DNA of 64,000 bases from Curvibacter lanceolatus ATCC 14669. GTDB lineage: Bacteria; Pseudomonadota; Gammaproteobacteria; Burkholderiales; Burkholderiaceae_C. Below the pieces are notes generated by a model. That model saw only the letters and a list, made by a program, of their open reading frames with translations, was not told the DNA's origin and did no database searches. A program made the position numbers and the translations under genes. The stretch lies in assembly GCF_000381265.1 (NCBI RefSeq), contig NZ_KB906263.1:1-64000 (forward strand), read 5' to 3'. This document shows positions 1-64,000 of this stretch, in pieces (the stretch's first letter is position 1; every line of letters begins with the position of its first letter).

Positions 1-235
1 CCTCGCGCTCCAGTTCCTTCATCCGCTGGGCCTCGCCGGTCGTGACGCCTTCACGCACGCCAGCATCGACCTCGGCACGCTTGACCCACTCGTTCAAGGT
101 CTGTGGCACACATCCAATCTTCGGCGCGATGGACTCGATAGCCGCCCACAGCGACGGGTACTCCCCACGGTGCTCCTGCACCATCCTCACCGCGCGCTCA
201 CGCACCTCGGGTGAGAACTTGTTCGACTTGCTCAT
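1..235 (-). CDS. IS3-family transposase OrfA, N-terminal part
   Basis: This is the first 78 or so residues of the small upstream IS3 protein, starting at ATG 235 and running off the left edge. It begins [20 protein letters not shown], the usual start of the OrfA helix-turn-helix protein, and goes on through the conserved [20 protein letters not shown] segment to a [11 protein letters not shown] segment. OrfA binds the element ends, and the catalytic DDE part is normally made as an OrfAB frameshift product, which would lie outside the window. The part that is visible is intact. Confidence 0.85.
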
Positions 236-285
236 GGCTCAATCCTCTCAGAGTGTTGAGCCTCCTCAAAATCCGGGGCGATTCA
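1..285 (-). mobile_element. End of an IS3-family insertion sequence (cut by window edge)
   Basis: The first 285 bases hold the 5' end of an IS3-type element lying on the minus strand. It contains the start of orfA and a terminal sequence outside it. On the minus strand the outer end reads TGAATCGCCCCGGATTTTG from position 285 inward, which starts with the TG typical of IS3-family termini and resembles the ends of IS51-group elements as I remember them. The rest of the element and its other end are outside the window, so completeness and target duplication cannot be judged. Confidence 0.75.
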
Positions 286-406
286 GGCATGGCAGTTCTG
301 GACGATTGAAGAAGAAACGCGGACGCTACGCTGTAGATCGTATCGCCCATCCTGCCTACATTGGAGGCCTCACCTGCTGCAGGTTCACACCCTGAACTGC
401 CTTCTC

Positions 407-931
407 ATGTCCTTCTTTAAGTCCATCTGGACGCTTGCGCCTTTCGGGGCCTTGGCCTTTGTCCTGCTCGGCGGCTTGTCCGCCTGTTCCGGCCTGGCCT
501 TGTCCAAACCCTTCGCGTGGCCGGGGTTGGCCACAGCACAGGCTCGGCTAACCGGGGCAGGCCGTGACACGGTCGTTCTGGCGATCACGCATGCTCAGCT
601 CATCGGCGCGGAGCGAGCGGCCTTTGATCGCGGCGCCGATCAGGTCGTCGAGATGCTGCCTGCGCAACCCGGCATCGTGGGGTATTCGGTCCGCTCCCGC
701 GTGCTGGGCCACGAAGTCTGGACTGCGACCGTTTGGCGTGACGACGCGTCGATCGACGCCTTCGTCCGATCGCCCGAGCACCTCACTGCCGTTCGCCAAG
801 GATCATCAGCGATCGCAAAGGTCGAATACCACCGCGTGCAGGTCCGCGTCTCGGATCTACCGCTGGACTGGAGCCGGGTGCTGGCCGAGCTCGAACGAGC
901 CGCCGCCCGCGCAGCCGCCACTCCCCGCTGA
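407..931 (+). CDS. Putative lipoprotein with antibiotic biosynthesis monooxygenase-like domain
   Basis: This protein of 174 residues has a hydrophobic N-terminal segment ending in a lipobox, L-S-A-C, with the cysteine at residue 27, so it is probably a lipoprotein. Residues 55-150 look like an antibiotic biosynthesis monooxygenase or related dimeric alpha-beta barrel: a strand with TVVLAITHAQL, a region about a body of points matching QPGIVGYSVRSRVLGHEVW, then TATVWRDDASIDAFVRSPEH. Members of this fold include quinol monooxygenases and many proteins of unknown role. It lies just upstream of an oxidoreductase gene on the same strand with a 29-base gap, so the two may be cotranscribed. The substrate is unknown. 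Confidence 0.65.
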   Translation: MSFFKSIWTLAPFGALAFVLLGGLSACSGLALSKPFAWPGLATAQARLTGAGRDTVVLAITHAQLIGAERAAFDRGADQVVEMLPAQPGIVGYSVRSRVLGHEVWTATVWRDDASIDAFVRSPEHLTAVRQGSSAIAKVEYHRVQVRVSDLPLDWSRVLAELERAAARAAATPR

Positions 932-960
932 GCTGCGCCATTTCTTCCGGGAACGACACC

Positions 961-2100
961 ATGACCACCTCGAAGCATCGCGCTGCCGTGCTGGACGGTT
1001 TCAATCGCCCCTTGAGGATGACCGAAGTCGCCACACCCGCGCCTGGCCCTTGCGAGGTCCGGGTGCGCGTCCGAGCGATCGCCCTCAACCCCTTCGATCG
1101 GATCGTCCAGACGCTGGGGGGACTGGTCACACCTTGGGTCGCGTTTCCGGCCGTCCTGGGTTCGGATGTGGCGGGAGAGGTCGTTGCTGTCGGCGACCAG
1201 TGCCGGCGAATCCAAGTGGGCGATCGGGTCCTGGGTTTGGCGCTTGGCGCAGACCGTGCAGGAAATCGAGCCGCCGAAGGTGCCTTCCAGGAGCAGGTGA
1301 TTCTTCGGGAGACCTGCTGCTGCCGCCTGCCGGCGGAGGTCACCCTCACGCAGGCGGCGGTATTGCCCCTTGCACTGGCCACCGCAGCCTCCGGTCTGTT
1401 TCTGCGCAACCAGCTCGGGCTCGACCCTAACCCCGCTTCCGCGCATGTCGGCTATCCCACAGCGCCCAAAGGGTCTGTGGTGGTTTGGGGTGGCGCCACC
1501 AGCGTCGGCTCAGTGGCGATCCAGTTGGCTAGGGCTGCTGGCTACCGTGTTCTGAGCACCGCATCGCCGCACAACCATGCACTGCTTGTGGGACTGGGCG
1601 CGGCCGCCGTGGAGGACTACAGGGAACCTCGGGCGGTGGCACGCCTGCTTGAGGCTGCGGCAGGCACAACGATCGCCGGTGTACTGGCCATCGGCGTCGG
1701 TTCGGGACGCGCATGCCTGCAGCTCGCCGCTGGCCGGAACCCACGGCCGAAGGTGGCAATGGCGAGCATGCCCTGCCCCCTGGACAGCGCCCCGATCGGC
1801 CCCCAGATAGGCTGGCGCCTAGCGACATTGCCTCGTCTGGCTGGCGGAATGGCCATCCAAGCGCTGAGGGCAGGCATCCTGCGCGTGCCGACCAGCGCAA
1901 TCTGGGGCACTGCCCTGGTGGACGATCCCTTGGGGGCGGCGACATTCGGCACATTCGCGGAGGCCGCCCTGAGAGATGGACGGCTTCAGCTGGTGCCGGA
2001 ACCGTTGATCGCAGGATCGAGACTGGAAGACATTCCGGAAGCGATGGAGACTCTCCGGCGCGGCGTCTCCGCTCGCAAGGTCGTTGTGCAACTGGGCTGA
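961..2100 (+). CDS. Zinc-type alcohol dehydrogenase-like (MDR) oxidoreductase
   Basis: A 379-residue medium-chain dehydrogenase/reductase. The N-terminal GroES-like half includes the phrases VRVRVRAIALNPFDRIVQ and VLGSDVAGEVVAVG typical of the quinone oxidoreductase and enoyl reductase branch. A Rossmann half follows, with VVWGGATSVGSVAIQLARAAG as the nucleotide-binding turn. The cysteine and histidine set of zinc-catalytic alcohol dehydrogenases is not evident, so an NADPH-dependent reductase acting on a carbonyl or quinone is more likely. It follows the lipoprotein gene by 29 bases and is convergent with the LysR-type gene downstream. The substrate cannot be told from sequence. Confidence 0.75.
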   Translation: MTTSKHRAAVLDGFNRPLRMTEVATPAPGPCEVRVRVRAIALNPFDRIVQTLGGLVTPWVAFPAVLGSDVAGEVVAVGDQCRRIQVGDRVLGLALGADRAGNRAAEGAFQEQVILRETCCCRLPAEVTLTQAAVLPLALATAASGLFLRNQLGLDPNPASAHVGYPTAPKGSVVVWGGATSVGSVAIQLARAAGYRVLSTASPHNHALLVGLGAAAVEDYREPRAVARLLEAAAGTTIAGVLAIGVGSGRACLQLAAGRNPRPKVAMASMPCPLDSAPIGPQIGWRLATLPRLAGGMAIQALRAGILRVPTSAIWGTALVDDPLGAATFGTFAEAALRDGRLQLVPEPLIAGSRLEDIPEAMETLRRGVSARKVVVQLG

Positions 2101-2193
2101 GCCGTCACTGCGGAAGGGCGCTCCAGTACCGCTCGTAGCAAAGCTGGCACATGGCAACCCGATCGGCCGACCTCGATCGTTCGCTGCGTGGGC

Positions 2194-3105
2194 TCAAAGC
2201 CGCAACGCCGTTGATGCGATCAGATTCCTCAGCCACACCTGCGATTGGCTGGCGTCATTGCGCCGATGCCAGGTCAGATGGAACGTGATCGCTGGCAGGG
2301 TGAGCGGAGGCGGAAAGAGCAGCAGGTGGGATGCAGCCTCGGATGACAGCGCGAAGCGCTTCATCACCGTGGCGGCCATGTTTGTGCGGGCCACGACGCC
2401 AGGCACGGCGAACATCTGAGGCAAAGTGAGTCCGAGTTTGCGCACCTTGCCGTCGCGCGCGAGGGCTTGATCCACGATGCCATGGCGGTCGCCTTCGGGC
2501 GAGACCAGCACATGCGACAAGGACAGGAAGTTCTTCATGGACATCCCGCGTCGCGCCGCCGGATTGTCGCGGGCAAGGATCGTGACGAACTCGTCCTCCA
2601 GCAAGGGACGCGTGAGGATGCGCCCATCCGTCTGCGTCGGCACCACGCCGACGGCCGCGTCGATAGCACCTGCGTCAAGCAGGTCCACCGCATGATTGCG
2701 GTCATTGAAGGCACGCACATTCAAGGCGATACCGGGCGCCTGCTCGGCCAGTGCCTCCAGCAGCGGCGGCAACAGCACGTAGGTCGGATAGTCCTGCAGC
2801 CCGAGATTGAAGACCAGCGACGCCCGCTCCGGCAGGAACTCAGTGGGGGCGAGCAGTGTGGCCCCGATCTGCGCGAGCGCCTGCGACAGCGGCTCGGCCA
2901 GATCCCGCGCACGTTGGGTCGGCAGAAGGCCGCTGGCGCCCCGCAGGAAGAGTGGATCCCCCAGCAGCTTGCGAAGCCTCGACAGAGCTGCGCTCATGGC
3001 GGGCTGGCTGACGCCCACACGCGTTGCTGCCCGAGTGACATTGCGCTCGCCCATCAGGGCATCGAATGCGACGAGGAGATTGAGATCAATGCCGTGAAAA
3101 TCCAT
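2194..3105 (-). CDS. LysR-family transcriptional regulator
   Basis: A LysR-type regulator of 303 residues. The start is set at ATG 3105 (MDFHGIDLNLLVAFDALM), the usual place for the helix-turn-helix of this family; an upstream in-frame ATG at 3120 would add five residues. The winged helix covers residues 8-67 (NVTRAATRVGVSQPAMSAALS), and the rest is a periplasmic-binding-protein-like effector domain, closest in style to the NodD/NahR/LeuO branch. It is divergent from the SnoaL-like gene at 3199 and is likely to control it and the redox genes behind it, as LysR regulators commonly do for their divergent neighbours. The inducer is unknown. Confidence 0.88.
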   Translation of the reverse strand: MDFHGIDLNLLVAFDALMGERNVTRAATRVGVSQPAMSAALSRLRKLLGDPLFLRGASGLLPTQRARDLAEPLSQALAQIGATLLAPTEFLPERASLVFNLGLQDYPTYVLLPPLLEALAEQAPGIALNVRAFNDRNHAVDLLDAGAIDAAVGVVPTQTDGRILTRPLLEDEFVTILARDNPAARRGMSMKNFLSLSHVLVSPEGDRHGIVDQALARDGKVRKLGLTLPQMFAVPGVVARTNMAATVMKRFALSSEAASHLLLFPPPLTLPAITFHLTWHRRNDASQSQVWLRNLIASTALRL

Positions 3106-3198
3106 GCCACTGATAAACACGTATACAGGTTATTTGTTGGACAGATTGTATGAGGATTCCCAGAATCACCCCATCGACAACAACCACCCGGTTTACAA
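3106..3198. promoter_or_regulatory. Divergent LysR/redox-operon control region
   Basis: These 93 bases separate the starts of the LysR gene and the SnoaL-like gene and must contain both promoters. The stretch is AT-richer than its surroundings. LysR regulators bind T-N11-A boxes within short dyads in such regions; a partial dyad around ACGTATACAGG (3120-3130) is a candidate, but the match is weak. The assignment rests on gene layout rather than on a clear motif. Confidence 0.4.
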
Positions 3199-3645
3199 AT
3201 GCAGACGAACGATCAACAACTCGCCATCCGCCTTCGCACCGAACGCGAAGCCGTCGAGACCTTCTATCGCGCCTTCACGGAGCAGAACGTCGACCTCGTC
3301 GATGCCGTGCTGACCGCAGACTGGGATGACATCCCACTGGCGCCTGGGCAAGCCCCAGGGCCGCAAGGCATCAAGGCCATCATCCGCAGCGTGGCAGAAG
3401 CCTTCCCGGACGTGAAGATCACCATCCATGACATGGTGCAGGAGCCCGGCAAGATCGGTGTCCGCGCTGAGATCAGCGGCACCCATCGCGGCGCGCTATT
3501 CGGCATCGCGCCGACCGGCAAGGCTGTCAGCTTTCGCCTCCATGAGTTCCACACGCTCGCGGACGGCCGAGTGACCACCACCTGGCACATGGAGGATTGG
3601 TTCGGTCTCTTTCTGCAGCTGGGGCAGTTCCCGGCGCAGGCTTGA
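3199..3645 (+). CDS. SnoaL-like ester cyclase family protein
   Basis: A 148-residue protein of the NTF2-like superfamily, SnoaL/ester cyclase type. The pattern EAVETFYRAFTEQNVDLVDAVL, then DWDDIPLAPGQAPGPQGIK, then VAEAFPDVKITIHDMVQE and a C-terminal half reading GTHRGALFGIAPTGKAV with EFHTLADGRVTTTWHMEDW is characteristic of this group. Some relatives cyclise polyketides, but most bacterial copies have no known substrate. It opens a run of four same-strand genes (3199-6268) that diverges from a LysR gene, with a gap of only 16 bases to the next gene, suggesting one transcript. Confidence 0.8.
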   Translation: MQTNDQQLAIRLRTEREAVETFYRAFTEQNVDLVDAVLTADWDDIPLAPGQAPGPQGIKAIIRSVAEAFPDVKITIHDMVQEPGKIGVRAEISGTHRGALFGIAPTGKAVSFRLHEFHTLADGRVTTTWHMEDWFGLFLQLGQFPAQA

Positions 3646-3661
3646 GGTGGAGGCAATCATC

Positions 3662-4582
3662 ATGAAAGCAGCCATCATTCGAGCGTTCGGTGGTCCGGAG
3701 GGCGTCACCCTTGGCGATGCCAGCCTCGGAGCGCTTCTCCCCGATCAAGTCCTTGTCCGCGTCGAGGCCGCGGCGATCAATCCGCTCGACCTCAAGATCA
3801 TCGCGGGCTACATGGAGCAGATCTTCCCCATCACGCTGCCCTACGTCCCGGGCACCGATTTCAGTGGCGTCGTGGTGTCGATCGGCGCCGCAGCGACGCA
3901 CTTGAAGGTGGGCGACCGCGTGGTCGGCCGAACGGCGCCGGGCGCCGGTGGCGCCCTCGCCCGGCACGCGGTAGTGGCGGCCAGCGCGGTCGTGCCCATG
4001 CCCGCTGGCATAAGCTTCGAGCAGGGCGCTGCGCTGCCAACGGCCTTCGGCACGGCCAGCCAGGCCTTGTTCGACGCCGGTGCACTCCAGCATGGCGAGA
4101 CGGTGCTGATCCATGCCGGCGCCGGTGGTGTCGGAAGCATGGCGATTCAGCTGGCACACGAGACCGGTGCCCGAGTGATCACCACGGCGTCAGAGAGAAA
4201 CCACGATTTGGTCCGCAGTCTGGGCGCCGACGAAGTAGTTGACTACCGCACGCAGGATGTCTCACAGCTGCGCGGCATCGACCTCGTGATCGACACCATC
4301 GGCGGTGACACGCTCACCAAGTCGTGGGCCGTGCTGAACACGGGAGGGCGTGTGGCGACCACCGTGGAATTTGGCATCCAAGCTCCCGAGGGGCACACAG
4401 GTGCGTTTGTCTTCTTCAGCGACGCGGCGCGCTATCTCCCAGCGGCATTCCGCATGTTCGAAACGGGAAGGCTGCAAGTCATCACAGACGCCATCTTCCG
4501 GTTCGATGACGTCAGCACAGCACTGGAGCGGCTCGCCACAGGGCACGCCCGAGGCAAGTTGATCGTTCGTGTCGGGCAGTGA
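3662..4582 (+). CDS. NADP-dependent MDR oxidoreductase (zeta-crystallin-like)
   Basis: A quinone oxidoreductase-like protein of 306 residues starting at ATG 3662 (MKAAIIRAFGGPEGVTLGDA). A GroES-like half (VRVEAAAINPLDLKIIAGYM; PYVPGTDFSGVVVSIGAAA) is followed by a Rossmann half with HAGAGGVGSMAIQLA. The usual zinc ligands are absent. Such enzymes reduce quinones or enones with NADPH. An earlier in-frame ATG at 3647 would begin right after the previous stop and has no better ribosome site. It sits between the SnoaL-like gene and two SDR genes, so this run looks like a small redox pathway or detoxification operon. Confidence 0.82.
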   Translation: MKAAIIRAFGGPEGVTLGDASLGALLPDQVLVRVEAAAINPLDLKIIAGYMEQIFPITLPYVPGTDFSGVVVSIGAAATHLKVGDRVVGRTAPGAGGALARHAVVAASAVVPMPAGISFEQGAALPTAFGTASQALFDAGALQHGETVLIHAGAGGVGSMAIQLAHETGARVITTASERNHDLVRSLGADEVVDYRTQDVSQLRGIDLVIDTIGGDTLTKSWAVLNTGGRVATTVEFGIQAPEGHTGAFVFFSDAARYLPAAFRMFETGRLQVITDAIFRFDDVSTALERLATGHARGKLIVRVGQ

Positions 4583-4598
4583 GGGAGTGCGCCGCATC

Positions 4599-5531
4599 AT
4601 GAGCAGTACACCTCAAACGGTGCTGGTGACCGGTGCCGGGTCTGGCATTGGCCGCGCGATCGCGCTGGCATTGGCCCGCGCTGGGCATCGCGTGTTCGCC
4701 AGCATGCGCAATACCCGCGGCAAGAACCGGGAACGTGTCGATGTCCTGGTGCAGTTAGCGCGGGAAGAGAGCCTCATGCTGGAGGTGTTGGAACTGGATG
4801 TGCTCTCCGAAGTGAGCTGCCGGGCTGCCATCGACATGATCCTTGCCCGTCACGGTTCCCTGGACGTCGTGGTCAACAATGCTGGCATGTTGATGCAAGG
4901 TCTCACGGAGGCCTTCTCCGTCGAACAGGTGGCTCACATCATCGACACGAACGCACTCTCGTGGCTGCGCGTGAACCGTGCGGCACTGCCGGTGATGCGA
5001 CGTCAGGGGCACGGCCTGCTGATGTACGTCGGCAGCACCACATCCCGCATCCATGAGCCGTTTCTGGGGCCGTACATCGCGAGCAAGGTGGCGGGCGACG
5101 CACTGGCGGAAATCATGGGCATGGAGGTTCGGCCCGCAGGCATCGAGAGCGTGATCTTGGTACCTGGTGCGTTCACCGCCGGGACCGAGCACTTCGCCCA
5201 TGCCCATGCGCCTGATCACCCAGCGATCGAAATGCAATATGGTGAGCTGGTGTCGCGGATGGACGGGCTGGCCGAGCGGCTCGCTACGATCGACGCAGCG
5301 AACGGCGGCGCACTCGATGTCTCAGCTGTGGGTGAGGCCGCTTGCCGGGTGCTGGAGACGCCTCGCGGTCAACGGCCTTCCCGTGTGGTCATCGACGGCC
5401 AGCGCAAAGGCACCGAGCAGCTTGACGAGGCACACCACGAAAGGCAGACAGCCTTTTTGCGCGCCATGGCACTGGATGATCTGATCCCAGCTGCGCCGTG
5501 GTCCTCCACCCATGAGGAGCGGGCTACATGA
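4599..5531 (+). CDS. Short-chain dehydrogenase/reductase
   Basis: A short-chain dehydrogenase of 310 residues. The start is placed at ATG 4599 (MSSTPQTVLVTGAGSGIG), which follows a GGGAG ribosome site; an ATG at 4569 would overlap the previous gene by 14 bases. The dinucleotide motif TGAGSGIG, the VVNNAG motif and the catalytic Y-x-x-x-K in PYIASK are all present. The length is greater than the usual 250 residues because of a C-terminal extension, which is seen in some relatives of the 3-oxoacyl reductase group. It overlaps the next SDR gene by four bases (ATGA). Confidence 0.83.
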   Translation: MSSTPQTVLVTGAGSGIGRAIALALARAGHRVFASMRNTRGKNRERVDVLVQLAREESLMLEVLELDVLSEVSCRAAIDMILARHGSLDVVVNNAGMLMQGLTEAFSVEQVAHIIDTNALSWLRVNRAALPVMRRQGHGLLMYVGSTTSRIHEPFLGPYIASKVAGDALAEIMGMEVRPAGIESVILVPGAFTAGTEHFAHAHAPDHPAIEMQYGELVSRMDGLAERLATIDAANGGALDVSAVGEAACRVLETPRGQRPSRVVIDGQRKGTEQLDEAHHERQTAFLRAMALDDLIPAAPWSSTHEERAT

Positions 5532-6268
5532 GTGCGTCAGTCAACAAAGTGGCGATCGTGACCGGGGCCTCGCGTGGTATCGGTCAGGCCATCGCATGTC
5601 GATTGGCCGACGACGGCTTTGCCGTCACCATTGGATATGCCACTGACCGTCTGAAAGCCGAGGCGGTGGTCGCAGCGATTGAATGTCGTGGCGGTCAGGC
5701 CATCGCGGTGAAGGCAGACGTCAGCCAAGCGGCTGATGTCGCCAATCTGTTCTGGATGACCGAGCAGGCATTTGGACGGGTGGACGTAGTGGTTAGCAAC
5801 GCGGGCGTCATGGCATTGGCGCCGATCTCTTCGGATGAGATCGACGCGTTCGACCGGACCATGGCCATCAATGTCCGCGGCGCCTTCCTTGTCCTGGCCA
5901 AGGCCTCAGAGGTGCTCGAAGACGGCGGGCGGATTGTGGTGCTGTCGAGCAGCGTCATTGCCAAATCCACGCCTGGGTATGGTGCTTACATCGCTTCAAA
6001 GTGCGCTGTAGAGGGGCTGGTGCGGGTGCTCGCCAACGAGGTGCAAGGCCGGAACATCACGGTCAACGCGGTCGCGCCGGGCCCGACGGTGACGGACCTG
6101 TTCCTGAAAGGGAAGTCCGCACAGCAACTGGAGGTGTTAGCTGGCCTCTCGCCTTTGAACCGATTGGGCGAGCCTGCCGACGTCGCTGACTTGGTGTCGT
6201 TCCTCGTCGGTGCGCAGGGGCGATGGATCAATGCGCAGGTCGTCAGAAGCAATGGGGGCTTTGCATGA
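5528..6268 (+). CDS. SDR-family oxidoreductase (3-oxoacyl-ACP reductase-like)
   Basis: A classical short-chain dehydrogenase of 246 residues. It has the TGASRGIGQ nucleotide-binding turn, SNAG, a serine-containing segment (VVLSSSVIAKSTP) and the catalytic YIASK, and ends with the usual VRSNGGFA tail. The start ATG overlaps the previous stop codon as ATGA, so translation is probably coupled. Together with the other genes of this run it suggests a two-step or three-step reduction/oxidation of a carbonyl compound; the actual substrate is unknown. Confidence 0.85.
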   Translation: MSASVNKVAIVTGASRGIGQAIACRLADDGFAVTIGYATDRLKAEAVVAAIECRGGQAIAVKADVSQAADVANLFWMTEQAFGRVDVVVSNAGVMALAPISSDEIDAFDRTMAINVRGAFLVLAKASEVLEDGGRIVVLSSSVIAKSTPGYGAYIASKCAVEGLVRVLANEVQGRNITVNAVAPGPTVTDLFLKGKSAQQLEVLAGLSPLNRLGEPADVADLVSFLVGAQGRWINAQVVRSNGGFA

Positions 6269-6291
6269 ATCAATAGACGTCGCAACGCCGC

Positions 6292-6651
6292 ATGGTGCAT
6301 GTGCGCCACGAATTGAAGCGTCGTGGGCTTCTGGTCGTTGGCGTCGAGACGCTGAGCCCATTCATTCTCGGGATCACCCTTGATAGCCTTGACCTAAGCG
6401 ACTTCGTCATCGCGTCCTTCAACGACCACGTAAGGCTCTTCATTCCCGACTCCGACGGGCAGTTTGCAATGCGGGACTACACGGTGCGTCACTTCGATGG
6501 CGTTGCCAGGTCGCTGACTATCGAGTTCGCATTGCACGGCAACGGGCCACCTGCTCGTTGGTCGTCGCAGGCGACACCGCTCGTGACGAGATGCCTGCCC
6601 AGATCCTTTAACCTTCAACTAGGAACCCTTCCGAATCGCTGGTACGGCTGA
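6292..6651 (+). pseudogene. Truncated siderophore-interacting protein (ViuB-like) remnant
   Basis: The 119-residue frame opens with RHELKRRGLLVVGVETLSP and goes on with SFNDHVRLFIPDSDGQ, MRDYTVRHFDG and LTIEFALHGNGPPARW. This is the N-terminal FAD-binding barrel of siderophore-interacting ferric reductases, proteins normally about 250-280 residues long. Similarity stops near residue 92 (about position 6568), the expected GDT segment lies in another frame, and the NAD-binding half is absent. It is therefore a broken fragment, not a working gene. The intact family removes iron from siderophores by reduction. Confidence 0.7.
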
Positions 6652-6771
6652 AGGGGGCAGGTCATAAGCACCGTGCTTCAGCGCGAGGCGGACCAAGACC
6701 TCATCTGAGACATTGGGTTTAGACCAGACCAGCCCGCGAGATGGATCGGCCAGGGACGTATGCTTGCCTTG
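6619..6771 (-). pseudogene. Unrecognised gene fragment without a start codon
   Basis: On the minus strand an open stretch of 50 codons without an ATG reads, in its middle, LADPSRGLVWSKPNVSDEV followed by LVRLALKHGAYDL. Its composition is protein-like, unlike the other frames here, and it is entered directly after a stop codon at 6774-6772. The last ten codons run into the end of the ViuB-like remnant, so a junction between two broken pieces probably lies near 6652. I do not recognise the family. Confidence 0.3.
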
Positions 6772-6896
6772 TCAGTCGCACTTCTGGGTTCGCCATGGAC
6801 GGGTGCACTGGTGCCCTTAGTGGTCGCCAAGCAGCAGGGTGACCGAGCGGCAATTGAACCGCAGTGCTCTCCGCGCTGACGGCCGCACCAAAGCGT

Positions 6897-6918
6897 GAGG
6901 GCCCCACTTGGGGCCCTC
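6897..6918. repeat. Perfect hairpin, GAGGGCCCC / GGGGCCCTC
   Basis: The two 9-base arms at 6897-6905 and 6910-6918 pair perfectly around an ACTT loop. No T-run follows on either strand, so a simple intrinsic terminator is not shown, although it could still end transcription entering from the degraded genes on the left. Confidence 0.6.
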
Positions 6919-6962
6919 GGTGTCAAAGCTGAACTTGTAACAGCGGCAGATTCATCGGATTT

Positions 6963-7000
6963 GTCCGACAGACCTTATTACGAGTCCGACAGACTTTATT
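6963..7000 (+). repeat. Two 17-base direct repeats spaced 21 bases apart
   Basis: GTCCGACAGACCTTATT at 6963-6979 recurs as GTCCGACAGACTTTATT at 6984-7000, one mismatch in 17. The repeat period is 21 bases, two helical turns, so both copies face the same side of the DNA. Such pairs are found at transposase-binding ends (IS21-type elements for example) and in regulator-binding sites; which applies here is not known. Confidence 0.6.
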
Positions 7001-7033
7001 CCCATGGATCAGTCGACAAGCCGGCCCGCCCCC

Positions 7034-8935
7034 TCACTCCACCGTCACACTCTTCGCCAGGTTGCGCGGCTTGTCCACATCGGTGCCGCGCGCGCAGGCG
7101 GTGTGGTAGGCCAGCAGTTGCAGCGGCACCACGTGCAGCAGGGGTGACAGGGCACCGTAGTGCTCGGGCATGCGGATCACGTGCAGGCCTTCACCGGTTT
7201 CGATGCGGGTGTCGGCATCGGCCAGCACGTACAGCACACCGCCGCGGGCGCGCACCTCTTGCAGGTTGCTCTTGAGCTTTTCGAGCAGGGCGTCGTTGGG
7301 CGCCACGGTGACCACGGGCATCTCGCTGGTGACCAGGGCCAGGGGGCCGTGTTTGAGCTCGCCGGCGGCGTAGGCCTCAGCGTGGATGTAGGTGATCTCC
7401 TTGAGTTTCAAGGCCCCTTCGAGCGCGATGGGGTAGTGCAGGCCACGGCCCAGGAACAGGGCGTTCTCCTTGCGCGCGAAGTCTTCGGCCCAGCTGATGA
7501 CCTGGGGCTCAAGCGCCAGCACGGCCTGCAAGGCGGCCGGCAGGTGGCGCATGGCCTTGAGGTGCTCGGCCTCTTGCTCGGGGCTGAGCAGGCCGCGGCT
7601 TTGCGCGAGTGCCAGGGTGAGCAGGAACAGGCCGGCCAGTTGGGTGGTGAAGGCCTTGGTGGAGGCCACGCCGATCTCGACGCCGGCCCGGGTGATGTAG
7701 GCCAGCTTGCACTCGCGCACCATGGCGCTGGTGGCCACGTTGCAGATGGTCAGGGTGTGTTCCATGCCCAGGCTTTGGGCGTGGCGCAGCGCGGCCAGGG
7801 TGTCGGCAGTCTCGCCCGACTGGCTGACGGTGACGACCAGGGTCTTGGGGTTGGGCACCGATTCGCGGTAGCGGTACTCGCTGGCGATCTCGACCTGGGT
7901 GGGGATCTTGGCGATGGATTCGAGCCAGTATTTGGCGGTGCAGGCGCTGTAATAGCTGGTGCCACAGGCCAGGATGAGCACCGAGTCGATCTGCTTGAAC
8001 ACGCGCCAGGCGGCGGCACCGGTTTCACCGGCCTGGGCCGGCACGCCGTCGAACAACTCGGGCACGATGCCTTCCACGCCTTCGAGCGTGTCGGCAATGG
8101 CACGGGGCTGCTCGAAGATCTCTTTTTGCATGTAGTGCCGGTAGGGGCCCAGGTCGGCCGCGCCGCTGTGGGCGTGCACCGTGCGCACGGGGCGGGTCAC
8201 CGGCTTGAGGGCGCCCTGGCCATCGCGGCCCAGCACCCAGTAGCGGCCCAGCTGCACGTCGACCACATCGCCCTCTTCGAGGTAGACGATCTGGTCGGTG
8301 ACGCCGGCCAGGGCCATGGCATCGCTGGCCAGGAAGTTCTCACCCGCGCCCTCGCCTTCGCTGCGGCCCACGCCCAGGATCAGGGGCGAGCCGGCACGGG
8401 CGCCCACCACGCGGTGCGGCTCGTCCTTGTGCAGCACGGCGATCGCATAGGCCCCATGCAACTGGGCCAGGGCGGCCTGCACGGCCTCGAACAGGTCGCC
8501 GTCGTACAGGCTGTCGATCAGGTGGGCGATGACCTCGGTGTCGGTCTGGCTGGCAAACACATAGCCCCGGGCCTGCAACTGGGCCCGCAGCTCGTCATGG
8601 TTCTCGATGATGCCGTTGTGCACCAGGGCCACGCGGGGGGCGCGGCCCTCATCGGCCCCCTGCCCCTGGCTGAAATGCGGGTGGGCGTTGTGCACCACGG
8701 GGGCGCCGTGGGTGGCCCAGCGGGTGTGGGCGATGCCGGTCACGCCCTGCACCTGCTCGGTCTGCACCTGGGCAATCAACTCAGCCACGCGCGAGGTGCT
8801 GCGCGCCCGCTTGAGGCCATCGGCCCACACCGCGACTCCGCAAGAGTCATAGCCGCGATACTCCAGGCGCTGCAGGCCTTGCACCAGCACAGGAACAATG
8901 TTTCGGGTTGAGACGGCGCCAACGATGCCACACAT
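7034..8935 (-). CDS. glmS: Glutamine--fructose-6-phosphate aminotransferase (isomerizing)
   Basis: GlmS makes glucosamine-6-phosphate from fructose-6-phosphate and glutamine, the first step to UDP-GlcNAc for peptidoglycan and surface sugars. The 633-residue chain starts at ATG 8935 so that Cys2, the glutaminase nucleophile, follows the initiator ([12 protein letters not shown]). The N-terminal Ntn-hydrolase domain covers residues 2-220, then two SIS sugar-isomerase domains ([23 protein letters not shown]). The C-terminus [15 protein letters not shown] is the canonical one. GlmU is encoded 1.4 kb away on the same strand, but separated by the Lrp gene on the other strand, so they are not one transcript. 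Confidence 0.98.
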
Positions 8936-9073
8936 GAGCAAGCTCCCGGAAGGGTTGAAAACGGGTTGCAGAAAAGATTGGAGCGAATCTTAGGCAGGGC
9001 GCAGAAAAATATTTCGATGATTTTTATTAGAGAAATGAAATTTAAATTCACATAACAGATTTGGTGAAATTTT

Positions 9074-9089
9074 CATTCAAAATAGAATG
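9074..9089. promoter_or_regulatory. Inverted repeat CATTC-AAAATA-GAATG before the lrp-like gene
   Basis: A perfect 5-base inverted repeat with a 6-base AT-rich spacer lies five bases upstream of the ATG at 9094, in the AT-rich gap between glmS and the Lrp-type gene. Lrp/AsnC regulators commonly control themselves and a divergent neighbour by binding AT-rich dyads of about 15 bases. This is a candidate operator on position and shape only. Confidence 0.4.
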
Positions 9090-9093
9090 ACAA

Positions 9094-9594
9094 ATGAAAT
9101 CCATTGAACTCGATTCGACCGACCTGCAACTGCTCGACGCCTTGCAAGCTGACGCCAGCGCCAGCAACCAGGCCTTGGCCGAGCAACTGCGGATCTCGCC
9201 GCCGACCTGCCTGCGGCGGGTCAAGCGCCTGCGCGAGGCAGGCTTGATCGAACGCCAGGTGGCCTTGCTCAACCCTGAGCGTCTGGCCCAGGCGCTCGGG
9301 CACGGCCTGACGGCCCTCGTGGAGGTGACGCTGGACCGCCAGGACGCCGAGCAACTGGAGGCCTTCGAGGCCCGCGTGGTGGCGGATGAATCGGTGCAGC
9401 AGTGCTACCGGGTGTCACCGGGCCCGGATTTCGTGCTGGTGGTGGGGGCGGCCGACATGCCGGCCTATCTGGCGCTGACGCAGCGCCTGTTCAACAGCGA
9501 CGCCCATGTGCGCAATGTGAAGACCTTCTTCAGCGTCAAGCGCAGCAAGTTCGAGCCCCGCCTGTCTGTGCCCCTCACGCCGCCGGCAGACTGA
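9094..9594 (+). CDS. Lrp/AsnC-family transcriptional regulator
   Basis: A 166-residue regulator of the leucine-responsive/AsnC type. Residues 1-60 form the helix-turn-helix (LDSTDLQLLDALQADASASN; LRISPPTCLRRVKRLREAG) and residues 70-150 form the RAM effector and oligomerisation domain (ALVEVTLDR; QQCYRVSPGPDFVLVV). The effector is usually an amino acid. It diverges from glmS across an AT-rich gap and its 3' end overlaps the histidine kinase gene on the opposite strand by 20 bases (9575-9594), so the two transcripts are antisense at their ends. Confidence 0.93.
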   Translation: MKSIELDSTDLQLLDALQADASASNQALAEQLRISPPTCLRRVKRLREAGLIERQVALLNPERLAQALGHGLTALVEVTLDRQDAEQLEAFEARVVADESVQQCYRVSPGPDFVLVVGAADMPAYLALTQRLFNSDAHVRNVKTFFSVKRSKFEPRLSVPLTPPAD

Positions 9595-10327
9595 GGGTCA
9601 CGGTGCAACCCTGGCCGTGCTGGCCCTGCAGGGACAGCTCGCCGCCCAGGCGCTCCACGATGCGGCGCGCCATGGCCAGACCCAGGCCCAGGCCCTCGAA
9701 GTCGCGCACGGTGTGCAGGCGCTGGAACACGCCGAACAACTGGTCGGCATGCTCGGGCCGGAAGCCGGCACCGTTGTCCTGCAGGGTGAGCTGCACCCGC
9801 TCGCCCTGGTGCACCACAGCGATGGCGATGCGGGCCTCGGGCTGGCGGCGGGTGAACTTGACGGCGTTGTCCAACAGCAGGCGCAACAGATCGCGCAGCT
9901 GGGCCAGGTCGGCCTGCACCCGGGGCAGGCCCTGGGCCTCGGGCAGTTGCCACTGCACCACACGCTCGCCACAGGCGGCCTGGGCCTGGCTCACGGCATC
10001 GCTGAGCACCTCGGCCAGCGGCAGGGGCTGCACATGGAGTTCGGCCGCGCCGATGCGGGCCAGCGCGATCAGGCCGTCGATCATCTGGCCCAGGTGGCGT
10101 GCCGACTGGGTGATGGTGTCGAGGTACTGCACCGCCGAAGGGTCGGCATTGCTCTCTTGCACCAGTTCGCGCACCAATTGGCCGTACGACACGATGTGGC
10201 GCACAGGGGAGCGCAGGTCGTGCGAGATGGCGCGCAGAAAAGCCTGCTGCTGCTCGCGCTGCTCGGCCAGCTCGGCACGCAGTCGGGCCAGTTCGGCGTC
10301 GCGATCTGTGTCGCCCGCCTCCCCCAT
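9575..10327 (-). CDS. Orphan sensor histidine kinase
   Basis: A 250-residue soluble histidine kinase with no membrane segment or recognised sensor domain. A short N-terminal coiled coil (residues 8-28) is followed by the HisKA dimerisation domain with the phosphoaccepting H-box ISHDLRSPVRHI, then a HATPase domain with the N-box LLLDNAVKFT, the G1 box DNGAGF and the G2 box GLGLGLAMARRI. The H-box and ATPase style resemble bacteriophytochrome-type kinases. No response regulator is nearby. The ATG at 10327 overlaps the glmU stop by one base (TGATG), so it is probably translated by coupling to glmU. A GTG at 10330 is an alternative start. Confidence 0.85.
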   Translation of the reverse strand: MGEAGDTDRDAELARLRAELAEQREQQQAFLRAISHDLRSPVRHIVSYGQLVRELVQESNADPSAVQYLDTITQSARHLGQMIDGLIALARIGAAELHVQPLPLAEVLSDAVSQAQAACGERVVQWQLPEAQGLPRVQADLAQLRDLLRLLLDNAVKFTRRQPEARIAIAVVHQGERVQLTLQDNGAGFRPEHADQLFGVFQRLHTVRDFEGLGLGLAMARRIVERLGGELSLQGQHGQGCTVTLSLPAA

Positions 10328-11736
10328 CACTTGCTCCCCTTGGCAGGGCGCTGCCAGTTGGCAATGCTGACCTGGCGGGCCCGGCTCACGCTCAGGGCGC
10401 CGGGCGGGGTGTCTTTGGTGAGGGTGGAGCCGCCACCCACGGTGCCGCCAGCGCCCACGGTGATGGGGGCCACCAGCACGCAGTTGCTGCCCACGTGAAC
10501 GTCGGCCTCGATCACGGTGCGGTGCTTGTTGGCGCCGTCGTAATTGGCAGTGATGCTGCCGGCGCCGTAGTTGACGCGCTCACCCACGGTGGCGTCGCCC
10601 AGGTAGGCCAGGTGGTTGGCCTTGGCACCGTCGGCCAGGGTGGAGTTCTTGACCTCGACAAAATTGCCGATGTGCACCTCGGCCCCCAGCACGGCACCGG
10701 GGCGCAGACGCGCAAACGGCCCGATCAGCGAACCGGGGCCCACTTGCACGCCGGCCTTCTCGCCTTCGATGTGGGTGAAGGGGTGGATCACCGCGCCCGC
10801 GGCAATCCGGGCATTGGCGATCACGCAGTGGGCGCCGATGCGCACGCCGTCGCCCAGCACCACCTGGCCTTCAAACACGCAGTTGACGTCGATCTCGACA
10901 TCGCTGCCACATTGCAGGGTGCCGCGCACGTCCAGGCGGGCCGGGTCGGCCAGGCGCACGCCGTCGGCCATCAGCGCCTCGGCACGGCGGGCCTGGCAGG
11001 CGCGCTCCAGGGCGGCCAGTTGCTGGGGGCTGTTCACGCCGGCCACCTGCACCTCGTCGGTGGTGGGCAGGCCCAGCACGCCCACGCCGTCGGCCACGGC
11101 CATGGCCACGATGTCGGTCAGGTAGTACTCGTGCTGGCTGTTGTCGTTGGTGAGGCGGCCCAGCCAGGTCTTGAGGCGGGCGGCGGGCAGCGCCATGATG
11201 CCGGTGTAGGTCTCGGCGATGGCGCGCTGGGCCTCGCTGGCGTCCTTGTGCTCGACGATGCCCAGCACCCTGTCGCCGTCGCGCAGGATGCGGCCGTAGC
11301 CCGTGGGGTCGTCCAGCACCACGGTGAGCAGGGCCAGGTGCTGACCGGCACAGGCTTGCACCAGGGCCTGCACGGTGTCGGCGGCGATCAGGGGCACGTC
11401 ACCGTTGAGGATCAGCACCACGCCGTCATCCGGCAACAGGGGCACCGCCTGCTGCACCGCATGGCCGGTGCCCAACTGGGGCATCTGGCGGGCAAACTGC
11501 AGCTGACCGCCCTGACTCAAGGGGTGAGCGGCCAGGTTCGCCTCGACCGCCTCGGCGCCGTGCCCGGTGATCAGCACCACGCGGCGGGGCGACAGCGACT
11601 CGACAGTGTCCAGAACATGGCGCACCATGGCCTTGCCCGCGACACGGTGCAAGACTTTGGGCAAACTGCTCTTCATCCGCGTGCCCTTGCCCGCAGCCAT
11701 CACCACCACATCCAGCGCAGATCCAAATCCCGACAT
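10327..11736 (-). CDS. glmU: Bifunctional UDP-GlcNAc pyrophosphorylase / GlcN-1-P acetyltransferase
   Basis: GlmU acetylates glucosamine-1-phosphate and adds UMP to give UDP-GlcNAc, the precursor of peptidoglycan and of the surface sugars made further right in this window. The start is put at ATG 11736, just before the nucleotide-binding loop VVVMAAGKGTRMKS; upstream in-frame codons would add 30 residues not found in the family. Residues 1-230 are the uridylyltransferase domain and residues 255-460 the left-handed beta-helix acetyltransferase, with NYGAGSITANYDG in it. At 469 residues it is slightly longer than usual. It is followed by a translationally coupled kinase gene. Confidence 0.97.
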   Translation of the reverse strand: MSGFGSALDVVVMAAGKGTRMKSSLPKVLHRVAGKAMVRHVLDTVESLSPRRVVLITGHGAEAVEANLAAHPLSQGGQLQFARQMPQLGTGHAVQQAVPLLPDDGVVLILNGDVPLIAADTVQALVQACAGQHLALLTVVLDDPTGYGRILRDGDRVLGIVEHKDASEAQRAIAETYTGIMALPAARLKTWLGRLTNDNSQHEYYLTDIVAMAVADGVGVLGLPTTDEVQVAGVNSPQQLAALERACQARRAEALMADGVRLADPARLDVRGTLQCGSDVEIDVNCVFEGQVVLGDGVRIGAHCVIANARIAAGAVIHPFTHIEGEKAGVQVGPGSLIGPFARLRPGAVLGAEVHIGNFVEVKNSTLADGAKANHLAYLGDATVGERVNYGAGSITANYDGANKHRTVIEADVHVGSNCVLVAPITVGAGGTVGGGSTLTKDTPPGALSVSRARQVSIANWQRPAKGSK

Positions 11737-12661
11737 GAAACGTCCTCTTGCTTTTGGCGGCCCGGTCACAACAACGCCGGCCATCCTGTCATTGCGCCGG
11801 ATTATCTCGCTGGCAACGCTGCTCATGGCGGTTTTGTGGCTGAGCGCCTGCAGCGCCGTGAAGCTGAGCTACAACGCCCTGCCCGAGGTGAGCTACTGGT
11901 GGGCCGATGCCTATGGCGATTTCAATGGCGAACAATCGCTGCGCCTGAAGCAGGACCTGGCCGATCTGCAGGCCTGGCACCGCACGCGCGAGTTGCCACG
12001 CTACCGCGAACTGCTGCTGAACCTGGAGCGCCTGACCAGCACCGAACCCGATGCCGCCCAGCTGTGCAGCCTGCTGCCCCCGGCACGCGAGCGCCTGCAG
12101 GCCCTGGCCGAGCAAAGCGCCCCCATGATTGCCCGCCTGGCCTTGAGCCTGAGCCCGGCCCAGCTGGAGCACATGGACAAGAAGTTCGCCAAGAACGAGG
12201 CCAAGCTGCGCAGCGAATGGGTGGAGCTGTCACCCAGCGAGCTGCTGGACAAGCGCATCGAGCAGTACACCGACCGGGCCGAATCGCTGTATGGGCGCCT
12301 CAATGCAGCACAGCGCCAGGGCTTGCGCGAGGCCTTGCAGGCCTCGGCGTTCGACCCGCGCATCCGGCTGGCCGAGCAGCAGCGGCGCCACCAGGACATG
12401 CTCGGCACCCTGCGCCGCCTGCGCAGCAGCGGGGCCCCCCAGACCCAAGCCCAGGCCGAGCAAGCCTGGCTGGCCTACCTGGCCCGGGCCCTGAACCCGC
12501 CGGTGCCCGCCCACCGCGAACAGCAGGAGCACTCGATCGAAGAAGGCTGCCAGATCTACGCCCAGTTGCAGCGCCAGGCCACGCCCGAACAGCGCGACAA
12601 GGCCGCCAAGCGCCTGCGCGGCTGGGCCAGCGATGTGCAGGCCCTGTCGCAGCAGCGTTGA
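11735..12661 (+). CDS. DUF6279 family lipoprotein
   Basis: A predicted lipoprotein of 308 residues, DUF6279 family. The hydrophobic segment runs to the lipobox LSAC (cysteine about residue 36), followed by VKLSYNALPEVSYWWADAY, the conserved beginning of this family. The remainder is rich in helices with charged residues (for example QLEHMDKKFAKNEAKLRSEW). The function is unknown. The ATG at 11735-11737 shares two bases with the glmU ATG (11736-11734) on the opposite strand. If that start is right, the two promoters lie inside each other's genes. A TTG around 11789 would give a more usual signal peptide, so the start is uncertain. Confidence 0.8.
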   Translation: MKRPLAFGGPVTTTPAILSLRRIISLATLLMAVLWLSACSAVKLSYNALPEVSYWWADAYGDFNGEQSLRLKQDLADLQAWHRTRELPRYRELLLNLERLTSTEPDAAQLCSLLPPARERLQALAEQSAPMIARLALSLSPAQLEHMDKKFAKNEAKLRSEWVELSPSELLDKRIEQYTDRAESLYGRLNAAQRQGLREALQASAFDPRIRLAEQQRRHQDMLGTLRRLRSSGAPQTQAQAEQAWLAYLARALNPPVPAHREQQEHSIEEGCQIYAQLQRQATPEQRDKAAKRLRGWASDVQALSQQR

Positions 12662-12691
12662 GGCCTGCGTTCTCAGAACGCGTTGACGCGC

Positions 12692-13237
12692 TCAGGCGGG
12701 GTGACGCTGTCGGCCGCCCTGCAGCAGCAGCCAGCTCAGGCGTGCGCTGCCCGTGGCCAGACGCCCCAGCGCCCCCAGCACGGCGCCACCGGCCTGCCAG
12801 CCCTGCCACAGGCCCCGGCTCAGGTCGGCCAGGGGCAAGGCCAGGTCGGTGGGCAAGGCGCTGGCCGGCTGAGGCCGGCGCTGGGTCTGTGCCACCAGGG
12901 GCAGCGCACGGTCCCAGCGGAAGACCACATCGACCGGTGTAGCCTGAGCCAACTCCTGCGCCAGCACAAAGGCCTCCAGCACCACGGTCTGGCCCGGTTC
13001 GACCACCAGCCAGTCACCCGGCATCAGAAAGCGGTCGCCCAGGTCATTGGCGTGGCCACGGTGCGGCCCGGTGAAGGTGAGCCACAGTCGGCCCTGGTTC
13101 ATCTCGATCACGCTGCGCTCGCGCGGGCACAAGGTGAGTGCGCGCCCGGGCTTGATATTCCAGCCGCCGGGGAACGCGCGGCCGGCCGGTGCAAAAGCGG
13201 CGGATTGTTGCGATTCCAGAACAGGGCGGGACAGCAT
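12692..13237 (-). CDS. DUF2917 domain-containing protein
   Basis: A 181-residue protein whose first half matches DUF2917, a small cupin-like domain found mostly in beta- and gammaproteobacteria. Typical segments are a LTLCPRERSVIEMNQGRLWLT stretch, DLGDRFLMPGDWLVVEPGQTV and VLEAF. The C-terminal 60 residues are rich in glycine, leucine and alanine and could be a membrane-associated tail. The gene diverges from the LysR-type gene at 13366, a pairing often seen for this family, and is convergent with the DUF6279 gene. No biochemical role is known. Confidence 0.8.
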   Translation of the reverse strand: MLSRPVLESQQSAAFAPAGRAFPGGWNIKPGRALTLCPRERSVIEMNQGRLWLTFTGPHRGHANDLGDRFLMPGDWLVVEPGQTVVLEAFVLAQELAQATPVDVVFRWDRALPLVAQTQRRPQPASALPTDLALPLADLSRGLWQGWQAGGAVLGALGRLATGSARLSWLLLQGGRQRHPA

Positions 13238-13365
13238 GATGAACTCCTTGAGTGAGAAAAAACCGTTGAGGAGCCTTCATGATCGGCGTCAGAATGCGGA
13301 TGGTCCAATGAATTGCACACCCGCGATTGATACCTCTTTCGCATGAATGAGACGATGCCCGCCGC

Positions 13366-14361
13366 ATGAGCAAAGCCAGCCCCTCCATCACCCACCTGCG
13401 CACCCGCCCCGTCGCCGTGGGCCACCTTCGCGCCTTTGAAGCCGTGGCCCGGCACCTGAACTTCCGCGCCGCCTCCGAAGAGCTGGCGCTGACCCAGTCG
13501 GCCGTCAGCCGCCAGATCCAGTCGCTCGAAGAAGAGATCGGCGTGCCCCTGTTTCTGCGCCACACCCGGGCGGTGGAGTTGACCAGCGCCGGCTCGCAAT
13601 TGCTGCGCACCCTGCTGCCCACGCTGGAGCGGCTGGACAGCACGGTGCGCCAGATCCGCCAGAGCGCGGGGCGCAAGAGCGTGGCCATCACCACCTGGGC
13701 CTCGTTCGCGTCGATGTGGCTGATCCCGCGCCTGGAGGCCTTTCAGCGCAGCCACCCCGACATCGACATCCGCATCGACGCCACCGACACCTCCGTCGAC
13801 CTGGAAACCGCCGACATCGACCTGGCCTTGCGCTACAGCCTGCCCGGGGCCTCGGTGCGGGGCGCGCAACGCCTGTTCGGCGAGCAACTGGCCGTGGTGG
13901 CCAGCCCCTGGCTGCTGAAAAGCGGGCAACCCATCCGCAAACCCGCCGATGTGGCCAAGTTCACCCTGATCGAAGCCGGCGACGCCCACCGCACCCAGCA
14001 CATGGAATGGCTGTCGTGGCGGCGCTGGTTCGAGACCCAGGGCCTGAGCAATGTCGAGCCCAAGCGCTGGCTTTACTTCAACTACGCGCACCAGATCGTG
14101 CAGGCCGCGCTCACGGGCCAGGGCGTGGCGCTGGCGCGCATGCCCCTGATCGCCGACAGCCTGGCCTCGGGCGACCTGGTCGAGGTCTTGCCGGGCTTTC
14201 GCCTCGACTCACCCCTGGTCTACTGGCTGCTGGTGGGGCCGCGCACGGCGCACCGGCCCGAGGTCAAGGCCTTCAGCGACTGGCTGGTGGGCGAAGCCTC
14301 ACGCACCCGCCACACGGTGGGCGACATCCCCGACACCGATCTGTGCGACGACCTGGGCTGA
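13366..14361 (+). CDS. LysR-family regulator, GcvA-like
   Basis: A LysR-type regulator of 331 residues. The helix-turn-helix lies at residues 20-80 (LRAFEAVARHLNFRAASEEL; TQSAVSRQIQSLEEEIG), and the effector domain has the GcvA-branch pattern of DIDIRIDATDTSVDLETADIDLALRY. It is about 30 residues longer than the usual 300. It diverges from the DUF2917 gene with a 128-base gap and is likely to regulate it, which agrees with the common pairing of these two families. It is convergent with tyrS, leaving 33 bases between the stop codons. Confidence 0.88.
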   Translation: MSKASPSITHLRTRPVAVGHLRAFEAVARHLNFRAASEELALTQSAVSRQIQSLEEEIGVPLFLRHTRAVELTSAGSQLLRTLLPTLERLDSTVRQIRQSAGRKSVAITTWASFASMWLIPRLEAFQRSHPDIDIRIDATDTSVDLETADIDLALRYSLPGASVRGAQRLFGEQLAVVASPWLLKSGQPIRKPADVAKFTLIEAGDAHRTQHMEWLSWRRWFETQGLSNVEPKRWLYFNYAHQIVQAALTGQGVALARMPLIADSLASGDLVEVLPGFRLDSPLVYWLLVGPRTAHRPEVKAFSDWLVGEASRTRHTVGDIPDTDLCDDLG

Positions 14362-14394
14362 GCCAGGCCCCCACCCGGGCAGACCGGCTTGTGA

Positions 14395-15630
14395 TCAGCC
14401 CAGCGTCACGCGGGCGAACTTGCGCTTGCCCACCTGCACCACGTAGGTGCCGGCGGCCAGCTTCAGGCCCTTGTCGCTGACCACGCTCGAATCCACGCGC
14501 ACCCCACCGCCATCGATCAGGCGGTTGGCCTCGCTGCCCGAAGGGGCCAGGCCGGCGGCCTTGAGCAGGGCACCGATGCCCAGCGGGGCGCCCGACAGGG
14601 TGACTTCCGGGATCTCATCGGGCACGCCACCCTTGCTGCGGTTGTTGAAGTCCTGCTCGGCCGCGTCGGCGGCGGCAGCGCTGTGGAAGCGGGCGGTGAT
14701 CTCCTTGGCCAGGGCCACCTTGGCGTCCTTGGGGTTGCGCCCGCCTTCAACCTCGGCCTTGAGGGCGGCGATCTCGGCTTCGCTCTTGAACGACAGCAGG
14801 GTGTACCAGCGCCACATCAGGGTGTCGGAGATCGACAGCACCTTGGCAAACATGGTGTTCGGCTCTTCGCTGATGCCGATGTAGTTGTTCTTGCTCTTGG
14901 ACATCTTGTCCACGCCATCCAGGCCTTCGAGCAGGGGCATGGTCAGGATGCACTGGGGCTCTTGCCCGTACTCCTGCTGCAGGTGGCGCCCCATCAGCAG
15001 ATTGAACTTCTGGTCGGTGCCGCCCAGCTCCAGGTCGCTTTTCAGGGCCACCGAGTCGTAGCCCTGCATCAGCGGGTACAGGAACTCGTGCACGCTGATC
15101 GACTGGTTGGTGGTGAAGCGCTTGTGAAAGTCGTCGCGCTCCATCATGCGGGCGACGGTGTACTTGGCGGCCAGCTGGATCATGCCGCGCGCGCCCAGCG
15201 GATCGCTCCATTCGCTGTTGTAGCGGATCTCGGTCTTGGCGGGGTCGAGCACCAGGCTGGCCTGCTTGTAGTAGGTCTCGGCGTTGACCTTGATCTGCTC
15301 GGCCGTCAGGGGCGGCCGGGTGCTGTTGCGGCCCGAAGGGTCGCCGATCATGCTGGTGAAGTCACCGATCAAGAAGATGACGGTGTGCCCCAGGTCCTGC
15401 AACTGGCGCATCTTGTTGAGCACCACGGTGTGGCCGATGTGGATGTCGGGCGCCGTCGGGTCCAGCCCCAGTTTGATGCGCAAAGGCACGCCGGTGGCCT
15501 CGGAACGGGCCAGTTTCTGCACCCAGGCGTCTTGCGGGATGAGTTCGTCGCAGCCCCGCAGGGTCACGGCCAGCGCCTCCCGCACACGGTCGGTGACGGG
15601 GTGATTTGTAACAGCAGCAGCTTGATTCAT
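14395..15630 (-). CDS. tyrS: Tyrosyl-tRNA synthetase
   Basis: TyrRS charges tRNA-Tyr with tyrosine in the cytoplasm. The chain has 411 residues from ATG 15630 ([20 protein letters not shown]). The HIGH motif (residues 64-67) and KMSKS (242-246) mark a class I synthetase, and residues 350-411 form an S4-type RNA-binding domain ([15 protein letters not shown]). It is of the TyrRS type with direct [11 protein letters not shown] wording, as in many proteobacteria. A much longer open frame extends upstream on the same strand, but only from 15630 does it match the family. It diverges from the M23 peptidase gene. Confidence 0.97.
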
Positions 15631-15822
15631 AAGGGTTTTTTCAGATGTCGGGGCGGGGCGGGCAGCTATACTCGGTCGGCTCGCAAAAGTGGATTTTAAT
15701 TGGCCCGCTTTTTGCGAACGGGTTCGTGTCCATCCGAACACCTGCCACCGTCGGGAATCATCAGGCGCCGCGCCCCCGACACACTGCCTCGAAAATAGGC
15801 AAACGACTCTGGGGATAGCTTC

Positions 15823-17178
15823 TTGAAAAACGGTTTCATCGCCGCCGGCGAGCTTTTGCTGACACGACTGGCCCACCAGGTCGAACACCATCCCAAGCGC
15901 ATCACCACCGTGGTGGCTGCCCTCCTGCTGGGCGGCGGCGGCGGCGCCTTTGCCGTGGCCTCCATGGCCCCCGACGCGGCCGACCTGCCGGTGCGCCAGA
16001 TCACCGAAACCGTGCAACCGATCTCGGTGGCCGAGCAGGCCGAGGCACTGGACATCCACCGCTTCAACCTGTTCCGCTCCGACACGGTGCGCCCCACCGA
16101 CAGTGTGGACACCCTGCTGCAACGACTGGGCATCAGCGACCCGGTGGCCGCCGCCTTTTTGCGCAACGACGCCCTGGTGCGCATCAGCCTGCTGGGCCGC
16201 AATGGCCGCCAGGTGACGGCCGAGGCCACCGAAGACCACCGCCTGGTGCGCCTGGTGGCCCGCTGGACGCCTGACGACAGCAACACCTTCCAACGCCTGG
16301 TGTTCGAAAAGACGGCGCGCGGCAGCTTCAGCTCGCACATCGAGACCGCCCCGCTGAGCACCAGCAGCAAGCTGGCCGGCGGCACCATCCGCAGTTCGCT
16401 GTTTGCCGCCACCGACGAAGCCGGCATCCCCGACACGGTGGCCACGCAACTGGCCGAGATCTTCTCGGGTGATGTCGACTTTCACCGCAGCCTGCGCAAG
16501 GGCGACCGTTTCTCGGTCGTCTATGAAACTCTGGAAGCCGACGGAGAACCCCTGCGTGCCGGCCGCGTGCTGAGTGCCGAGTTCATCAACGACGGCAAGG
16601 CCCACCAGGCCCTGTGGTTCCAGGAGCCCGGCCAGAAGGGCAGCTATTACACGCTGGACGGCAACAGCATGCGCCGCGCCTTCCTGACCTCGCCCGTCGA
16701 GTTCTCGCGGGTGACCAGCGGCTTCAAGATGCGCTTCCACCCCATTCTGCAAACCTGGCGTGCCCACCTGGGCACCGACTACGCAGCCCCCACCGGCACC
16801 GCCGTGCGTGCCGTGGGTGATGGCGTGGTTGATTTTGCCGGCGTGCAGAACGGCTACGGCAATGTGGTGATGCTGAAGCACCGCAACAACCAGATGACGG
16901 TGTACGCCCACCTGAGCCGCATCGGCGTGACCCGCGGCCAGACCGTGAGTCAGGGCCAGACCGTGGGCGCCGTGGGCTCCACCGGCTGGGCCACCGGGCC
17001 CCACCTGCATTTTGAGTTCCGCGTCAATGGCGTGCACCAGGATCCGATGACCATCGCCCACCAGGCGCAGGCCGTCCCGGTGTCTCCGGCAGCGCGCCCG
17101 GCCTTCAACCGCCTGGCTTCAGCCATGCGCATCCAGCTGTCGGCTGCTGCATCGGTGCAACAGGCCAGCGCCGATTGA
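15823..17178 (+). CDS. M23-family peptidoglycan peptidase (LytM-type)
   Basis: A 451-residue cell-wall endopeptidase. The start is a TTG at 15823 preceded by GGGGA, giving [13 protein letters not shown]. One membrane segment (about residues 28-48) would anchor it with the rest in the periplasm. Residues 170-285 contain the OapA/Csd3-like linker domain ([20 protein letters not shown]), and the C-terminal LytM domain carries zinc ligands H315 and D319 (HLGTD) and H394-L-H396. The active site is complete, so a working endopeptidase is likely. It diverges from tyrS and precedes anmK by 56 bases, both being involved in cell-wall turnover. Confidence 0.92.
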
Positions 17179-17234
17179 CGCTGGGAGCGAAGGCCGCACG
17201 CTGAGCACAGCGCGCAGCCCGCTATCATCAGCCC

Positions 17235-18365
17235 ATGCAAGGCAAGGCAGACCACTACATCGGACTGATGTCCGGCACCTCACTCGATGGGGTCGATGGC
17301 GTTCTGTGCCGTTTTGAGGGCGATCAGCCCCAGGTGCTGGCGCACGTGGCCCTGCCTTTCACGGCCGAACTCAAGCGATCGCTGCTCGAACTCAACAGCC
17401 CCGGCCCCGATGAGCTGCACCGCGCGGCCATGGCGGCCAATGCACTGGCCCGCACCTATGTGGTGGTGGTGTCGCGCCTGTTGGCCGAGGCCGTGCTGCC
17501 GACCTGGCATGTGGCGGCCATTGGCGCGCACGGGCAGACCGTGCGGCACCAGCCCGGGCAGTACGACGGCACCGGCTACACCCTGCAACTCAACAACCCG
17601 GCCCTGCTGGCCGAACACACCGGCATTGACGTGGTGGCCGACTTTCGCACCCGCGATGTGGTGGCGGGCGGCCAGGGCGCACCGCTGGTGCCCGCGTTTC
17701 ATGCCCGGGTGTTTGGCCAGGCCGATCAGACCCTGGCGGTGCTCAACCTGGGCGGCATCGCCAATCTGACCGTGATCCCGCCCCAGAACCAGCCGACCGC
17801 ACCGGTACTGGGCTTTGACTGCGGGCCCGGCAATGCGCTGATGGACCATTGGTGCCTGCAACACACGGGCCAGGCCTTCGACCGCGATGGGCAATGGGCC
17901 GCACAAGGGCAAATCCACCCCGGCTTGCTGGCCGACCTGATGCAGGAGCCCTTTTTGCACCTGCCGCCGCCCAAAAGCACGGGGCGCGACCTGTTCAACC
18001 CGGCCTGGCTGGAGCAACACCTGAAAGCCCACCCGCACCTGAGCGCCACCCAGGTGCAGGCCACACTCACCGAATTCACCGCGCTGTCTTGCGCCCAGGC
18101 CGTGCAGGCCCACGCACAGGGCAGCCGGCGCCTGCTGGTTTGCGGCGGTGGGGCCCTGAACGGCCAGCTGATCAGCCGGCTGCAGCACCACCTGCCTGAA
18201 GTGAGCGTCGAATCCAGCGGCCTGGCCGGCCTGCCCCCACTGCAGGTCGAGGCGGTGGCCTTTGCCTGGCTGGCGCGCCAGGCTCTGCTGCGCCAACCCG
18301 GCAACCTGCCCAGCGTGACCGGGGCGCAAGGCCCGCGCATCCTGGGTGCGCTTTACCCAGCCTGA
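17235..18365 (+). CDS. anmK: Anhydro-N-acetylmuramic acid kinase
   Basis: AnmK opens the 1,6-anhydro ring of anhydroMurNAc and phosphorylates it, returning cell-wall fragments to metabolism. The 376-residue chain has the family start YIGLMSGTSLDGVDGVL, the GHG-QTVRHQP segment, NLGGIANLTV and FDCGPGNALMDHWC, all diagnostic of the ASKHA kinase fold of AnmK. It follows the M23 peptidase gene on the same strand, so the two may be cotranscribed. Its stop is 27 bases from the stop of the convergent MFS gene. Confidence 0.97.
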   Translation: MQGKADHYIGLMSGTSLDGVDGVLCRFEGDQPQVLAHVALPFTAELKRSLLELNSPGPDELHRAAMAANALARTYVVVVSRLLAEAVLPTWHVAAIGAHGQTVRHQPGQYDGTGYTLQLNNPALLAEHTGIDVVADFRTRDVVAGGQGAPLVPAFHARVFGQADQTLAVLNLGGIANLTVIPPQNQPTAPVLGFDCGPGNALMDHWCLQHTGQAFDRDGQWAAQGQIHPGLLADLMQEPFLHLPPPKSTGRDLFNPAWLEQHLKAHPHLSATQVQATLTEFTALSCAQAVQAHAQGSRRLLVCGGGALNGQLISRLQHHLPEVSVESSGLAGLPPLQVEAVAFAWLARQALLRQPGNLPSVTGAQGPRILGALYPA

Positions 18366-18392
18366 ACCCCGGCGCTGCGCGCACCGCACTGC

Positions 18393-19844
18393 TCAGGGCT
18401 CGTGCGGCCCGGCCGCCGAGGCATCGCCCCGCACCAAGCCCGGCTCCAGGCCGGAGGGCAATTGCCAGAAGATGGCCGCCGAGGCCAAGGTGATGAACCC
18501 CATGGCCACAAAGGTGGCGTGGAACGAGGCCAGGGTGTCCAGGTGAGCAGGGCTGGCATTGGCTCCTGGGCCCAACAGGGCCGAAAAACCGGCCAGCACG
18601 GCGCCCGCCACAGCCACCCCCATGCCCATGGCCAGCATCTGCACCATCGACAGCAAGCTGTTGCCGCTGCTGGCCTGCGAGCCCTCCAGGTCTTTCAGGG
18701 TGAGGGTGTTCATGGCCGTGAACTGGATCGAATTGACCGCCCCGAACAAGGCCAGCTGCAGCAGGCGCAGGGCCAAGTGCTGGCCCGGGTTGATCAGGGC
18801 AAAACTCATCATGGCCAGGCCCACCAGGGCGGTGTTGCCGACCAGCACGCGGCGGTAGCCCAGCCGGGTGATGAGCGGCGTGGTGATGCGCTTCACCGCC
18901 ATGCCGGCCATGGCCACAGGCAGCATCATCAGGCCGGCCTCAAAGGGCGAATAGCCCAGGCTGACCTGCAGCAGCAAGGGCACCAGAAAAGGCATGCACG
19001 AGCTGCCCAGGCGCGAAAACAGATTGCCCAGCAAGCCGATCGCCAGCGACGCCACACTGAACAGCTGGGGCGAAAACAACGGCGCCGGGCTGCGCATGGC
19101 ATGCAGCCAATAGGCCACCAGGCTGGCCAGCCCGAACACCAGCAGCACCAGCAGCCCGGCCTGCCCCAGGCCCAGACCCGACAGGCCGTCCAGGGCCAGC
19201 GACAAGGTCACCATGCCCGTGGCCAGCCACAGGTAGCCTGACCAGTCGAACCGGACCACAGTGACGGCGGGACCACTGCGCATGAAGAAGTAAGCGGCAA
19301 CCGCCCCGATCAACCCCACCGGCAGGTTGATCAGGAAAATCCAGTGCCAGGAGGCGACCTCGACCAGCCAGCCCCCCAAGGTCGGCCCGATCAGGGGACC
19401 AATCAGGCCGGGGATGGCAATGAAGCTCATGGCCTGCAGAAAACGCTCCTTCGGAAACGTTCGCAGCACAGCCAGTCGCCCCACCGGCAGCAACAAGGCT
19501 CCGCCCAGCCCCTGCACCACCCGCGAGGCCACCAGCAGGGGCAGAGAGGTCGACATGGCGCACAGCAGGGAGCCGACGGCGAACAGCGTGATGGCCACCA
19601 CATAGACCCGGCGGGTTCCGAATCGGTCGGCCACCCAGCCCGAGGCGGGAATCAGCATGGCCATGGCCAGCGAGTAGGCCACGATCACCGACTGCATGCG
19701 CAGGGGGCTCTCGTGCAGGCTTTGCGCCATGGCGGGCAGCGCGGTGTTGACGATGGTGGCATCCAGCGTCTGCATGAAAAAGCCCAGGGCCACCAGCCAC
19801 AACAGGCGTTGCTGGGAACGGATTTCCGGATCGAGGACGGTCAT
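18393..19844 (-). CDS. MFS multidrug transporter, DHA2/EmrB type
   Basis: A drug:proton antiporter of the 14-helix (DHA2) group, 483 residues from ATG 19844 (MTVLDPEIRSQQRLLWL). The motifs LDATIVNTALPAMAQSL and SLAMAMLIPASGWVADRFGTR are the standard first and third helix regions of EmrB/MdtD-like exporters, and many hydrophobic segments follow. An ATG-like start 30 bases earlier would add ten residues and is less likely. It lies downstream of erpA but behind a terminator, so it probably has its own promoter. Substrates unknown. Confidence 0.9.
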   Translation of the reverse strand: MTVLDPEIRSQQRLLWLVALGFFMQTLDATIVNTALPAMAQSLHESPLRMQSVIVAYSLAMAMLIPASGWVADRFGTRRVYVVAITLFAVGSLLCAMSTSLPLLVASRVVQGLGGALLLPVGRLAVLRTFPKERFLQAMSFIAIPGLIGPLIGPTLGGWLVEVASWHWIFLINLPVGLIGAVAAYFFMRSGPAVTVVRFDWSGYLWLATGMVTLSLALDGLSGLGLGQAGLLVLLVFGLASLVAYWLHAMRSPAPLFSPQLFSVASLAIGLLGNLFSRLGSSCMPFLVPLLLQVSLGYSPFEAGLMMLPVAMAGMAVKRITTPLITRLGYRRVLVGNTALVGLAMMSFALINPGQHLALRLLQLALFGAVNSIQFTAMNTLTLKDLEGSQASSGNSLLSMVQMLAMGMGVAVAGAVLAGFSALLGPGANASPAHLDTLASFHATFVAMGFITLASAAIFWQLPSGLEPGLVRGDASAAGPHEP

Positions 19845-19874
19845 GCGCAGCAGGCTTCGGAGTTGGAGCGCCAA

Positions 19875-19898
19875 GAAAAAACCGCCTCAAGGGCGGTT
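19875..19898 (-). terminator. Intrinsic terminator after erpA
   Basis: On the minus strand a 7-bp stem (AACCGCC pairing with GGCGGTT, 19880-19898) with a 5-base loop is followed directly by a T-run. It lies 26 bases beyond the erpA stop and before the MFS gene. Confidence 0.85.
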
Positions 19899-19923
19899 GT
19901 GCGGGGAAGCGTCAGGCGCACCC

Positions 19924-20289
19924 TCAGACGGAGAAGCTGGAGCCGCAGCCGCAGGTGGTGGTGGCGTTCGGGTTCTTGATCACGAACTGCGCGCCCTGCA
20001 GGTCTTCCTTGTAGTCGATCTCGGCGCCCAGCAGGTATTGGTAGCTCATGGCGTCGATCAACAAAGAAACACCATTCTTGGTCATGGTGGTGTCGTCTTC
20101 GTTGGTGATTTCATCAAAGGTGAAACCATACTGGAAGCCCGAGCAGCCGCCGCCCTGCACGAACACGCGCAGCTTCAGGTCAGGGTTGCCCTCTTCGGCG
20201 ATCAGATCGGCCACCTTGGCGGCAGCGCTGTCTGTGAAAAGAATGGGGGCGGGCATTTCAGTCGGCAGCGACTCGACAACAGCACTCAT
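19924..20289 (-). CDS. erpA: Iron-sulfur cluster insertion protein ErpA
   Basis: A 121-residue A-type carrier that passes Fe-S clusters to apoproteins, including the isoprenoid enzymes IspG and IspH. The three cluster-binding cysteines are present at C49 (QGGGCSGF), C113 and C115 ([12 protein letters not shown]). The length and the C-terminal motif are those of the ErpA branch. It lies 59 bases after the bactofilin gene on the same strand in the usual Burkholderiales order with rpsI and rplM upstream, and ends at an intrinsic terminator. Confidence 0.96.
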
Positions 20290-20348
20290 GGGGTTCTCCG
20301 GAAACGGGTTTGGCTCGAATAGTACAAGAATTCGCTCGGGAATTCAGA

Positions 20349-20744
20349 TCAGCGGCTATTAGCCGCTAGTGTCAGCAGGGGTTTTTCATCCAGGGGCGCC
20401 GCCGGGCACAGCATGCCGGCAATCACAGCCCCCTGGTGCATCTCGAGCGCCTTGTAATACACATCGCCCTCGATGCGGGCGCGGGGCTGCAACTCCAGCA
20501 GCTCACGGGCATGCACCGGCCCCTGGATGCGCCCATTGATGATCAGGTGGTCGGCGTACACCGCGCCCATCACGGTCGCGGTTTCAGAAATTACCAGCAA
20601 GCTGGGCTGCGACTCATCGACACGGATGTCGCCCACCACGTCACCATCGACCCGCAGGCCTTCGGCAAAGGTGATGTTGCCGTCGATGCGGCTGCCTTGC
20701 GCGATCAGGCTTTTGATGGGCGGTTGCTTCTTTTTCGCGAACAT
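20349..20744 (-). CDS. Bactofilin-type polymer-forming cytoskeletal protein
   Basis: A 131-residue bactofilin, a right-handed beta-helix protein that polymerises without nucleotide and organises cell-wall enzymes in many bacteria. Typical wording: SLIAQGSRIDGNITFAEGL, VDGDVVGDIR, then repeated short turns LLVISETATVMGAVYADHL and INGRIQGPVHARELLEL. The disordered N-terminus and C-terminus are short. It lies between DUF6776 and erpA on the same strand, 36 bases after the former. Confidence 0.92.
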   Translation of the reverse strand: MFAKKKQPPIKSLIAQGSRIDGNITFAEGLRVDGDVVGDIRVDESQPSLLVISETATVMGAVYADHLIINGRIQGPVHARELLELQPRARIEGDVYYKALEMHQGAVIAGMLCPAAPLDEKPLLTLAANSR

Positions 20745-20780
20745 GGGCCGTCCTTTCAGGAAGTGAGCCAGGTGAAAAAC

Positions 20781-21488
20781 TCAGAGCTTGAGCGTCTGGA
20801 CGGCGCGCGAACTGCTGCCATCAAAAATGCGGGCCGTGACCTGCTTGACCGAAACCTGGAGCGGCAAGTCGACCAGCCCCTCCAGGCGGCGATATTGCCT
20901 GAACTGCAAGGGCACCGGGCCTTGCGGCAGCGGCTGCTCCCAGGGCTTGCCGGCCTGGGTACCGCTCAGCACCAGTTCCAGCCGGCCTTTGAACTCAGGG
21001 CCGCTCTTGACGGGCTGGATCACCAGCACCTGCCAGCGCAGCTGCTGGCTGGCCACGATTTCGGCCTGCAGGCCGCGAATGGCCACGTCCTCGACGCTGT
21101 TGGCCGGGATCAGCTTCTCAAAAAAGCCCAGGTCATCGCGCAGGCTGCGGTTGTCGAGTTCCAACTGGTGGATCTGCGCCAGCAGGCGCTCCTGGGTGGC
21201 ACGCTCAGCCGTCAGCAGGCTGCCCGAGGTGTTGGCAATGGACTGGGCCTTGTCGCGCTCGTCCTGCATCTGCGCCACCTGCTGACGCAATGCGGCCAAC
21301 TCTTCACGGGTGTGCCGATCCAGCCCGGCAATGTTCTTGCCCGTCTCGAATGCCCACAGGGCGACGGCAGCGCAAAAACCGAACACCAGCGCCAGCAGCA
21401 CCCAGCGCAGCGGCCAGGGCATGGCACTGCGCACGGCCATGCGGGGCGTGCTGATGGTGAGGCGACGGCGGAGCAGGCGAAATCGCAT
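20781..21488 (-). CDS. DUF6776 family membrane protein
   Basis: A 235-residue protein of the DUF6776 family with one membrane segment (WPLRWVLLALVFGFCAAVALW, about residues 25-45), then a coiled coil of about 80 residues (EELAALRQQVAQMQDERDKA) and a beta-rich C-terminal domain. The start is taken as ATG 21488 (MRFRLLRRRL). The function is unknown; its constant neighbour, a bactofilin, suggests an envelope or cytoskeleton role. A strong terminator lies just upstream, so it has its own promoter in about 40 bases or depends on read-through from rpsI. Confidence 0.83.
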   Translation of the reverse strand: MRFRLLRRRLTISTPRMAVRSAMPWPLRWVLLALVFGFCAAVALWAFETGKNIAGLDRHTREELAALRQQVAQMQDERDKAQSIANTSGSLLTAERATQERLLAQIHQLELDNRSLRDDLGFFEKLIPANSVEDVAIRGLQAEIVASQQLRWQVLVIQPVKSGPEFKGRLELVLSGTQAGKPWEQPLPQGPVPLQFRQYRRLEGLVDLPLQVSVKQVTARIFDGSSSRAVQTLKL

Positions 21489-21523
21489 GAAGGGGTTCGA
21501 AACGAGAAAAACCGCGAGCGTAA

Positions 21524-21563
21524 AACAAAAAAAACCGCAACAAGCCAAACTTGTTGCGGTTTT
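21524..21563 (-). terminator. Strong intrinsic terminator after rplM-rpsI
   Basis: A 14-bp perfect stem (AAAACCGCAACAAG, 21531-21544, pairing with 21550-21563) with a 5-base loop is followed by a T-rich tract on the minus strand. It lies 19 bases past the rpsI stop and ends the ribosomal-protein transcript. Confidence 0.93.
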
Positions 21564-21581
21564 TGCAGAAAAGAAAGCGGT

Positions 21582-21974
21582 TTAACGCTTGCTGAACTGC
21601 TTGGCGCGGCGAGCAGAGCGCAGGCCGACCTTCTTACGTTCGACTTCACGAGCGTCGCGGGTCACGAAGCCGGCTTGGCTCAGTGCGGGCTTCAGCGTGG
21701 CGTCGTAATCGATCAGGGCGCGGGTGATGCCGTGACGGGTTGCACCGGCTTGGCCGGATTCACCACCACCGTGCACATTGACCTGGATGTCGAAGGTTTC
21801 GACATGGTTGGTCAGGGCCAGGGGCTGCTTCGCGATCATGATGGAGGTCTCGCGGCCGAAATAGGCCTGGATGTCCTTACCGTTGATCGTGATCTTGCCG
21901 GTGCCTTTTTTCAGAAACACACGGGCGACGCTGGATTTGCGACGGCCGGTGCCATTGTTCCATTCACCAATCAT
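21582..21974 (-). CDS. rpsI: 30S ribosomal protein S9
   Basis: A 130-residue S9 with the family start [19 protein letters not shown] and the basic tail [19 protein letters not shown], whose C-terminal arginine contacts P-site tRNA. It lies nine bases after rplM on the same strand, the conserved order, and is followed by a strong terminator. Confidence 0.98.
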
Positions 21975-21983
21975 CTCGGCTCC

Positions 21984-22412
21984 TTACAGTTCCAGCACTT
22001 TGGGTTGCTGCGCGGTGTGGGGGTGCTCAGCACCGCCGTACACCTTGAGCTTCTTGATCATGGCGTAACCCAGAGGACCCTTGGGCAGCATGCCCTTGAC
22101 GGCCTTCTCGAGTGCACGGCCAGGATGCTTGGCTTGCAGGTCGCGGAAGTTGGTAGCAGTGATGCCACCGGGGAAGCCGGAGTGACGGTAGTACACCTTG
22201 TCCAGGGACTTGGTGCCGGTGACCTTCAATTTGGCGGCGTTGATGATGACGATGAAATCGCCAGTATCGACGTGAGGCGTGTAAATGGCTTTGTGTTTGC
22301 CGCGCAGACGGAGGGCAACTTCGCTGGCTACCCGGCCGAGCACCTTGTCGGTGGCGTCAATCACAAACCACTCGTGCTTCACGTCTGCGGGCTTAGCGCT
22401 GAACGTAGACAT
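21984..22412 (-). CDS. rplM: 50S ribosomal protein L13
   Basis: A 142-residue L13 starting [20 protein letters not shown], with [16 protein letters not shown] and [18 protein letters not shown], and the end [20 protein letters not shown]. It is the first gene of the rplM-rpsI operon. The preceding 259 bases before the unrecognised gene at 22672 should hold the promoter and leader; in E. coli the operon is repressed by L13 itself through the leader, but I see no clear repression site here. Confidence 0.98.
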
Positions 22413-22671
22413 GTATTGCTTTCGAGTTGGTTGCCAGCCGTCGAAAAATCGCAGGCTGGCTACAAAAAGCCCTTTTCCACGGTCGGTGTTTCTCTGCTGG
22501 AAACCTCTTAGGTGGGGGGTGTCGAGGGCTTGGATGCCAATCTGGAAAACCAGGCAGCACTGACCTTCAACGAACTTCGCCGCGGGGCTTAAAACGCTGC
22601 GAAGCCTTCCATTCTACAAAAAGCGCAGTTGGTCGTCTACATGCGGTGCAAATGCGGTGCCAGCACCACGC

Positions 22672-23127
22672 TCACAAGCCACCGCTGCGCTTGACCTTGG
22701 GGTCGGTGTAGACCAACAGATTGGTCGACAAACCCTGCTTCTGCTTTTCCTTTTCGAGCCGGTTGGCCTCGGCGCTGGCTTGTTCGGCCGCCAACTCAAC
22801 CACCGAGCCACTGGCCTTCCACATCGAATTCAGAAAGTCGATCAACTTCTTGGAGATGGGCTCCGGTGGCGGGGTCTTGGGTTCTTCCGTGGTGGCCTTT
22901 TTCTTGACCGCCGTCCAGTCCTTGTTGGGCTGATCGTTGGAAGAGGAAGGCTTGTCCGGGCTCGCAGCCTTCTGCCCCGAGACGGTCACGATGGTCGACT
23001 CGGTGGGCGCGTTCGTCACGGCCGTGCCCGCCGGTTTGGTACTGATGGACTTGTCCGCGCCTGCCAACGACTGGCCGGCGCCTGAATAGGCCCAGTTCAT
23101 CGATCGATCAACAGGTGGGAGTTGCAT
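22672..23127 (-). CDS. Unrecognised small protein
   Basis: An open frame of 151 residues. Codon use is in line with the neighbours and the chain is low-complexity and polar in the first two thirds (rich in S, T, K, P, for example DKPSSSNDQPNKDW and TEEPKTPPPEPISK) followed by a helix-like stretch, FLNSMWKASGSVVELAAEQA, and a charged segment with EANRLEKEKQKQGL. No signal peptide or membrane segment is visible. It stands alone between rplM and queC and the family is not recognised. Confidence 0.6.
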   Translation of the reverse strand: MQLPPVDRSMNWAYSGAGQSLAGADKSISTKPAGTAVTNAPTESTIVTVSGQKAASPDKPSSSNDQPNKDWTAVKKKATTEEPKTPPPEPISKKLIDFLNSMWKASGSVVELAAEQASAEANRLEKEKQKQGLSTNLLVYTDPKVKRSGGL

Positions 23128-23275
23128 GGCAGTTCCGGCGGATACAGTTCGTTTACATCATGACGGGAAAGGTTTTTAGGCGTCCTCGTACGGTGTTACG
23201 GCATTGCGCAGGAAAAATTGAGGCCCTTTTCAAAAAATTTTCGATTTTTCGGAATGTCGACTCAAAAAAGTGGGC

Positions 23276-23980
23276 TCAGGGGGTGGCAGCGGCGCTGTAG
23301 CGCTCGTAACCCCGCGCTCGAAGTTCGCATGCCGGACAACTACCGCACCCCCACCCCCAGGCATGGCGATGCTCACGATCCCCCAAATAGCAGGTGTGCG
23401 AATGCTCCACGATCAGATCGACCAGGGGCTTGCCCCCCAATTGTTCGGCCAGGGCCCAGGTATCGGCCTTGTCGATCCACATCAGCGGCGTCTCGATCAG
23501 CAGGCGCCGGTCCATGCCCAGGGACAAGGCCAGCTGCATGGCCTTCATGGTGTCGTCGCGGCAGTCGGGGTAGCCTGAGTAATCGGTTTCGCACACCCCG
23601 GTCACGATGACTTCCAGACCGCGCCGGTAGGCCAGCGCGGCGGCAAGGGTCAGGAACAGCAGGTTGCGCCCCGGCACAAAGGTGTTGGGCAGGCCGCCCT
23701 GCTCCATCTTGAAAGCCATGTCGCGCGTCAGGGAGGTCTCACTGACCTGGCCCAGCACGGCCAGGTCCAGCAGGTGGTCCTCGCCCAACTTGGCGGCCCA
23801 GGCTGGATAGGCCTGGCGCATCGCCCCCAGCACGGCCAGCCGGGCGTCAAGCTCCACGCTGTGGCGCTGGCGGTAATCAAAAGCCACGGTTTCAACCCGC
23901 TCGTAGCGCGTCAGGGCGTGGGCCAGGCAGGTGGTCGAGTCTTGCCCCCCGGAGAAAAGAACCAGTGCGGATTTGTGCAT
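23276..23980 (-). CDS. queC: 7-cyano-7-deazaguanine synthase
   Basis: QueC converts carboxydeazaguanine to preQ0 with ammonia and ATP on the way to queuosine-modified tRNA. The 234-residue chain has the PP-loop SGGQDS at residues 10-15 and the C-terminal zinc-binding cysteines in [15 protein letters not shown]. It is the last of three minus-strand genes with short gaps (ABC transporter, DUF1854, queC), so it is likely cotranscribed with the cyanophycin-linked pair although it is unrelated in function. No other queuosine gene is in the window. Confidence 0.96.
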
Positions 23981-24015
23981 GGCAGTCGAATGGAAAGAGG
24001 GTTGAAGAGCCCGGC

Positions 24016-24489
24016 TCAGAGGAAGCGTTCGAGCAGTCGGCGCGAGCCCCGATCCAGGGTCTGCAGGTCACGGATCTGGTAGACGATGCCTTGGCTGCCG
24101 GTGATGAGCAGGCGCCCGCGGTCCAGGCGACGGATGTCGTCCTCGGTCTTGAGCACAAAATCGGTGCGCCCGCGGTCCGTCTCCACCGTCCAGGTGCAAG
24201 GCGTGGAGAACGAGGACACGGCCACCAGCCGGCGCAGCTCGGGGCTGAACTCGCGGCTGGCCAGTTCTTCGTCGATCCATTGGCGCAACTCGGGCGCCAG
24301 GGCCGACAGGCGAGGCACCCAGGCCAGTTCGTGCCCTTCAGGGCCGACCAGCGACAGCCCTTCATCGGGGGCGGCAATCGGAAAGGCGCGTACCGGGGTC
24401 ACGCCCAGGTGCTCGACGCCCTCGGCATCGGTCAGCACCAGCCGGCCCAGCGGGTGGCGGCTCAACTTGAAATCAGCTTGTGAGGTCAT
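24016..24489 (-). CDS. Cyanophycin-associated DUF1854 family protein
   Basis: A 157-residue DUF1854 protein from ATG 24489 ([20 protein letters not shown]). The pattern [36 protein letters not shown] and [21 protein letters not shown] is that of the family. It lies eight bases after the ABC transporter gene in the same operon, which is divergent from two cyanophycin synthetases. The biochemical role is unknown; the constant pairing with cyanophycin genes is the basis for the name. No signal peptide is seen. Confidence 0.88.
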
Positions 24490-24497
24490 GGGGCAGC

Positions 24498-26819
24498 TCA
24501 GGGTTGGCCGGCCGGGTGGGCCGAATGCACCGAATGCGCCGAAAGGGCGCTGGGGGTCAGGGTGGCGCCGTCGTCGTCCGATGCGTCCACGCGGCGGGCC
24601 TGCGCCTCGTACAGGCGCCAATAGGCCCCCTGCTTGGCCATCAACTCGTCGTGCGGGCCCACTTCGACCACCTGGCCACGGTCCATCACCACCAACCGAT
24701 CGGCCTTGCGCAGGGTGGAAAGCCGGTGGGCGATGGCGATGGTGGTGCGCCCCTGAACCAAGTTGTCGAGGGCGCGCTGGATTTCCTTCTCGGTCTCGGT
24801 GTCCACCGCCGAGGTGGCTTCATCGAGGATGAGGATGCGCGGGTCGATCAGCAGGGCGCGTGCAATCGAGATGCGCTGGCGCTCACCGCCCGACAGGCCC
24901 TGACCACGCTCGCCCACCAGCGAGTCGTAGCCCTGCGGCAGGCGCAGGATGAAGTCATGCGCATGTGCGGCCCGGGCGGCCGCCACGATCTCTTCACGCG
25001 AGGCGCCCGGCTTGCCGTAGGCGATGTTCTCGGCAATGGTGCCAAAGAACAGAAACGGCTCCTGCAGCACCAGGCCGATGTTGCTGCGGTAGTCCGACAC
25101 CTTGAAGCGGCGCACATCGGTGCCGTCGAGCTTGATGGCCCCATCGGTCACGTCATAAAAGCGGCAGATCAGGTTCACCAGCGTGCTCTTGCCCGAGCCG
25201 CTGTGCCCCACCAGGCCGATCATTTCGCCAGGCTGGATGTCCAGATCCACCCCGCGGATCACCGTGCGCGTGCCATAACGGAAGCCGATGCCGCTCATTT
25301 CGATGCGGCCCAAGACCCGCGGCAGGGGTGCCGGCTGGCTGGGCTCAGGCACATTCGAGATGTGGTCCAGGATGTCAAAAATGCGCTTGGCACCTGCCGC
25401 GGCCTTTTGCGTCACCGACACGATGCGGCTCATCGAATCCAGCCGGGTGTAGAAGCGCCCGATGTAGGCGATGAAGGCGGTCAACACCCCCACCGTGATC
25501 TGGCTCTTGGACACCAGCCAGATGCCAAAACCCCACACCACCAGCAGGCCGATCTCGGTCAGCAGCGACACCGTGGGCGAAAACAGCGACCAGGTGCGGT
25601 TGAGCTTGTCGTTGACCTCCAGGTTGTGCCGGTTGGCCTGCTTGAAGCGGTCGGCCTCGCGTTGCTCCTGGGCAAAGGCCTTGACCACCCGGATGCCCGG
25701 AATGGTGTCGGCCAGCACGTTGGTCACCTGCGACCAGACCCGGTCGATCTTCTCGAAGCCGGTGCGCAGCCGGTCCCGCACGGTGTGGATCAGCCAGGCA
25801 ATGAAGGGCAGCGGCACCAGGGTGACCAGGGCCAGCCAGGGGTTGATCGAGAACAGAATCACCGCGGTCATGGCGATCATGAGCACGTCGGTGACGAAAT
25901 CCAGCGCGTGCAAGGACAGGAACACGTTGATGCGGTCGGTTTCCGAGCCAATGCGGTTCATCAGGTCGCCAGTGCGCTTGCCGCCAAAATAATCCAGCGA
26001 CAGCCGCAGCAAGTGTTCGTAGGTGGTGGTGCGCAGGTCGGCACCGATGCGCTCGGACACCAGCGCCAATATGTAAGTGCGCGCCCAACTCAGCCCCCAG
26101 GCCGCCAGCGCCGACAACAGCAGCCCGCTCAGGTACAGCAGCACCAGCATGGGGTCGATCTGCTTGCCGTTCTGGAACGGGATCAGGATGTCGTCCATCA
26201 GCGGGATGGTCAGGTACGGCGGGATCAGGGTGGCCGCGGTGGAAGCCAGCGTCAGCGCGAACCCGGTGAACAGTTGCTTGCGATAGGGTCGGGCAAAACG
26301 CCACAGGCGCAGCAGCACCCAGGTGGAGGTGGGGGCCTGCAGCTCACGGGCACAGGCCGGGCACTCCTCGCTGTCAGATGGCAGCAAGGCGCCGCACGAG
26401 GGGCAGGCCGCCGCCTCATCCGTCTCGACCGGGGCGGCGCCCGCCAACAAGGCCAAGCGCTGCTCGAACACCTTGATCACGCGCATGGCGTGCACGTCCA
26501 GCGCCATCGTGAAACGCCAGCGCGCCAGGCGCTCGCCCGGGCCCAGCAGCTCCAGCAGGCCCACGCCGGCGTGGTCGCTGTGGCGCAGGCGCAGGCCCGC
26601 GTGCAGGGGCCAGGACTGCCATTGCCCGGCCCCTGGGGCCCAGCTGAGCAGGCGTTGCTCGGTGACCACCAGCAGGCCGTTGGAGAAATTAAGACGCTCG
26701 TCCAGGTCAACCGGCAGGGAAGCGAGCACGTTTTCACCACGTGCAAGCTGAGATTGGGGGTTGATTCTTCCGGGATCCGCCGCTTCGCCAGATGAACCTA
26801 CAGGATGTGAATGTTGCAT
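24498..26819 (-). CDS. Cyanophycin-associated ABC transporter (fused permease-ATPase)
   Basis: A 773-residue half-transporter of the exporter type from ATG 26819. Residues 25-130 form a PH/GRAM-like start (ENVLASLPVDLDERLN; LLVVTEQRLLSW), followed by a zinc ribbon with C139, C142, C153 and C156. Six membrane helices fill 180-465. The ATPase part has Walker A GHSGSGKST at 538-546, LSGGE at 642-646 and Walker B ILILDEATS at 662-670. The PH-like and ribbon parts are absent from ordinary MsbA/LmrA-type exporters. It heads the DUF1854-queC transcript and diverges from the synthetase genes, so a role in moving a cyanophycin precursor or product is the natural guess. A far longer open frame continues upstream but is not this gene. 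Confidence 0.88.
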   Translation of the reverse strand: MQHSHPVGSSGEAADPGRINPQSQLARGENVLASLPVDLDERLNFSNGLLVVTEQRLLSWAPGAGQWQSWPLHAGLRLRHSDHAGVGLLELLGPGERLARWRFTMALDVHAMRVIKVFEQRLALLAGAAPVETDEAAACPSCGALLPSDSEECPACARELQAPTSTWVLLRLWRFARPYRKQLFTGFALTLASTAATLIPPYLTIPLMDDILIPFQNGKQIDPMLVLLYLSGLLLSALAAWGLSWARTYILALVSERIGADLRTTTYEHLLRLSLDYFGGKRTGDLMNRIGSETDRINVFLSLHALDFVTDVLMIAMTAVILFSINPWLALVTLVPLPFIAWLIHTVRDRLRTGFEKIDRVWSQVTNVLADTIPGIRVVKAFAQEQREADRFKQANRHNLEVNDKLNRTWSLFSPTVSLLTEIGLLVVWGFGIWLVSKSQITVGVLTAFIAYIGRFYTRLDSMSRIVSVTQKAAAGAKRIFDILDHISNVPEPSQPAPLPRVLGRIEMSGIGFRYGTRTVIRGVDLDIQPGEMIGLVGHSGSGKSTLVNLICRFYDVTDGAIKLDGTDVRRFKVSDYRSNIGLVLQEPFLFFGTIAENIAYGKPGASREEIVAAARAAHAHDFILRLPQGYDSLVGERGQGLSGGERQRISIARALLIDPRILILDEATSAVDTETEKEIQRALDNLVQGRTTIAIAHRLSTLRKADRLVVMDRGQVVEVGPHDELMAKQGAYWRLYEAQARRVDASDDDGATLTPSALSAHSVHSAHPAGQP

Positions 26820-27002
26820 TTTGATTCCGTACCGCGCGGCACCGTTCGACCTCCCGCGCTCAAGCAGGAAAAGTCGATTTTCGCCGAAACCGAGGCCATG
26901 CGGCAGGCTGCGGGAGAATGTGGCGTGACCGAGCCCCCCAAACTGAGCGCACAATCTCGCCTGACTGGCGGTATGGCGCCAGGCCCAGAACCCGACTCGA
27001 AC
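26820..27002. promoter_or_regulatory. Divergent control region of the cyanophycin genes
   Basis: These 183 bases separate the starts of the ABC transporter gene (26819, minus) and the first cyanophycin synthetase gene (27003, plus), so they must hold both promoters. In-frame ATG codons upstream of 27003 exist (26811 and others), but the chain from 27003 is the one that matches the family. No obvious operator stands out. Confidence 0.5.
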
Positions 27003-29222
27003 ATGATCAAAGCCGACGATCTCAAGCTCTTGCGCATCAATTACCTGCGCGGCCCCAACATCTGGACTTACCGCTCCGTGCTGGAAGTCTGGCTGGACCT
27101 CGGGGAACTGGAAGACTACCCCTCCAACAAGATCCCGGGCTTCAAAGACCGGTTGGTCACCCTGCTGCCCGCCTTGATCGAACACCACTGCGGTGTCGGT
27201 GAACGAGGCGGCTTTCTGCAGCGGCTGGAGGAAGGCACCTGGGCCGGGCACATCCTGGAGCACATCGTCATCGAGTTGCTGAACCTGGCGGGCATGCCCA
27301 CCGGCTTTGGCCAGACCCGCAGCACCTCGCGCCACGGCGTGTACCGCATGGTGTTCCGTGCCCGCGAAGAGCGCGTGGCCCGTGCCGCCCTGGACGAAGG
27401 CCACAAACTGCTGATCGCCACCATCAAAGGCGAGGCCTTTGACGTGAAGACGGCCGTGAACCGCGTGCGCACCGAGGTGGACAACTGCTACCTCGGCCCC
27501 AGCACGGCCTGCATCGTTGACGCCGCCACCGACCGCCGCATCCCCCACATCCGACTGAACGACGGCAACCTGGTGCAACTGGGCTACGGCGCCAGCCAGC
27601 GCCGCATCTGGACAGCCGAGACCGAATTCACCAGCGCCATTGCCGAAGGCATTGCCGGCGACAAGGACCTGACCAAATCGCTGCTCAAGTCGTGTGGCGT
27701 GCCGGTGCCCGAGGGCCAGATCGTCAACAGCCCCGAGGAAGCCTGGGAAGCCGCTCAGGACATCGGCCTGCCGGTGGTGGTCAAGCCCTCGGACGCCAAC
27801 CATGGCCGCGGCGTGACACTCGACCTGCACGAGCAGGCCGACATCGAAGCCGCCTACCACGTGGCCTACCCGGAAGGCAGCGACGTGATGGTCGAGCGCT
27901 TCATCCCGGGCCACGAACACCGCCTGCTGGTGGTGGGTGACCGGGTGGTGGCCGCCGCCCGCGGCGAGATCATCGGCATCACCGGCGACGGTCGCAGCAC
28001 CGTGCGCCAGCTGATCGACAGCCAACTCAACTCCGACCCGCGCCGCGGCATCGAAGAAGAGTTTCCGCTCGAAACCATCGTCATCGAAACCAACACCAAG
28101 GTGCAGCTCGAGATCCAGCGCCAGGGCCTGACGCCCGACGCCGTGCCGGTCGCCGGCCGCGTTGTGGTGATCGAGCGCAACGGCAACGTGGCCATCGACT
28201 GCACCGACAGCGTGCACCCCGAAGTGGCCCATGCGGCCACCCTGGCCGCCCGCGTGGTGGGCCTGGACATCGCCGGCATCGACATGGTGGCGCAGGACAT
28301 TTCGCGCCCCCTGGCCGACCAGGGCGGCGCCATCGTCGAGGTCAACGCCGGCCCCGGCCTGCTGATGCACCTGAAGCCCGCCGAGGGCTCGCCGCGCCCG
28401 GTGGGCCGCGCCATCGTCGACCACCTGTTCCCCGAAACCGAGGGCGACACCGCCCCGGGCCGCATCCCGGTGGTGGGCGTGGCCGGCACCCGGGACACCC
28501 ACAAGATCGCCCGCATGGTGGCCTGGCTGGCCCACCTGAGCGGCCGCCAGACCGGCCTGGCCTGCCGAGACGGCCTGTTCCTGGACCGCCGCCGCGTCGA
28601 ATCGGTGAACTGTGCCCACTGGGAAGCCGGCCACCGCCTGCTGATGAACCACTCGGTGCAGGCCACGGTGATCGAAAACGGGGCCGAAACCATTCTGCGC
28701 GACGGCCTGCCCTACGATCGCTGCCAGGTGGGCGTGGTGACCGACCTCGAAGGCTTTGAAGCCCTGAGCCACTACGACGTGCACGAAGCCGACCAGATGG
28801 TGCGCGTGATGCGCACCCAGGTGGACGTGGTGCTGCCCGATGGCGTGGCGGTGCTCAACACCGCCGACACCCGTGTCAGCGACATGGCCTCGCTGTGCGA
28901 CGGCTCGGTGGTGCTGTACGGCCTGCAGGCCGACATCCCCGCCATCGAGGCGCACCGCGCCAGCCAGGGCCGCGCCGTCTACCTCAAGCAAGGCTATGTG
29001 GTGCTGGCCGCAGGCAGCCACGAAAAGGTGCTGTCCGACCTGGGCGACATCCGCGAGCGCCAGAACACCGCCTTCCCCATGACCGAAGAGGCCCTGCTGG
29101 CCGCGGTGGCCACGGCCTGGGCCCTGGACATCTCGCCCGACCTGATCGCCGCCGGCATCGAGACCTTCGATCCCGATCCACAACCGGTTCGCCCCGCAGG
29201 CAGCACCGCCTTTTTCCGCTGA
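27003..29222 (+). CDS. CphA-like protein (CphA' / CphA2 type), Mur-ligase site degenerate
   Basis: A 739-residue paralogue of cyanophycin synthetase. The N-terminal domain (1-160, LRGPNIWTYRSVLEVWLDLG) and ATP-grasp domain (about 215-475, PVVVKPSDANHGRGVTLDL; IVEVNAGPGLLMH) are intact. The Mur-ligase-like domain reads VAGTRDTHK (493-501) where active CphA has GTNGKTT, so the Walker lysine is missing, and its C-terminal part is gone (about 115 residues shorter than its neighbour). It may use only the ATP-grasp site, as cyanobacterial CphA2 does to join preformed Asp-Arg dipeptides. The gap to cphA is 43 bases. Confidence 0.9.
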   Translation: MIKADDLKLLRINYLRGPNIWTYRSVLEVWLDLGELEDYPSNKIPGFKDRLVTLLPALIEHHCGVGERGGFLQRLEEGTWAGHILEHIVIELLNLAGMPTGFGQTRSTSRHGVYRMVFRAREERVARAALDEGHKLLIATIKGEAFDVKTAVNRVRTEVDNCYLGPSTACIVDAATDRRIPHIRLNDGNLVQLGYGASQRRIWTAETEFTSAIAEGIAGDKDLTKSLLKSCGVPVPEGQIVNSPEEAWEAAQDIGLPVVVKPSDANHGRGVTLDLHEQADIEAAYHVAYPEGSDVMVERFIPGHEHRLLVVGDRVVAAARGEIIGITGDGRSTVRQLIDSQLNSDPRRGIEEEFPLETIVIETNTKVQLEIQRQGLTPDAVPVAGRVVVIERNGNVAIDCTDSVHPEVAHAATLAARVVGLDIAGIDMVAQDISRPLADQGGAIVEVNAGPGLLMHLKPAEGSPRPVGRAIVDHLFPETEGDTAPGRIPVVGVAGTRDTHKIARMVAWLAHLSGRQTGLACRDGLFLDRRRVESVNCAHWEAGHRLLMNHSVQATVIENGAETILRDGLPYDRCQVGVVTDLEGFEALSHYDVHEADQMVRVMRTQVDVVLPDGVAVLNTADTRVSDMASLCDGSVVLYGLQADIPAIEAHRASQGRAVYLKQGYVVLAAGSHEKVLSDLGDIRERQNTAFPMTEEALLAAVATAWALDISPDLIAAGIETFDPDPQPVRPAGSTAFFR

Positions 29223-29265
29223 ACACCGGCTGCTCCCCAGCGCCCACTGAACCCAAGAGAAACAG

Positions 29266-31833
29266 ATGGAAGTCTCACGCATCCGGGCCCTGCGCGGCCC
29301 CAACATCTGGAGCCGCCACACCGCCATCGAGGCCGTGGTGGAATGTGCCCCCGCCGAGCGCTCGATTGCCGCCCTGGAGGGCTTCGAAGCCCGCATCCGC
29401 GCCCTCTTCCCGGGCCTGGGGCCCCTGCGCCACGACAGCAACGAAGGCCCGGTGTCGCTGGCCCACGTGCTTGAAGCGGCCGGCCTGGCGCTGCAATCGC
29501 AGGCCGGCTGCCCGGTCACCTACAGCCGCACCAGCACCACCTCCGAAGCCGGCATCTACCAGGTGGTGATCGAGTACAGCGAAGAAGCCGTCGGCCGCCA
29601 GGCCTTCGACCTGTCGCTGGCCTTGATCGCGGCGGCACAGAACAACACGGCCTTCGACATCGACGAGGCCATCGTCAAGCTGCGTGAAACCGATGAGGAC
29701 GAGCGCCTGGGCCCCAGCACCGGCTCCATCGTCGAGGCCGCCGTCAAGCGTGGCATTCCCTACCGCCGCCTGACCTCGGGCAGCCTGGTGCAGTTTGGCT
29801 GGGGCTCGCGCCAGCGCCGCATCCAGGCCGCCGAGGTGGACACCACCAGCGCCGTGGCCGAATCCATCGCGCAAGACAAAGACCTGACCAAGATGCTGCT
29901 GCGCGCCGCCGGCGTGCCCGTGCCGCTGGGCCGCCCGGCCACCAGCCCCGACGACGCCTGGGCTGCGGCCCTCGAAATCGGCCTGCCCGTGGTGCTCAAG
30001 CCGCAAGACGGCAACCAGGGCAAGGGCGTGACCGTCAACATCGTCGACCGCGCCCACCTGGACCTGGCCTACAAGGCCGCCGCCGACATCGGAGAGGTGT
30101 TGGTCGAAAAATACCTGCCCGGCAACGACTTCCGCCTGTTGGTGGTGGGCGATCGCCTGGTGGCCGCGGCCCGCCGCGACCCGCCCCAGGTGATCGGTGA
30201 CGGCGTGCACACCGTGCGCGAACTGGTCGACATCGTGAACGCCGACCCGCGCCGCGGCGTGGGCCACGCCACCTCGCTGACCAAGATCCGCTTTGACGAC
30301 ATCGCCATCGCCCGCCTGTCCCTGCAAGATCTGAAACCCGAATCCGTGCCGCCCAAGGGCCAACGCGTGATCCTGCGCAACAACGCCAACCTGAGCACCG
30401 GCGGCACCGCCACCGATGTGACCGACGACGTGCACCCCGAAGTGGCCGCGCGCGCCGTGGCCGCCGCCCAGATGGTGGGCATGCACATCTGCGGCGTGGA
30501 CGTGGTCTGCGAAAGCGTGCTGCGCCCGCTCGAAGAGCAACACGGCGGCATCGTTGAAGTCAACGCCGCCCCCGGCCTGCGCATGCACCTGATGCCCTCG
30601 TTCGGCAAGGGCCGCCAGGTGGGTGAGGCCATGGTCTCGCACCTGTACAACAGCGGCGACGACGGCCGCATCCCGGTGGTGGCCGTCACCGGCACCAACG
30701 GCAAGACCACCACCGCCCGCCTGATCACCCACCTGTTCAGCGCCAGCGGCCTGCGCGTGGGCATGACCAACACCGACGGCGTGTACGTGAACGGCCGCCA
30801 GATCGACAGCGGCGACTGCAGCGGCCCCAAGAGCGCCCGCAACGTGCTGCTGCACCCCGATGTGGACGCAGCCGTGTTCGAGACCGCCCGCGGCGGCATC
30901 CTGCGCGAAGGCCTGGGCTTTGACCGCTGCCAGGTGGCCGTGGTCACCAACGTGGGCGCCGGCGACCACCTGGGCATGAACTACATCGACACCGTGGAAG
31001 ACCTGGCCGTGGTCAAGCGCGTGATCGTGCAGAACGTGGCCCCGCAGGGCTACGCCGTGCTCAACGCCGTCGACCCCATGGTCGCCGCCATGGCCGAAAG
31101 CTGCCCAGGCCAGGTGATCTACTTTGCCCGCGACCGCAACCACCCCGTCATGGCCACCCACCGGGCCCAGGGCAAGCGCACCGTCTATGTCGATGGCGAC
31201 GCCATCGTGGTGGCTGAAGGCACCTGGCGCGAGCACATCCTGCTGCGCGACGTGCCCATCACCCGCAATGGCACCATCGGCTTCCAGGTGGACAACGTGA
31301 TGGCTGCCGTGGCCGCCGCCTGGGGCGTGGGCCTGAGCTGGGACACCATCCGCAGCGGCGTGGCCAGCTTTGTCAACGACAGCGACAACGCCCCCGGCCG
31401 CTTCAACGTGATGGACTTCCGCGGCGCCACCGTGATTGCCGACTACGGCCACAACCCAGACGCCATGCGCGCCCTGGTCTCGGCCGTCGAAGCCATGCCG
31501 GCCCAGCGCCGCGCCGTGGTCATCAGCGGCGCTGGCGACCGGCGCGACGAAGACATCACCGAACAGACCGCCATCCTGGGCCAGGCCTTTGACGATGTGG
31601 TGCTGTACGAAGACGCCTGCCAGCGCGGCCGCGCCGACGGGGAAGTGATGGCCCTGCTGCGCCAAGGCCTGGCCGGCGCCACCCGCACCCGCCATGTCGA
31701 AGAGATCCAGGGCGAGTTCAAGGCCATCGACGTGGCCCTGGACCGCCTGCAACCCGGCGACCTGTGCCTGGTGCTGGTGGATCAGGCGGAAGAGGCGCTG
31801 GCCCACCTGGCCAAAAGGGTGGCGGAGGGGTAA
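29266..31833 (+). CDS. cphA: Cyanophycin synthetase
   Basis: CphA builds cyanophycin, poly-aspartate with arginine side chains, a nitrogen and carbon store kept as cytoplasmic granules. The 855-residue chain starts MEVSRIRALRGPNIWSRHTA. The ATP-grasp domain (about 215-465, PVVLKPQDGNQGKGVT; IVEVNAAPGLRMH) activates the backbone carboxylate, and the Mur-ligase domain (from about 470) has an intact P-loop GTNGKTT at residues 476-482 and TARGGILREGLGFD. Both catalytic halves look functional. It is preceded by its degenerate paralogue, and no cyanophycinase gene is in the window. Confidence 0.96.
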   Translation: MEVSRIRALRGPNIWSRHTAIEAVVECAPAERSIAALEGFEARIRALFPGLGPLRHDSNEGPVSLAHVLEAAGLALQSQAGCPVTYSRTSTTSEAGIYQVVIEYSEEAVGRQAFDLSLALIAAAQNNTAFDIDEAIVKLRETDEDERLGPSTGSIVEAAVKRGIPYRRLTSGSLVQFGWGSRQRRIQAAEVDTTSAVAESIAQDKDLTKMLLRAAGVPVPLGRPATSPDDAWAAALEIGLPVVLKPQDGNQGKGVTVNIVDRAHLDLAYKAAADIGEVLVEKYLPGNDFRLLVVGDRLVAAARRDPPQVIGDGVHTVRELVDIVNADPRRGVGHATSLTKIRFDDIAIARLSLQDLKPESVPPKGQRVILRNNANLSTGGTATDVTDDVHPEVAARAVAAAQMVGMHICGVDVVCESVLRPLEEQHGGIVEVNAAPGLRMHLMPSFGKGRQVGEAMVSHLYNSGDDGRIPVVAVTGTNGKTTTARLITHLFSASGLRVGMTNTDGVYVNGRQIDSGDCSGPKSARNVLLHPDVDAAVFETARGGILREGLGFDRCQVAVVTNVGAGDHLGMNYIDTVEDLAVVKRVIVQNVAPQGYAVLNAVDPMVAAMAESCPGQVIYFARDRNHPVMATHRAQGKRTVYVDGDAIVVAEGTWREHILLRDVPITRNGTIGFQVDNVMAAVAAAWGVGLSWDTIRSGVASFVNDSDNAPGRFNVMDFRGATVIADYGHNPDAMRALVSAVEAMPAQRRAVVISGAGDRRDEDITEQTAILGQAFDDVVLYEDACQRGRADGEVMALLRQGLAGATRTRHVEEIQGEFKAIDVALDRLQPGDLCLVLVDQAEEALAHLAKRVAEG

Positions 31834-31861
31834 AACGGGCCCGGTCCCCACCGATACCCCA

Positions 31862-31886
31862 GGAGGCCCTGCCGATCAGGGCCTCC
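31862..31886 (+). terminator. Hairpin after cphA, possible terminator
   Basis: A perfect 10-bp stem (GGAGGCCCTG, pairing with CAGGGCCTCC) with a 5-base loop lies 28 bases past the cphA stop. No T-run follows, so the terminator call is tentative. Confidence 0.5.
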
Positions 31887-32027
31887 AACACGACAGCAAC
31901 CTATCTTTACCAATCCAAAATCATGTAGTTAGAATCCAGCGGATTGGAGGGTTGCTCATCGTGACCGCGCGATCGAACGACCGGCGCGCTCGGTCACCTG
32001 CCGTCCAGCAGCCCACCCGCAGGACGC

Positions 32028-33953
32028 ATGACGCTTCGAGTACTCCATATCGGCAAGTTCTACCCCCCGGACCTGGGTGGTATGGAAACCTTCTTGGAAG
32101 GGCTTGTCGCCGAGCAACGCCGACAGGGCGTGGATGCCCGGGTGCTGGTCCACGGTCGGCCCAGGCCCGACGACCCAGCCTGGCTGGTCCGGGTTCCGGT
32201 ACAGATCCAACTGGTCTATGCCCCGATCGCGCTGGGCTTCCGTCCCGCATTGCGGCAACTGCTGGATGAGTTCAGACCCGACATCCTGCACCTGCACCTG
32301 CCCAACAACGCCAGCTTCTGGTGCCTGACGCTCCCTCGCGCGCTACGCACACCCTGGGTTGTGCATTGGCATTCCGACGTGCTGGTCAACCCCCGGCGCA
32401 GCGCGTTGAGGCTGGCCTACGTGGCCTATCGCCCGTTCGAGCGGGCCGTCCTGTCGCGCGCCGCGCGCATCATTGCCACCTCACCCGACTACCTCGAAGC
32501 CAGCAACCCCTTGCGGCCCTGCCGCTCCACCTGCGCCGTGGTCCCGCTGGCCCTGGACCCCAACCCGCCCCCAGCCACGGACGCGCCCATCGCAGGCTGG
32601 AACAGCGGAACCTTCCGGCTGCTGTCCATCGGCCGACTTGCACATTACAAAGGCTTTGACACCCTGATCCGAGCCGTGGCCACCACACCGGGGCTCGAAC
32701 TGCTGATCATCGGCGAGGGCGAACAACGCCCCAAGCTCGAGTCCTTGATCCGGCAACTGACGCCACAGGGCACCTCACCACGTATACGCCTTCTGGGTGC
32801 ACTCAACGAGGCCGGCAAGACCCGGCTGCTGGCCGACACCGAGTTGTTCTGCCTCGCCTCCTGTGAACGCACCGAGGCCTTTGGCATGGTGGTGCTCGAG
32901 GCCATGCGCCTGGGACGCCCCTGCCTGGTCTCCGACCTGACGGGATCAGGCCTGCCCTGGCTGATCCGGGAAAGTGGCGCCGGCTGGCTGGTTTCAGATC
33001 CGACCCGGGTCGAGTCCTGGCAGGCCTGCCTGGCGGACCTTCCGGCCCGGCGCGCCGAATTGGCAGCCGCTGGGGCGCGTGGGCGGACGGCCCTGGAAAG
33101 CCGCTTCGCAATGGCGGCTTGCGAACAGGCATTGCGCCATCAATATGCCCTGTGCGCCGAATGGCCCGCGCCCCGACGGCCGGACCGCACGATGCTGGTG
33201 GTGATTCCGGCCCGTGATGAAGTCGAGACCATCGCGACACTGATCGGACAACTCCGCGTGGCGGGCCATCGCGACGTGCTGGTGATCGACGACCATAGCC
33301 AGGATGGCACCGGGGAGGCCGCGCTCAACGCCGGCGCACGGGTGATTCGCCCGGTGCTGCCCCTGGGCGCCTGGGGCGGAATGCAGACCGGCATCCGCTA
33401 CGGCCTGCGGGCAGGGTTTGGCCATGTGCTGACGATGGATGCAGATGGCCAGCACGAGGTACAGGAAATTCCCAAGCTGCTGGCCGCATCGCCACAGGCC
33501 GACGTGGTCATCGGGGCCTTTCCCGAACGGGCCAGCCGCCTGCGCCTGTTGGCCTGGGCCTGGTTCAGACGCCTGTCCGGCTTTGACCTGCGCGACCTGA
33601 CCTCGGGCTTCCGTCTCTACAACCATGCGGCCATGAGCGTCGTGGCCGCTCCAGCGGCCACCCAGCTCGATTACCAGGACGTCGGGGCCTTGCTGATGAT
33701 CCGCCGCGCCGGCCTCTCCATCGAAGAGGTCCCGGTCCAGATGCAGTTGCGACTGAGCGGCAAGTCACGCATTTTCAACTCGTGGTTCAGTGTCCTCAAG
33801 TACATGGCCATCACCACGCTGCTGTGCCTGTCGCGCTGGGAGATCCCCTCGATCGGCCCGCAACCAAAGTCACGGCACCGAATTGGCGAATCGTCCGAGT
33901 CAATCCCGCCGCCCACTCCCCATCCAGCGACAGGAAGTTCGACCCACCCATGA
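32028..33953 (+). CDS. Two-domain glycosyltransferase, GT4-GT2 fusion
   Basis: A 641-residue fusion. Residues 1-375 are a GT4-type transferase (LHIGKFYPPDLGGMETFLEG; LLSIGRLAHYKGFDTLI; ASCERTEAFGMVVLEAMRLG), retaining sugar transfer from a nucleotide sugar. Residues 389-600 are a GT2 domain of the polyprenol-phosphate-sugar synthase type (MLVVIPARDEVETIATLIG; DDHSQDGTGEAA; D471-A-D473 with GQHE; a TSGFRLYNHAAM loop), which makes polyprenyl-P-mannose or -glucose. No membrane segment is visible. The next gene starts inside its stop codon (ATGA). The sugars are unknown. Confidence 0.88.
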   Translation: MTLRVLHIGKFYPPDLGGMETFLEGLVAEQRRQGVDARVLVHGRPRPDDPAWLVRVPVQIQLVYAPIALGFRPALRQLLDEFRPDILHLHLPNNASFWCLTLPRALRTPWVVHWHSDVLVNPRRSALRLAYVAYRPFERAVLSRAARIIATSPDYLEASNPLRPCRSTCAVVPLALDPNPPPATDAPIAGWNSGTFRLLSIGRLAHYKGFDTLIRAVATTPGLELLIIGEGEQRPKLESLIRQLTPQGTSPRIRLLGALNEAGKTRLLADTELFCLASCERTEAFGMVVLEAMRLGRPCLVSDLTGSGLPWLIRESGAGWLVSDPTRVESWQACLADLPARRAELAAAGARGRTALESRFAMAACEQALRHQYALCAEWPAPRRPDRTMLVVIPARDEVETIATLIGQLRVAGHRDVLVIDDHSQDGTGEAALNAGARVIRPVLPLGAWGGMQTGIRYGLRAGFGHVLTMDADGQHEVQEIPKLLAASPQADVVIGAFPERASRLRLLAWAWFRRLSGFDLRDLTSGFRLYNHAAMSVVAAPAATQLDYQDVGALLMIRRAGLSIEEVPVQMQLRLSGKSRIFNSWFSVLKYMAITTLLCLSRWEIPSIGPQPKSRHRIGESSESIPPPTPHPATGSSTHP

Positions 33954-35929
33954 AAAGCCTGAAAACCATCCTCCCCCTGCTGCTGCTCAGTGCGATGTTG
34001 GTGCTGATTTACGGCCTCGGGATCCACCATGCCCTGATCTTTGACGATGCCCGGCTGACTGATGGATCGGTCTTCAATCTGTACCAAGGCCTCGCCCTGA
34101 AGGTGCGCATGCTGTCCTATGGCAGCTTTGTCTGGGTGCGGGATCTGCTGGGCGATGGCTGGTGGAAGCAGCGAGCGGTCAACCTGGCCTTCCACCTCGG
34201 CACCGTGTGGCTGGTGTATGGCCTGGCCCGGGCGCTGATCGAGAAGACGGTCTTTCCCGAAGACATGCGGAGCGCCCCCTCGTTCGAAGCCTCGCGCCGC
34301 GCCGCCCTGCTGACAGGCACCGTGGTCTTCGCGCTCAACCCGATGGCGGTGTATGCCGTGGCCTACCTCATCCAGCGCTCCATTCTGATGGCTGCCTTCT
34401 TCACCGCGGCAGCCTGCCTCAGCTTCGTACGGGGACTGACACAAGGGCGAAAGAGCTGGTTCGGCCTGGCTCTGCTCTGCTATGTGCTGGCGCTGCTCTC
34501 GAAAGAGTACGCGGTGACGGCCGTCACCCTGGCCTTGCCGCTGTACGTCTTCCTGGCCCGACCCAGCCGCAAGACCATGGCCTGGATGGCAGCAGCCACG
34601 GCGCTAACGCTGCTGTTGCTCGCCAGCGTATTCGCCACCCGCTACGGCGATCTGCTGGGCCGGATCTTCGAAGACTACGGCAAAGCCTATGCCCGCCAGT
34701 TGGAAACCCTGCAGCCCGGGGTGACGGCCCAAATTTACCCCCTGAGCATCGTCAACGAGATGACACTGTTCTTTCATTACGGGCTGCTCTGGCTGTTTCC
34801 GAATGTCAGCTGGATGTCGATCGACCTGCACCCGGCATTTCCCATGTCACTGCTGGGCTGGCCCCAGAGCGCGGGCGCGCTCGCCTATGTCAGCCTGCTG
34901 ATGATATCGGGCTGGCTGGTGATCCGGCGCGCCGATGTCCTCGGCCTGATGGGCCTGTGCCTGCTGATTCCGCTGCTGCTGTTCGTGACCGAATTCAGCA
35001 CCGTCTGGATCCAGGACCCATTCGTGCTGTACCGCAGCTACCTATGGGCGCTGCCGATCCCGGCCCTCATCGCCGTGCCTTTGACCGGGTTCAGCCCGGG
35101 CAAGGTCCTTTACCCTTTGGCGGCCCTGCTGGCTCTGGTGCTGGGTGGACTGTCGGTCGAACGACTCCAGTCCTTGCAGGACCCCTATTCAGCCTGGGCG
35201 GACGCCGCGGCAAAAGTCGATCTCAAGGCACCAGCCAATGCCGTGGGCCGTTGGCGTCCGATGCTGAACTTCGGTGTGGAGCAACTGAGCAAAGGCGACG
35301 AAGACAGCGCCCTGCAAAGCCTGCGCAATGCCGTTGCCCTCGGTGAGCCCTTTGGCCCCGCGCATACCAATCTAGGCATCGTCCTGCTTCAGCGCAATCA
35401 ACCCGAAGAGGCATTGAAACACTTCGATCTGGCCGCTGAGCAAGGCTACGCCACCGCTGGCTTCTACTTCCAACGCGGAGAGGCCTACTCGCGGCTGAGA
35501 AAGTTTGCGCAGGCCTACGACAGCTATGGTGAATCCCTGAAACGGCCAGCAGAATCGGCTGAAGCGGAAGAGTTGACACATCAGCGGCACGCCAAGGCGG
35601 CAGCGGCTTCGGGGCATCCGGAAGAAGCGATCAAAGAGTATCAAGCCTTGATTCAGAAGCGCCCTGACAAGGACCTGTACGGCATTGAACTGGCCTTGGC
35701 CTACCTGGGCCAGAAGAAGGTTGTCGAAGCCATGGCCCTGCTCGATCCGATCATTGCCCGACGCCCCAGCGCCTTGGCGTATTACGCCAGGGCCGTCGCA
35801 CAATACGTGAAGGGCGACAAGCCAGCCAGCGAGAAAGACATCCGTCAGGCGCTGATGGCCGAGCCGAACAACCCCCTGTTCAAGAACCTGCAAGGCCTGT
35901 TGCAAAGCGAATCCAAGACTCCGCACTGA
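33950..35929 (+). CDS. Multi-span membrane protein with TPR tail (TMTC-like)
   Basis: A 659-residue protein. About ten membrane segments fill residues 1-410, and residues 425-659 hold tetratricopeptide repeats (NAVGRWRPMLNFGVEQLSKG; AHTNLGIVLLQRNQPEEAL; ATAGFYFQRGEAYSRL; EALIQKRPD region). After the first hydrophobic segment comes ALIFDDARLT, resembling the acidic motif of GT-C-fold transferases in the first external loop. A GT-C membrane half with a TPR tail is the layout of eukaryotic TMTC O-mannosyltransferases and similar bacterial proteins. It probably uses the polyprenyl-P-sugar of the preceding gene's GT2 half. The start codon overlaps that gene's stop (ATGA). Confidence 0.78.
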   Translation: MKSLKTILPLLLLSAMLVLIYGLGIHHALIFDDARLTDGSVFNLYQGLALKVRMLSYGSFVWVRDLLGDGWWKQRAVNLAFHLGTVWLVYGLARALIEKTVFPEDMRSAPSFEASRRAALLTGTVVFALNPMAVYAVAYLIQRSILMAAFFTAAACLSFVRGLTQGRKSWFGLALLCYVLALLSKEYAVTAVTLALPLYVFLARPSRKTMAWMAAATALTLLLLASVFATRYGDLLGRIFEDYGKAYARQLETLQPGVTAQIYPLSIVNEMTLFFHYGLLWLFPNVSWMSIDLHPAFPMSLLGWPQSAGALAYVSLLMISGWLVIRRADVLGLMGLCLLIPLLLFVTEFSTVWIQDPFVLYRSYLWALPIPALIAVPLTGFSPGKVLYPLAALLALVLGGLSVERLQSLQDPYSAWADAAAKVDLKAPANAVGRWRPMLNFGVEQLSKGDEDSALQSLRNAVALGEPFGPAHTNLGIVLLQRNQPEEALKHFDLAAEQGYATAGFYFQRGEAYSRLRKFAQAYDSYGESLKRPAESAEAEELTHQRHAKAAAASGHPEEAIKEYQALIQKRPDKDLYGIELALAYLGQKKVVEAMALLDPIIARRPSALAYYARAVAQYVKGDKPASEKDIRQALMAEPNNPLFKNLQGLLQSESKTPH

Positions 35930-35979
35930 TTCCGCCGCCCCTCTTCGACTCTCTTCGCCCGATCTCGCCCCGCTCCGTC

Positions 35980-36360
35980 ATGGCCCAACTACAAATCACC
36001 ACCAGTCTGCTGGGCATCGGCTTGGCCGTGTTCATCCTTTACCTGCTTCGACGCGATCACCTGCACCTGGTGCATGGGCTGTTCTGGATAGGGGTGGCTG
36101 CCTGTGCCGCGATCCTGGGGCTTTGGCCTGGTGTGACCGATCTGTTGGCCAGGACATTCGGGTTCGCCTATCCGCCCGCCCTGGCTTTGTTGCTGGGGAT
36201 GCTGCTGCTCATCATCAAAGCCCTGCATGCAGACATCCAAAGTACTCAGCTCAAACGTGAATTGAAGCGCTTGAACCAACGTATCGCCATGATTGAGGTG
36301 CAATCGGAGCCCATGAATGCACGGTCCGATACTGCAATGTTCACTGAAAGCCATGATTAG
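35980..36360 (+). CDS. DUF2304 domain-containing membrane protein
   Basis: A 126-residue protein of DUF2304 type with three predicted membrane segments (LGIGLAVFILYLL; LFWIGVAACAAILGLWP; LALLLGMLLLIIKAL) and a short coiled coil (LKRELKRLNQRIAMIE) at the C-terminus. DUF2304 genes usually stand beside a GT2 gene of polyprenyl-P-sugar type in polysaccharide clusters, where they are thought to help anchor or assist the transferase. It comes 50 bases after the TPR membrane protein gene and ends this plus-strand run. Confidence 0.85.
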   Translation: MAQLQITTSLLGIGLAVFILYLLRRDHLHLVHGLFWIGVAACAAILGLWPGVTDLLARTFGFAYPPALALLLGMLLLIIKALHADIQSTQLKRELKRLNQRIAMIEVQSEPMNARSDTAMFTESHD

Positions 36361-36531
36361 GGCCGCACGGCCTGAACCCAGAGAGCTGTCTTGATACGCA
36401 CCGCCCCCTGCGGGGTAACCGGAAACGGACAAAGCGCACCGGGGTCAAGATGGGAGCATGGACCGCTCATATGACGTGGATCGCATATGCGTATCCAAGT
36501 GAGAACGCCTGACCGCCTTGACGGCTGAAAC

Positions 36532-38493
36532 TCAAGGCTTGAGCATGTCGTCCAAGACTTCCGTGCGGTCTACGATGGACGCAAAGTATTTAGCACCCAG
36601 CAGTGTGTGGTGCCCCATGTCGTAGAAGTACTTTCCCAGTGTCTTGCTGAGAATTTCACAACTCGAACCACGACAAACATATGCCATCCTGTCGATGACC
36701 TGGATCGAGTGTTCATGGACCAATCGGTCAACCAGCACCTCCAGATTCAGACTGGATTCCTTCCAATCCTCGTTAACGTATTTTCGCGAATGGAAATCCT
36801 GCGCGTATCGCGCGTTGACCGAATCAGAGATCTGATCATATCCATCACCACGCGCAACACCTTCCACGATCAGCCGATCCAGTTTTGTGAAAATGGCTCG
36901 CTCCATCCACGTAAAGACATTCTTACAAACGTAGACCTTCTTTCCATCGCGCTTCGTCTTGACCACAACCGACTCAAGGACCTCAAGATCAGCCTTCGAC
37001 ATCAGCGAGCAATAGACAACAACATCTGCCGCTCGATAATTCGGAGATAGAAAAAGCTCATCATTGATCTCAACGATATTGGCTCCAAATCTGGCCACCT
37101 GAAAATGATCTGACATTTTCCGAGAGAAGCGTAGAACATTATAAAAATCCACACTATGAGAATTTCCAACAACCAGCATTTTCGAGCGCAGATCCCCAGA
37201 ATCAAAAACCATTTCTCGATCCCGAGGAACATTATTAACAGCATAAAATGGTATGCCGTTGATTTCCCGCTGCAGCTCCCAACTCTGACCAATCAGATAA
37301 TAGTTATCCGCAACATAATCAGAATTCCTCTCCAGCGACCTCAAAAAATAGGGCGTTGATCTTTTACCCATGTAGTTATCATAAATTCCATAAGCTGCCG
37401 TAGAAAGTCCCACTAGAGACGCCAGACCCAGAACCCACAAGAGATCTCTCGTACGCCGAAGAAGGGCTCTACGCCGTATCGGGGTTTCAATGAAACGCCA
37501 ACTAAGCCAAGACAGAACCAAGATCCCTGGAATCAACAAGACCAGATTCTCTGGGGCCATATCACCATAGCTTCTAAAACGGGCGAATGAAAAAACTGGT
37601 TGATGCCAGAGGTAGGCGCTGTAACTGAGCAATCCGATGGTGGGGATGGGCCGACTACCGAGCAATCGCCCCCCCCAGGTGTCCGGAAGTGCAAAAAGGA
37701 TCGCTAGCGCGGCACCTACCGTCGGGATCAAGGCTGAAAAACCAGGAAATGGGGTCTTCTCATCATAGAAGAAGACAGAAGCCATCAACATCAACAACCC
37801 CAATGCCGATAAAAAATTCCTACGCCATGTCGGCCAGCGCCCGAGCATAGGCTCGAGTTGGGTGCAGAGAAAACCCAGCATAAACTCCCAAAATCTAGTT
37901 GGCAGCATATAAAAGCCAAAATCCGGCTTATTCATCGCAGCCCATTGAGCAAACAAAATACTAACCAACGCAAGCACAGCCATCAATAAAAATCGACTAC
38001 GCGGCCCCATTCGCGCAGCCAAAATCAGCAAAGCCGGAAATACAATATAATATTGCTCCTCGACACCAAGACTCCAGGTGTGCAGCAATGGCTTCAGTTC
38101 ATTTGACGCATCAAAATACCCCTTCTGACTCCCGAATAAAAAATTTGAAGAAAATGTCAAAACAGCAACGATGCTTTTCGAAAAATCAATCAACTGATTG
38201 GTATAAAACCAGAGCCAAGCTATCGGAATACAAATTAGCGACACCAAAAAAAGCATCGGAATGATTCTTCTAATTCGTCGCAAATAAAAGTCAATCAAGG
38301 AGAAGCGCCCCTGCTCCTTTTCGGATAAAATTATTTTCGAGATCAAATAGCCACTGATGACAAAAAATACATCAACACCGACATAGCCGCCTCGAAACGA
38401 TTCCAGGCCCGCATGAAACAGCATCACAGCCATCACAGAAAATGCCCGAAGCCCATCTATTTCGGGCCGATATATGTGACAGCTCTGCTTCAT
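36532..38493 (-). CDS. Acyltransferase (OafA type) with SGNH domain
   Basis: A 653-residue membrane acyltransferase that would add acyl groups, usually acetyl, to a surface sugar. Residues 9-360 are the acyltransferase-3 core (RPEIDGLRAFSVMAVMLFHA, H27; GGYVGVDVFFVISGYLIS; LLHTWSLGVEEQYY) with about ten membrane helices. Residues 420-640 are an SGNH-like domain with nucleophile Ser in VVGNSHSVDF and the D-x-x-H region in FYDMGHHTLLGAKYF. Its GC content is clearly lower than that of its neighbours, suggesting recent transfer. It is convergent with the DUF2304 gene. Confidence 0.92.
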   Translation of the reverse strand: MKQSCHIYRPEIDGLRAFSVMAVMLFHAGLESFRGGYVGVDVFFVISGYLISKIILSEKEQGRFSLIDFYLRRIRRIIPMLFLVSLICIPIAWLWFYTNQLIDFSKSIVAVLTFSSNFLFGSQKGYFDASNELKPLLHTWSLGVEEQYYIVFPALLILAARMGPRSRFLLMAVLALVSILFAQWAAMNKPDFGFYMLPTRFWEFMLGFLCTQLEPMLGRWPTWRRNFLSALGLLMLMASVFFYDEKTPFPGFSALIPTVGAALAILFALPDTWGGRLLGSRPIPTIGLLSYSAYLWHQPVFSFARFRSYGDMAPENLVLLIPGILVLSWLSWRFIETPIRRRALLRRTRDLLWVLGLASLVGLSTAAYGIYDNYMGKRSTPYFLRSLERNSDYVADNYYLIGQSWELQREINGIPFYAVNNVPRDREMVFDSGDLRSKMLVVGNSHSVDFYNVLRFSRKMSDHFQVARFGANIVEINDELFLSPNYRAADVVVYCSLMSKADLEVLESVVVKTKRDGKKVYVCKNVFTWMERAIFTKLDRLIVEGVARGDGYDQISDSVNARYAQDFHSRKYVNEDWKESSLNLEVLVDRLVHEHSIQVIDRMAYVCRGSSCEILSKTLGKYFYDMGHHTLLGAKYFASIVDRTEVLDDMLKP

Positions 38494-39045
38494 AATCAGG
38501 AATCGAGTTTCAAACCGTTTTCAAATAACGACCAAGTCAGGGAAGCAACACCAATCAGGTCAAAAACCGACCTGATCGGGAATGGGGTGTCAGTTGAGCG
38601 GATGCACCTTTGGCAAGGCCTCAATGTGCTGAAGACAGCACTGACAGCATCGGCCTCCTTGTGGCTCATCCCGCACGCATACATTCGGCACCAATTTTCT
38701 GGACTCAAAGCCCTGTTGTGCATTCACACCAAATGGCACTCAAAATGTTCAGTGGGACAACAGGTCATCTCTCCAGGGCACTCATCAAAACTCAACAACA
38801 GTTTCAAACGCCATGAGACTGAAAGTATCAATGGGCAATGCGTAGTCCACTCCTGGATTCACCAACAACCCGATGCAGGCATCAACCGACGCAAGTGTCA
38901 AGCTCAGGATGCCGAGGGACCTCCAACAGATGAACGCCCGATCTTCTAGGCCGATAGCTTACCGCGGGGACGACACCGTTGACCGCATGCTGAAGACAAC
39001 GGCCCGCACGACCGCGGTTGACTACAGCCCAGACGGCCCATCGAC
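38494..39045. other. Gene-free stretch between acyltransferase and glycosyltransferase genes
   Basis: About 550 bases with GC content between those of the two neighbours. Short open frames exist on both strands (the longest minus-strand one, 38496-38723, is 75 codons), but none looks like a known protein. It would hold the acyltransferase promoter, and the long operon coming from the right would end in or before it. No clear terminator with a T-run was found. Confidence 0.5.
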
Positions 39046-40158
39046 TCACAATGCATCGATTATTTCCTTGAGGGACCGAGCAAACCGATCAGATCCAAAC
39101 AATTGCGCCTGTTGCTCGCAAGCGCAACGTGTAAGGCCGGGATCCATCGCCTCCAGTCGCTCCACCGCGACACATACCGCCTCGGCCGTCGGCGCTCCCT
39201 CGATGAGCCAACCGGTCTCGCCGTGACGAATCGTCTCCAGCAGCCCCCCCTCTGCCACCCCGATCACCGGCTTGCCAGCCGCCATGGACTCCACTGGCGA
39301 CATACCGAAATCCTCATCTACCGGGACGTAGATCGTGGCACGGGCATAGCCGATGAGGTGCTGCATTTCTCGCTCGTCAACCCAGTTGGTGAATTCAATG
39401 TTCGTAACGCCCGATGCCATGGCCTTGAGGCGCTCGAACTGTGATCCGCCCGAAGCCACAATCAGGCGCCGGTCGGGCATCGCCATGAAAGCGTCGATGA
39501 TGATTTCAACTCTTTTGAGCGGCTCCAACCGAGCCACTGATAAGTAATAGCCATGATCACCCAGCCAACGGAATGATCCGATGTCGACAGGGGGGTGCAA
39601 CACCTGCGCCCGCAAGCCCAGGTACCGCTGCATGCGCCGAGCCACATTCTCGGAATTGACCAGCAGGAGATCCATGTGTTTTATCGCTGCTGCATAGCGC
39701 CAGCGAACCACTGCAGTGAACAGATCGAAGAAGGGTCGCAGTATCGGCGCCATCTGCCGTCGATAGTCTTCTCGAAGTTCGTAGGCAAACCTGGGCAGGC
39801 TGTGCCCGTAATAGATCCGCCGGCCGGATTTTTGCCAATGGACGGCCCACGGCGCATAGAAGCCGCTGTAGATGACGATGTCGGCATGCGCCAAAGCCCC
39901 CCCGCCCCAAGCAAAACAAACCATGGCCTCGGGGATCCGGGTCAGCCATCGAGTGAACCAACGCCCAAGGGTTCGCGGCTTCAGACGGGCCGCCGCCAGC
40001 AATGGCAAAACGGTCGGATAGACCCTCGATACCAGCACCTCCACCCCACCCAGGATCTCGGCCCCACCCAAGACCTCGGCCATGACCAGCGTCACCCGCT
40101 CAGCCCCACCGGCCACTTGCAGGTAGTCATAGCAGATGAAACGCGTCCCCGGTCTCAT
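39046..40158 (-). CDS. Glycosyltransferase, GT4 family
   Basis: A 370-residue GT4-type transferase (GT-B fold). The start is set at ATG 40158, which overlaps the previous gene's stop as ATGA; an upstream frame would add 18 residues. The N-terminal half begins RFICYDYLQVAGGAERVTLV, and the sugar-donor half has YLSVARLEPLKRVEIIIDAF and the E-x7-E-like phrase VDEDFGMSPVESMAAGKPVI. A short internal duplication reads GGAEILGGVEVL. It is the last gene of the long minus-strand polysaccharide operon. Confidence 0.87.
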   Translation of the reverse strand: MRPGTRFICYDYLQVAGGAERVTLVMAEVLGGAEILGGVEVLVSRVYPTVLPLLAAARLKPRTLGRWFTRWLTRIPEAMVCFAWGGGALAHADIVIYSGFYAPWAVHWQKSGRRIYYGHSLPRFAYELREDYRRQMAPILRPFFDLFTAVVRWRYAAAIKHMDLLLVNSENVARRMQRYLGLRAQVLHPPVDIGSFRWLGDHGYYLSVARLEPLKRVEIIIDAFMAMPDRRLIVASGGSQFERLKAMASGVTNIEFTNWVDEREMQHLIGYARATIYVPVDEDFGMSPVESMAAGKPVIGVAEGGLLETIRHGETGWLIEGAPTAEAVCVAVERLEAMDPGLTRCACEQQAQLFGSDRFARSLKEIIDAL

Positions 40159-41318
40159 GCGTGCGCCAGCCCATTGAGGGTCGGCAGGAGTTGCTGCAGG
40201 CGCCCCTGCCAACTGCTGGCCAACGCAAAATCCCGTGCTCGCTGCCGATCCACCTGGGCCGACGCCTGGGCCTGCAAAGCCGACCGAAAAGCCTCAGCAC
40301 CATGACACAGCTGCGCCGGATGCTCGAAGGCGCCCAGTTCATCCCAGTAGGTGGCTACCACGGGCAGGCCTGCCGCAAGGTATTCGTAAAGCTTCAGGGG
40401 GTGTACATGATTGACCAGCCCGGGGTACCGCTCACGATCAAACGGAATGATGCCAACCTGGGCGTGCTGCAGGTAGGCGCCCACCAGGCGCTGGGGTCGC
40501 GGCCCCAGCACATGGATGTTAGGTAGACAAGCCACCAATTGATCGGGGCTCAGGGGGCCGATGAGCACGAAATGGAAGTGAGGCAATGCCTTGGCACAGG
40601 CATGGAGCAGCCGAAAGTCAAACCAGGGGCCAAAGGCCCCCACATAAACGGCGATGGGGCCTGTGAGCCCCAGATATTCTTCAGGCCGGGCTTGGGGGGT
40701 CATGAAAACAGACGCATCAATCCCGTTGGGAATCACCTCTACGCGCCGTGCGCCCATCGCCGTCAAAGGCGCCTGCAGGCTGTGGGCAGCGGCCACCACG
40801 CAATCCACCTGGCTGATCAAGCCCCGCTCGACAGCCTGCGCACCCTGGCCGAACCCCCGAAAGCCCGAGTTCAGGTCCGCAGCACGGTAAACCGACGTTC
40901 GGTGGGGCATCGCCTGCAGCCAGAACGGCTGAAAGGCTGTATTGAGAAACAGCACGTCAACTTCAGAGAATCCCTGGCTCCGCAGCAAAGGCATGAGGGC
41001 TGGCGCCGCACTGCGCTGCCAATGGCGCAGGACGCAAGCCCGCTCCAGAGGGAACCGCAGGTCAGGGGCCACCCAGGCATAGGGCACGTAGTGCCAGACT
41101 CCGGTCTCTGGATCACGCTGGCCACCGGCCGCATGGTTGGCGCGGCGACAGTTCAGATCTTGATCCTGGGGCATCAGTCGGTGCAGCGGCGTCAGCGGTG
41201 CCGACACATAGGCAACCTCCCACCCCAGCCGGGCCCATTCGCGGGCAAAGGCATGGCTGCCCACCTGGAACGGAGAGTGCCAGTGGTGGATGGCCGTGAT
41301 CAGGACCTTGCGTCGCAT
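40155..41318 (-). CDS. Glycosyltransferase, GT4-like
   Basis: A 387-residue transferase with GT-B features: LITAIHHWHSPFQVGSHAF at the start, GPIAVYVGAFGPWFDFRLLH for the second Rossmann half, PNIHVLGPRPQRLVGAYL, and HPLKLYEYLAAGLPVVATYW near the donor site. It resembles GT4 enzymes of the group that includes WcaI/TuaH-like proteins. The ATG at 41318 overlaps the stop of the upstream heparinase-like gene by one base (TGATG), which argues against the in-frame upstream codon at 41348. It is coupled by ATGA to the next gene. Confidence 0.85.
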   Translation of the reverse strand: MRRKVLITAIHHWHSPFQVGSHAFAREWARLGWEVAYVSAPLTPLHRLMPQDQDLNCRRANHAAGGQRDPETGVWHYVPYAWVAPDLRFPLERACVLRHWQRSAAPALMPLLRSQGFSEVDVLFLNTAFQPFWLQAMPHRTSVYRAADLNSGFRGFGQGAQAVERGLISQVDCVVAAAHSLQAPLTAMGARRVEVIPNGIDASVFMTPQARPEEYLGLTGPIAVYVGAFGPWFDFRLLHACAKALPHFHFVLIGPLSPDQLVACLPNIHVLGPRPQRLVGAYLQHAQVGIIPFDRERYPGLVNHVHPLKLYEYLAAGLPVVATYWDELGAFEHPAQLCHGAEAFRSALQAQASAQVDRQRARDFALASSWQGRLQQLLPTLNGLAHA

Positions 41319-43504
41319 CAGCCCATGCTCCCTGGCGTCGACAGGCACCAGCCCAAGCGCCCCCGCAGCCCGGTGACCAGCAGCCGAGGGGCCGGCTCAC
41401 TGAGCCCATAGCCCACTGAGACAGCCCCCTCGACCAGCACGGCCTGCCCCGCATCCAGGCGCAGTTGCAGCGACCGGCCCTGGCGGCTTGCCAGCCAGAC
41501 ACCAGGCTGGCTTTCACGCAGCAGGGTTCCTGGCGCCCACTGCCAGTGGACAGCAAACCCACCTTCGAACAGATCCTCGCCCACCAACGCCTCGGGACCG
41601 ATCACCAGCCGGCGCTCGCAGGGGGGCCCGAAACCCTCGTGCCGACCGACCCAGTTCCGAGGCCCGACCTCCATCACGGCGCAAGCGCCTACCCGTTGCA
41701 GGCTGAACAGCCCCAGCCGACCTGGCAACCAGCCGTTCTGCTCGAGTTCGGCCACCGGGGTGTTGTGTGCTGCCGTGGCACGAAACCGGTTGCGCTCCTC
41801 GGGCAGCGGGGTGTAAAGATAGGTCCCTGGGTCGACGATGAAGGCCACGCCGTCGCTGCACACCTCCAGTGAAAGCTGGTCGTTGTGGGCATGCCCCCCC
41901 TGGCCGTTCTGCCCGACGGCGCCGCATCGGACGGCGCACCACAACGCCTTGCCCGGGTAGAGGGTGAGGCCGAAATCAGCGAAGTGCACCATCCCTGCGG
42001 TCTCGGGTTGCTGCTGCGTCGGGGCGATGGAACGGGCTCCGCACAAGGCCTGGATCACGGCAGCATCCACCGAAGCCGGCGATGCAGCAGGCGCCAGCAA
42101 CGCACGGGCCGCCTCGATCAGGTGTCGGTGGTCGGTGTGGCTTTCGGTCCGCAGTGCACCGGCCTTGGTGTCCGGCATCCAGGCCGGCATCAGCTTGAAA
42201 AAGCGTCCGCTGTCGTTGTCGCCGATCTGCACCACCTGTCCGTCTGGTCGGGTGATGGCCCGGGAGAAGCGCTCGATACCCGCCACACAATGGGCCAGGC
42301 GCTCCAGGATGAGGCGTGCCGGCGGCGCGGGCTGTGGCAAGCAGGCCGCAGGATGGGGCCCCGGCCCACGGGCTACCAGAAGCCGCGGCCATTGCTGCAG
42401 GGCCGCCTCCAGCACCCCGGGGTCCAGACCGACCAGCAAGGCGGCTGCAAACACCACCATCTCACCGCTCAGCCGGTGATAGCTGGTGGAGCCCTCGAAG
42501 TTGGCCCCGTCGGGCAGAAACTGCAACTCGCATTCCGTCCACAAGGCCTGGGCGGCGAAGCCCAACCATGCCTGGGCCTCAGGCTCGGCTGGCAACGCCC
42601 GGGCCGCGAACAGCAGGCCGCAGATGTTGGCCAGATAGTGGTTGCTGCGCAGCCCTGGCGACCACTCGAGATTGCCCACGATGTGACGGCCGTGATCGCG
42701 CAGCGCGGCCTGCCACAGGGCCTGGAAGCCGGGCGACAGGCCCGCCTCGGTCGCCTGGAACAACGCCCCCGCCAAAGCCCAGTTCGCGGCTCGGATCGCC
42801 ACGTCCATGGTGCAGCACCAGTTGACGCCAAACCGGGGTGGGTTGGCGGCCATGAAGTCGCAGACCTGATCCTCGAAAGCCTGACGTGCCGAAACGATCA
42901 CAGAGATCTCAGAGCTGGCCAGCGCGTGCAGGGCAATCCAGGGGAGGTGCTGACAGCGGCTCAGTTCCCAAGGCACCTTGACATCGACCCCTGGCCGGTC
43001 GCCATAAACGATGTCTTGGTACCAGACCGAGGCCTCCCAGCGGAATCCGGACTTGAAATCAAGGTGCCAATCCATGCGCTCATAGCCGGGCGACAGGGCC
43101 TGGGTCCAGCGGTGGACGGCGTGGCGGTTGGCCCATGGGGTCCGCCCGTCCGACGCGGACATGGGGCTGGAATAGACGTGGCCGGCCACACCCGGAACCC
43201 GGACTGGCGCCACCACCCGCAGCAGGCCAGACCCGAGCAGATCGACCTGCTGGTCCATGGCTTGCCGCGCCAGGGTGCCCAGGGCCGGCCCATGCGCGGC
43301 CAAAGCCTGGAAATCGGGCCGCAGGGCCCAAGTCCAGGCCCCTTCAGGCCGGCGGATGTCGCCATAGCTGGACCAGAGGCGGTCGTGCAGCCGGAATGCG
43401 CAGGCCCGTACCACACGCACCAGCAACCACCAGGCCTTCTGCACCAGAACGTCGGGCGGCATGCCTCGGGCCAGGCGCCAATAATCCAACAAGGTCAGGC
43501 GCAC
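41318..43504 (-). CDS. Heparinase II/III family protein (first copy)
   Basis: A 728-residue protein of the heparinase II/III group, alpha-toroid plus beta-sandwich. The start is taken as GTG 43504, overlapping the upstream gene by ten bases. Characteristic phrases: VKVPWELSRCQHLPWIALHA, NPPRFGVNWCCTMDVAIRAANW, YHRLSGEMVVFAAALL, GDNDSGRFFKL, HAHNDQLSLEVC and DPGTYLYTPLPEERNRFR. These enzymes cleave uronic acid-containing chains by beta-elimination, but no signal peptide is visible here, so a role in biosynthesis or editing inside the cell is possible. A second copy lies at 53067. Confidence 0.88.
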   Translation of the reverse strand: MRLTLLDYWRLARGMPPDVLVQKAWWLLVRVVRACAFRLHDRLWSSYGDIRRPEGAWTWALRPDFQALAAHGPALGTLARQAMDQQVDLLGSGLLRVVAPVRVPGVAGHVYSSPMSASDGRTPWANRHAVHRWTQALSPGYERMDWHLDFKSGFRWEASVWYQDIVYGDRPGVDVKVPWELSRCQHLPWIALHALASSEISVIVSARQAFEDQVCDFMAANPPRFGVNWCCTMDVAIRAANWALAGALFQATEAGLSPGFQALWQAALRDHGRHIVGNLEWSPGLRSNHYLANICGLLFAARALPAEPEAQAWLGFAAQALWTECELQFLPDGANFEGSTSYHRLSGEMVVFAAALLVGLDPGVLEAALQQWPRLLVARGPGPHPAACLPQPAPPARLILERLAHCVAGIERFSRAITRPDGQVVQIGDNDSGRFFKLMPAWMPDTKAGALRTESHTDHRHLIEAARALLAPAASPASVDAAVIQALCGARSIAPTQQQPETAGMVHFADFGLTLYPGKALWCAVRCGAVGQNGQGGHAHNDQLSLEVCSDGVAFIVDPGTYLYTPLPEERNRFRATAAHNTPVAELEQNGWLPGRLGLFSLQRVGACAVMEVGPRNWVGRHEGFGPPCERRLVIGPEALVGEDLFEGGFAVHWQWAPGTLLRESQPGVWLASRQGRSLQLRLDAGQAVLVEGAVSVGYGLSEPAPRLLVTGLRGRLGWCLSTPGSMG

Positions 43505-45114
43505 AGGCGCTCCAGGGCAGTCAGGATGCGGCCCACGTGGGCCTGCCATGTGTAGTGGGCCAGGACCTCCAGGCGGGCCCGGCGGGCCATTTCCTGGGCC
43601 CCTTCCGGATCGGCCAGGACACTCAACAAGCCCTCCGCCAGGCTCGCGACCGAACCAGGCTCGACCAGCCTGGCAGACACCCCATGGCTCAAGACCTCGC
43701 CGATCTGCCCCAGGCGCGACGCGACGATGGGCTTTTGCATGGCCATGTATTCAAAGACCTTGGTAGGTGAGCCAAAAAATGCGGAGCCATCGGGGTTGGG
43801 CACATGCGGGGCCACCAGCAGGTCACAGGCCGCCAGCCACTGAGGACCCTCCTTTTGCGGCACTGTCCCGGGGAAATGGACCGAGGCCTCGATCCCGAAC
43901 CGAACCGCCAAGTCGCGGCACTGTGCCTGGGTCTGCCCGTCGCCGATCATCAGCAGATGCAATGGCTTGCCGCACCCCGTGGAAGGCCAGGCCTCCAGCA
44001 CCCGTGCAAAGGCCTCCACCAGCACTTGGGCCCCATGCCATTTGCCAAAGGTCCCGATGAAACCGATCACACAGGCATTTTCCAACGCAAGGCGCCGCCT
44101 CAGGGGCATACCGTCCACCTGGGGCGAATAAACCTGCGGGTCCACGCCATTCGGGTTGACCAGGATGCGCTCCGGCGCCACGCCGATGGCCTCCAGTTCA
44201 GCCCGCAGCGGCGCGCTCACCACCACCACCAGATCGGCCTGCCGCAGGTTCAGCATTTCGATCTCCTGGGCCAGGGCTGGGTAGCGCAGACCGTTGCCCC
44301 AATGCTGGCCGATCCAGACTTCGGAGCCGTTGTACTCGAGCACCAGGGGCACCTTGAAATGTCGTGCTGCCCAGACCCCGGCATACTGGTGCAGACTGTA
44401 GCGCTGGTAGATCCAGGAGGGCTGCTCCTGGGGAGTCTGCCAGTGCCGGACCATCCACTCGTTCAAGGCCAGGGGAGGACACTCGCGAAAATCCCAATAC
44501 CGGTCCGGCAGTGCGAGGGGGCGGAAGGTCACCGCCCGATCCACCAGGGGATTGGCGGTCGGGGCCCAGAGAATCGGCGAACCGCCAAAGTCGGCCAGGT
44601 GGTTGACCACCCCGGCCACATGGGTGATTGAGCCCCCGGCCGGCGTCCCGAGCCAGAGATCGGTCTTCAGGTACCACGGCGCCTGACGCGCGGGCACCGC
44701 GGCCAGGGTCGCACGCGGGCGCGGCTGGGCGAGCAGGGTCACCTGCTGGCGGGCCCGCCGCAGGAGGCCAGGGCGGCCCCAAGCATCCAGCAGGCTGTGC
44801 CAGGCCTGGGCCAGCAACGCTGGCCAATGCACGGACAAGGTCTGGCCGTCCTGGGACTCGATCACGCAACGGCGACGGGCCAGACACCACAACAGGAGCA
44901 TCAGCAGAAAGCGCCGCGGCAGGTGCCGGGCACTGTAGGTCAGCAGCCGCACCTCGCGATAGGCCAGCAGCCGCCGCATCCAATGCCCCTGGTAGGCCAG
45001 CGCCACAAAGGCCTGCAGATCGAGCATCTCGGTCTGGGCATCGCCCGCAGGTGGCAGGCGGCCATCGAGGATCAACAGGCACGTGGGCCTGGCCGAGGTC
45101 AAGGCCGATGTCAT
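43495..45114 (-). CDS. Glycosyltransferase, GT4 with N-terminal extension
   Basis: A 539-residue transferase from ATG 45114, which overlaps the upstream gene's stop as ATGA. About 165 N-terminal residues of unknown role (rich in tryptophan, arginine and leucine) precede a GT4 region beginning WYLKTDLWLGTPAGGSITHV. Further motifs: EYNGSEVWIGQHWG, NPNGVDPQVYSP, GFIGTFGKWHGAQVLVEAF and FGSPTKVFEYMAMQKPIVAS. The same layout, including the extension and the YNGSE motif, is found in the GT half of the fusion at 55086, so the two are paralogues. Confidence 0.88.
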   Translation of the reverse strand: MTSALTSARPTCLLILDGRLPPAGDAQTEMLDLQAFVALAYQGHWMRRLLAYREVRLLTYSARHLPRRFLLMLLLWCLARRRCVIESQDGQTLSVHWPALLAQAWHSLLDAWGRPGLLRRARQQVTLLAQPRPRATLAAVPARQAPWYLKTDLWLGTPAGGSITHVAGVVNHLADFGGSPILWAPTANPLVDRAVTFRPLALPDRYWDFRECPPLALNEWMVRHWQTPQEQPSWIYQRYSLHQYAGVWAARHFKVPLVLEYNGSEVWIGQHWGNGLRYPALAQEIEMLNLRQADLVVVVSAPLRAELEAIGVAPERILVNPNGVDPQVYSPQVDGMPLRRRLALENACVIGFIGTFGKWHGAQVLVEAFARVLEAWPSTGCGKPLHLLMIGDGQTQAQCRDLAVRFGIEASVHFPGTVPQKEGPQWLAACDLLVAPHVPNPDGSAFFGSPTKVFEYMAMQKPIVASRLGQIGEVLSHGVSARLVEPGSVASLAEGLLSVLADPEGAQEMARRARLEVLAHYTWQAHVGRILTALERLCA

Positions 45115-47096
45115 CCCCACGCCCCCGACTCGATGAAGCGTTCATGCCAGGCGCACAGGTTGAAAATCACCCAGAGATAGTGGGCATGGTTGCGGTGCCC
45201 GGAACGGTGCCGGGCAAACAGGGTGCGCAGCACGGAGGCACGAAACCACCCGGCCCGGAACAGGCCGGAGCCCAGGATGCGGGCCTCGACCTCATGGCCC
45301 CAGTCGCCCCGAAGCCACTCGGCCATCGGTGCGCCAAAGCCACGCTTGGGCCGGTCGATGACCTCGTCAGGAATCAGCCCCCGCATCGCGTCCTTCAGCA
45401 CCGCCTTCCCCACGCCCCCTCGAGTCTTCCAGGCCGAAGGCATCTGCATGGCCAACTCGATCAACTCGTGGTCCAGGAAAGGAACCCGGGCCTCCAGGGC
45501 ATGGGCCATGGTCATCTTGTCCACACGCATGAGCAGCAGTTCAGGCAGACGGCATTTCAATTCGTAGTAGATCATCCGCCCGAGCAGGTCCTGGCCGGCG
45601 CCGGCCTGCTCCAGATGGGCGCGCCAGGGAGCGATCACCTGGTAGCTGTCATAGCCCTCGCCCGGGGCCATCAGCCCCGCCGGATAGGCCGCGGGCTCTG
45701 GCACGGGCAGGGCCTGACAGTCCATCAAGATCTGCTTCTGCGTCTCCCAGAACGTCGAGGCACCGCTCCAGAAGACCTCACGATCACCAGCAGCCCGAGC
45801 GGCAAAATCAGCCCCGACCGAGGCATCCCAACGCAGAGAGGCCCAGCGCCGGGCGCCCCCCGCCAGGGCGCTCTGCAACCAGGCCGGCAGCCCTGTGAAG
45901 GTCTTCCAATGGGTCTGGTGCACGCGCATGAAGTCCTGGTAGCCGGAGTAGCCGGCAAATGGCTCGTCCGCGCCCTCCCCCACCATGCAGACCTTGACAT
46001 GCCGGGCCGCCAGGCGAGACACATGGAACAGGGGAATGCAGACCCAGTCGGCCAGGGGTTCGTCCTGGCTGAAAAGGATCTCATCCCAGGACTCTCGCAG
46101 GTCCGACTCTCCGATGATCACCTCATGGTGTCGACTGCCGAAGTGGCGGGCCACCTCGCGGGCCTGGGCCAGTTCATTGAGGTGCTCGTGGTCCTTGAAC
46201 CCAACCGAAAACGATTCGACGGCCTGCTGGCCGGCACGGGTCATGGCCCCCAGGATGGACGAAGAGTCCACGCCGCCGGACAAAAAGACCCCCACCGGCA
46301 CGTCAGACACCAGGTGCTCGTTGACCGAGGACTGGAACCGCTCGGACAGGGCCCGGGTCACCTCCAGCCGCGCCGCCTCGTCATTTGCGGCATGGCACAC
46401 CCGCGGTAGCGGATCCCAATATGAGAAAGCCCGCTGGGCCGTGCCTGGCCCAAAGACCAGACCGTGCGCTGCCGGCAACTTGCTGATACCCTCAAACATC
46501 GTCAGCGGCGCCGGGGCCACCATGCCGCTCAGGTAGTGGTACATCGCCACCGGGTTCATGGTGCGGCGCACCCCGCCATGCGCCAGGATGGCCTTGATCT
46601 CCGAGGCGAACAGCAGCAGCCCGTGGCTGACCGTCCAATACAGGGGCTTGATACCCAGCCGATCTCGCAGCAGGAAGAGCTGCTGCTGCTGCGAATCCCA
46701 AAGGGCGATGGCGAACATGCCCTTGAGGCGCTGAAGCAATCCGGCTACACCCCATTGGGTGTAGCCGTGCACCAGCACCTCGGTGTCCGAATGATCGGTC
46801 TTGAACACGTGCCCGCAGCGCATCAGCTCAAGGCGCAACACGGCGTGGTTGTAGATCTCGCCGTTGAAGACCAATTGCACCGTTCCCGCCTGGTTGCCCA
46901 TCGGCTGGGCCGACGCCGGCACCGGGTCGATGATTGCCAGGCGTCGGTGTGCCAGGCCGATGCGACGGTCCGGTGCCAGCCAGAGGCCCTCGCCATCGGG
47001 CCCCCGATGGCGCATGGCCTCGCGCATGTCGAGCAAGCGCGCGGGGTCAACGGCCTGCCCGGCCCCCAGCGCCAACGCTCCGGCAAATCCACACAT
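45111..47096 (-). CDS. Asparagine synthase-like amidotransferase (second copy)
   Basis: A glutamine-dependent AsnB-family enzyme of 661 residues. Cys2 (MCGFAGALALG) is the glutaminase nucleophile, residues 1-210 the Ntn domain (RGPDGEGLW; VFNGEIYNHAVLR), and the synthetase half has the PPi loop SGGVDS at 273-278. Both halves seem complete. In O-antigen and capsule clusters such enzymes amidate uronic acids (WbpS type), which fits here. It follows its paralogue by 21 bases and overlaps the next gene by ATGA. Confidence 0.92.
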   Translation of the reverse strand: MCGFAGALALGAGQAVDPARLLDMREAMRHRGPDGEGLWLAPDRRIGLAHRRLAIIDPVPASAQPMGNQAGTVQLVFNGEIYNHAVLRLELMRCGHVFKTDHSDTEVLVHGYTQWGVAGLLQRLKGMFAIALWDSQQQQLFLLRDRLGIKPLYWTVSHGLLLFASEIKAILAHGGVRRTMNPVAMYHYLSGMVAPAPLTMFEGISKLPAAHGLVFGPGTAQRAFSYWDPLPRVCHAANDEAARLEVTRALSERFQSSVNEHLVSDVPVGVFLSGGVDSSSILGAMTRAGQQAVESFSVGFKDHEHLNELAQAREVARHFGSRHHEVIIGESDLRESWDEILFSQDEPLADWVCIPLFHVSRLAARHVKVCMVGEGADEPFAGYSGYQDFMRVHQTHWKTFTGLPAWLQSALAGGARRWASLRWDASVGADFAARAAGDREVFWSGASTFWETQKQILMDCQALPVPEPAAYPAGLMAPGEGYDSYQVIAPWRAHLEQAGAGQDLLGRMIYYELKCRLPELLLMRVDKMTMAHALEARVPFLDHELIELAMQMPSAWKTRGGVGKAVLKDAMRGLIPDEVIDRPKRGFGAPMAEWLRGDWGHEVEARILGSGLFRAGWFRASVLRTLFARHRSGHRNHAHYLWVIFNLCAWHERFIESGAWG

Positions 47097-47117
47097 CAAT
47101 GCACCTCTGCCCGAACG

Positions 47118-49127
47118 TCAAAAACAATCGGCATGGCCTTCAATCCACGATTCGTACCACAGCAAGGCATTGAGGACCGTCCACAGATGAAAGCTGTAGC
47201 CCCCGCCCGAACCCGTCTGCTGCTGCAACAGGTCCTTGAGGTAGCCGGCGTCGAAGAACCCCTCACGCAGCAAGCGTGATCGGTCCAGCGCGGCATGGCA
47301 GCGACGGGCAAAGGCTGGATCTTTGAACCAGGACTCCATCGGCGCACCAAAGCCCTGCTTCTTGCGGTAGATCATGTCGTGGTCGAGGTAAGGCTCCGCC
47401 GCCCGCTTCAGCAGGTACTTGCCTTCTCCGTTGCGCAACTTATAGGACAGGGGCAGGCGCATGGCGAACTCGACCAGATCGTGATCCAGGAACGGCACCC
47501 GGGCCTCGATCGAATGCGCCATGGTCAGCTTGTCCACCCGCATCAGCAGGTGCTCGGGCAGGCGCAGCTTGAGCTCCATGTAGGTGATCTTCTGCAAAAC
47601 CTCGGGTTGCGCCAGTTGGCCAGAAAGGGGCCCCAGGTAGTGATTGACCACGGCATGGCTGTCCAGTTGGGCAAAGGCCGGAGGCAGCAGACCCGGTACG
47701 GGGCAATCGACCGTGTCCGAGAACGGCCCCAGCAGCGGTGTCAGCTGCTCGCGCATGCCACCCCACCAACAGACCGCTCCACCCCAGAACAGCTCCTGCC
47801 CAGCCATCGCCCGCTTTTGGATCTCAAGGTCCTCGCGCCCCAGGTTCGGCAGCCCCGACTTGCCCCTGGACAACAGGCGGCGCCACCAGGGCAATGACTG
47901 GCCCTGGCGCAAGGGGGCATACAGACTCTCATGCTTCTGGCGGTAGTGCTCAACCCACCAATAGCCCAGCAGGTTCTCATCGGCACCCTCGCCGACCTGG
48001 ACCACGGTCGTGCCGCTTTCCTTGACCAGCTTGGACAGGAAATACAGCGGTATGCAGACGTTGTCGGCAATCGGCTCATCCTGGAGCTGCACCAGCAAGG
48101 GAAGAAAGTCCTGAGCATCCTGACGGTTGATCAGGGTCTCGTGGTGCTCGGTCTTGTAGCGCTGCGCGATGCGGCGGGCGAACTCGAACTCGTTGGACTT
48201 GTCTTCGCCCTCGTAGCCGATCGTGAAGGTGGAAACCGGACGGTCCATCATTTCACTCATCAAGGCCACGTTCATGCTTGAGTCGACGCCCCCGGAGAGC
48301 AGCACACCAAAGGGCACATCCGCCACCATGCGCCGCTCGATGGACTTGCGCAGCAGTCCCGTCAGTTGCTCAACCGCTTCCGGCTCGCTCAACTGGGCCT
48401 CCGTCAGCGTCTTCGACGCGGAGGGCACGCAGTCCCACCAGACACGGGCTGAGGCCTGGCCTTGGGCATCGATGCTCATCACATGTCCAGCCGGCAGCTT
48501 GAACACGCCCTTGAACAAGGTCATGGGCGCTGGCGTCACGATGAAGGTCAGGTAGTGCCAGAAGGCCGTGCGGTCCATCTGGGGCGACAGCTCAGGGTGG
48601 GCAAACAGAGCCCGGATTTCGGAGGCAAAGAGCCACTCCCCCGATGAGGTGCGCGAGAAATACAGCGGCTTGACCCCCAGGCGGTCGCGGGCCAGGTGCA
48701 TGACCGGCCGGCCGGGAACCCGCTCGTCATAGACGGCGAACGCGAACATGCCGTAGAAACGGTGCAGACAGTCCAGCCCCCATTCCTCGTAGGCATGCAG
48801 CAGCACCTCGGTGTCTGAATGGTCGGTCACCCACTGGTACTTGCCGGTGGCGACCAGGGCACGGCGCAATTCGGCATGGTTGTAGATCTCGCCATTGAAA
48901 ACCAGATGCACCGTTCCGGCGGCATTCGACATCGGCTGCGAAGCAGAGGTCGAGAGATCGATGATGGACAGGCGCCTGTGGACCAGGGCGCACCGCCCAT
49001 CCACCGCACGCCAGAGGCTTCCACCATCTGGCCCGCGATGCACCATGCGATCCCTCATGCGGGCCAGAACCCGATCCTCACAAACAGGCCGTCCCTGAGG
49101 GCGGTATGCCCCTGCTATGCCGCACAT
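47118..49127 (-). CDS. Asparagine synthase-like amidotransferase (first copy)
   Basis: An AsnB-family enzyme of 669 residues from ATG 49127, preceded by GGGAG. Cys2 (MCGIAGAYRPQ) begins the glutaminase domain (RGPDGGSLWR; FNGEIYNHAELRR), and the ATP-dependent amide-forming half has SGGVDS at 278-283 and ARVPFLDHDLVEFAMRL. It is clearly related to the second copy but diverged, so the two probably modify different acid groups. The 42-base gap to the upstream gene is the largest inside the operon. Confidence 0.92.
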   Translation of the reverse strand: MCGIAGAYRPQGRPVCEDRVLARMRDRMVHRGPDGGSLWRAVDGRCALVHRRLSIIDLSTSASQPMSNAAGTVHLVFNGEIYNHAELRRALVATGKYQWVTDHSDTEVLLHAYEEWGLDCLHRFYGMFAFAVYDERVPGRPVMHLARDRLGVKPLYFSRTSSGEWLFASEIRALFAHPELSPQMDRTAFWHYLTFIVTPAPMTLFKGVFKLPAGHVMSIDAQGQASARVWWDCVPSASKTLTEAQLSEPEAVEQLTGLLRKSIERRMVADVPFGVLLSGGVDSSMNVALMSEMMDRPVSTFTIGYEGEDKSNEFEFARRIAQRYKTEHHETLINRQDAQDFLPLLVQLQDEPIADNVCIPLYFLSKLVKESGTTVVQVGEGADENLLGYWWVEHYRQKHESLYAPLRQGQSLPWWRRLLSRGKSGLPNLGREDLEIQKRAMAGQELFWGGAVCWWGGMREQLTPLLGPFSDTVDCPVPGLLPPAFAQLDSHAVVNHYLGPLSGQLAQPEVLQKITYMELKLRLPEHLLMRVDKLTMAHSIEARVPFLDHDLVEFAMRLPLSYKLRNGEGKYLLKRAAEPYLDHDMIYRKKQGFGAPMESWFKDPAFARRCHAALDRSRLLREGFFDAGYLKDLLQQQTGSGGGYSFHLWTVLNALLWYESWIEGHADCF

Positions 49128-49169
49128 CGTGAACTCCCTGCCAAATTCGTGTGAAAACTACGCAATGGA

Positions 49170-52100
49170 TCACCCCAACTTCACATGAGACGGGACATCC
49201 GCCCATCGCGATTGATGGACCGCGACCACGTTGGGGCTGCGTGGCGTCTCGCACGGCGAGGCCAATCGACCTGTGATGGGATCAAAGTCATGAATCCGAT
49301 AGCCCAACGAATCTAGCAAGCGAACGATGCCAGCGTAGGCCTCTGGGCGCTGTTCGCTGGACGTCTCAAAAAGAACGTGAGGCCTCCATCGTTGAAGGCA
49401 TTCCTGCGCGCCTTCGAGCACAGCCAACTCAGAGCCCTCGACATCGACTTTGAGGACGTCAAATCGCTTCACTTGCTCATCGCCCATAAACTCATCCAGA
49501 CACTCGATCCGGATCGACTCCGAGGGCCCCTGCTCATCCGCAATCACAACCCCTCGCCAAACCACCTCAACGATCTCATCGCGCTTCACCAGCCGTCGAA
49601 GACAAAGGTGATCCCCAGGCCCACCGCGCAGAAGCAGTTGACCATCCCAATGCATCGTCAGACCCGCACTGAATGAGATATCCCAATCTGGAAAAATAGT
49701 CGCCAAGATCTCACACGGCGCTGACTCGCCCGCCATGCTGGACGGCCCAGCCGGTTGGATGGCATAGACAAATCCAAGCTCGCTATACAAATAGATTTCC
49801 GCCCAACCCTCAGCCTCGAACGACAGTTTTCGGCACCCTTCCCAGGCAGGCGTCCAGACAGAGGGCTGTACGCCTGCTGTGGTCCGAATGACCGGCAATC
49901 TCAATATGCCGTTGAGCGAGTTGTGCCCCGCTAATTCATCACTCGCAAGATAAAGTTTGCCCGGACCGCGTCGGCTGCCGAGAGCTGCAGCCTCCACATG
50001 AACGTGGTGAAGTGCATTGATATCAATGTTGCGCAACAACGTTCGACGCTCGCGCCCACTCGGCTCAAAGGCATAGACACGACCCGTAGGACCGACTTTA
50101 TTGGCCAACAGGAGCGTAAAAAGGCCAATATTAGCTCCGGCATCGACCACCACCCCGCCAGGAGGGCTCAAGGCCTCCAAGACAGTCATTTCATTTGGCT
50201 CAAGACTGCCCCCAACATAAAGGACACGGGCCAGATCGCCTTTGGTGGGCAAAACCAGATCCAGACCATTGACCCAAGGCACTTGAAGATCGACAGGTTT
50301 GGGTAAGCCTCGAAGGTCCTCAAGTATCGCCTCCCGCTCGCGGGCCAGACGGCCGCCTCGGCGCAGATCCAGGCCGAAATCCCAGGCGGGACAAAACGTG
50401 ATCGGCTTGAAATCGGCCAACTGCTGGGCCTGGGTGAGTCTGATCGCCAACTCAGGCGCAACACCTGACTCGTCCGGGTCGCGTGCCGAAGACAGGTTCA
50501 TCTGGGCCGACCAACTGGCCTGCCCCACCACCACCGTGCCGACGGACAGCGGTGAATCGTCGATGATTTCAAACTCCAGCGATCTGGACCGACAGGCATA
50601 GACGCCGGGATTGATCGAGAAGTACTGCTCCTGGAACCGGTCGTAATAACCAGGCTCGGCGATCAACACCGTCACCGTATAGGTGCCCGCACTGAACGGG
50701 ACGGCGTCCAACTTGAAGTCGATGTCCACCAGAGGCCGGGCGCGACCCTGAAGGCGCAGATCCCGACAAAGGTAACGGGCAACATCCTGAGACCCATCGC
50801 GGTGCAGGGCCACGACGACGTGCGGACACTCATCCAGCATCTCGTCATGGACGCGGCAGCGGATCAAGAGCTGGGCCGGGTACCCATGACGAAGGTAATA
50901 GGTGTCCTGACCATGGGTATCAACAAAATAAACATCCTCAATGGCAATCCGTTGATTACCAATGTGGCGTGCCAACCAACGGGCTGAATCATCGGAGCCT
51001 TGTGCCATCCCGATCTGGAAATCGCGCCATTGCCCCGCACTGTCCCCCAGGGTCCGACTCAGACGCTGATGCCCTTCTTGATCGAACACCCGCAGCGCCA
51101 AGTGAGCGCCATCGTGGGATTGAACGCGACCCGAGAAAATGAGGCGCTCCCAATCATCAGCCACCAGTTCAGGCAGGCGCACCACCGCGCCCACCTTCAG
51201 GAAAGGTGACCCATATGGGTTCACCCAACGGGCTGGCTGCTCGTCCAACAGGAATGATTCACCCCAATTACTCTCGCCCGCCACGAGACTGGCAGGTCCA
51301 GTGTCCAGGAAGGCCGCATCGCCCATCAGGGGAATGTCGATGCTCCATGCATCTGGCAGACTCACTCGCAGCGCGGACAGGCCAACCGGTTGGGACAGCG
51401 GCGCCAGGGAACAGAACTCCAACAACAGGCGTCGCCCCTCGGACTGCGACGGCGTGCTGGCAGGTGCCACAGCCGCCTCGCTGTGGACCAGGCGCTTGGT
51501 GCGCAACCGCTTTTCCTCCTGGGCCCGGATGGAGGTTTCATAGGCCTTGATGACATCCTTGGACGATCCATCGCACACCAACTGGCCCTTGTCGATCCAG
51601 ATCATCCGATCGCACAGTTTGGCGGCCGAATAGACATCGTGCGAGACCAGCAACAGGCTGCTTCCCCGGGTGCTGCACAACGCTCGGATGCGCTCAAAGC
51701 TCTTGCTGGCGAAGTAGGCATCGCCCACCCCCAGGATTTCATCCAGCACCAGTAGCTCGGGCTCGATCACGGTCGAGGTGGCAAACATCAGGCGGGCCAT
51801 CATGCCGGTGGAATAGGTCTTGATGGGTTGGTCGATGTACTCCTCCAGCTCGGCGAAGTCGACGATGTCCGTGAGGATCCGGTTGGCTTGCGCACCCGAG
51901 ATGCCCTGGTGGGCCAGGTAGGCCAAGGCATTCTCGCGCCCGGTGAAGTCCTGGTGGAATCCCGAACCGATCTGCAGCAGGGCATGCACGCCCTGGCGCA
52001 CGTCCAAATGGCCCGACGTGGGCTCGATGACGCCTGTGATCAGCTTGAGCAAGGTGCTCTTGCCCGCCCCGTTGCGCCCGATGAAGGCCACTTTTTCGCC

Positions 52101-52259
52101 CCGGGAGATCGACAACGTGACCCCACTCAGAGCCGTGTGTTCGGTGTAGGCATCCCGGACTTTCAACAACCCGAACATATCGAGAAACCGATAGTGCGGC
52201 TTCTTGTACAGCCGGTACACCTTGCTGACATTGCTCAGCTCGATGATGCGCTCACTCAT
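49170..52259 (-). CDS. Wzt-like ABC ATPase fused to an FkbM methyltransferase
   Basis: A 1029-residue multidomain protein from ATG 52259 (MSERIIELSNVSKVY). Residues 1-245: ABC ATPase of polysaccharide export with Walker A GRNGAGKST (61-69), signature YSTGMMARL, Walker B LLVLDEILG and SHD. Residues 275-450: beta-rich domain of unknown role. Residues 455-567: Wzt C-terminal carbohydrate-binding-like region (YPAQLLIRCRVHDEML; FSAGTYTVTVLIAEPGYYD). Residues 640-1020: FkbM SAM methyltransferase with VVVDAGANIG (703-712), FEPSG (731-735) and DVLKVDVEGSE (934-944), split by an unusual insert at about 785-915. Wzt homologues are normally 400-450 residues. Methylation and export of the glycan would be on one chain. 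Confidence 0.9.
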   Translation of the reverse strand: MSERIIELSNVSKVYRLYKKPHYRFLDMFGLLKVRDAYTEHTALSGVTLSISRGEKVAFIGRNGAGKSTLLKLITGVIEPTSGHLDVRQGVHALLQIGSGFHQDFTGRENALAYLAHQGISGAQANRILTDIVDFAELEEYIDQPIKTYSTGMMARLMFATSTVIEPELLVLDEILGVGDAYFASKSFERIRALCSTRGSSLLLVSHDVYSAAKLCDRMIWIDKGQLVCDGSSKDVIKAYETSIRAQEEKRLRTKRLVHSEAAVAPASTPSQSEGRRLLLEFCSLAPLSQPVGLSALRVSLPDAWSIDIPLMGDAAFLDTGPASLVAGESNWGESFLLDEQPARWVNPYGSPFLKVGAVVRLPELVADDWERLIFSGRVQSHDGAHLALRVFDQEGHQRLSRTLGDSAGQWRDFQIGMAQGSDDSARWLARHIGNQRIAIEDVYFVDTHGQDTYYLRHGYPAQLLIRCRVHDEMLDECPHVVVALHRDGSQDVARYLCRDLRLQGRARPLVDIDFKLDAVPFSAGTYTVTVLIAEPGYYDRFQEQYFSINPGVYACRSRSLEFEIIDDSPLSVGTVVVGQASWSAQMNLSSARDPDESGVAPELAIRLTQAQQLADFKPITFCPAWDFGLDLRRGGRLAREREAILEDLRGLPKPVDLQVPWVNGLDLVLPTKGDLARVLYVGGSLEPNEMTVLEALSPPGGVVVDAGANIGLFTLLLANKVGPTGRVYAFEPSGRERRTLLRNIDINALHHVHVEAAALGSRRGPGKLYLASDELAGHNSLNGILRLPVIRTTAGVQPSVWTPAWEGCRKLSFEAEGWAEIYLYSELGFVYAIQPAGPSSMAGESAPCEILATIFPDWDISFSAGLTMHWDGQLLLRGGPGDHLCLRRLVKRDEIVEVVWRGVVIADEQGPSESIRIECLDEFMGDEQVKRFDVLKVDVEGSELAVLEGAQECLQRWRPHVLFETSSEQRPEAYAGIVRLLDSLGYRIHDFDPITGRLASPCETPRSPNVVAVHQSRWADVPSHVKLG

Positions 52260-53070
52260 AGTCCACCAACACGCCCTTGAATCGGTGGAAAAACAGCGAA
52301 CCCAGCAGGAAAACGCCCGAGGACAACAACACAAACATCAGTAATTTGAAGCCATTGAAAGGATAGTTCACCAGCAGACTGTATCGGAACGCTTCCAGCA
52401 TATGACTGACCGGATTGAGATCCACCAGGATCGCAAAGGCACCCGGCACCATGTCCCGGGTGAAACCGATCGGCGAAACAAACATGATCAGCAGGATGAG
52501 CAGATTCACCACATTGCCGATGTCAGGCAATGCCACAGCCAGCGCCGACAGGATCAGGACCAGACCGACCAGCAGCAGCACCTGAAAGAAGAGCACCAGC
52601 GGCAGCCACAGCAGCTTGAGGGAAGCGTAGCCGCCCCACAGCACCAGGATCAGCAGCACCGCCATTCCCACCATCTGGGTGGCCAGGCTGGCGAAGACGG
52701 CTCGGATCGGTACCAACTCGATCGGCAGCATCACGTTCTTGATGAGATGCATGTTCTGCCTCAGGCTGACGGTCCCGGCAGACAGGCTTTCCGACAAACC
52801 AATGAAGGGTATCAAGCCACAAAACACATAGATCGCGTACCCCAGCCCCTCATAGCCGGGCAGTTGGGTCTTGAAGACCACGGCATAGATGAACAGGTAG
52901 ATGCTCAGCAACAGCAGTGGGTACAGCAAGAGCCACAAGCGGCCAAAGGCAGAGCCGGAATGCCTCTTTTCCAGCTCCACCTTGGTGACGGCAAACAGCA
53001 CCCGCCGATTTTTCAGCACCAGCCGGAGCAGATGCGTGGGGTGCCAACGCATCGATTTGGAAGAAATCAT
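52252..53070 (-). CDS. ABC-2 type polysaccharide export permease (Wzm type)
   Basis: A 272-residue permease from ATG 53070, which overlaps the upstream stop as ATGA. Six membrane helices match the Wzm/KpsM family (RLWLLLYPLLLLSIYLFIY; PLVLFFQVLLLVGLVLILS; PDIGNVVNLLILLIMFVSP). It makes the membrane channel for lipid-linked polysaccharide and pairs with the ATPase encoded next, whose start lies inside its last codons (8-base overlap, 52252-52259). Confidence 0.92.
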   Translation of the reverse strand: MISSKSMRWHPTHLLRLVLKNRRVLFAVTKVELEKRHSGSAFGRLWLLLYPLLLLSIYLFIYAVVFKTQLPGYEGLGYAIYVFCGLIPFIGLSESLSAGTVSLRQNMHLIKNVMLPIELVPIRAVFASLATQMVGMAVLLILVLWGGYASLKLLWLPLVLFFQVLLLVGLVLILSALAVALPDIGNVVNLLILLIMFVSPIGFTRDMVPGAFAILVDLNPVSHMLEAFRYSLLVNYPFNGFKLLMFVLLSSGVFLLGSLFFHRFKGVLVDYE

Positions 53071-55082
53071 GACAAGCATTCCGCGCGAGGCGAGGACTGA
53101 CAGAGACGGAAGGCCCAGCACGAGCCTCCCACCATCTGCATCTTCGTCCGCAGGTTCAAGGCCAGGCAGGGTTGTGCCCGGCCATAAGAGGGAGAGTACT
53201 GGCTGGCCGTCAGCTCGGCCACCAATTCCGGGCCCGACCATTGCAGTTCAAAGTGCTGGCCGCCAGCCCACAGCCTCAATATCGCCCCACCGGGATCCAA
53301 CTGGGCCGAGACACCCGGCGCCAGATGGAAGTGCCAACTGAGCTCATGTCCGCCCTCTGATCGAAGTTCGTCTTCGACATCGAGTTGGCCCGTCTGCCGA
53401 TCATGCACGAAACGGCGCCGATGGCGAAGCGGCACCGGCAGGCGCGCATAGCCCTCATGACAGCCCTCGTAGACCATGCGGGACGCAGAGGCCTCGAAGG
53501 CCAGGGTCTGCGGCAACGCTTTCTCGAACAATCGGAACAACCACTCAGGGTTCATTTCGTTTTGTTCGATGCCATCCACCATGACGGTGTTATGAAAGGC
53601 GGTACCCCGAAAACGGTTGCGCGCCTCCGGGTCAGAGGTGTAGACATAGCTCCCGGGGTCAACGATCAACGGTTGCCCCGCGATGTGCAGCTCAAAGGAC
53701 AACTGGTCGTTGTGCTTGTGGTTGCCAAAACCTTCGGTCCCAACGATGGCGTTGCTGACCAACAAGTAGTGACCGCCAGCCCGCGAGACGGCATGTCCGG
53801 CGTTCGGGTAGAACGTGGCATGGGCTGGCCAAACACCGAGAGGCACCGAGACCTCTGTGCCCGTCACTTCGTCGAAACCCCACCAGGCCGCCTCCCAGGC
53901 CCCCACCGGACCGGCCAACCCACGCCAATCCGGTCGTCCAAGGGCGAGCGCCGCAGGCGCCAGCAAATGCCGTGCGTCCTGCGGTTGCCAGTTGCCATAC
54001 CCGGACAGGATGTGCAAACGGCCATCATCGGCATCCCCCACCTGAGGCATGAGCCCATCAGGGCGCATCACACCCACCAGGTAGTCGATCATCTTCTCCA
54101 GACTGGTACGAAAACCTTCCGACAAGGGTCGCCGGATCCAGTGACTCACGTGCCAGGCGCCGAGAAACAGTTCTGTGACCAGGCGGTGATAGGGAATGGA
54201 GCTTTCGAAGTCGGCACCGTCCGGCAGGATCTGGACCCGCATCTCGCGCTCCAACATGGCGACACACCAATCCAGCCATTGCTGCCCCTGAGGTCGATCA
54301 ACAAAGACCGCAGCCACATACAGCAGCCCCACCACATTGCTCAGGAAGTGATTGCTGGTGACCTCGTACTTGTCTTCCAGGTTGCCTCGGATGAAATGGC
54401 CCAGCGCCAGCAGGTGATGGCAGGCCCTGGACCAGAAATCCGGATCCGGCCCCTCCCAGGCCTGCAGAATCTGCAAGGTCACGGCCCAATTGGCAGCACG
54501 CAGTGCCACGTCCATGGTGCAGACCCAGTTGACACCGACCCCCACGGGGTTGGCGGCCACAAAATCGTCGAGTTGGTGCGCGATCTCGCACGCGTAGCGC
54601 TCATCGCCCGTCAGCGCCCAGGCCTGGGCCAGCAGGGGCCAATGCTGGCAGCGAGCCAGCTCCCAGGGAAGCTTGATGTCTGCCAGGCCAGGCCTCATGG
54701 TGGCCATGTCCCAGCTCTTGTGGGGAAATCCTGTGGGGAAGCGCAGTTGGCGCCCCGGGTCCAGGTGCCAGTCGATCCAGCGATAGCCATCGGGGTGCGG
54801 CGGCCTCGACAAGTCCCCGGGCTCGAAATCGTCAACCCCCAGCAAGCTGAACCGATGGCTCAGCACTTGCTCGGCAGCGGCCACCGTGCGGTCGATCTCG
54901 GCAGGCCACTCGTTGCGCAGCCGCTCCATGCGGGCCGGGTTCGGCCCCATGGGCAGGCGCGCAGGGGAGCGCAGCGCGGCCACATCCTCCGGCGCCAGCG
55001 TCCAGGCCATGTCCACGGACTGGGGCACCGTGATGCTGCTGGCCCTGGACCGGGTCAGGAATCGCCTCAGAAAGGAGAACAT
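53067..55082 (-). CDS. Heparinase II/III family protein (second copy)
   Basis: A 671-residue heparinase II/III-type protein. The pattern IKLPWELARCQHWPLLAQAW, NPVGVGVNWVCTMDVALRAAN, YHRLVTELFLGAWH, GDADDGRLHIL, HKHNDQLSFELHIAGQ and DPGSYVYTSDPEARNRFRGT matches the first copy at many points, with about the same order, but the two are well diverged. No clear signal peptide is present. It lies three bases after the GT-methyltransferase fusion and overlaps the permease gene by four bases. Confidence 0.9.
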   Translation of the reverse strand: MFSFLRRFLTRSRASSITVPQSVDMAWTLAPEDVAALRSPARLPMGPNPARMERLRNEWPAEIDRTVAAAEQVLSHRFSLLGVDDFEPGDLSRPPHPDGYRWIDWHLDPGRQLRFPTGFPHKSWDMATMRPGLADIKLPWELARCQHWPLLAQAWALTGDERYACEIAHQLDDFVAANPVGVGVNWVCTMDVALRAANWAVTLQILQAWEGPDPDFWSRACHHLLALGHFIRGNLEDKYEVTSNHFLSNVVGLLYVAAVFVDRPQGQQWLDWCVAMLEREMRVQILPDGADFESSIPYHRLVTELFLGAWHVSHWIRRPLSEGFRTSLEKMIDYLVGVMRPDGLMPQVGDADDGRLHILSGYGNWQPQDARHLLAPAALALGRPDWRGLAGPVGAWEAAWWGFDEVTGTEVSVPLGVWPAHATFYPNAGHAVSRAGGHYLLVSNAIVGTEGFGNHKHNDQLSFELHIAGQPLIVDPGSYVYTSDPEARNRFRGTAFHNTVMVDGIEQNEMNPEWLFRLFEKALPQTLAFEASASRMVYEGCHEGYARLPVPLRHRRRFVHDRQTGQLDVEDELRSEGGHELSWHFHLAPGVSAQLDPGGAILRLWAGGQHFELQWSGPELVAELTASQYSPSYGRAQPCLALNLRTKMQMVGGSCWAFRLCQSSPRAECLS

Positions 55083-55085
55083 GCT

Positions 55086-57728
55086 TCAGGCCCGTGGCTT
55101 GTAAGCCTTGATGACAAGATTCCATCCCATCCAGCGCCCAAGGGTCTCCAGGGGGACTCGCTTGAGGATCGGCGGGACCTCCGCCGGGGTGAGCTGGCAC
55201 TGGGTGATCTCGATGTCGGTGAAGGCCGAGAACATCTGCCTCAAACGGGCCGGTGTGTACACCTTGACCAGGGGCTTGGCGTCGTTCTCGCTGATCTCGA
55301 CCGCTTCCGACATGATGGCTCCGATCGACTTCTCGTAGATCTGGGCCTGGCCGAGGCCGATTTCCAGCACCAAATTGCGCCAGTAATGGAGTGAGTTTTC
55401 GGCGTAGACCATGATGATCGCCTTGCCACCGGGCTTCAGCACCCGGTAGATCTCATCCACCACCTGCTGGGTATTGGGCGTGTGATGGATCACGCCATTG
55501 GAATAGACCAAGTCGAAGTGATTGTCCTGAAAGGGCAAATTCTCCGCATCGTGGTGCACAAAAGTGCCCTGCAATCCCCTGAGGAGAAAGTTCTCCCGGG
55601 CCAACGCCAGATGCCCGGCCGACAGGTCGACATCGGTCATGCGAGCGCCATGCCGTGCGAACTGGGCATGGTCCGTTCCCATGCCGGCACCGATCTCCAA
55701 CACCTCTTCACCCGCGTGCTGGTCAAACTCCATCAAGCGGGGCATCCAGGGCCCATATTGTTCATAGCGGTAGCGCTCGACCTCCAGGAACCACTCCAGC
55801 GTGTGCTTCGGAACGTCCTTGACGTAGTGGGAGCCACAAGGGTCATGGTCCCACTGGTTCTGCACCTCGTCCTTGTAGCGATCACCCGTGACCAGCAAAG
55901 GCGCAGCCTGCACGGGCGCCTGGGGCACCAGCACGGATGCGGGAACATGGCCGGCCGCGAAGCCAAGCAGCCGTTGGACATGGTGACGCCAGGCATAGTA
56001 CGACTCCGCAGCCTGCCGGGCGTTGCGCCCCAGGACATCCGAAACCTCGGGGTGCTTGCACAGATAGACCACGGCTTCAACAAACTGTCGCAGATCCCCT
56101 GGCGCACACAGGATCGCCCGTTGTTTGTCCAGCATGTTGATCGCCGGCAGGTCCTCGGCCCGGACCGAAGGATTCAAAACCTCGCCCATCTGCTCAAGGT
56201 CGCTCGCAACGATACCGACCCCCATGCCCATGTATTCGAACAGCTTGGTCGGGGACCCGAAGAACTTGCCATCAACCATGTGCGCGTTGTGCGGCGCAAT
56301 GCAGATATCGCAGGCCTTGAGAAGGCGTGCGCCCTCCTGCTGAGGCACGCGCCCCACGCAATGAACCACATCCCACAGGCCATTTTCGTGGATGGCCTGA
56401 TCGACCAGGGCCTTTTTATGACCATCGCCGATGAGCAGCACACGGGCGTTCTTGCACCGCTTGATGATCATCGGCAATGCACTGGCCAGCGTGTCGATGC
56501 CATGCCAGCCGCCGAAGGTGCCCGTGAACCCGATCACGCGGTCATCCGGACCGAAGCCCAGTTCAGCACGCAGCGCTGTGCGCTCGTCGGGTGAAGCCGG
56601 GCAATAGCTGTCGAGATCCACGCCATTCGGATTGACCAGAATCTTGTCGGCGGCAATGCCTCGGGCCACCAGGTCGGATTTGACGGGCTCGGAGATCACG
56701 GAGATCACCGTGGCCTGCTTGAATGCCACAGACTCGATGCGCAGGAACTCCTCTTCGTGCTCGAAGCGGGTCGTTCCGAAGCTTTTCTGGATGGATATCT
56801 CGGAGCCGTTGTACTCGAGCAGGTAGGGAATCCCGAGCTCGGCCGCCAGGCGCGCACCGACATAGTTCCCGAGCACGGCGCGCTCGTACAGATAGGCCGG
56901 CTGGAGCGCCTCCAAAGCGGTCTTGAGTTGGACGTAGAAATGCTCGTTGGCCGCCAGCAGCGACTGCTCCGACGACTCCGCATAGGGCGGGCCAACAATG
57001 ACTTGGTGCAGCCCCATCTCGTCCAACATCGAGAAATGGTTTGCCATGAAGCACACCAGCCCATCGGAAGCCCGCGCCAGCTCATGTGCCACATGGCAGG
57101 TATGGCCATAGCTGCCGCCCGACGTGATGCGACCCCAGTAATCCGTGCGCAGGTAGACGCCACGCCCGGCCACCCGCCAGGCTCCGCTGTCCTGGACCAG
57201 GGCGGGCTGCAGGCTGGTGGGCGCGGACGATGCCAGCTTGTCCAGGATCTGGAGCCGCTCCACCGGCGTGCTGGGCGCCACCACGGGGGCCGCCGCCGCT
57301 TCTGCGGCAGGTGCGGACAGCCCTGTCGCCGCTCGCACCCAACGCGCCACACCCAATGTGTTCAAGATCCGCACGCCCTGGTTGACCAGCCAAACCATCC
57401 AGCACAGGCGCCAGTAGCTGCGCAGGCGCTCGGCATCAGCCACCTCGACCACCTGCTCACGCGGCCAGTAAAAAAACACCCGCTTGCCCGCCAGCAAGGC
57501 CTTGCGGGCCAGCTTCAGGTGTGCGGGCCAGGGCCAGCCGTTGACCAGTTCGATGATCAGCCCTGCACACCCCGGGGCGGCCAGCACGGCGGCAGGCGAA
57601 ACGGGCTCGAGCGCAGCACGCCGGATCACGACCGGATGGCGTTCCGTCATTCCGGCCAGCGCCGGCTCGACCAGGGTGCAGCCCTGGTCGAGTTGCGGGT
57701 TCAGGTACTGGTATTCAGCCTTGCTCAT
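55086..57728 (-). CDS. GT4 glycosyltransferase fused to a SAM methyltransferase
   Basis: An 880-residue fusion. About 170 N-terminal residues of unknown role are followed by a GT4 region (YLRTDYWGRITSGGSYGH; EYNGSEISIQKSFG; NPNGVDLDSYCP; GFTGTFGGWHGIDTLASAL; FGSPTKLFEYMGMGVGIVAS), then from about residue 640 a class I methyltransferase with motif I VLEIGAGMGTDHAQF near 681 and NGVIHHTPNTQQVVDEIYRV. The methyl group may go on the sugar just added or on the lipid-linked chain. The ATG overlaps the upstream stop (ATGA). Confidence 0.9.
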   Translation of the reverse strand: MSKAEYQYLNPQLDQGCTLVEPALAGMTERHPVVIRRAALEPVSPAAVLAAPGCAGLIIELVNGWPWPAHLKLARKALLAGKRVFFYWPREQVVEVADAERLRSYWRLCWMVWLVNQGVRILNTLGVARWVRAATGLSAPAAEAAAAPVVAPSTPVERLQILDKLASSAPTSLQPALVQDSGAWRVAGRGVYLRTDYWGRITSGGSYGHTCHVAHELARASDGLVCFMANHFSMLDEMGLHQVIVGPPYAESSEQSLLAANEHFYVQLKTALEALQPAYLYERAVLGNYVGARLAAELGIPYLLEYNGSEISIQKSFGTTRFEHEEEFLRIESVAFKQATVISVISEPVKSDLVARGIAADKILVNPNGVDLDSYCPASPDERTALRAELGFGPDDRVIGFTGTFGGWHGIDTLASALPMIIKRCKNARVLLIGDGHKKALVDQAIHENGLWDVVHCVGRVPQQEGARLLKACDICIAPHNAHMVDGKFFGSPTKLFEYMGMGVGIVASDLEQMGEVLNPSVRAEDLPAINMLDKQRAILCAPGDLRQFVEAVVYLCKHPEVSDVLGRNARQAAESYYAWRHHVQRLLGFAAGHVPASVLVPQAPVQAAPLLVTGDRYKDEVQNQWDHDPCGSHYVKDVPKHTLEWFLEVERYRYEQYGPWMPRLMEFDQHAGEEVLEIGAGMGTDHAQFARHGARMTDVDLSAGHLALARENFLLRGLQGTFVHHDAENLPFQDNHFDLVYSNGVIHHTPNTQQVVDEIYRVLKPGGKAIIMVYAENSLHYWRNLVLEIGLGQAQIYEKSIGAIMSEAVEISENDAKPLVKVYTPARLRQMFSAFTDIEITQCQLTPAEVPPILKRVPLETLGRWMGWNLVIKAYKPRA

Positions 57729-60358
57729 GCGTCTGTCCGTCCGAAAATCAAATCTTCCACATGCAAGGCCACGGCCGTGGTCTCGACGATCTCATCGAAG
57801 GCGATCACGGGATCAGTGCCCTGAGCGACCGCCTCGCCAAACAGACGCATTTCTTCCGCATGGCCCTTGTCCGCCTGGTCTGACTTCCAGAGCACCTCGC
57901 CGTCGGAACAGCGTGTGAGGCTCTTGAAATCGTCAATGAGGTAGGCCTCGCCATCGCAAAACACCTCAATGCGCTCCTTGGGCAGCCCCTTCTTGGGCCC
58001 CAGCGCGGTGTAGACCAGGTTGCCGACGCTGCCGTCCTCATACGCCAGAGTGGCGACAAAGTTGTCGGATCGCGCATAGGGCAATGCGCCGGGATTGATC
58101 GACGACGCGGAAATGCGGCTGACCGGAGCGCCAGCCAGGCTCCGGAACACGTCGTACATATGACAGGCCTCACCGATATTGCGACCGGCACCATCCGCCG
58201 TCTGGATCCAATGATCCAAGGGGATGTAACCTCCATTGAGGCGGTAGTTGATGATCAGCGGCGAACGACGCCCCTGAAGAATCTGGCGCAGCTGGAGCAA
58301 GGCGGGCGAAAAGCGCCGATTGAAACCCACCATGAGCTGTGGCGGCGCCTCCAGCGCACGGTAGGCCTGGACCAACTGATCCAGCTCTTCCCAGTGCACC
58401 GCCAGGGGCTTCTCCACGAACACATGCTTGCCGGCCTGCAAGCCGGCAAGGGTCTGGGCCGCGTGCTCGTTATGACGGGTCGCAATGACCAGCAGGTTGA
58501 TAGCCTCATCCTCCAGCACCGGCGCCAGATCGGTCGCAAAGATGTCCAGCCGGCGCTCGCGGACAAAGTTGCCTCCACGCACCGTGTCGCGCGACACCAC
58601 ACCACGCAAAAAGAAGTGCCTGGGGTGACGCTCCATCATGGGGACCAGCATGGACTGGCCGTACGCGCCAGCCCCCACCAGCACCGCCTGCGCAGGCCCC
58701 TGCTGGGGCTTGCGGTGGCCGCGCAATGCGACTCGGCTCGAATCGAGCGGCTGCGGGGGTGGCATGGCCGGATCCGGGTAGGCCAGCAAGACGCCCAGAG
58801 GGGCTGCTGCACTCCGGGCCAGGCGGTCATACAGGGCGGGGGCCTGGTCCAAAGGCACCACCTCATCGATCAATGAACCGATTTTCAGACGCCCCTGCGC
58901 AGCCAGGTCGAGGTAGCTCTGCATGTTCCGGTTCAAAGTCCAGCGAACATAGGCAAAAGGGTAATCCTGACCGCTTTCCTCATAGCTGGGGTCGTATCGC
59001 CCCGGGCCATAGGAGGTGCTCATCAACAGGTCAATCTCTTTGCGATAGAACTGGCTGCGTTGCACGTTCAGGCCGACATCACCCACGATGACCACGGCAC
59101 CCCGACGACGCGTGATGTCCATGGCCAGGTTGATGACGGCATCCGACTTGGTGGCGGCGACCATCAAGGTCTTGTCCACCCCCCGGGCCCCCGTCAGGTC
59201 TCGGACCAGCGCCGCCAGGGCCTCGGGCGAGCCGGCACCTTGCTGCATCCCCGCGTCCAGAGCCCGTTGGAGCCGCAACGGGTCAAGGTCCATGCCGATG
59301 ACGGTACAGCCTGATGCCAACAACAATTGCACGGTGATCTGACCCAAGAGGCCCAGACCGATCACGCAGACCGTCTCGCCAAGAGCCGCCTCCGCCCGAC
59401 GAACCCCCTGCAACGCGATCGTGCCCACCGTGGTCGTCGCCGCAATCTGCAGGTCCAGGCCGGCTGGCACACGACACACCAGATTGCGGGGCACTGCGAC
59501 GTAGTCGGCATGGTTGGCCTTGCCAGCCCCGGCGCAGGCCACCCAATCACCCGGCGCAAGATCCGTGACGCCAGCCCCCGTGGCCAGGACCTCGCCTGCT
59601 GCCGAATAACCCAGATTCCATCCAGCGGCATCCATCTCGTTCTGGGGCGTGCCGTGAGGATCCGGCGCCAACAAGGTGGTGTTCACCTGGCTCAGCTCAA
59701 GCTGGGTGATCCCCCCTTGTGCATTGGCCAGCACCAGACGGACCTCGGTCTCACCCTGGGGATCAAAAATAAAGCGATCGTCGAGTTCCCCCGCCGCCAA
59801 GACAGACAGACCAAGCCACCGCTGCCCCCCGGCATCCAGCATTCCCAAGGACATCACCCCGGGGGACAGATGCCCCTTCAGATCGACCGCCACCATGTGC
59901 CCGGGGCTGACCCGGATCACGGCCGAGCGGGCCTGGTAATGGAAATCCGAAGCATCCGTCGTCAACGAAAGGCCAGTGGGCGCCTTGCCGGCAAAGGATG
60001 TGGCATTGTCCTGCGACCAACTGAGGGCCCCGAGAACGTGGTCTGCCGCGGGCGGCCTGGGGCGCCGAGGCACCCACTTCACCACCTGCATCTGGGCAAT
60101 CTGCTTGACGCGCTTGACGGCCAACCCTGGATTCGCGATTGCAGCCTTCAGGTAATGGTGTGCCAAAGAGGACGCGGCCACGACCTTGTCGATCCCGCGT
60201 TCCCCCTCCACCGGCGGTGAGGGGCGCAGCGTGGCGACCTCGGTGCCCACGCTGACCATGGAATAGCAAACCCGGACCAGGACCTCCCCGGGCCGAGCGA
60301 CTGGCGCAGGCATGCGGGCGACTTTGACCCCGGCGTTGTTGAGTAGGAGTTGTCGCAT
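57725..60358 (-). CDS. Bi-domain oxidoreductase (MDR plus Gfo/Idh/MocA), with insert
   Basis: An 877-residue protein joining a medium-chain dehydrogenase to a Gfo/Idh/MocA sugar oxidoreductase (from about residue 555). The MDR part has VGTEVATLRP, GYSAAGEVLATG, ACAGAGKANHADYV and VIGLGLLGQITVQLLLA. The Gfo part has VLVGAGAYGQSM, ATRHNEHAAQTLAGLQAGKH and EKPLAVHWEELD. Between residues about 100 and 245 the MDR is interrupted by a beta-rich segment absent from the paralogue (60361), with SPGVMSLGMLDAGGQRWLGL in it. The pair is thought to dehydrogenate sugar intermediates. Overlaps the next gene by ATGA. Confidence 0.9.
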   Translation of the reverse strand: MRQLLLNNAGVKVARMPAPVARPGEVLVRVCYSMVSVGTEVATLRPSPPVEGERGIDKVVAASSLAHHYLKAAIANPGLAVKRVKQIAQMQVVKWVPRRPRPPAADHVLGALSWSQDNATSFAGKAPTGLSLTTDASDFHYQARSAVIRVSPGHMVAVDLKGHLSPGVMSLGMLDAGGQRWLGLSVLAAGELDDRFIFDPQGETEVRLVLANAQGGITQLELSQVNTTLLAPDPHGTPQNEMDAAGWNLGYSAAGEVLATGAGVTDLAPGDWVACAGAGKANHADYVAVPRNLVCRVPAGLDLQIAATTTVGTIALQGVRRAEAALGETVCVIGLGLLGQITVQLLLASGCTVIGMDLDPLRLQRALDAGMQQGAGSPEALAALVRDLTGARGVDKTLMVAATKSDAVINLAMDITRRRGAVVIVGDVGLNVQRSQFYRKEIDLLMSTSYGPGRYDPSYEESGQDYPFAYVRWTLNRNMQSYLDLAAQGRLKIGSLIDEVVPLDQAPALYDRLARSAAAPLGVLLAYPDPAMPPPQPLDSSRVALRGHRKPQQGPAQAVLVGAGAYGQSMLVPMMERHPRHFFLRGVVSRDTVRGGNFVRERRLDIFATDLAPVLEDEAINLLVIATRHNEHAAQTLAGLQAGKHVFVEKPLAVHWEELDQLVQAYRALEAPPQLMVGFNRRFSPALLQLRQILQGRRSPLIINYRLNGGYIPLDHWIQTADGAGRNIGEACHMYDVFRSLAGAPVSRISASSINPGALPYARSDNFVATLAYEDGSVGNLVYTALGPKKGLPKERIEVFCDGEAYLIDDFKSLTRCSDGEVLWKSDQADKGHAEEMRLFGEAVAQGTDPVIAFDEIVETTAVALHVEDLIFGRTDA

Positions 60359-60360
60359 GT

Positions 60361-62514
60361 TTAGCAGGCCTCTGACGGGCGCTGGTGAATTTGGGTTTCG
60401 ACGCTCAGCGCCAGGCGCGCCACGTCCAGTTGTTCAGTGAGTGAAATCGGCCAGTCTCCTCCGTCACGGAGGGCATTTGCCAGCGCCTGCAGCTCTTCAA
60501 ACTGCCCTTTCTGCGCCAGATTGCTCCGCCAGGGTTTGGCTCGCGCGCCCCGAAGGACCACCGACTTGTAATCATCCAGTTCGATGAGCTTGCCGTCCAT
60601 GAAGATCTCCAGCCGCTCCTTGGCGACCTCCTGAGGCCCCAGGCTGGTGTAGAGCAGGCTGGCCATCGAGCCGTCGGCGAAGCTGGCCGTGACCGAGAAG
60701 TTGTCATCGCTTCGGACCTGAGCCCCGCGGCAATGCAGCGATTGCGCCTGAACGGTGACCGGGCGGGATCCGGTCAGGTGGACGAACAGGTCATAGATGT
60801 GGCAGGCCTCGCCCCGGTTGCGCCCCCCCCCCTCCTCACCATGAACCCAATGCTCGGGTGGCAGATAGCCCGCGTTCATGCGGTACTGGAGAATCATCGG
60901 CCCACTGCGCTGACTGAGCCAGTCTCGCACCTGGCGGATGGGCGGGGAAAAGCGCCGGTTGTAACCCGTCATGAGCAGCGGCTTGCCGGCTGGGTCGGCG
61001 CCATAAAACGCCTCGATGGCATCGAGTTCAGCCGCCTGAAGGGCCAACGGCTTCTCGACGAACACATGCTTGCCCGCTTGCAGCGCGGCCAGTGTCATGC
61101 CGGCGTGCAGATGATGTCGCGTGGTGATGATCACCAGATCCACCTCGGGATCTCGCAGGACTTCGTCGAATTCCGTTCCGGCGGCCGGCACCTCGTACTG
61201 TCGGGCCACCGCCTTGGCCTGAGCCCCCTGACGACTGATGATCCAGCGCAGTTCGAAACGATCCCGCAGGCGCACCAGATTGGGCAGATGCATCCCCTGA
61301 GCGAAGGCACCGGCACCGATCAAGGCCGTCCGGATCCCTCCGCGCGGACTGCCCCCAGCCCGAGGCAGACGCACGCTGCGGGCCCGCGCATCCGCACCAT
61401 CGGGGTAACGCAGCAAGGCCAGCAAGGGCTTGGGTGTGGCCTCTGCGATGCGCCGATAGGCCACGTCGGCCTCTGAAATGTTGTGAACCTCGGGCTGCAG
61501 CACCGATAGATCGATCCGGCCTTCCGCAAGCAACGCCAGATAGGCTGCCATGTTGCGGTTCTCAGTCCAGCGCACATACGGCAACGGATAGTCTTGCCCG
61601 CCCTCTTCATAATACGGATCGTAGCGCCCCGGCCCGTAGGAGGATGAGATGAGGAAGTCGAGTTCCTTCTTGTAAAAGTCTTCACGACGCAGGTTCAGTC
61701 CCACGTCGCCGACCAGGACGACTCGACCCTTCTTGCGACAGGCCTGCATGGCCAGACGCACGATGTCATGGTCGGGCGCGGCCGCAGTGATGATGACGGC
61801 GTCAGCCCCCAAGCCGTCTGTATGCCAGGCCACCTGGGAGACGATGGGATCGTTCTGAGGATCCAAGCCCAGCACGCCGGTCTGCTGCCGGGCCAGCGCC
61901 AAACGAGAGTCCTCCGGGTCCAGACCAATGACCCGACACCCGTTGGCCTGCAGCAGTTGCACCGTCAATTGCCCCAGAATGCCCAAGCCGATCACGACGA
62001 CCGTCTCGCCCAGAGTGGGCGCCGTACGACGCACGCCTTGCAGGGCGATGGCCCCAAGCGTCACCGTACAAGCCTGGTCCAAGGTCACATCCTGGGGCAA
62101 GGCCACGGCCAGATTCACGGGCACATCGATGAATTCGGCATGGTTGGCAACCCCCGCCCCGGCGCAGGCCACCCGGTCGCCCACCGAGAAGCCGGTCACC
62201 TCTTCACCCGTCGCCACGACAACGCCAGCGGCGGAATACCCGGTGGGTTGCCCCGCCTGCAGCATCCCCTGGATGCGCCGCCATGTCTTGCCGACCCCTT
62301 GCTCCTGGACCATCTTCAAGGCCAGCCGAACGTTCTCGGGCTGACGCAAGGCTCGCTTGTACAAAGGCACCGCCGCTGCTGCCATACCGGCCCCTTCAGT
62401 GCCGACGCTGATACACGAGTACGCCACTCGGACCAGGATGTTCCGGCGCCCTACGGAGGGTGCAGGAACCTCCTCCACCACAGCACCGCCCCCCGTCAAC
62501 AACACCTGCTTCAC
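60361..62514 (-). CDS. Bi-domain oxidoreductase (MDR plus Gfo/Idh/MocA)
   Basis: A 717-residue enzyme of the same two-domain kind without the insert. MDR half: AYSCISVGTEGAGMAA, TGYSAAGVVVATGEEV, VACAGAGVANHAEF, VIGLGILGQLTVQLLQA. Gfo/Idh/MocA half (from about residue 395): ALIGAGAFAQGMHLPNLV, TTRHHLHAGMTLAALQAGKH, EKPLALQAAELD. The start is a GTG at 62514 that overlaps the wecC stop (GTGA). Such proteins occur with heparinase II/III-type genes in capsule and O-antigen clusters. The substrate is likely a nucleotide sugar or glycan end. Confidence 0.9.
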   Translation of the reverse strand: MKQVLLTGGGAVVEEVPAPSVGRRNILVRVAYSCISVGTEGAGMAAAAVPLYKRALRQPENVRLALKMVQEQGVGKTWRRIQGMLQAGQPTGYSAAGVVVATGEEVTGFSVGDRVACAGAGVANHAEFIDVPVNLAVALPQDVTLDQACTVTLGAIALQGVRRTAPTLGETVVVIGLGILGQLTVQLLQANGCRVIGLDPEDSRLALARQQTGVLGLDPQNDPIVSQVAWHTDGLGADAVIITAAAPDHDIVRLAMQACRKKGRVVLVGDVGLNLRREDFYKKELDFLISSSYGPGRYDPYYEEGGQDYPLPYVRWTENRNMAAYLALLAEGRIDLSVLQPEVHNISEADVAYRRIAEATPKPLLALLRYPDGADARARSVRLPRAGGSPRGGIRTALIGAGAFAQGMHLPNLVRLRDRFELRWIISRQGAQAKAVARQYEVPAAGTEFDEVLRDPEVDLVIITTRHHLHAGMTLAALQAGKHVFVEKPLALQAAELDAIEAFYGADPAGKPLLMTGYNRRFSPPIRQVRDWLSQRSGPMILQYRMNAGYLPPEHWVHGEEGGGRNRGEACHIYDLFVHLTGSRPVTVQAQSLHCRGAQVRSDDNFSVTASFADGSMASLLYTSLGPQEVAKERLEIFMDGKLIELDDYKSVVLRGARAKPWRSNLAQKGQFEELQALANALRDGGDWPISLTEQLDVARLALSVETQIHQRPSEAC

Positions 62515-63764
62515 GACCAGAGGCCTCGTGTATCAATCAGTGCCTTGCCCTGCAACGTCCCTGGATCCACTTCTTTGAACTGGCTGTGGTTGACCAGCAG
62601 CACCACGACATCAGCCGCCGAGATGGCGTCCTGCGCCGTCACCAAGCGCACGTGACCAAGGGCCTTCAGCGAGGCAGGCAGAGCGTTGATGTGGGGCTCT
62701 GCGACATAGACCGGCCCCACATGCTCCTGCGCCATGTGCAGCGCGATTTCAAGCGCAGGGCTCTCTCGCAAGTCATCGATGTCGGGCTTGAAGGCCAGGC
62801 CCAGAAAGGCGATGGAACGGCCAACGCCCCCCGCCCCCAGCGCCTGCCGAATCTTGTCCATGACAGCATGCGGCTTGCCATCATTGACGCGGCGCGCTGT
62901 CGCGATCAACTGAGCCTGCTCCGGGGCCGAATGAACGATGAACCAAGGATCGACCGCGATGCAATGGCCGCCCACACCCGGCCCAGGCTGCAACACATTG
63001 ACCCGGGGGTGGTGATTGGCCAGCTTGATCAATTCCCAGACATTGATGTCCAGGCGGTCGCAGATCAATGAGAGCTCGTTGGCAAATGCGATGTTGACGT
63101 CGCGAAACGCGTTTTCTGTCAGCTTGGCCATCTCGGCCGTCCGCGCCGCCGTGGCCAGACACTGGCCATCGACAAACAACCTATAGAAATCAATCGCTCG
63201 CTCGGCACAGGCCGACGTCATCCCCCCGATGACCCGGTCGTTCGCCACCAGTTCATGCAGAACCCGGCCCGGTAGCACGCGCTCGGGACAATAAGCCACC
63301 GCCACATCGGCTGGAGCCCCTCCGGGCACAGGAAACGACAGATCAGGCCGAGCCTGCGCCAACCAGGTCACCATCTTTTCGGTCGTCCCGACCGGTGAGG
63401 TCGACTCGAGAATCACCAGACTGCCTTTCTGCAGATAGGGTGCGATGCTCCTGGCCGCGGCCTCGACAAAGCTCACATCGGGTTCATGGTCTCCCTTGAA
63501 GGGCGTCGGCACGGCAATCAGGAACACATCGGCAGGCTCGGGCTGAAGGCTCGCCCGAAAATACCCCTGCTGAACCGCGGCCCGCAACACACCGGCCAAA
63601 TCAGGTTCAACGATATGGATATCGCCAGCATTCAAGGTCTCAATCACATGGGGCTGAACATCGACCCCCAGCACCGACACGCCTTTTGAAGCGATCACCG
63701 CAGCAGTAGGCAACCCAATGTAGCCGAGACCGACCACAGAAACTTTTTGAAATGATTTAGGCAT
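62511..63764 (-). CDS. wecC: UDP-N-acetyl-D-mannosamine dehydrogenase
   Basis: A 417-residue UDP-sugar dehydrogenase that oxidises UDP-ManNAc twice to UDP-ManNAcA. Key motifs: NAD site [28 protein letters not shown]-like [13 protein letters not shown], and the active-site Cys268 in [13 protein letters not shown]. Its partner WecB is encoded immediately upstream with an 8-base overlap (63757-63764). UDP-ManNAcA is the likely acidic sugar donor for the cluster. Start ATG 63764; longer upstream in-frame sequence is not part of the family. Confidence 0.93.
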
Positions 63765-64000
63765 AAGCGATTTTTTCTGCGATGCGTGATGCGGCATGGC
63801 CGTCCCCATAAGGGTTGTGGGCACGCGCCATGGCTTGATAATCCGACTCATTATCCAGCAGGCGTGTGACATGGCCGACAATGCTGTGGGCGTCGGTGCC
63901 CACCAGCACCACGGTGCCAGCCTGAACCGCCTCAGGCCGCTCAGTGGTGTCACGCATCACCAGAACCGGCTTGCCCAGGGAGGGCGCCTCTTCCTGGATT
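63757..64000 (-). CDS. wecB: UDP-GlcNAc 2-epimerase, C-terminal part
   Basis: The last 80 codons of WecB, which interconverts UDP-GlcNAc and UDP-ManNAc. The visible chain reads [20 protein letters not shown], then [15 protein letters not shown] and a C-terminal helix region, the standard end of this family. It stops at TAA 63757-63759, inside the start region of wecC. The rest of the gene is beyond the right edge. Confidence 0.93.

Follow-up and report, generated by a model that had tools for sequence, protein, structure and literature searches.

One open reading frame on the minus strand of the window, the 64,000-nucleotide stretch of Curvibacter lanceolatus DNA analysed here, encodes a Wzt-type ABC ATPase and an FkbM-type methyltransferase on a single chain of 1029 residues (49170..52259). 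Judging from its domains and gene neighborhood, we consider it probable that this fusion serves a Wzm/Wzt exporter of lipid-linked surface polysaccharide as its ATPase and has a chain-terminating methyltransferase built in, so that a WbdD-like terminator would have been replaced by one tethered to the exporter and predicted to methylate chain ends. The chain itself is real and lies in one open frame. Translation revealed no internal stop codon over the 1029 residues, the event that an earlier note on this DNA had named as fatal to its reading, and Pfam and NCBIfam domain matches agree with the Wzt-type ATPase, Wzt-like region and FkbM methyltransferase that the note had placed on one polypeptide. 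GC3 ranges from 0.50 to 0.90 per 60-codon block and is the highest or second-highest codon position along the whole fusion; its value of 0.84 in the ABC part drops to about 0.6 in the FkbM part, and the signal is lowest at codons 721-780 (GC3 0.50 versus GC2 0.48). As GC3 is high in every block, a frame change is not indicated. The earlier note overlooked two parts of the chain, a 175-residue region ahead of Wzt_C and an insertion of about 121 residues within FkbM.

The N-terminal part (residues 1-250; 51510..52259, minus strand) is a Wzt/TagH-type ABC ATPase, matched by Pfam ABC_tran at residues 44-174 (E 1.1e-20), by NCBIfam TagH/galactan-export models at scores below those models' own cut-offs, and in the PDB by 8dku and 6amx (E about 1e-50), the best being 8dku, presumably the Aquifex aeolicus protein. 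It carries the usual motifs at residues 61-69, 148-157 (YSTGM), 168-175 and 203-208, which we take to be Walker A, signature, Walker B and H-loop, respectively. Behind it lies an accessory domain (residues 256-430; 50970..51494, minus strand) that has no Pfam match and is common to the Wzt proteins of Symploca (L011), of the cyanobacterial operon L332 and of a P. frederiksbergensis plasmid (L301). Identity is 46% to the Symploca Wzt over 577 columns (window residues 1-565) and 31% to the plasmid Wzt (window residues 1-580), and a profile comparison of the window and Symploca accessory domains gave a probability of 47% (E 1.9e-4).

A diverged Wzt_C domain of the cap-binding type follows (residues 431-583; 50511..50969, minus strand). 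Its Pfam match is weak: on the full chain it covers residues 432-575 at E 1.6e-7, barely above the cut-off (31.8 versus 30.4 bits), and on isolated residues 425-600 it reaches E 3.8e-9 and 37.1 bits. Compared with the PDB by sequence, the region matched no solved structure even at E 10, and residues 241-600 yielded no usable model (pLDDT 46, two input sequences), with nothing returned by Foldseek at E 0.001. Cap binding by Wzt_C is therefore a prediction. We also considered whether a single mobile sugar-binding domain accounts for four regions, namely the accessory domain, the FkbM insertion, the extra domain of L160 (a cyanobacterial Wzt) and an insertion that the oxidoreductase encoded at 57725-60358 carries. 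This idea was rejected, as nine of ten profile comparisons gave probabilities below 1%; the exception was the window/Symploca accessory pair.

Residues 613-1029 (49173..50423, minus strand) make up a whole methyltransferase of the FkbM type, which extends to the N-terminal part that stand-alone relatives have. The Pfam Methyltransf_21/FkbM profile matches at residues 918-989 (E 3.2e-19) with its second half only, and NCBIfam fkbM_fam matches two stretches, the best of which (703-770) corresponds to the first half of that profile. SAM-binding residues, whose loss the earlier note had offered as a reason to abandon its claim, are intact in the motifs DAGANIG (706), AFEPSG (730) and LKVDVEGSE (936). 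In model m123959756627 the blocks of the methyltransferase core have pLDDT 83-97 (model residues 101-170 and 321-439), and chain residues 591-690 are of low confidence. Nearly all of the 50 Foldseek matches listed for this model are SAM-dependent (class I) methyltransferases; 2py6, named FkbM, ranks third at E 5e-5, although its TM-score is just 0.30 against a model that is uncertain over much of its length.

Whereas relatives commonly have a contiguous FkbM domain, the one in the window is interrupted by about 121 extra residues (residues about 783-905; 49545..49913, minus strand). It is a median of 121-122 residues longer than its relatives, and the insertion occurs in 0 of the 120 relatives in which both FkbM halves were measurable (near-duplicates kept in; a further 9 and 23 matches were unmeasurable). 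The insertion matched no Pfam or PHROG family and nothing in 161 collected loci apart from the window's own, and it is modelled at low confidence, its ten-residue blocks scoring 31-65 but for one at 73. Derivation from the separate methyltransferase of L332 or Symploca was rejected, the comparison showing no recognisable likeness. The insertion follows the NSL motif and precedes the strand running to LKxDVEG, a position from which it probably influences the choice of acceptor or serves for docking on the transporter.

The genes around the fusion, all on the minus strand, fit polysaccharide export in that Wzt is encoded alongside a Wzm-type ABC-2 permease (52252..53070; Pfam ABC2_membrane), whose start at 53070 we infer from the overlap with the preceding gene and the onset of similarity, the mechanical open reading frame reaching 53241. 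The same operon encodes, by Pfam, a heparinase II/III-like protein (53067..55082), a GT4 glycosyltransferase with a C-terminal class I methyltransferase (GT4-MT; 55086..57728) and a two-domain zinc-dehydrogenase/Gfo-Idh-MocA oxidoreductase (57725..60358); sequence comparison places a paralogous two-domain oxidoreductase at 60361..62514. Directly after the fusion lies an AsnB-type amidotransferase (47118..49127; 69% identical to that of Symploca), and Pfam and NCBIfam matches identify a second one (45111..47099).

Operon L332, from cyanobacterium G1299, has the same gene order, with identities of 58% for the oxidoreductase, 51% for GT4-MT, 52% for the heparinase-like protein, 50% for Wzm, 45% for Wzt and 72% for AsnB. 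Unlike in the window, its Wzt is unfused, and a separate Methyltransf_11 protein, 730 residues long and with a coiled-coil-like tail (652-721), is encoded in the slot that lies between wzt and asnB. Symploca SIO2C1 shares the wzt-methyltransferase-asnB order and differs from the window in the same way: unfused Wzt, a methyltransferase, a separate Methyltransf_11 protein with a coiled-coil-like tail, and AsnB. The window's genome contains no orthologue of the L332 slot methyltransferase; the best match there (E 2.4e-5, 31% across some 100 residues) lies within the gene for GT4-MT, a protein that has an L332 orthologue of its own. This difference between the two operons gives real support to the earlier note's idea of a fused enzyme that would stand in for a separate capping methyltransferase, with methylation of the chain end as its predicted activity. 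A crude composition test, not a proper coiled-coil predictor, flagged none of 14 operon proteins; it did flag the slot proteins of Symploca and L332 and a P. frederiksbergensis protein, as well as three other proteins of those comparison clusters. Going by this test, the operon would lack a molecular ruler of the type that known terminators have, or the ruler would lie elsewhere.

A methyltransferase sits directly 3' of wzt in all four long-armed Wzt relatives (Symploca, L332, L333 and the P. frederiksbergensis plasmid), in L333 as a fusion to GT4. The same holds for related wzt genes in 7 of 12 hand-picked annotated plasmid records, among them the known O8 arrangement and two with FkbM; the other five have no annotated methyltransferase adjoining wzt on the 3' side. 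FkbM is not the usual partner, since of 40 sampled Wzt_C regions, each up to 16 kb long (the best 40 of 85 matches), only two contained it, both times directly 3' on the same strand, versus 0 of 19 controls, one of which spanned only 2.2 kb; the profile used was built from 14 relatives, and other FkbM types may escape it.

Among 172 Wzt_C matches (E <= 0.001, some under the Pfam cut-off) from 493 sampled genomes of two phyla, 299 of Pseudomonadota and 194 cyanobacterial, the Wzt-FkbM fusion occurred once, the window's genome accounting for two of the 172. A Pfam scan of the 17 other Wzt_C frames of at least 580 residues found no methyltransferase domain. Three of these are fusions to other enzymes (radical SAM/SPASM once, sulfotransferase twice), two have only a longer arm (Symploca L011 and L160), and 12 contain only ABC and Wzt_C, besides AAA families over the same P-loop, with the extra length upstream of the ATPase and without a Pfam match; in one of the 12 (L155), Wzt_C itself was missing at E 0.001. 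Three further Wzt-sulfotransferase fusions came from a separate search, for a total of five in five cyanobacterial genomes, and the Wzt-radical SAM/SPASM fusion comes from one Pseudomonadota genome. Like the window's protein, these carry ABC_tran, Wzt_C and a C-terminal enzyme on one chain, and they differ from it in chemistry. The principle of Wzt-enzyme fusion thus recurs.

Searches for a relative of the whole chain found none in 299 genomes of the family, and none among the matches listed from 398 genomes of the phylum and from 292 cyanobacteria. Residues 256-1029 found no whole-chain relative in plasmid and phage records, viral contigs scanned with residues 1-600 gave none, and a peptide-pattern scan of genome contigs returned two relatives, one of them ATPase only. 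The sample sets overlap, and as the genome searches scored the best 2-3 candidates per genome and, for the phylum and the cyanobacteria, cover the best rows, a rare miss is possible. Among the papers listed by literature searches, none was recognised from its title and opening abstract as describing a Wzt-methyltransferase fusion. The earlier note knew of no characterised protein with exactly this layout; that no other protein has it holds within the samples searched rather than for all genomes.

The junction (residues 584-612; 50424..50510, minus strand) lies close to the C-terminal ends of unfused Wzt relatives, and at residue 587 an in-frame ATG overlaps the TGA of another frame (ATGA), which leaves room for reading the fusion as an artefact: wzt and fkbM would be two overlapping genes joined by a sequencing or assembly slip near this residue. 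The ATGA does resemble the 4-bp overlap that couples wzt to a methyltransferase gene in several relatives, residue 587 is close to where unfused Wzt proteins stop, and the fusion is seen in one assembly only. We nevertheless regard a slip as quite improbable: the Wzt frame continues at least to Trp 583, which is kept in the three unfused relatives compared, the longest homopolymer in codons 583-587 is three C, and a four-G run at codons 578-579 is upstream of that conserved Trp. The ribosome site ahead of codon 587 is poor, yet several starts in the operon are also weak, and an ATG followed by A in frame can arise by chance.

If the chain is accepted as one protein, its methyltransferase part could be decaying or non-catalytic and serve only as a scaffold, given that the 121-residue insertion splits the domain beside the active-site motifs and that GC3 is lower in this half. 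This is the least probable alternative, and a very remote one, because the window row keeps all 12 invariant columns of the 13-row alignment A1 and the methyltransferase core is predicted at high confidence. An active enzyme might instead methylate the glycan at positions along its length or at an accessory sugar, leaving the cap to another enzyme such as GT4-MT, a second methyltransferase domain in the operon that could cap. FkbM is a broad family whose members act on many different substrates, and the crude test found no coiled-coil ruler of the kind seen in known terminators. Against this stands GT4-MT itself: its L332 orthologue (51%) occurs beside L332's separate methyltransferase, so GT4-MT does not represent the lost function, and the fusion puts FkbM directly behind Wzt_C, in the slot of that separate enzyme. 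We consider such a division of labor rather unlikely, and retain the reading of the fused enzyme as a probable chain terminator, although the fusion is a single instance and both FkbM action on this glycan and cap binding by Wzt_C are predictions.

In the systems known to us, terminator and exporter are separate proteins, and to our knowledge how a capped chain gets to the exporter is a mechanical question that is still open. E. coli O8/O9a resembles the window in having a Wzt ATPase with a C-terminal carbohydrate-binding domain (CBD), and an O8-type record encodes a methyltransferase on the 3' side of wzt. One account (PMC3482155) describes chain-end modification as licensing export in O8/O9a, with terminator modification needed for export in O9a, and O8 WbdD as a simple methyltransferase. 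WbdD in E. coli is a separate protein, that of O9a with a C-terminal coiled-coil domain, whereas the window's enzyme is an FkbM-type methyltransferase with an insertion, forms one chain with Wzt and belongs to an operon in which the crude test flagged no coiled coil. A. aeolicus WzmWzt likewise combines ABC ATPase and CBD on one chain, and in PMC9445017 its CBD is described as recognising the methylated cap, 3-O-methyl-mannose/rhamnose, and as binding 3-O-methyl-mannose, not mannose. The solved A. aeolicus chain, at 404 residues, is too short to accommodate the accessory domain or a methyltransferase. K. pneumoniae O7 ORF6 is a terminator (methyltransferase-kinase) fused to glycosyltransferases (PMC11231755); there the fusion partner is the polymerase modules, whereas in the window it is the exporter.

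Under the terminator reading, the FkbM domain would take over the job of the slot methyltransferase and methylate the completed chain at its non-reducing end. The methylated end would then move into the transporter's own Wzt_C pocket, and its arrival there would start export. As the transporter consists of two Wzm and two Wzt (PMC11231755), two methyltransferase domains would stand beside the cytosolic entrance. With exporter ATPase and methyltransferase on one protein, the fusion may physically couple the finishing of the chain to its export. We tentatively extend this to a possible scheme in which the exporter makes its own export signal: the ATPase-borne methyltransferase would finish the chain, the product then being received by the complex's own binding domain, so that the transporter, not a coiled-coil ruler, would set length, with the insertion reading the chain or docking on the exporter.

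The fusion and an otherwise similar operon with separate proteins (L332) form a natural matched pair, which bears on whether tethering is needed, on whether one and the same transporter makes and reads the cap, and on what sets chain length without a ruler. That Wzt fusions with methyltransferase, sulfotransferase and radical SAM enzymes recur suggests that end-modifying enzymes repeatedly become parts of the exporter.

The gene at 49170-52259 (minus strand) encodes 1029 residues in a single open frame. Pfam places ABC_tran at residues 44-174, Wzt_C at 432-575 (a weak match, 31.8 bits against a cut-off of 30.4) and Methyltransf_21 (FkbM) at 918-989, and NCBIfam locates the remaining half of FkbM at 703-770, bearing out the claim of an earlier note that a Wzt-type ABC ATPase and an FkbM methyltransferase share one chain. 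The nearest PDB chains to the ATPase, 8dku and its relatives, are named ABC transporter (E ~1e-50) and are presumably the A. aeolicus O-antigen exporter. ATPase and methyltransferase motifs are both intact; loss of the latter had been named beforehand as evidence against the reading. Codon-position composition indicates no frame change along the gene, with a weak signal at codons 721-780, and GC3 falls from 0.84 in the ATPase to ~0.6 in the methyltransferase, which would fit separate origins of the two parts.

The three-part layout of the earlier note stood as to its domains and was incomplete in overlooking two regions. Residues 256-430, which separate the ATPase from Wzt_C and match no Pfam family, were seen in only a handful of Wzt proteins: those of Symploca SIO2C1 (46% identity to the fusion over 577 columns, window residues 1-565), the cyanobacterial locus L332 of genome G1299 (45%, 604 columns), a Pseudomonas frederiksbergensis plasmid (31%, window residues 1-580) and locus L333 of genome G896 (39% to the Symploca Wzt, residues 4-403). 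The other region is an insertion inside FkbM (~783-905), between a conserved NSL motif and the strand preceding LKVDVEGSE. It is absent from 60/60 cellular-locus and 60/60 viral-contig relatives with both halves locatable, counts that include near-duplicates and stand beside a further 9 cellular and 23 viral matches that were unmeasurable; the measurable relatives are shorter by medians of 121 and 122 residues, respectively. The insertion has no match in Pfam or PHROGs, and its blocks in the predicted model have pLDDT 31-65, with one at 73, compared to 83-97 for the methyltransferase core and 29-64 for the uncertain opening 100 residues of the methyltransferase model. Nearly all Foldseek matches listed for this model were SAM-dependent methyltransferases, including 2py6, named FkbM, at rank 3 (E 5e-5), with TM-scores that are low because a large share of the model is uncertain.

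Unfused Wzt relatives terminate soon after a conserved tryptophan, residue 583 in the window (14 residues beyond it in L332, ~30 in Symploca and a few in the Pseudomonas plasmid), and the alignment of the closest stand-alone FkbM relative starts at residue 620, so the fusion resembles two whole proteins with a linker of ~30 residues between them. The same junction could be expected if a slip near residue 587 had made two genes, wzt and an FkbM methyltransferase gene, appear as one: an in-frame ATG at 587 forms ATGA with a stop of another frame, the kind of overlap that couples wzt to a separate methyltransferase gene in several relatives, and a Wzt-methyltransferase fusion is known from one instance. 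However, the Wzt frame is maintained up to residue 583 and the longest base run between codons 583 and 587 is three (a four-G run lies just before, at 578-579), which makes a slip less likely than a genuine fusion.

The start of the fusion overlaps the end of wzm by 8 bp, and the genes at 39046-63953 all share a strand, none overlapping or standing apart from the next by more than 42 bp. In order of rising coordinate, opposite to transcription, they encode GT4, a GumK-like GT, a heparinase-like protein, GT4, two AsnB, Wzt-FkbM, Wzm, a heparinase-like protein, a GT4-methyltransferase, two two-domain oxidoreductases and a nucleotide-sugar dehydrogenase (named from 32% similarity to an annotated wbpA). 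Gene families of this kind would make a polysaccharide that contains uronic acid and is possibly amidated. The oxidoreductases (57725-60358 and 60361-62514) are paralogues, the former with ~150 extra residues that lack a Pfam match and are absent from the latter; the L332 orthologue of the former aligns with it almost end to end (58%). The GT4 glycosyltransferase-class I methyltransferase fusion at 55086-57728 is kept in L332, and L333 carries a methyltransferase-GT4 fusion in reverse domain order directly after wzt. A second, ordinary wzt adjoined by a permease-like gene lies on the same contig ~36 kb away, outside the window (G000:C11:88200-89423; loci L002, L145).

A profile of the accessory domain and Wzt_C built from three proteins found a further strong relative, in G1299 (E 3e-107), among 243 cyanobacterial genomes; apart from the window's own protein, 239 genomes of its class gave two weak matches and no more. 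Gene order in L332 is the same as in the window operon, with identities of 58% (oxidoreductase), 51% (GT4-methyltransferase), 52% (heparinase-like), 50% (Wzm) and 45% (Wzt, 605 residues), followed by a separate 730-residue protein and AsnB (72%). This protein in the slot between wzt and asnB has a Methyltransf_11 domain (457-545) and, by a crude composition test, a coiled-coil-like stretch (652-721); Symploca has a counterpart (46% identical) between Wzt and AsnB, after an additional small methyltransferase. Among ten ORFs near the Symploca wzt (L142/L143) compared with window genes, none is Wzm-like. The window's genome as a whole holds no counterpart of the slot protein, the sole match (31%, ~100 residues) falling inside the GT4-methyltransferase, for which L332 carries a separate orthologue. 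By sequence comparison, the shared gene order and missing counterpart place the fused FkbM in the slot where the methyltransferase of relatives is a protein on its own, ending in a coiled-coil-like tail. Because profile comparison finds no similarity between FkbM and the L332 slot methyltransferase, we read the change as an unrelated methyltransferase having replaced the former neighbor, and not as that neighbor having fused to Wzt. The AsnB at 47118-49127 shares 69-72% identity with its cyanobacterial counterparts, compared with just 45-46% for the adjoining Wzt, and no relative of residues 256-1029 of the fusion as a whole was seen among 299 genomes of the window's family, a pattern suggesting that genes moved between distant bacteria.

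Methyltransferases adjoin wzt elsewhere. Among 13 plasmid records chosen by hand from 40 ATPase matches listed (at least 5000 records match), 12 are annotated, and seven of these carry an annotated methyltransferase gene immediately 3' of wzt: P. frederiksbergensis, Azospirillum (FkbM), Shinella zoogloeoides, P. aeruginosa, Serratia (O8-type wzt), Shinella sumterensis and Peteryoungia (FkbM). The other five are two Azospirillum, E. coli (an unnamed protein follows wzt), Gloeothece and Citrobacter. FkbM occurs in 2/40 larger regions around Wzt_C genes, both times directly 3' of wzt, versus 0/19 controls. Thus a methyltransferase neighbor is common among the records and regions examined, whereas FkbM specifically is not. 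The FkbM protein directly after wzt in L244 (6686-9385, genome G585) has a C-terminal part that is coiled-coil-like by eye and may be a terminator of the FkbM type that carries a ruler itself. On the P. frederiksbergensis plasmid, the gene after the separate methyltransferase (L301:10641-11846) encodes a long coiled-coil-like stretch (199-387), and terminator and ruler may there occupy two chains.

Enzymes fused to the Wzt C-terminus recur, as a sulfotransferase in five cyanobacterial genomes (689-690 aa, sulfotransferase C-terminal; L158, L159, L334, L335 and L336 in G784, G724, G880, G1359 and G1366) and as C-terminal SPASM and radical SAM domains in one Pseudomonadota genome (~854 aa; L146:2083-4644, G373). 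Of 172 Wzt_C matches in 493 genomes, the window's alone was found fused to a methyltransferase, the Pfam scan of the others covering all 17 frames of at least 580 residues. Nothing recognizable as this layout appeared among the openly licensed papers searched, in keeping with the earlier note, which knew of no characterized protein of exactly this layout.

Modification of the chain end by WbdD stops growth in E. coli O9a, where the chain is still synthesized but export fails if WbdD is missing; the O8 enzyme is described as a methyltransferase alone (PMC3482155). The A. aeolicus Wzt domain is described as binding 3-O-methyl-mannose and not mannose, with the capped chain located between CBD and NBD (PMC9445017). 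By analogy, FkbM in the fusion would most likely methylate the chain end, which would then be taken up by the Wzt_C domain of the same transporter. We infer the FkbM substrate, its end specificity, the hand-over to Wzt_C and the role of the insertion, against an anatomy of fusion, operon and replaced slot methyltransferase that can be read from the genes themselves. Whereas the K. pneumoniae O4 and O7 terminators described in PMC11231755 have a coiled-coil ruler, a crude test, one that flags proteins unlikely to be rulers as well, flagged none among 14 window operon proteins, so length control, if any, must use a different mechanism, a protein outside the 14 or a ruler missed by the test. We place the fusion with the Wzm/Wzt terminator-export system, as a variant of it.
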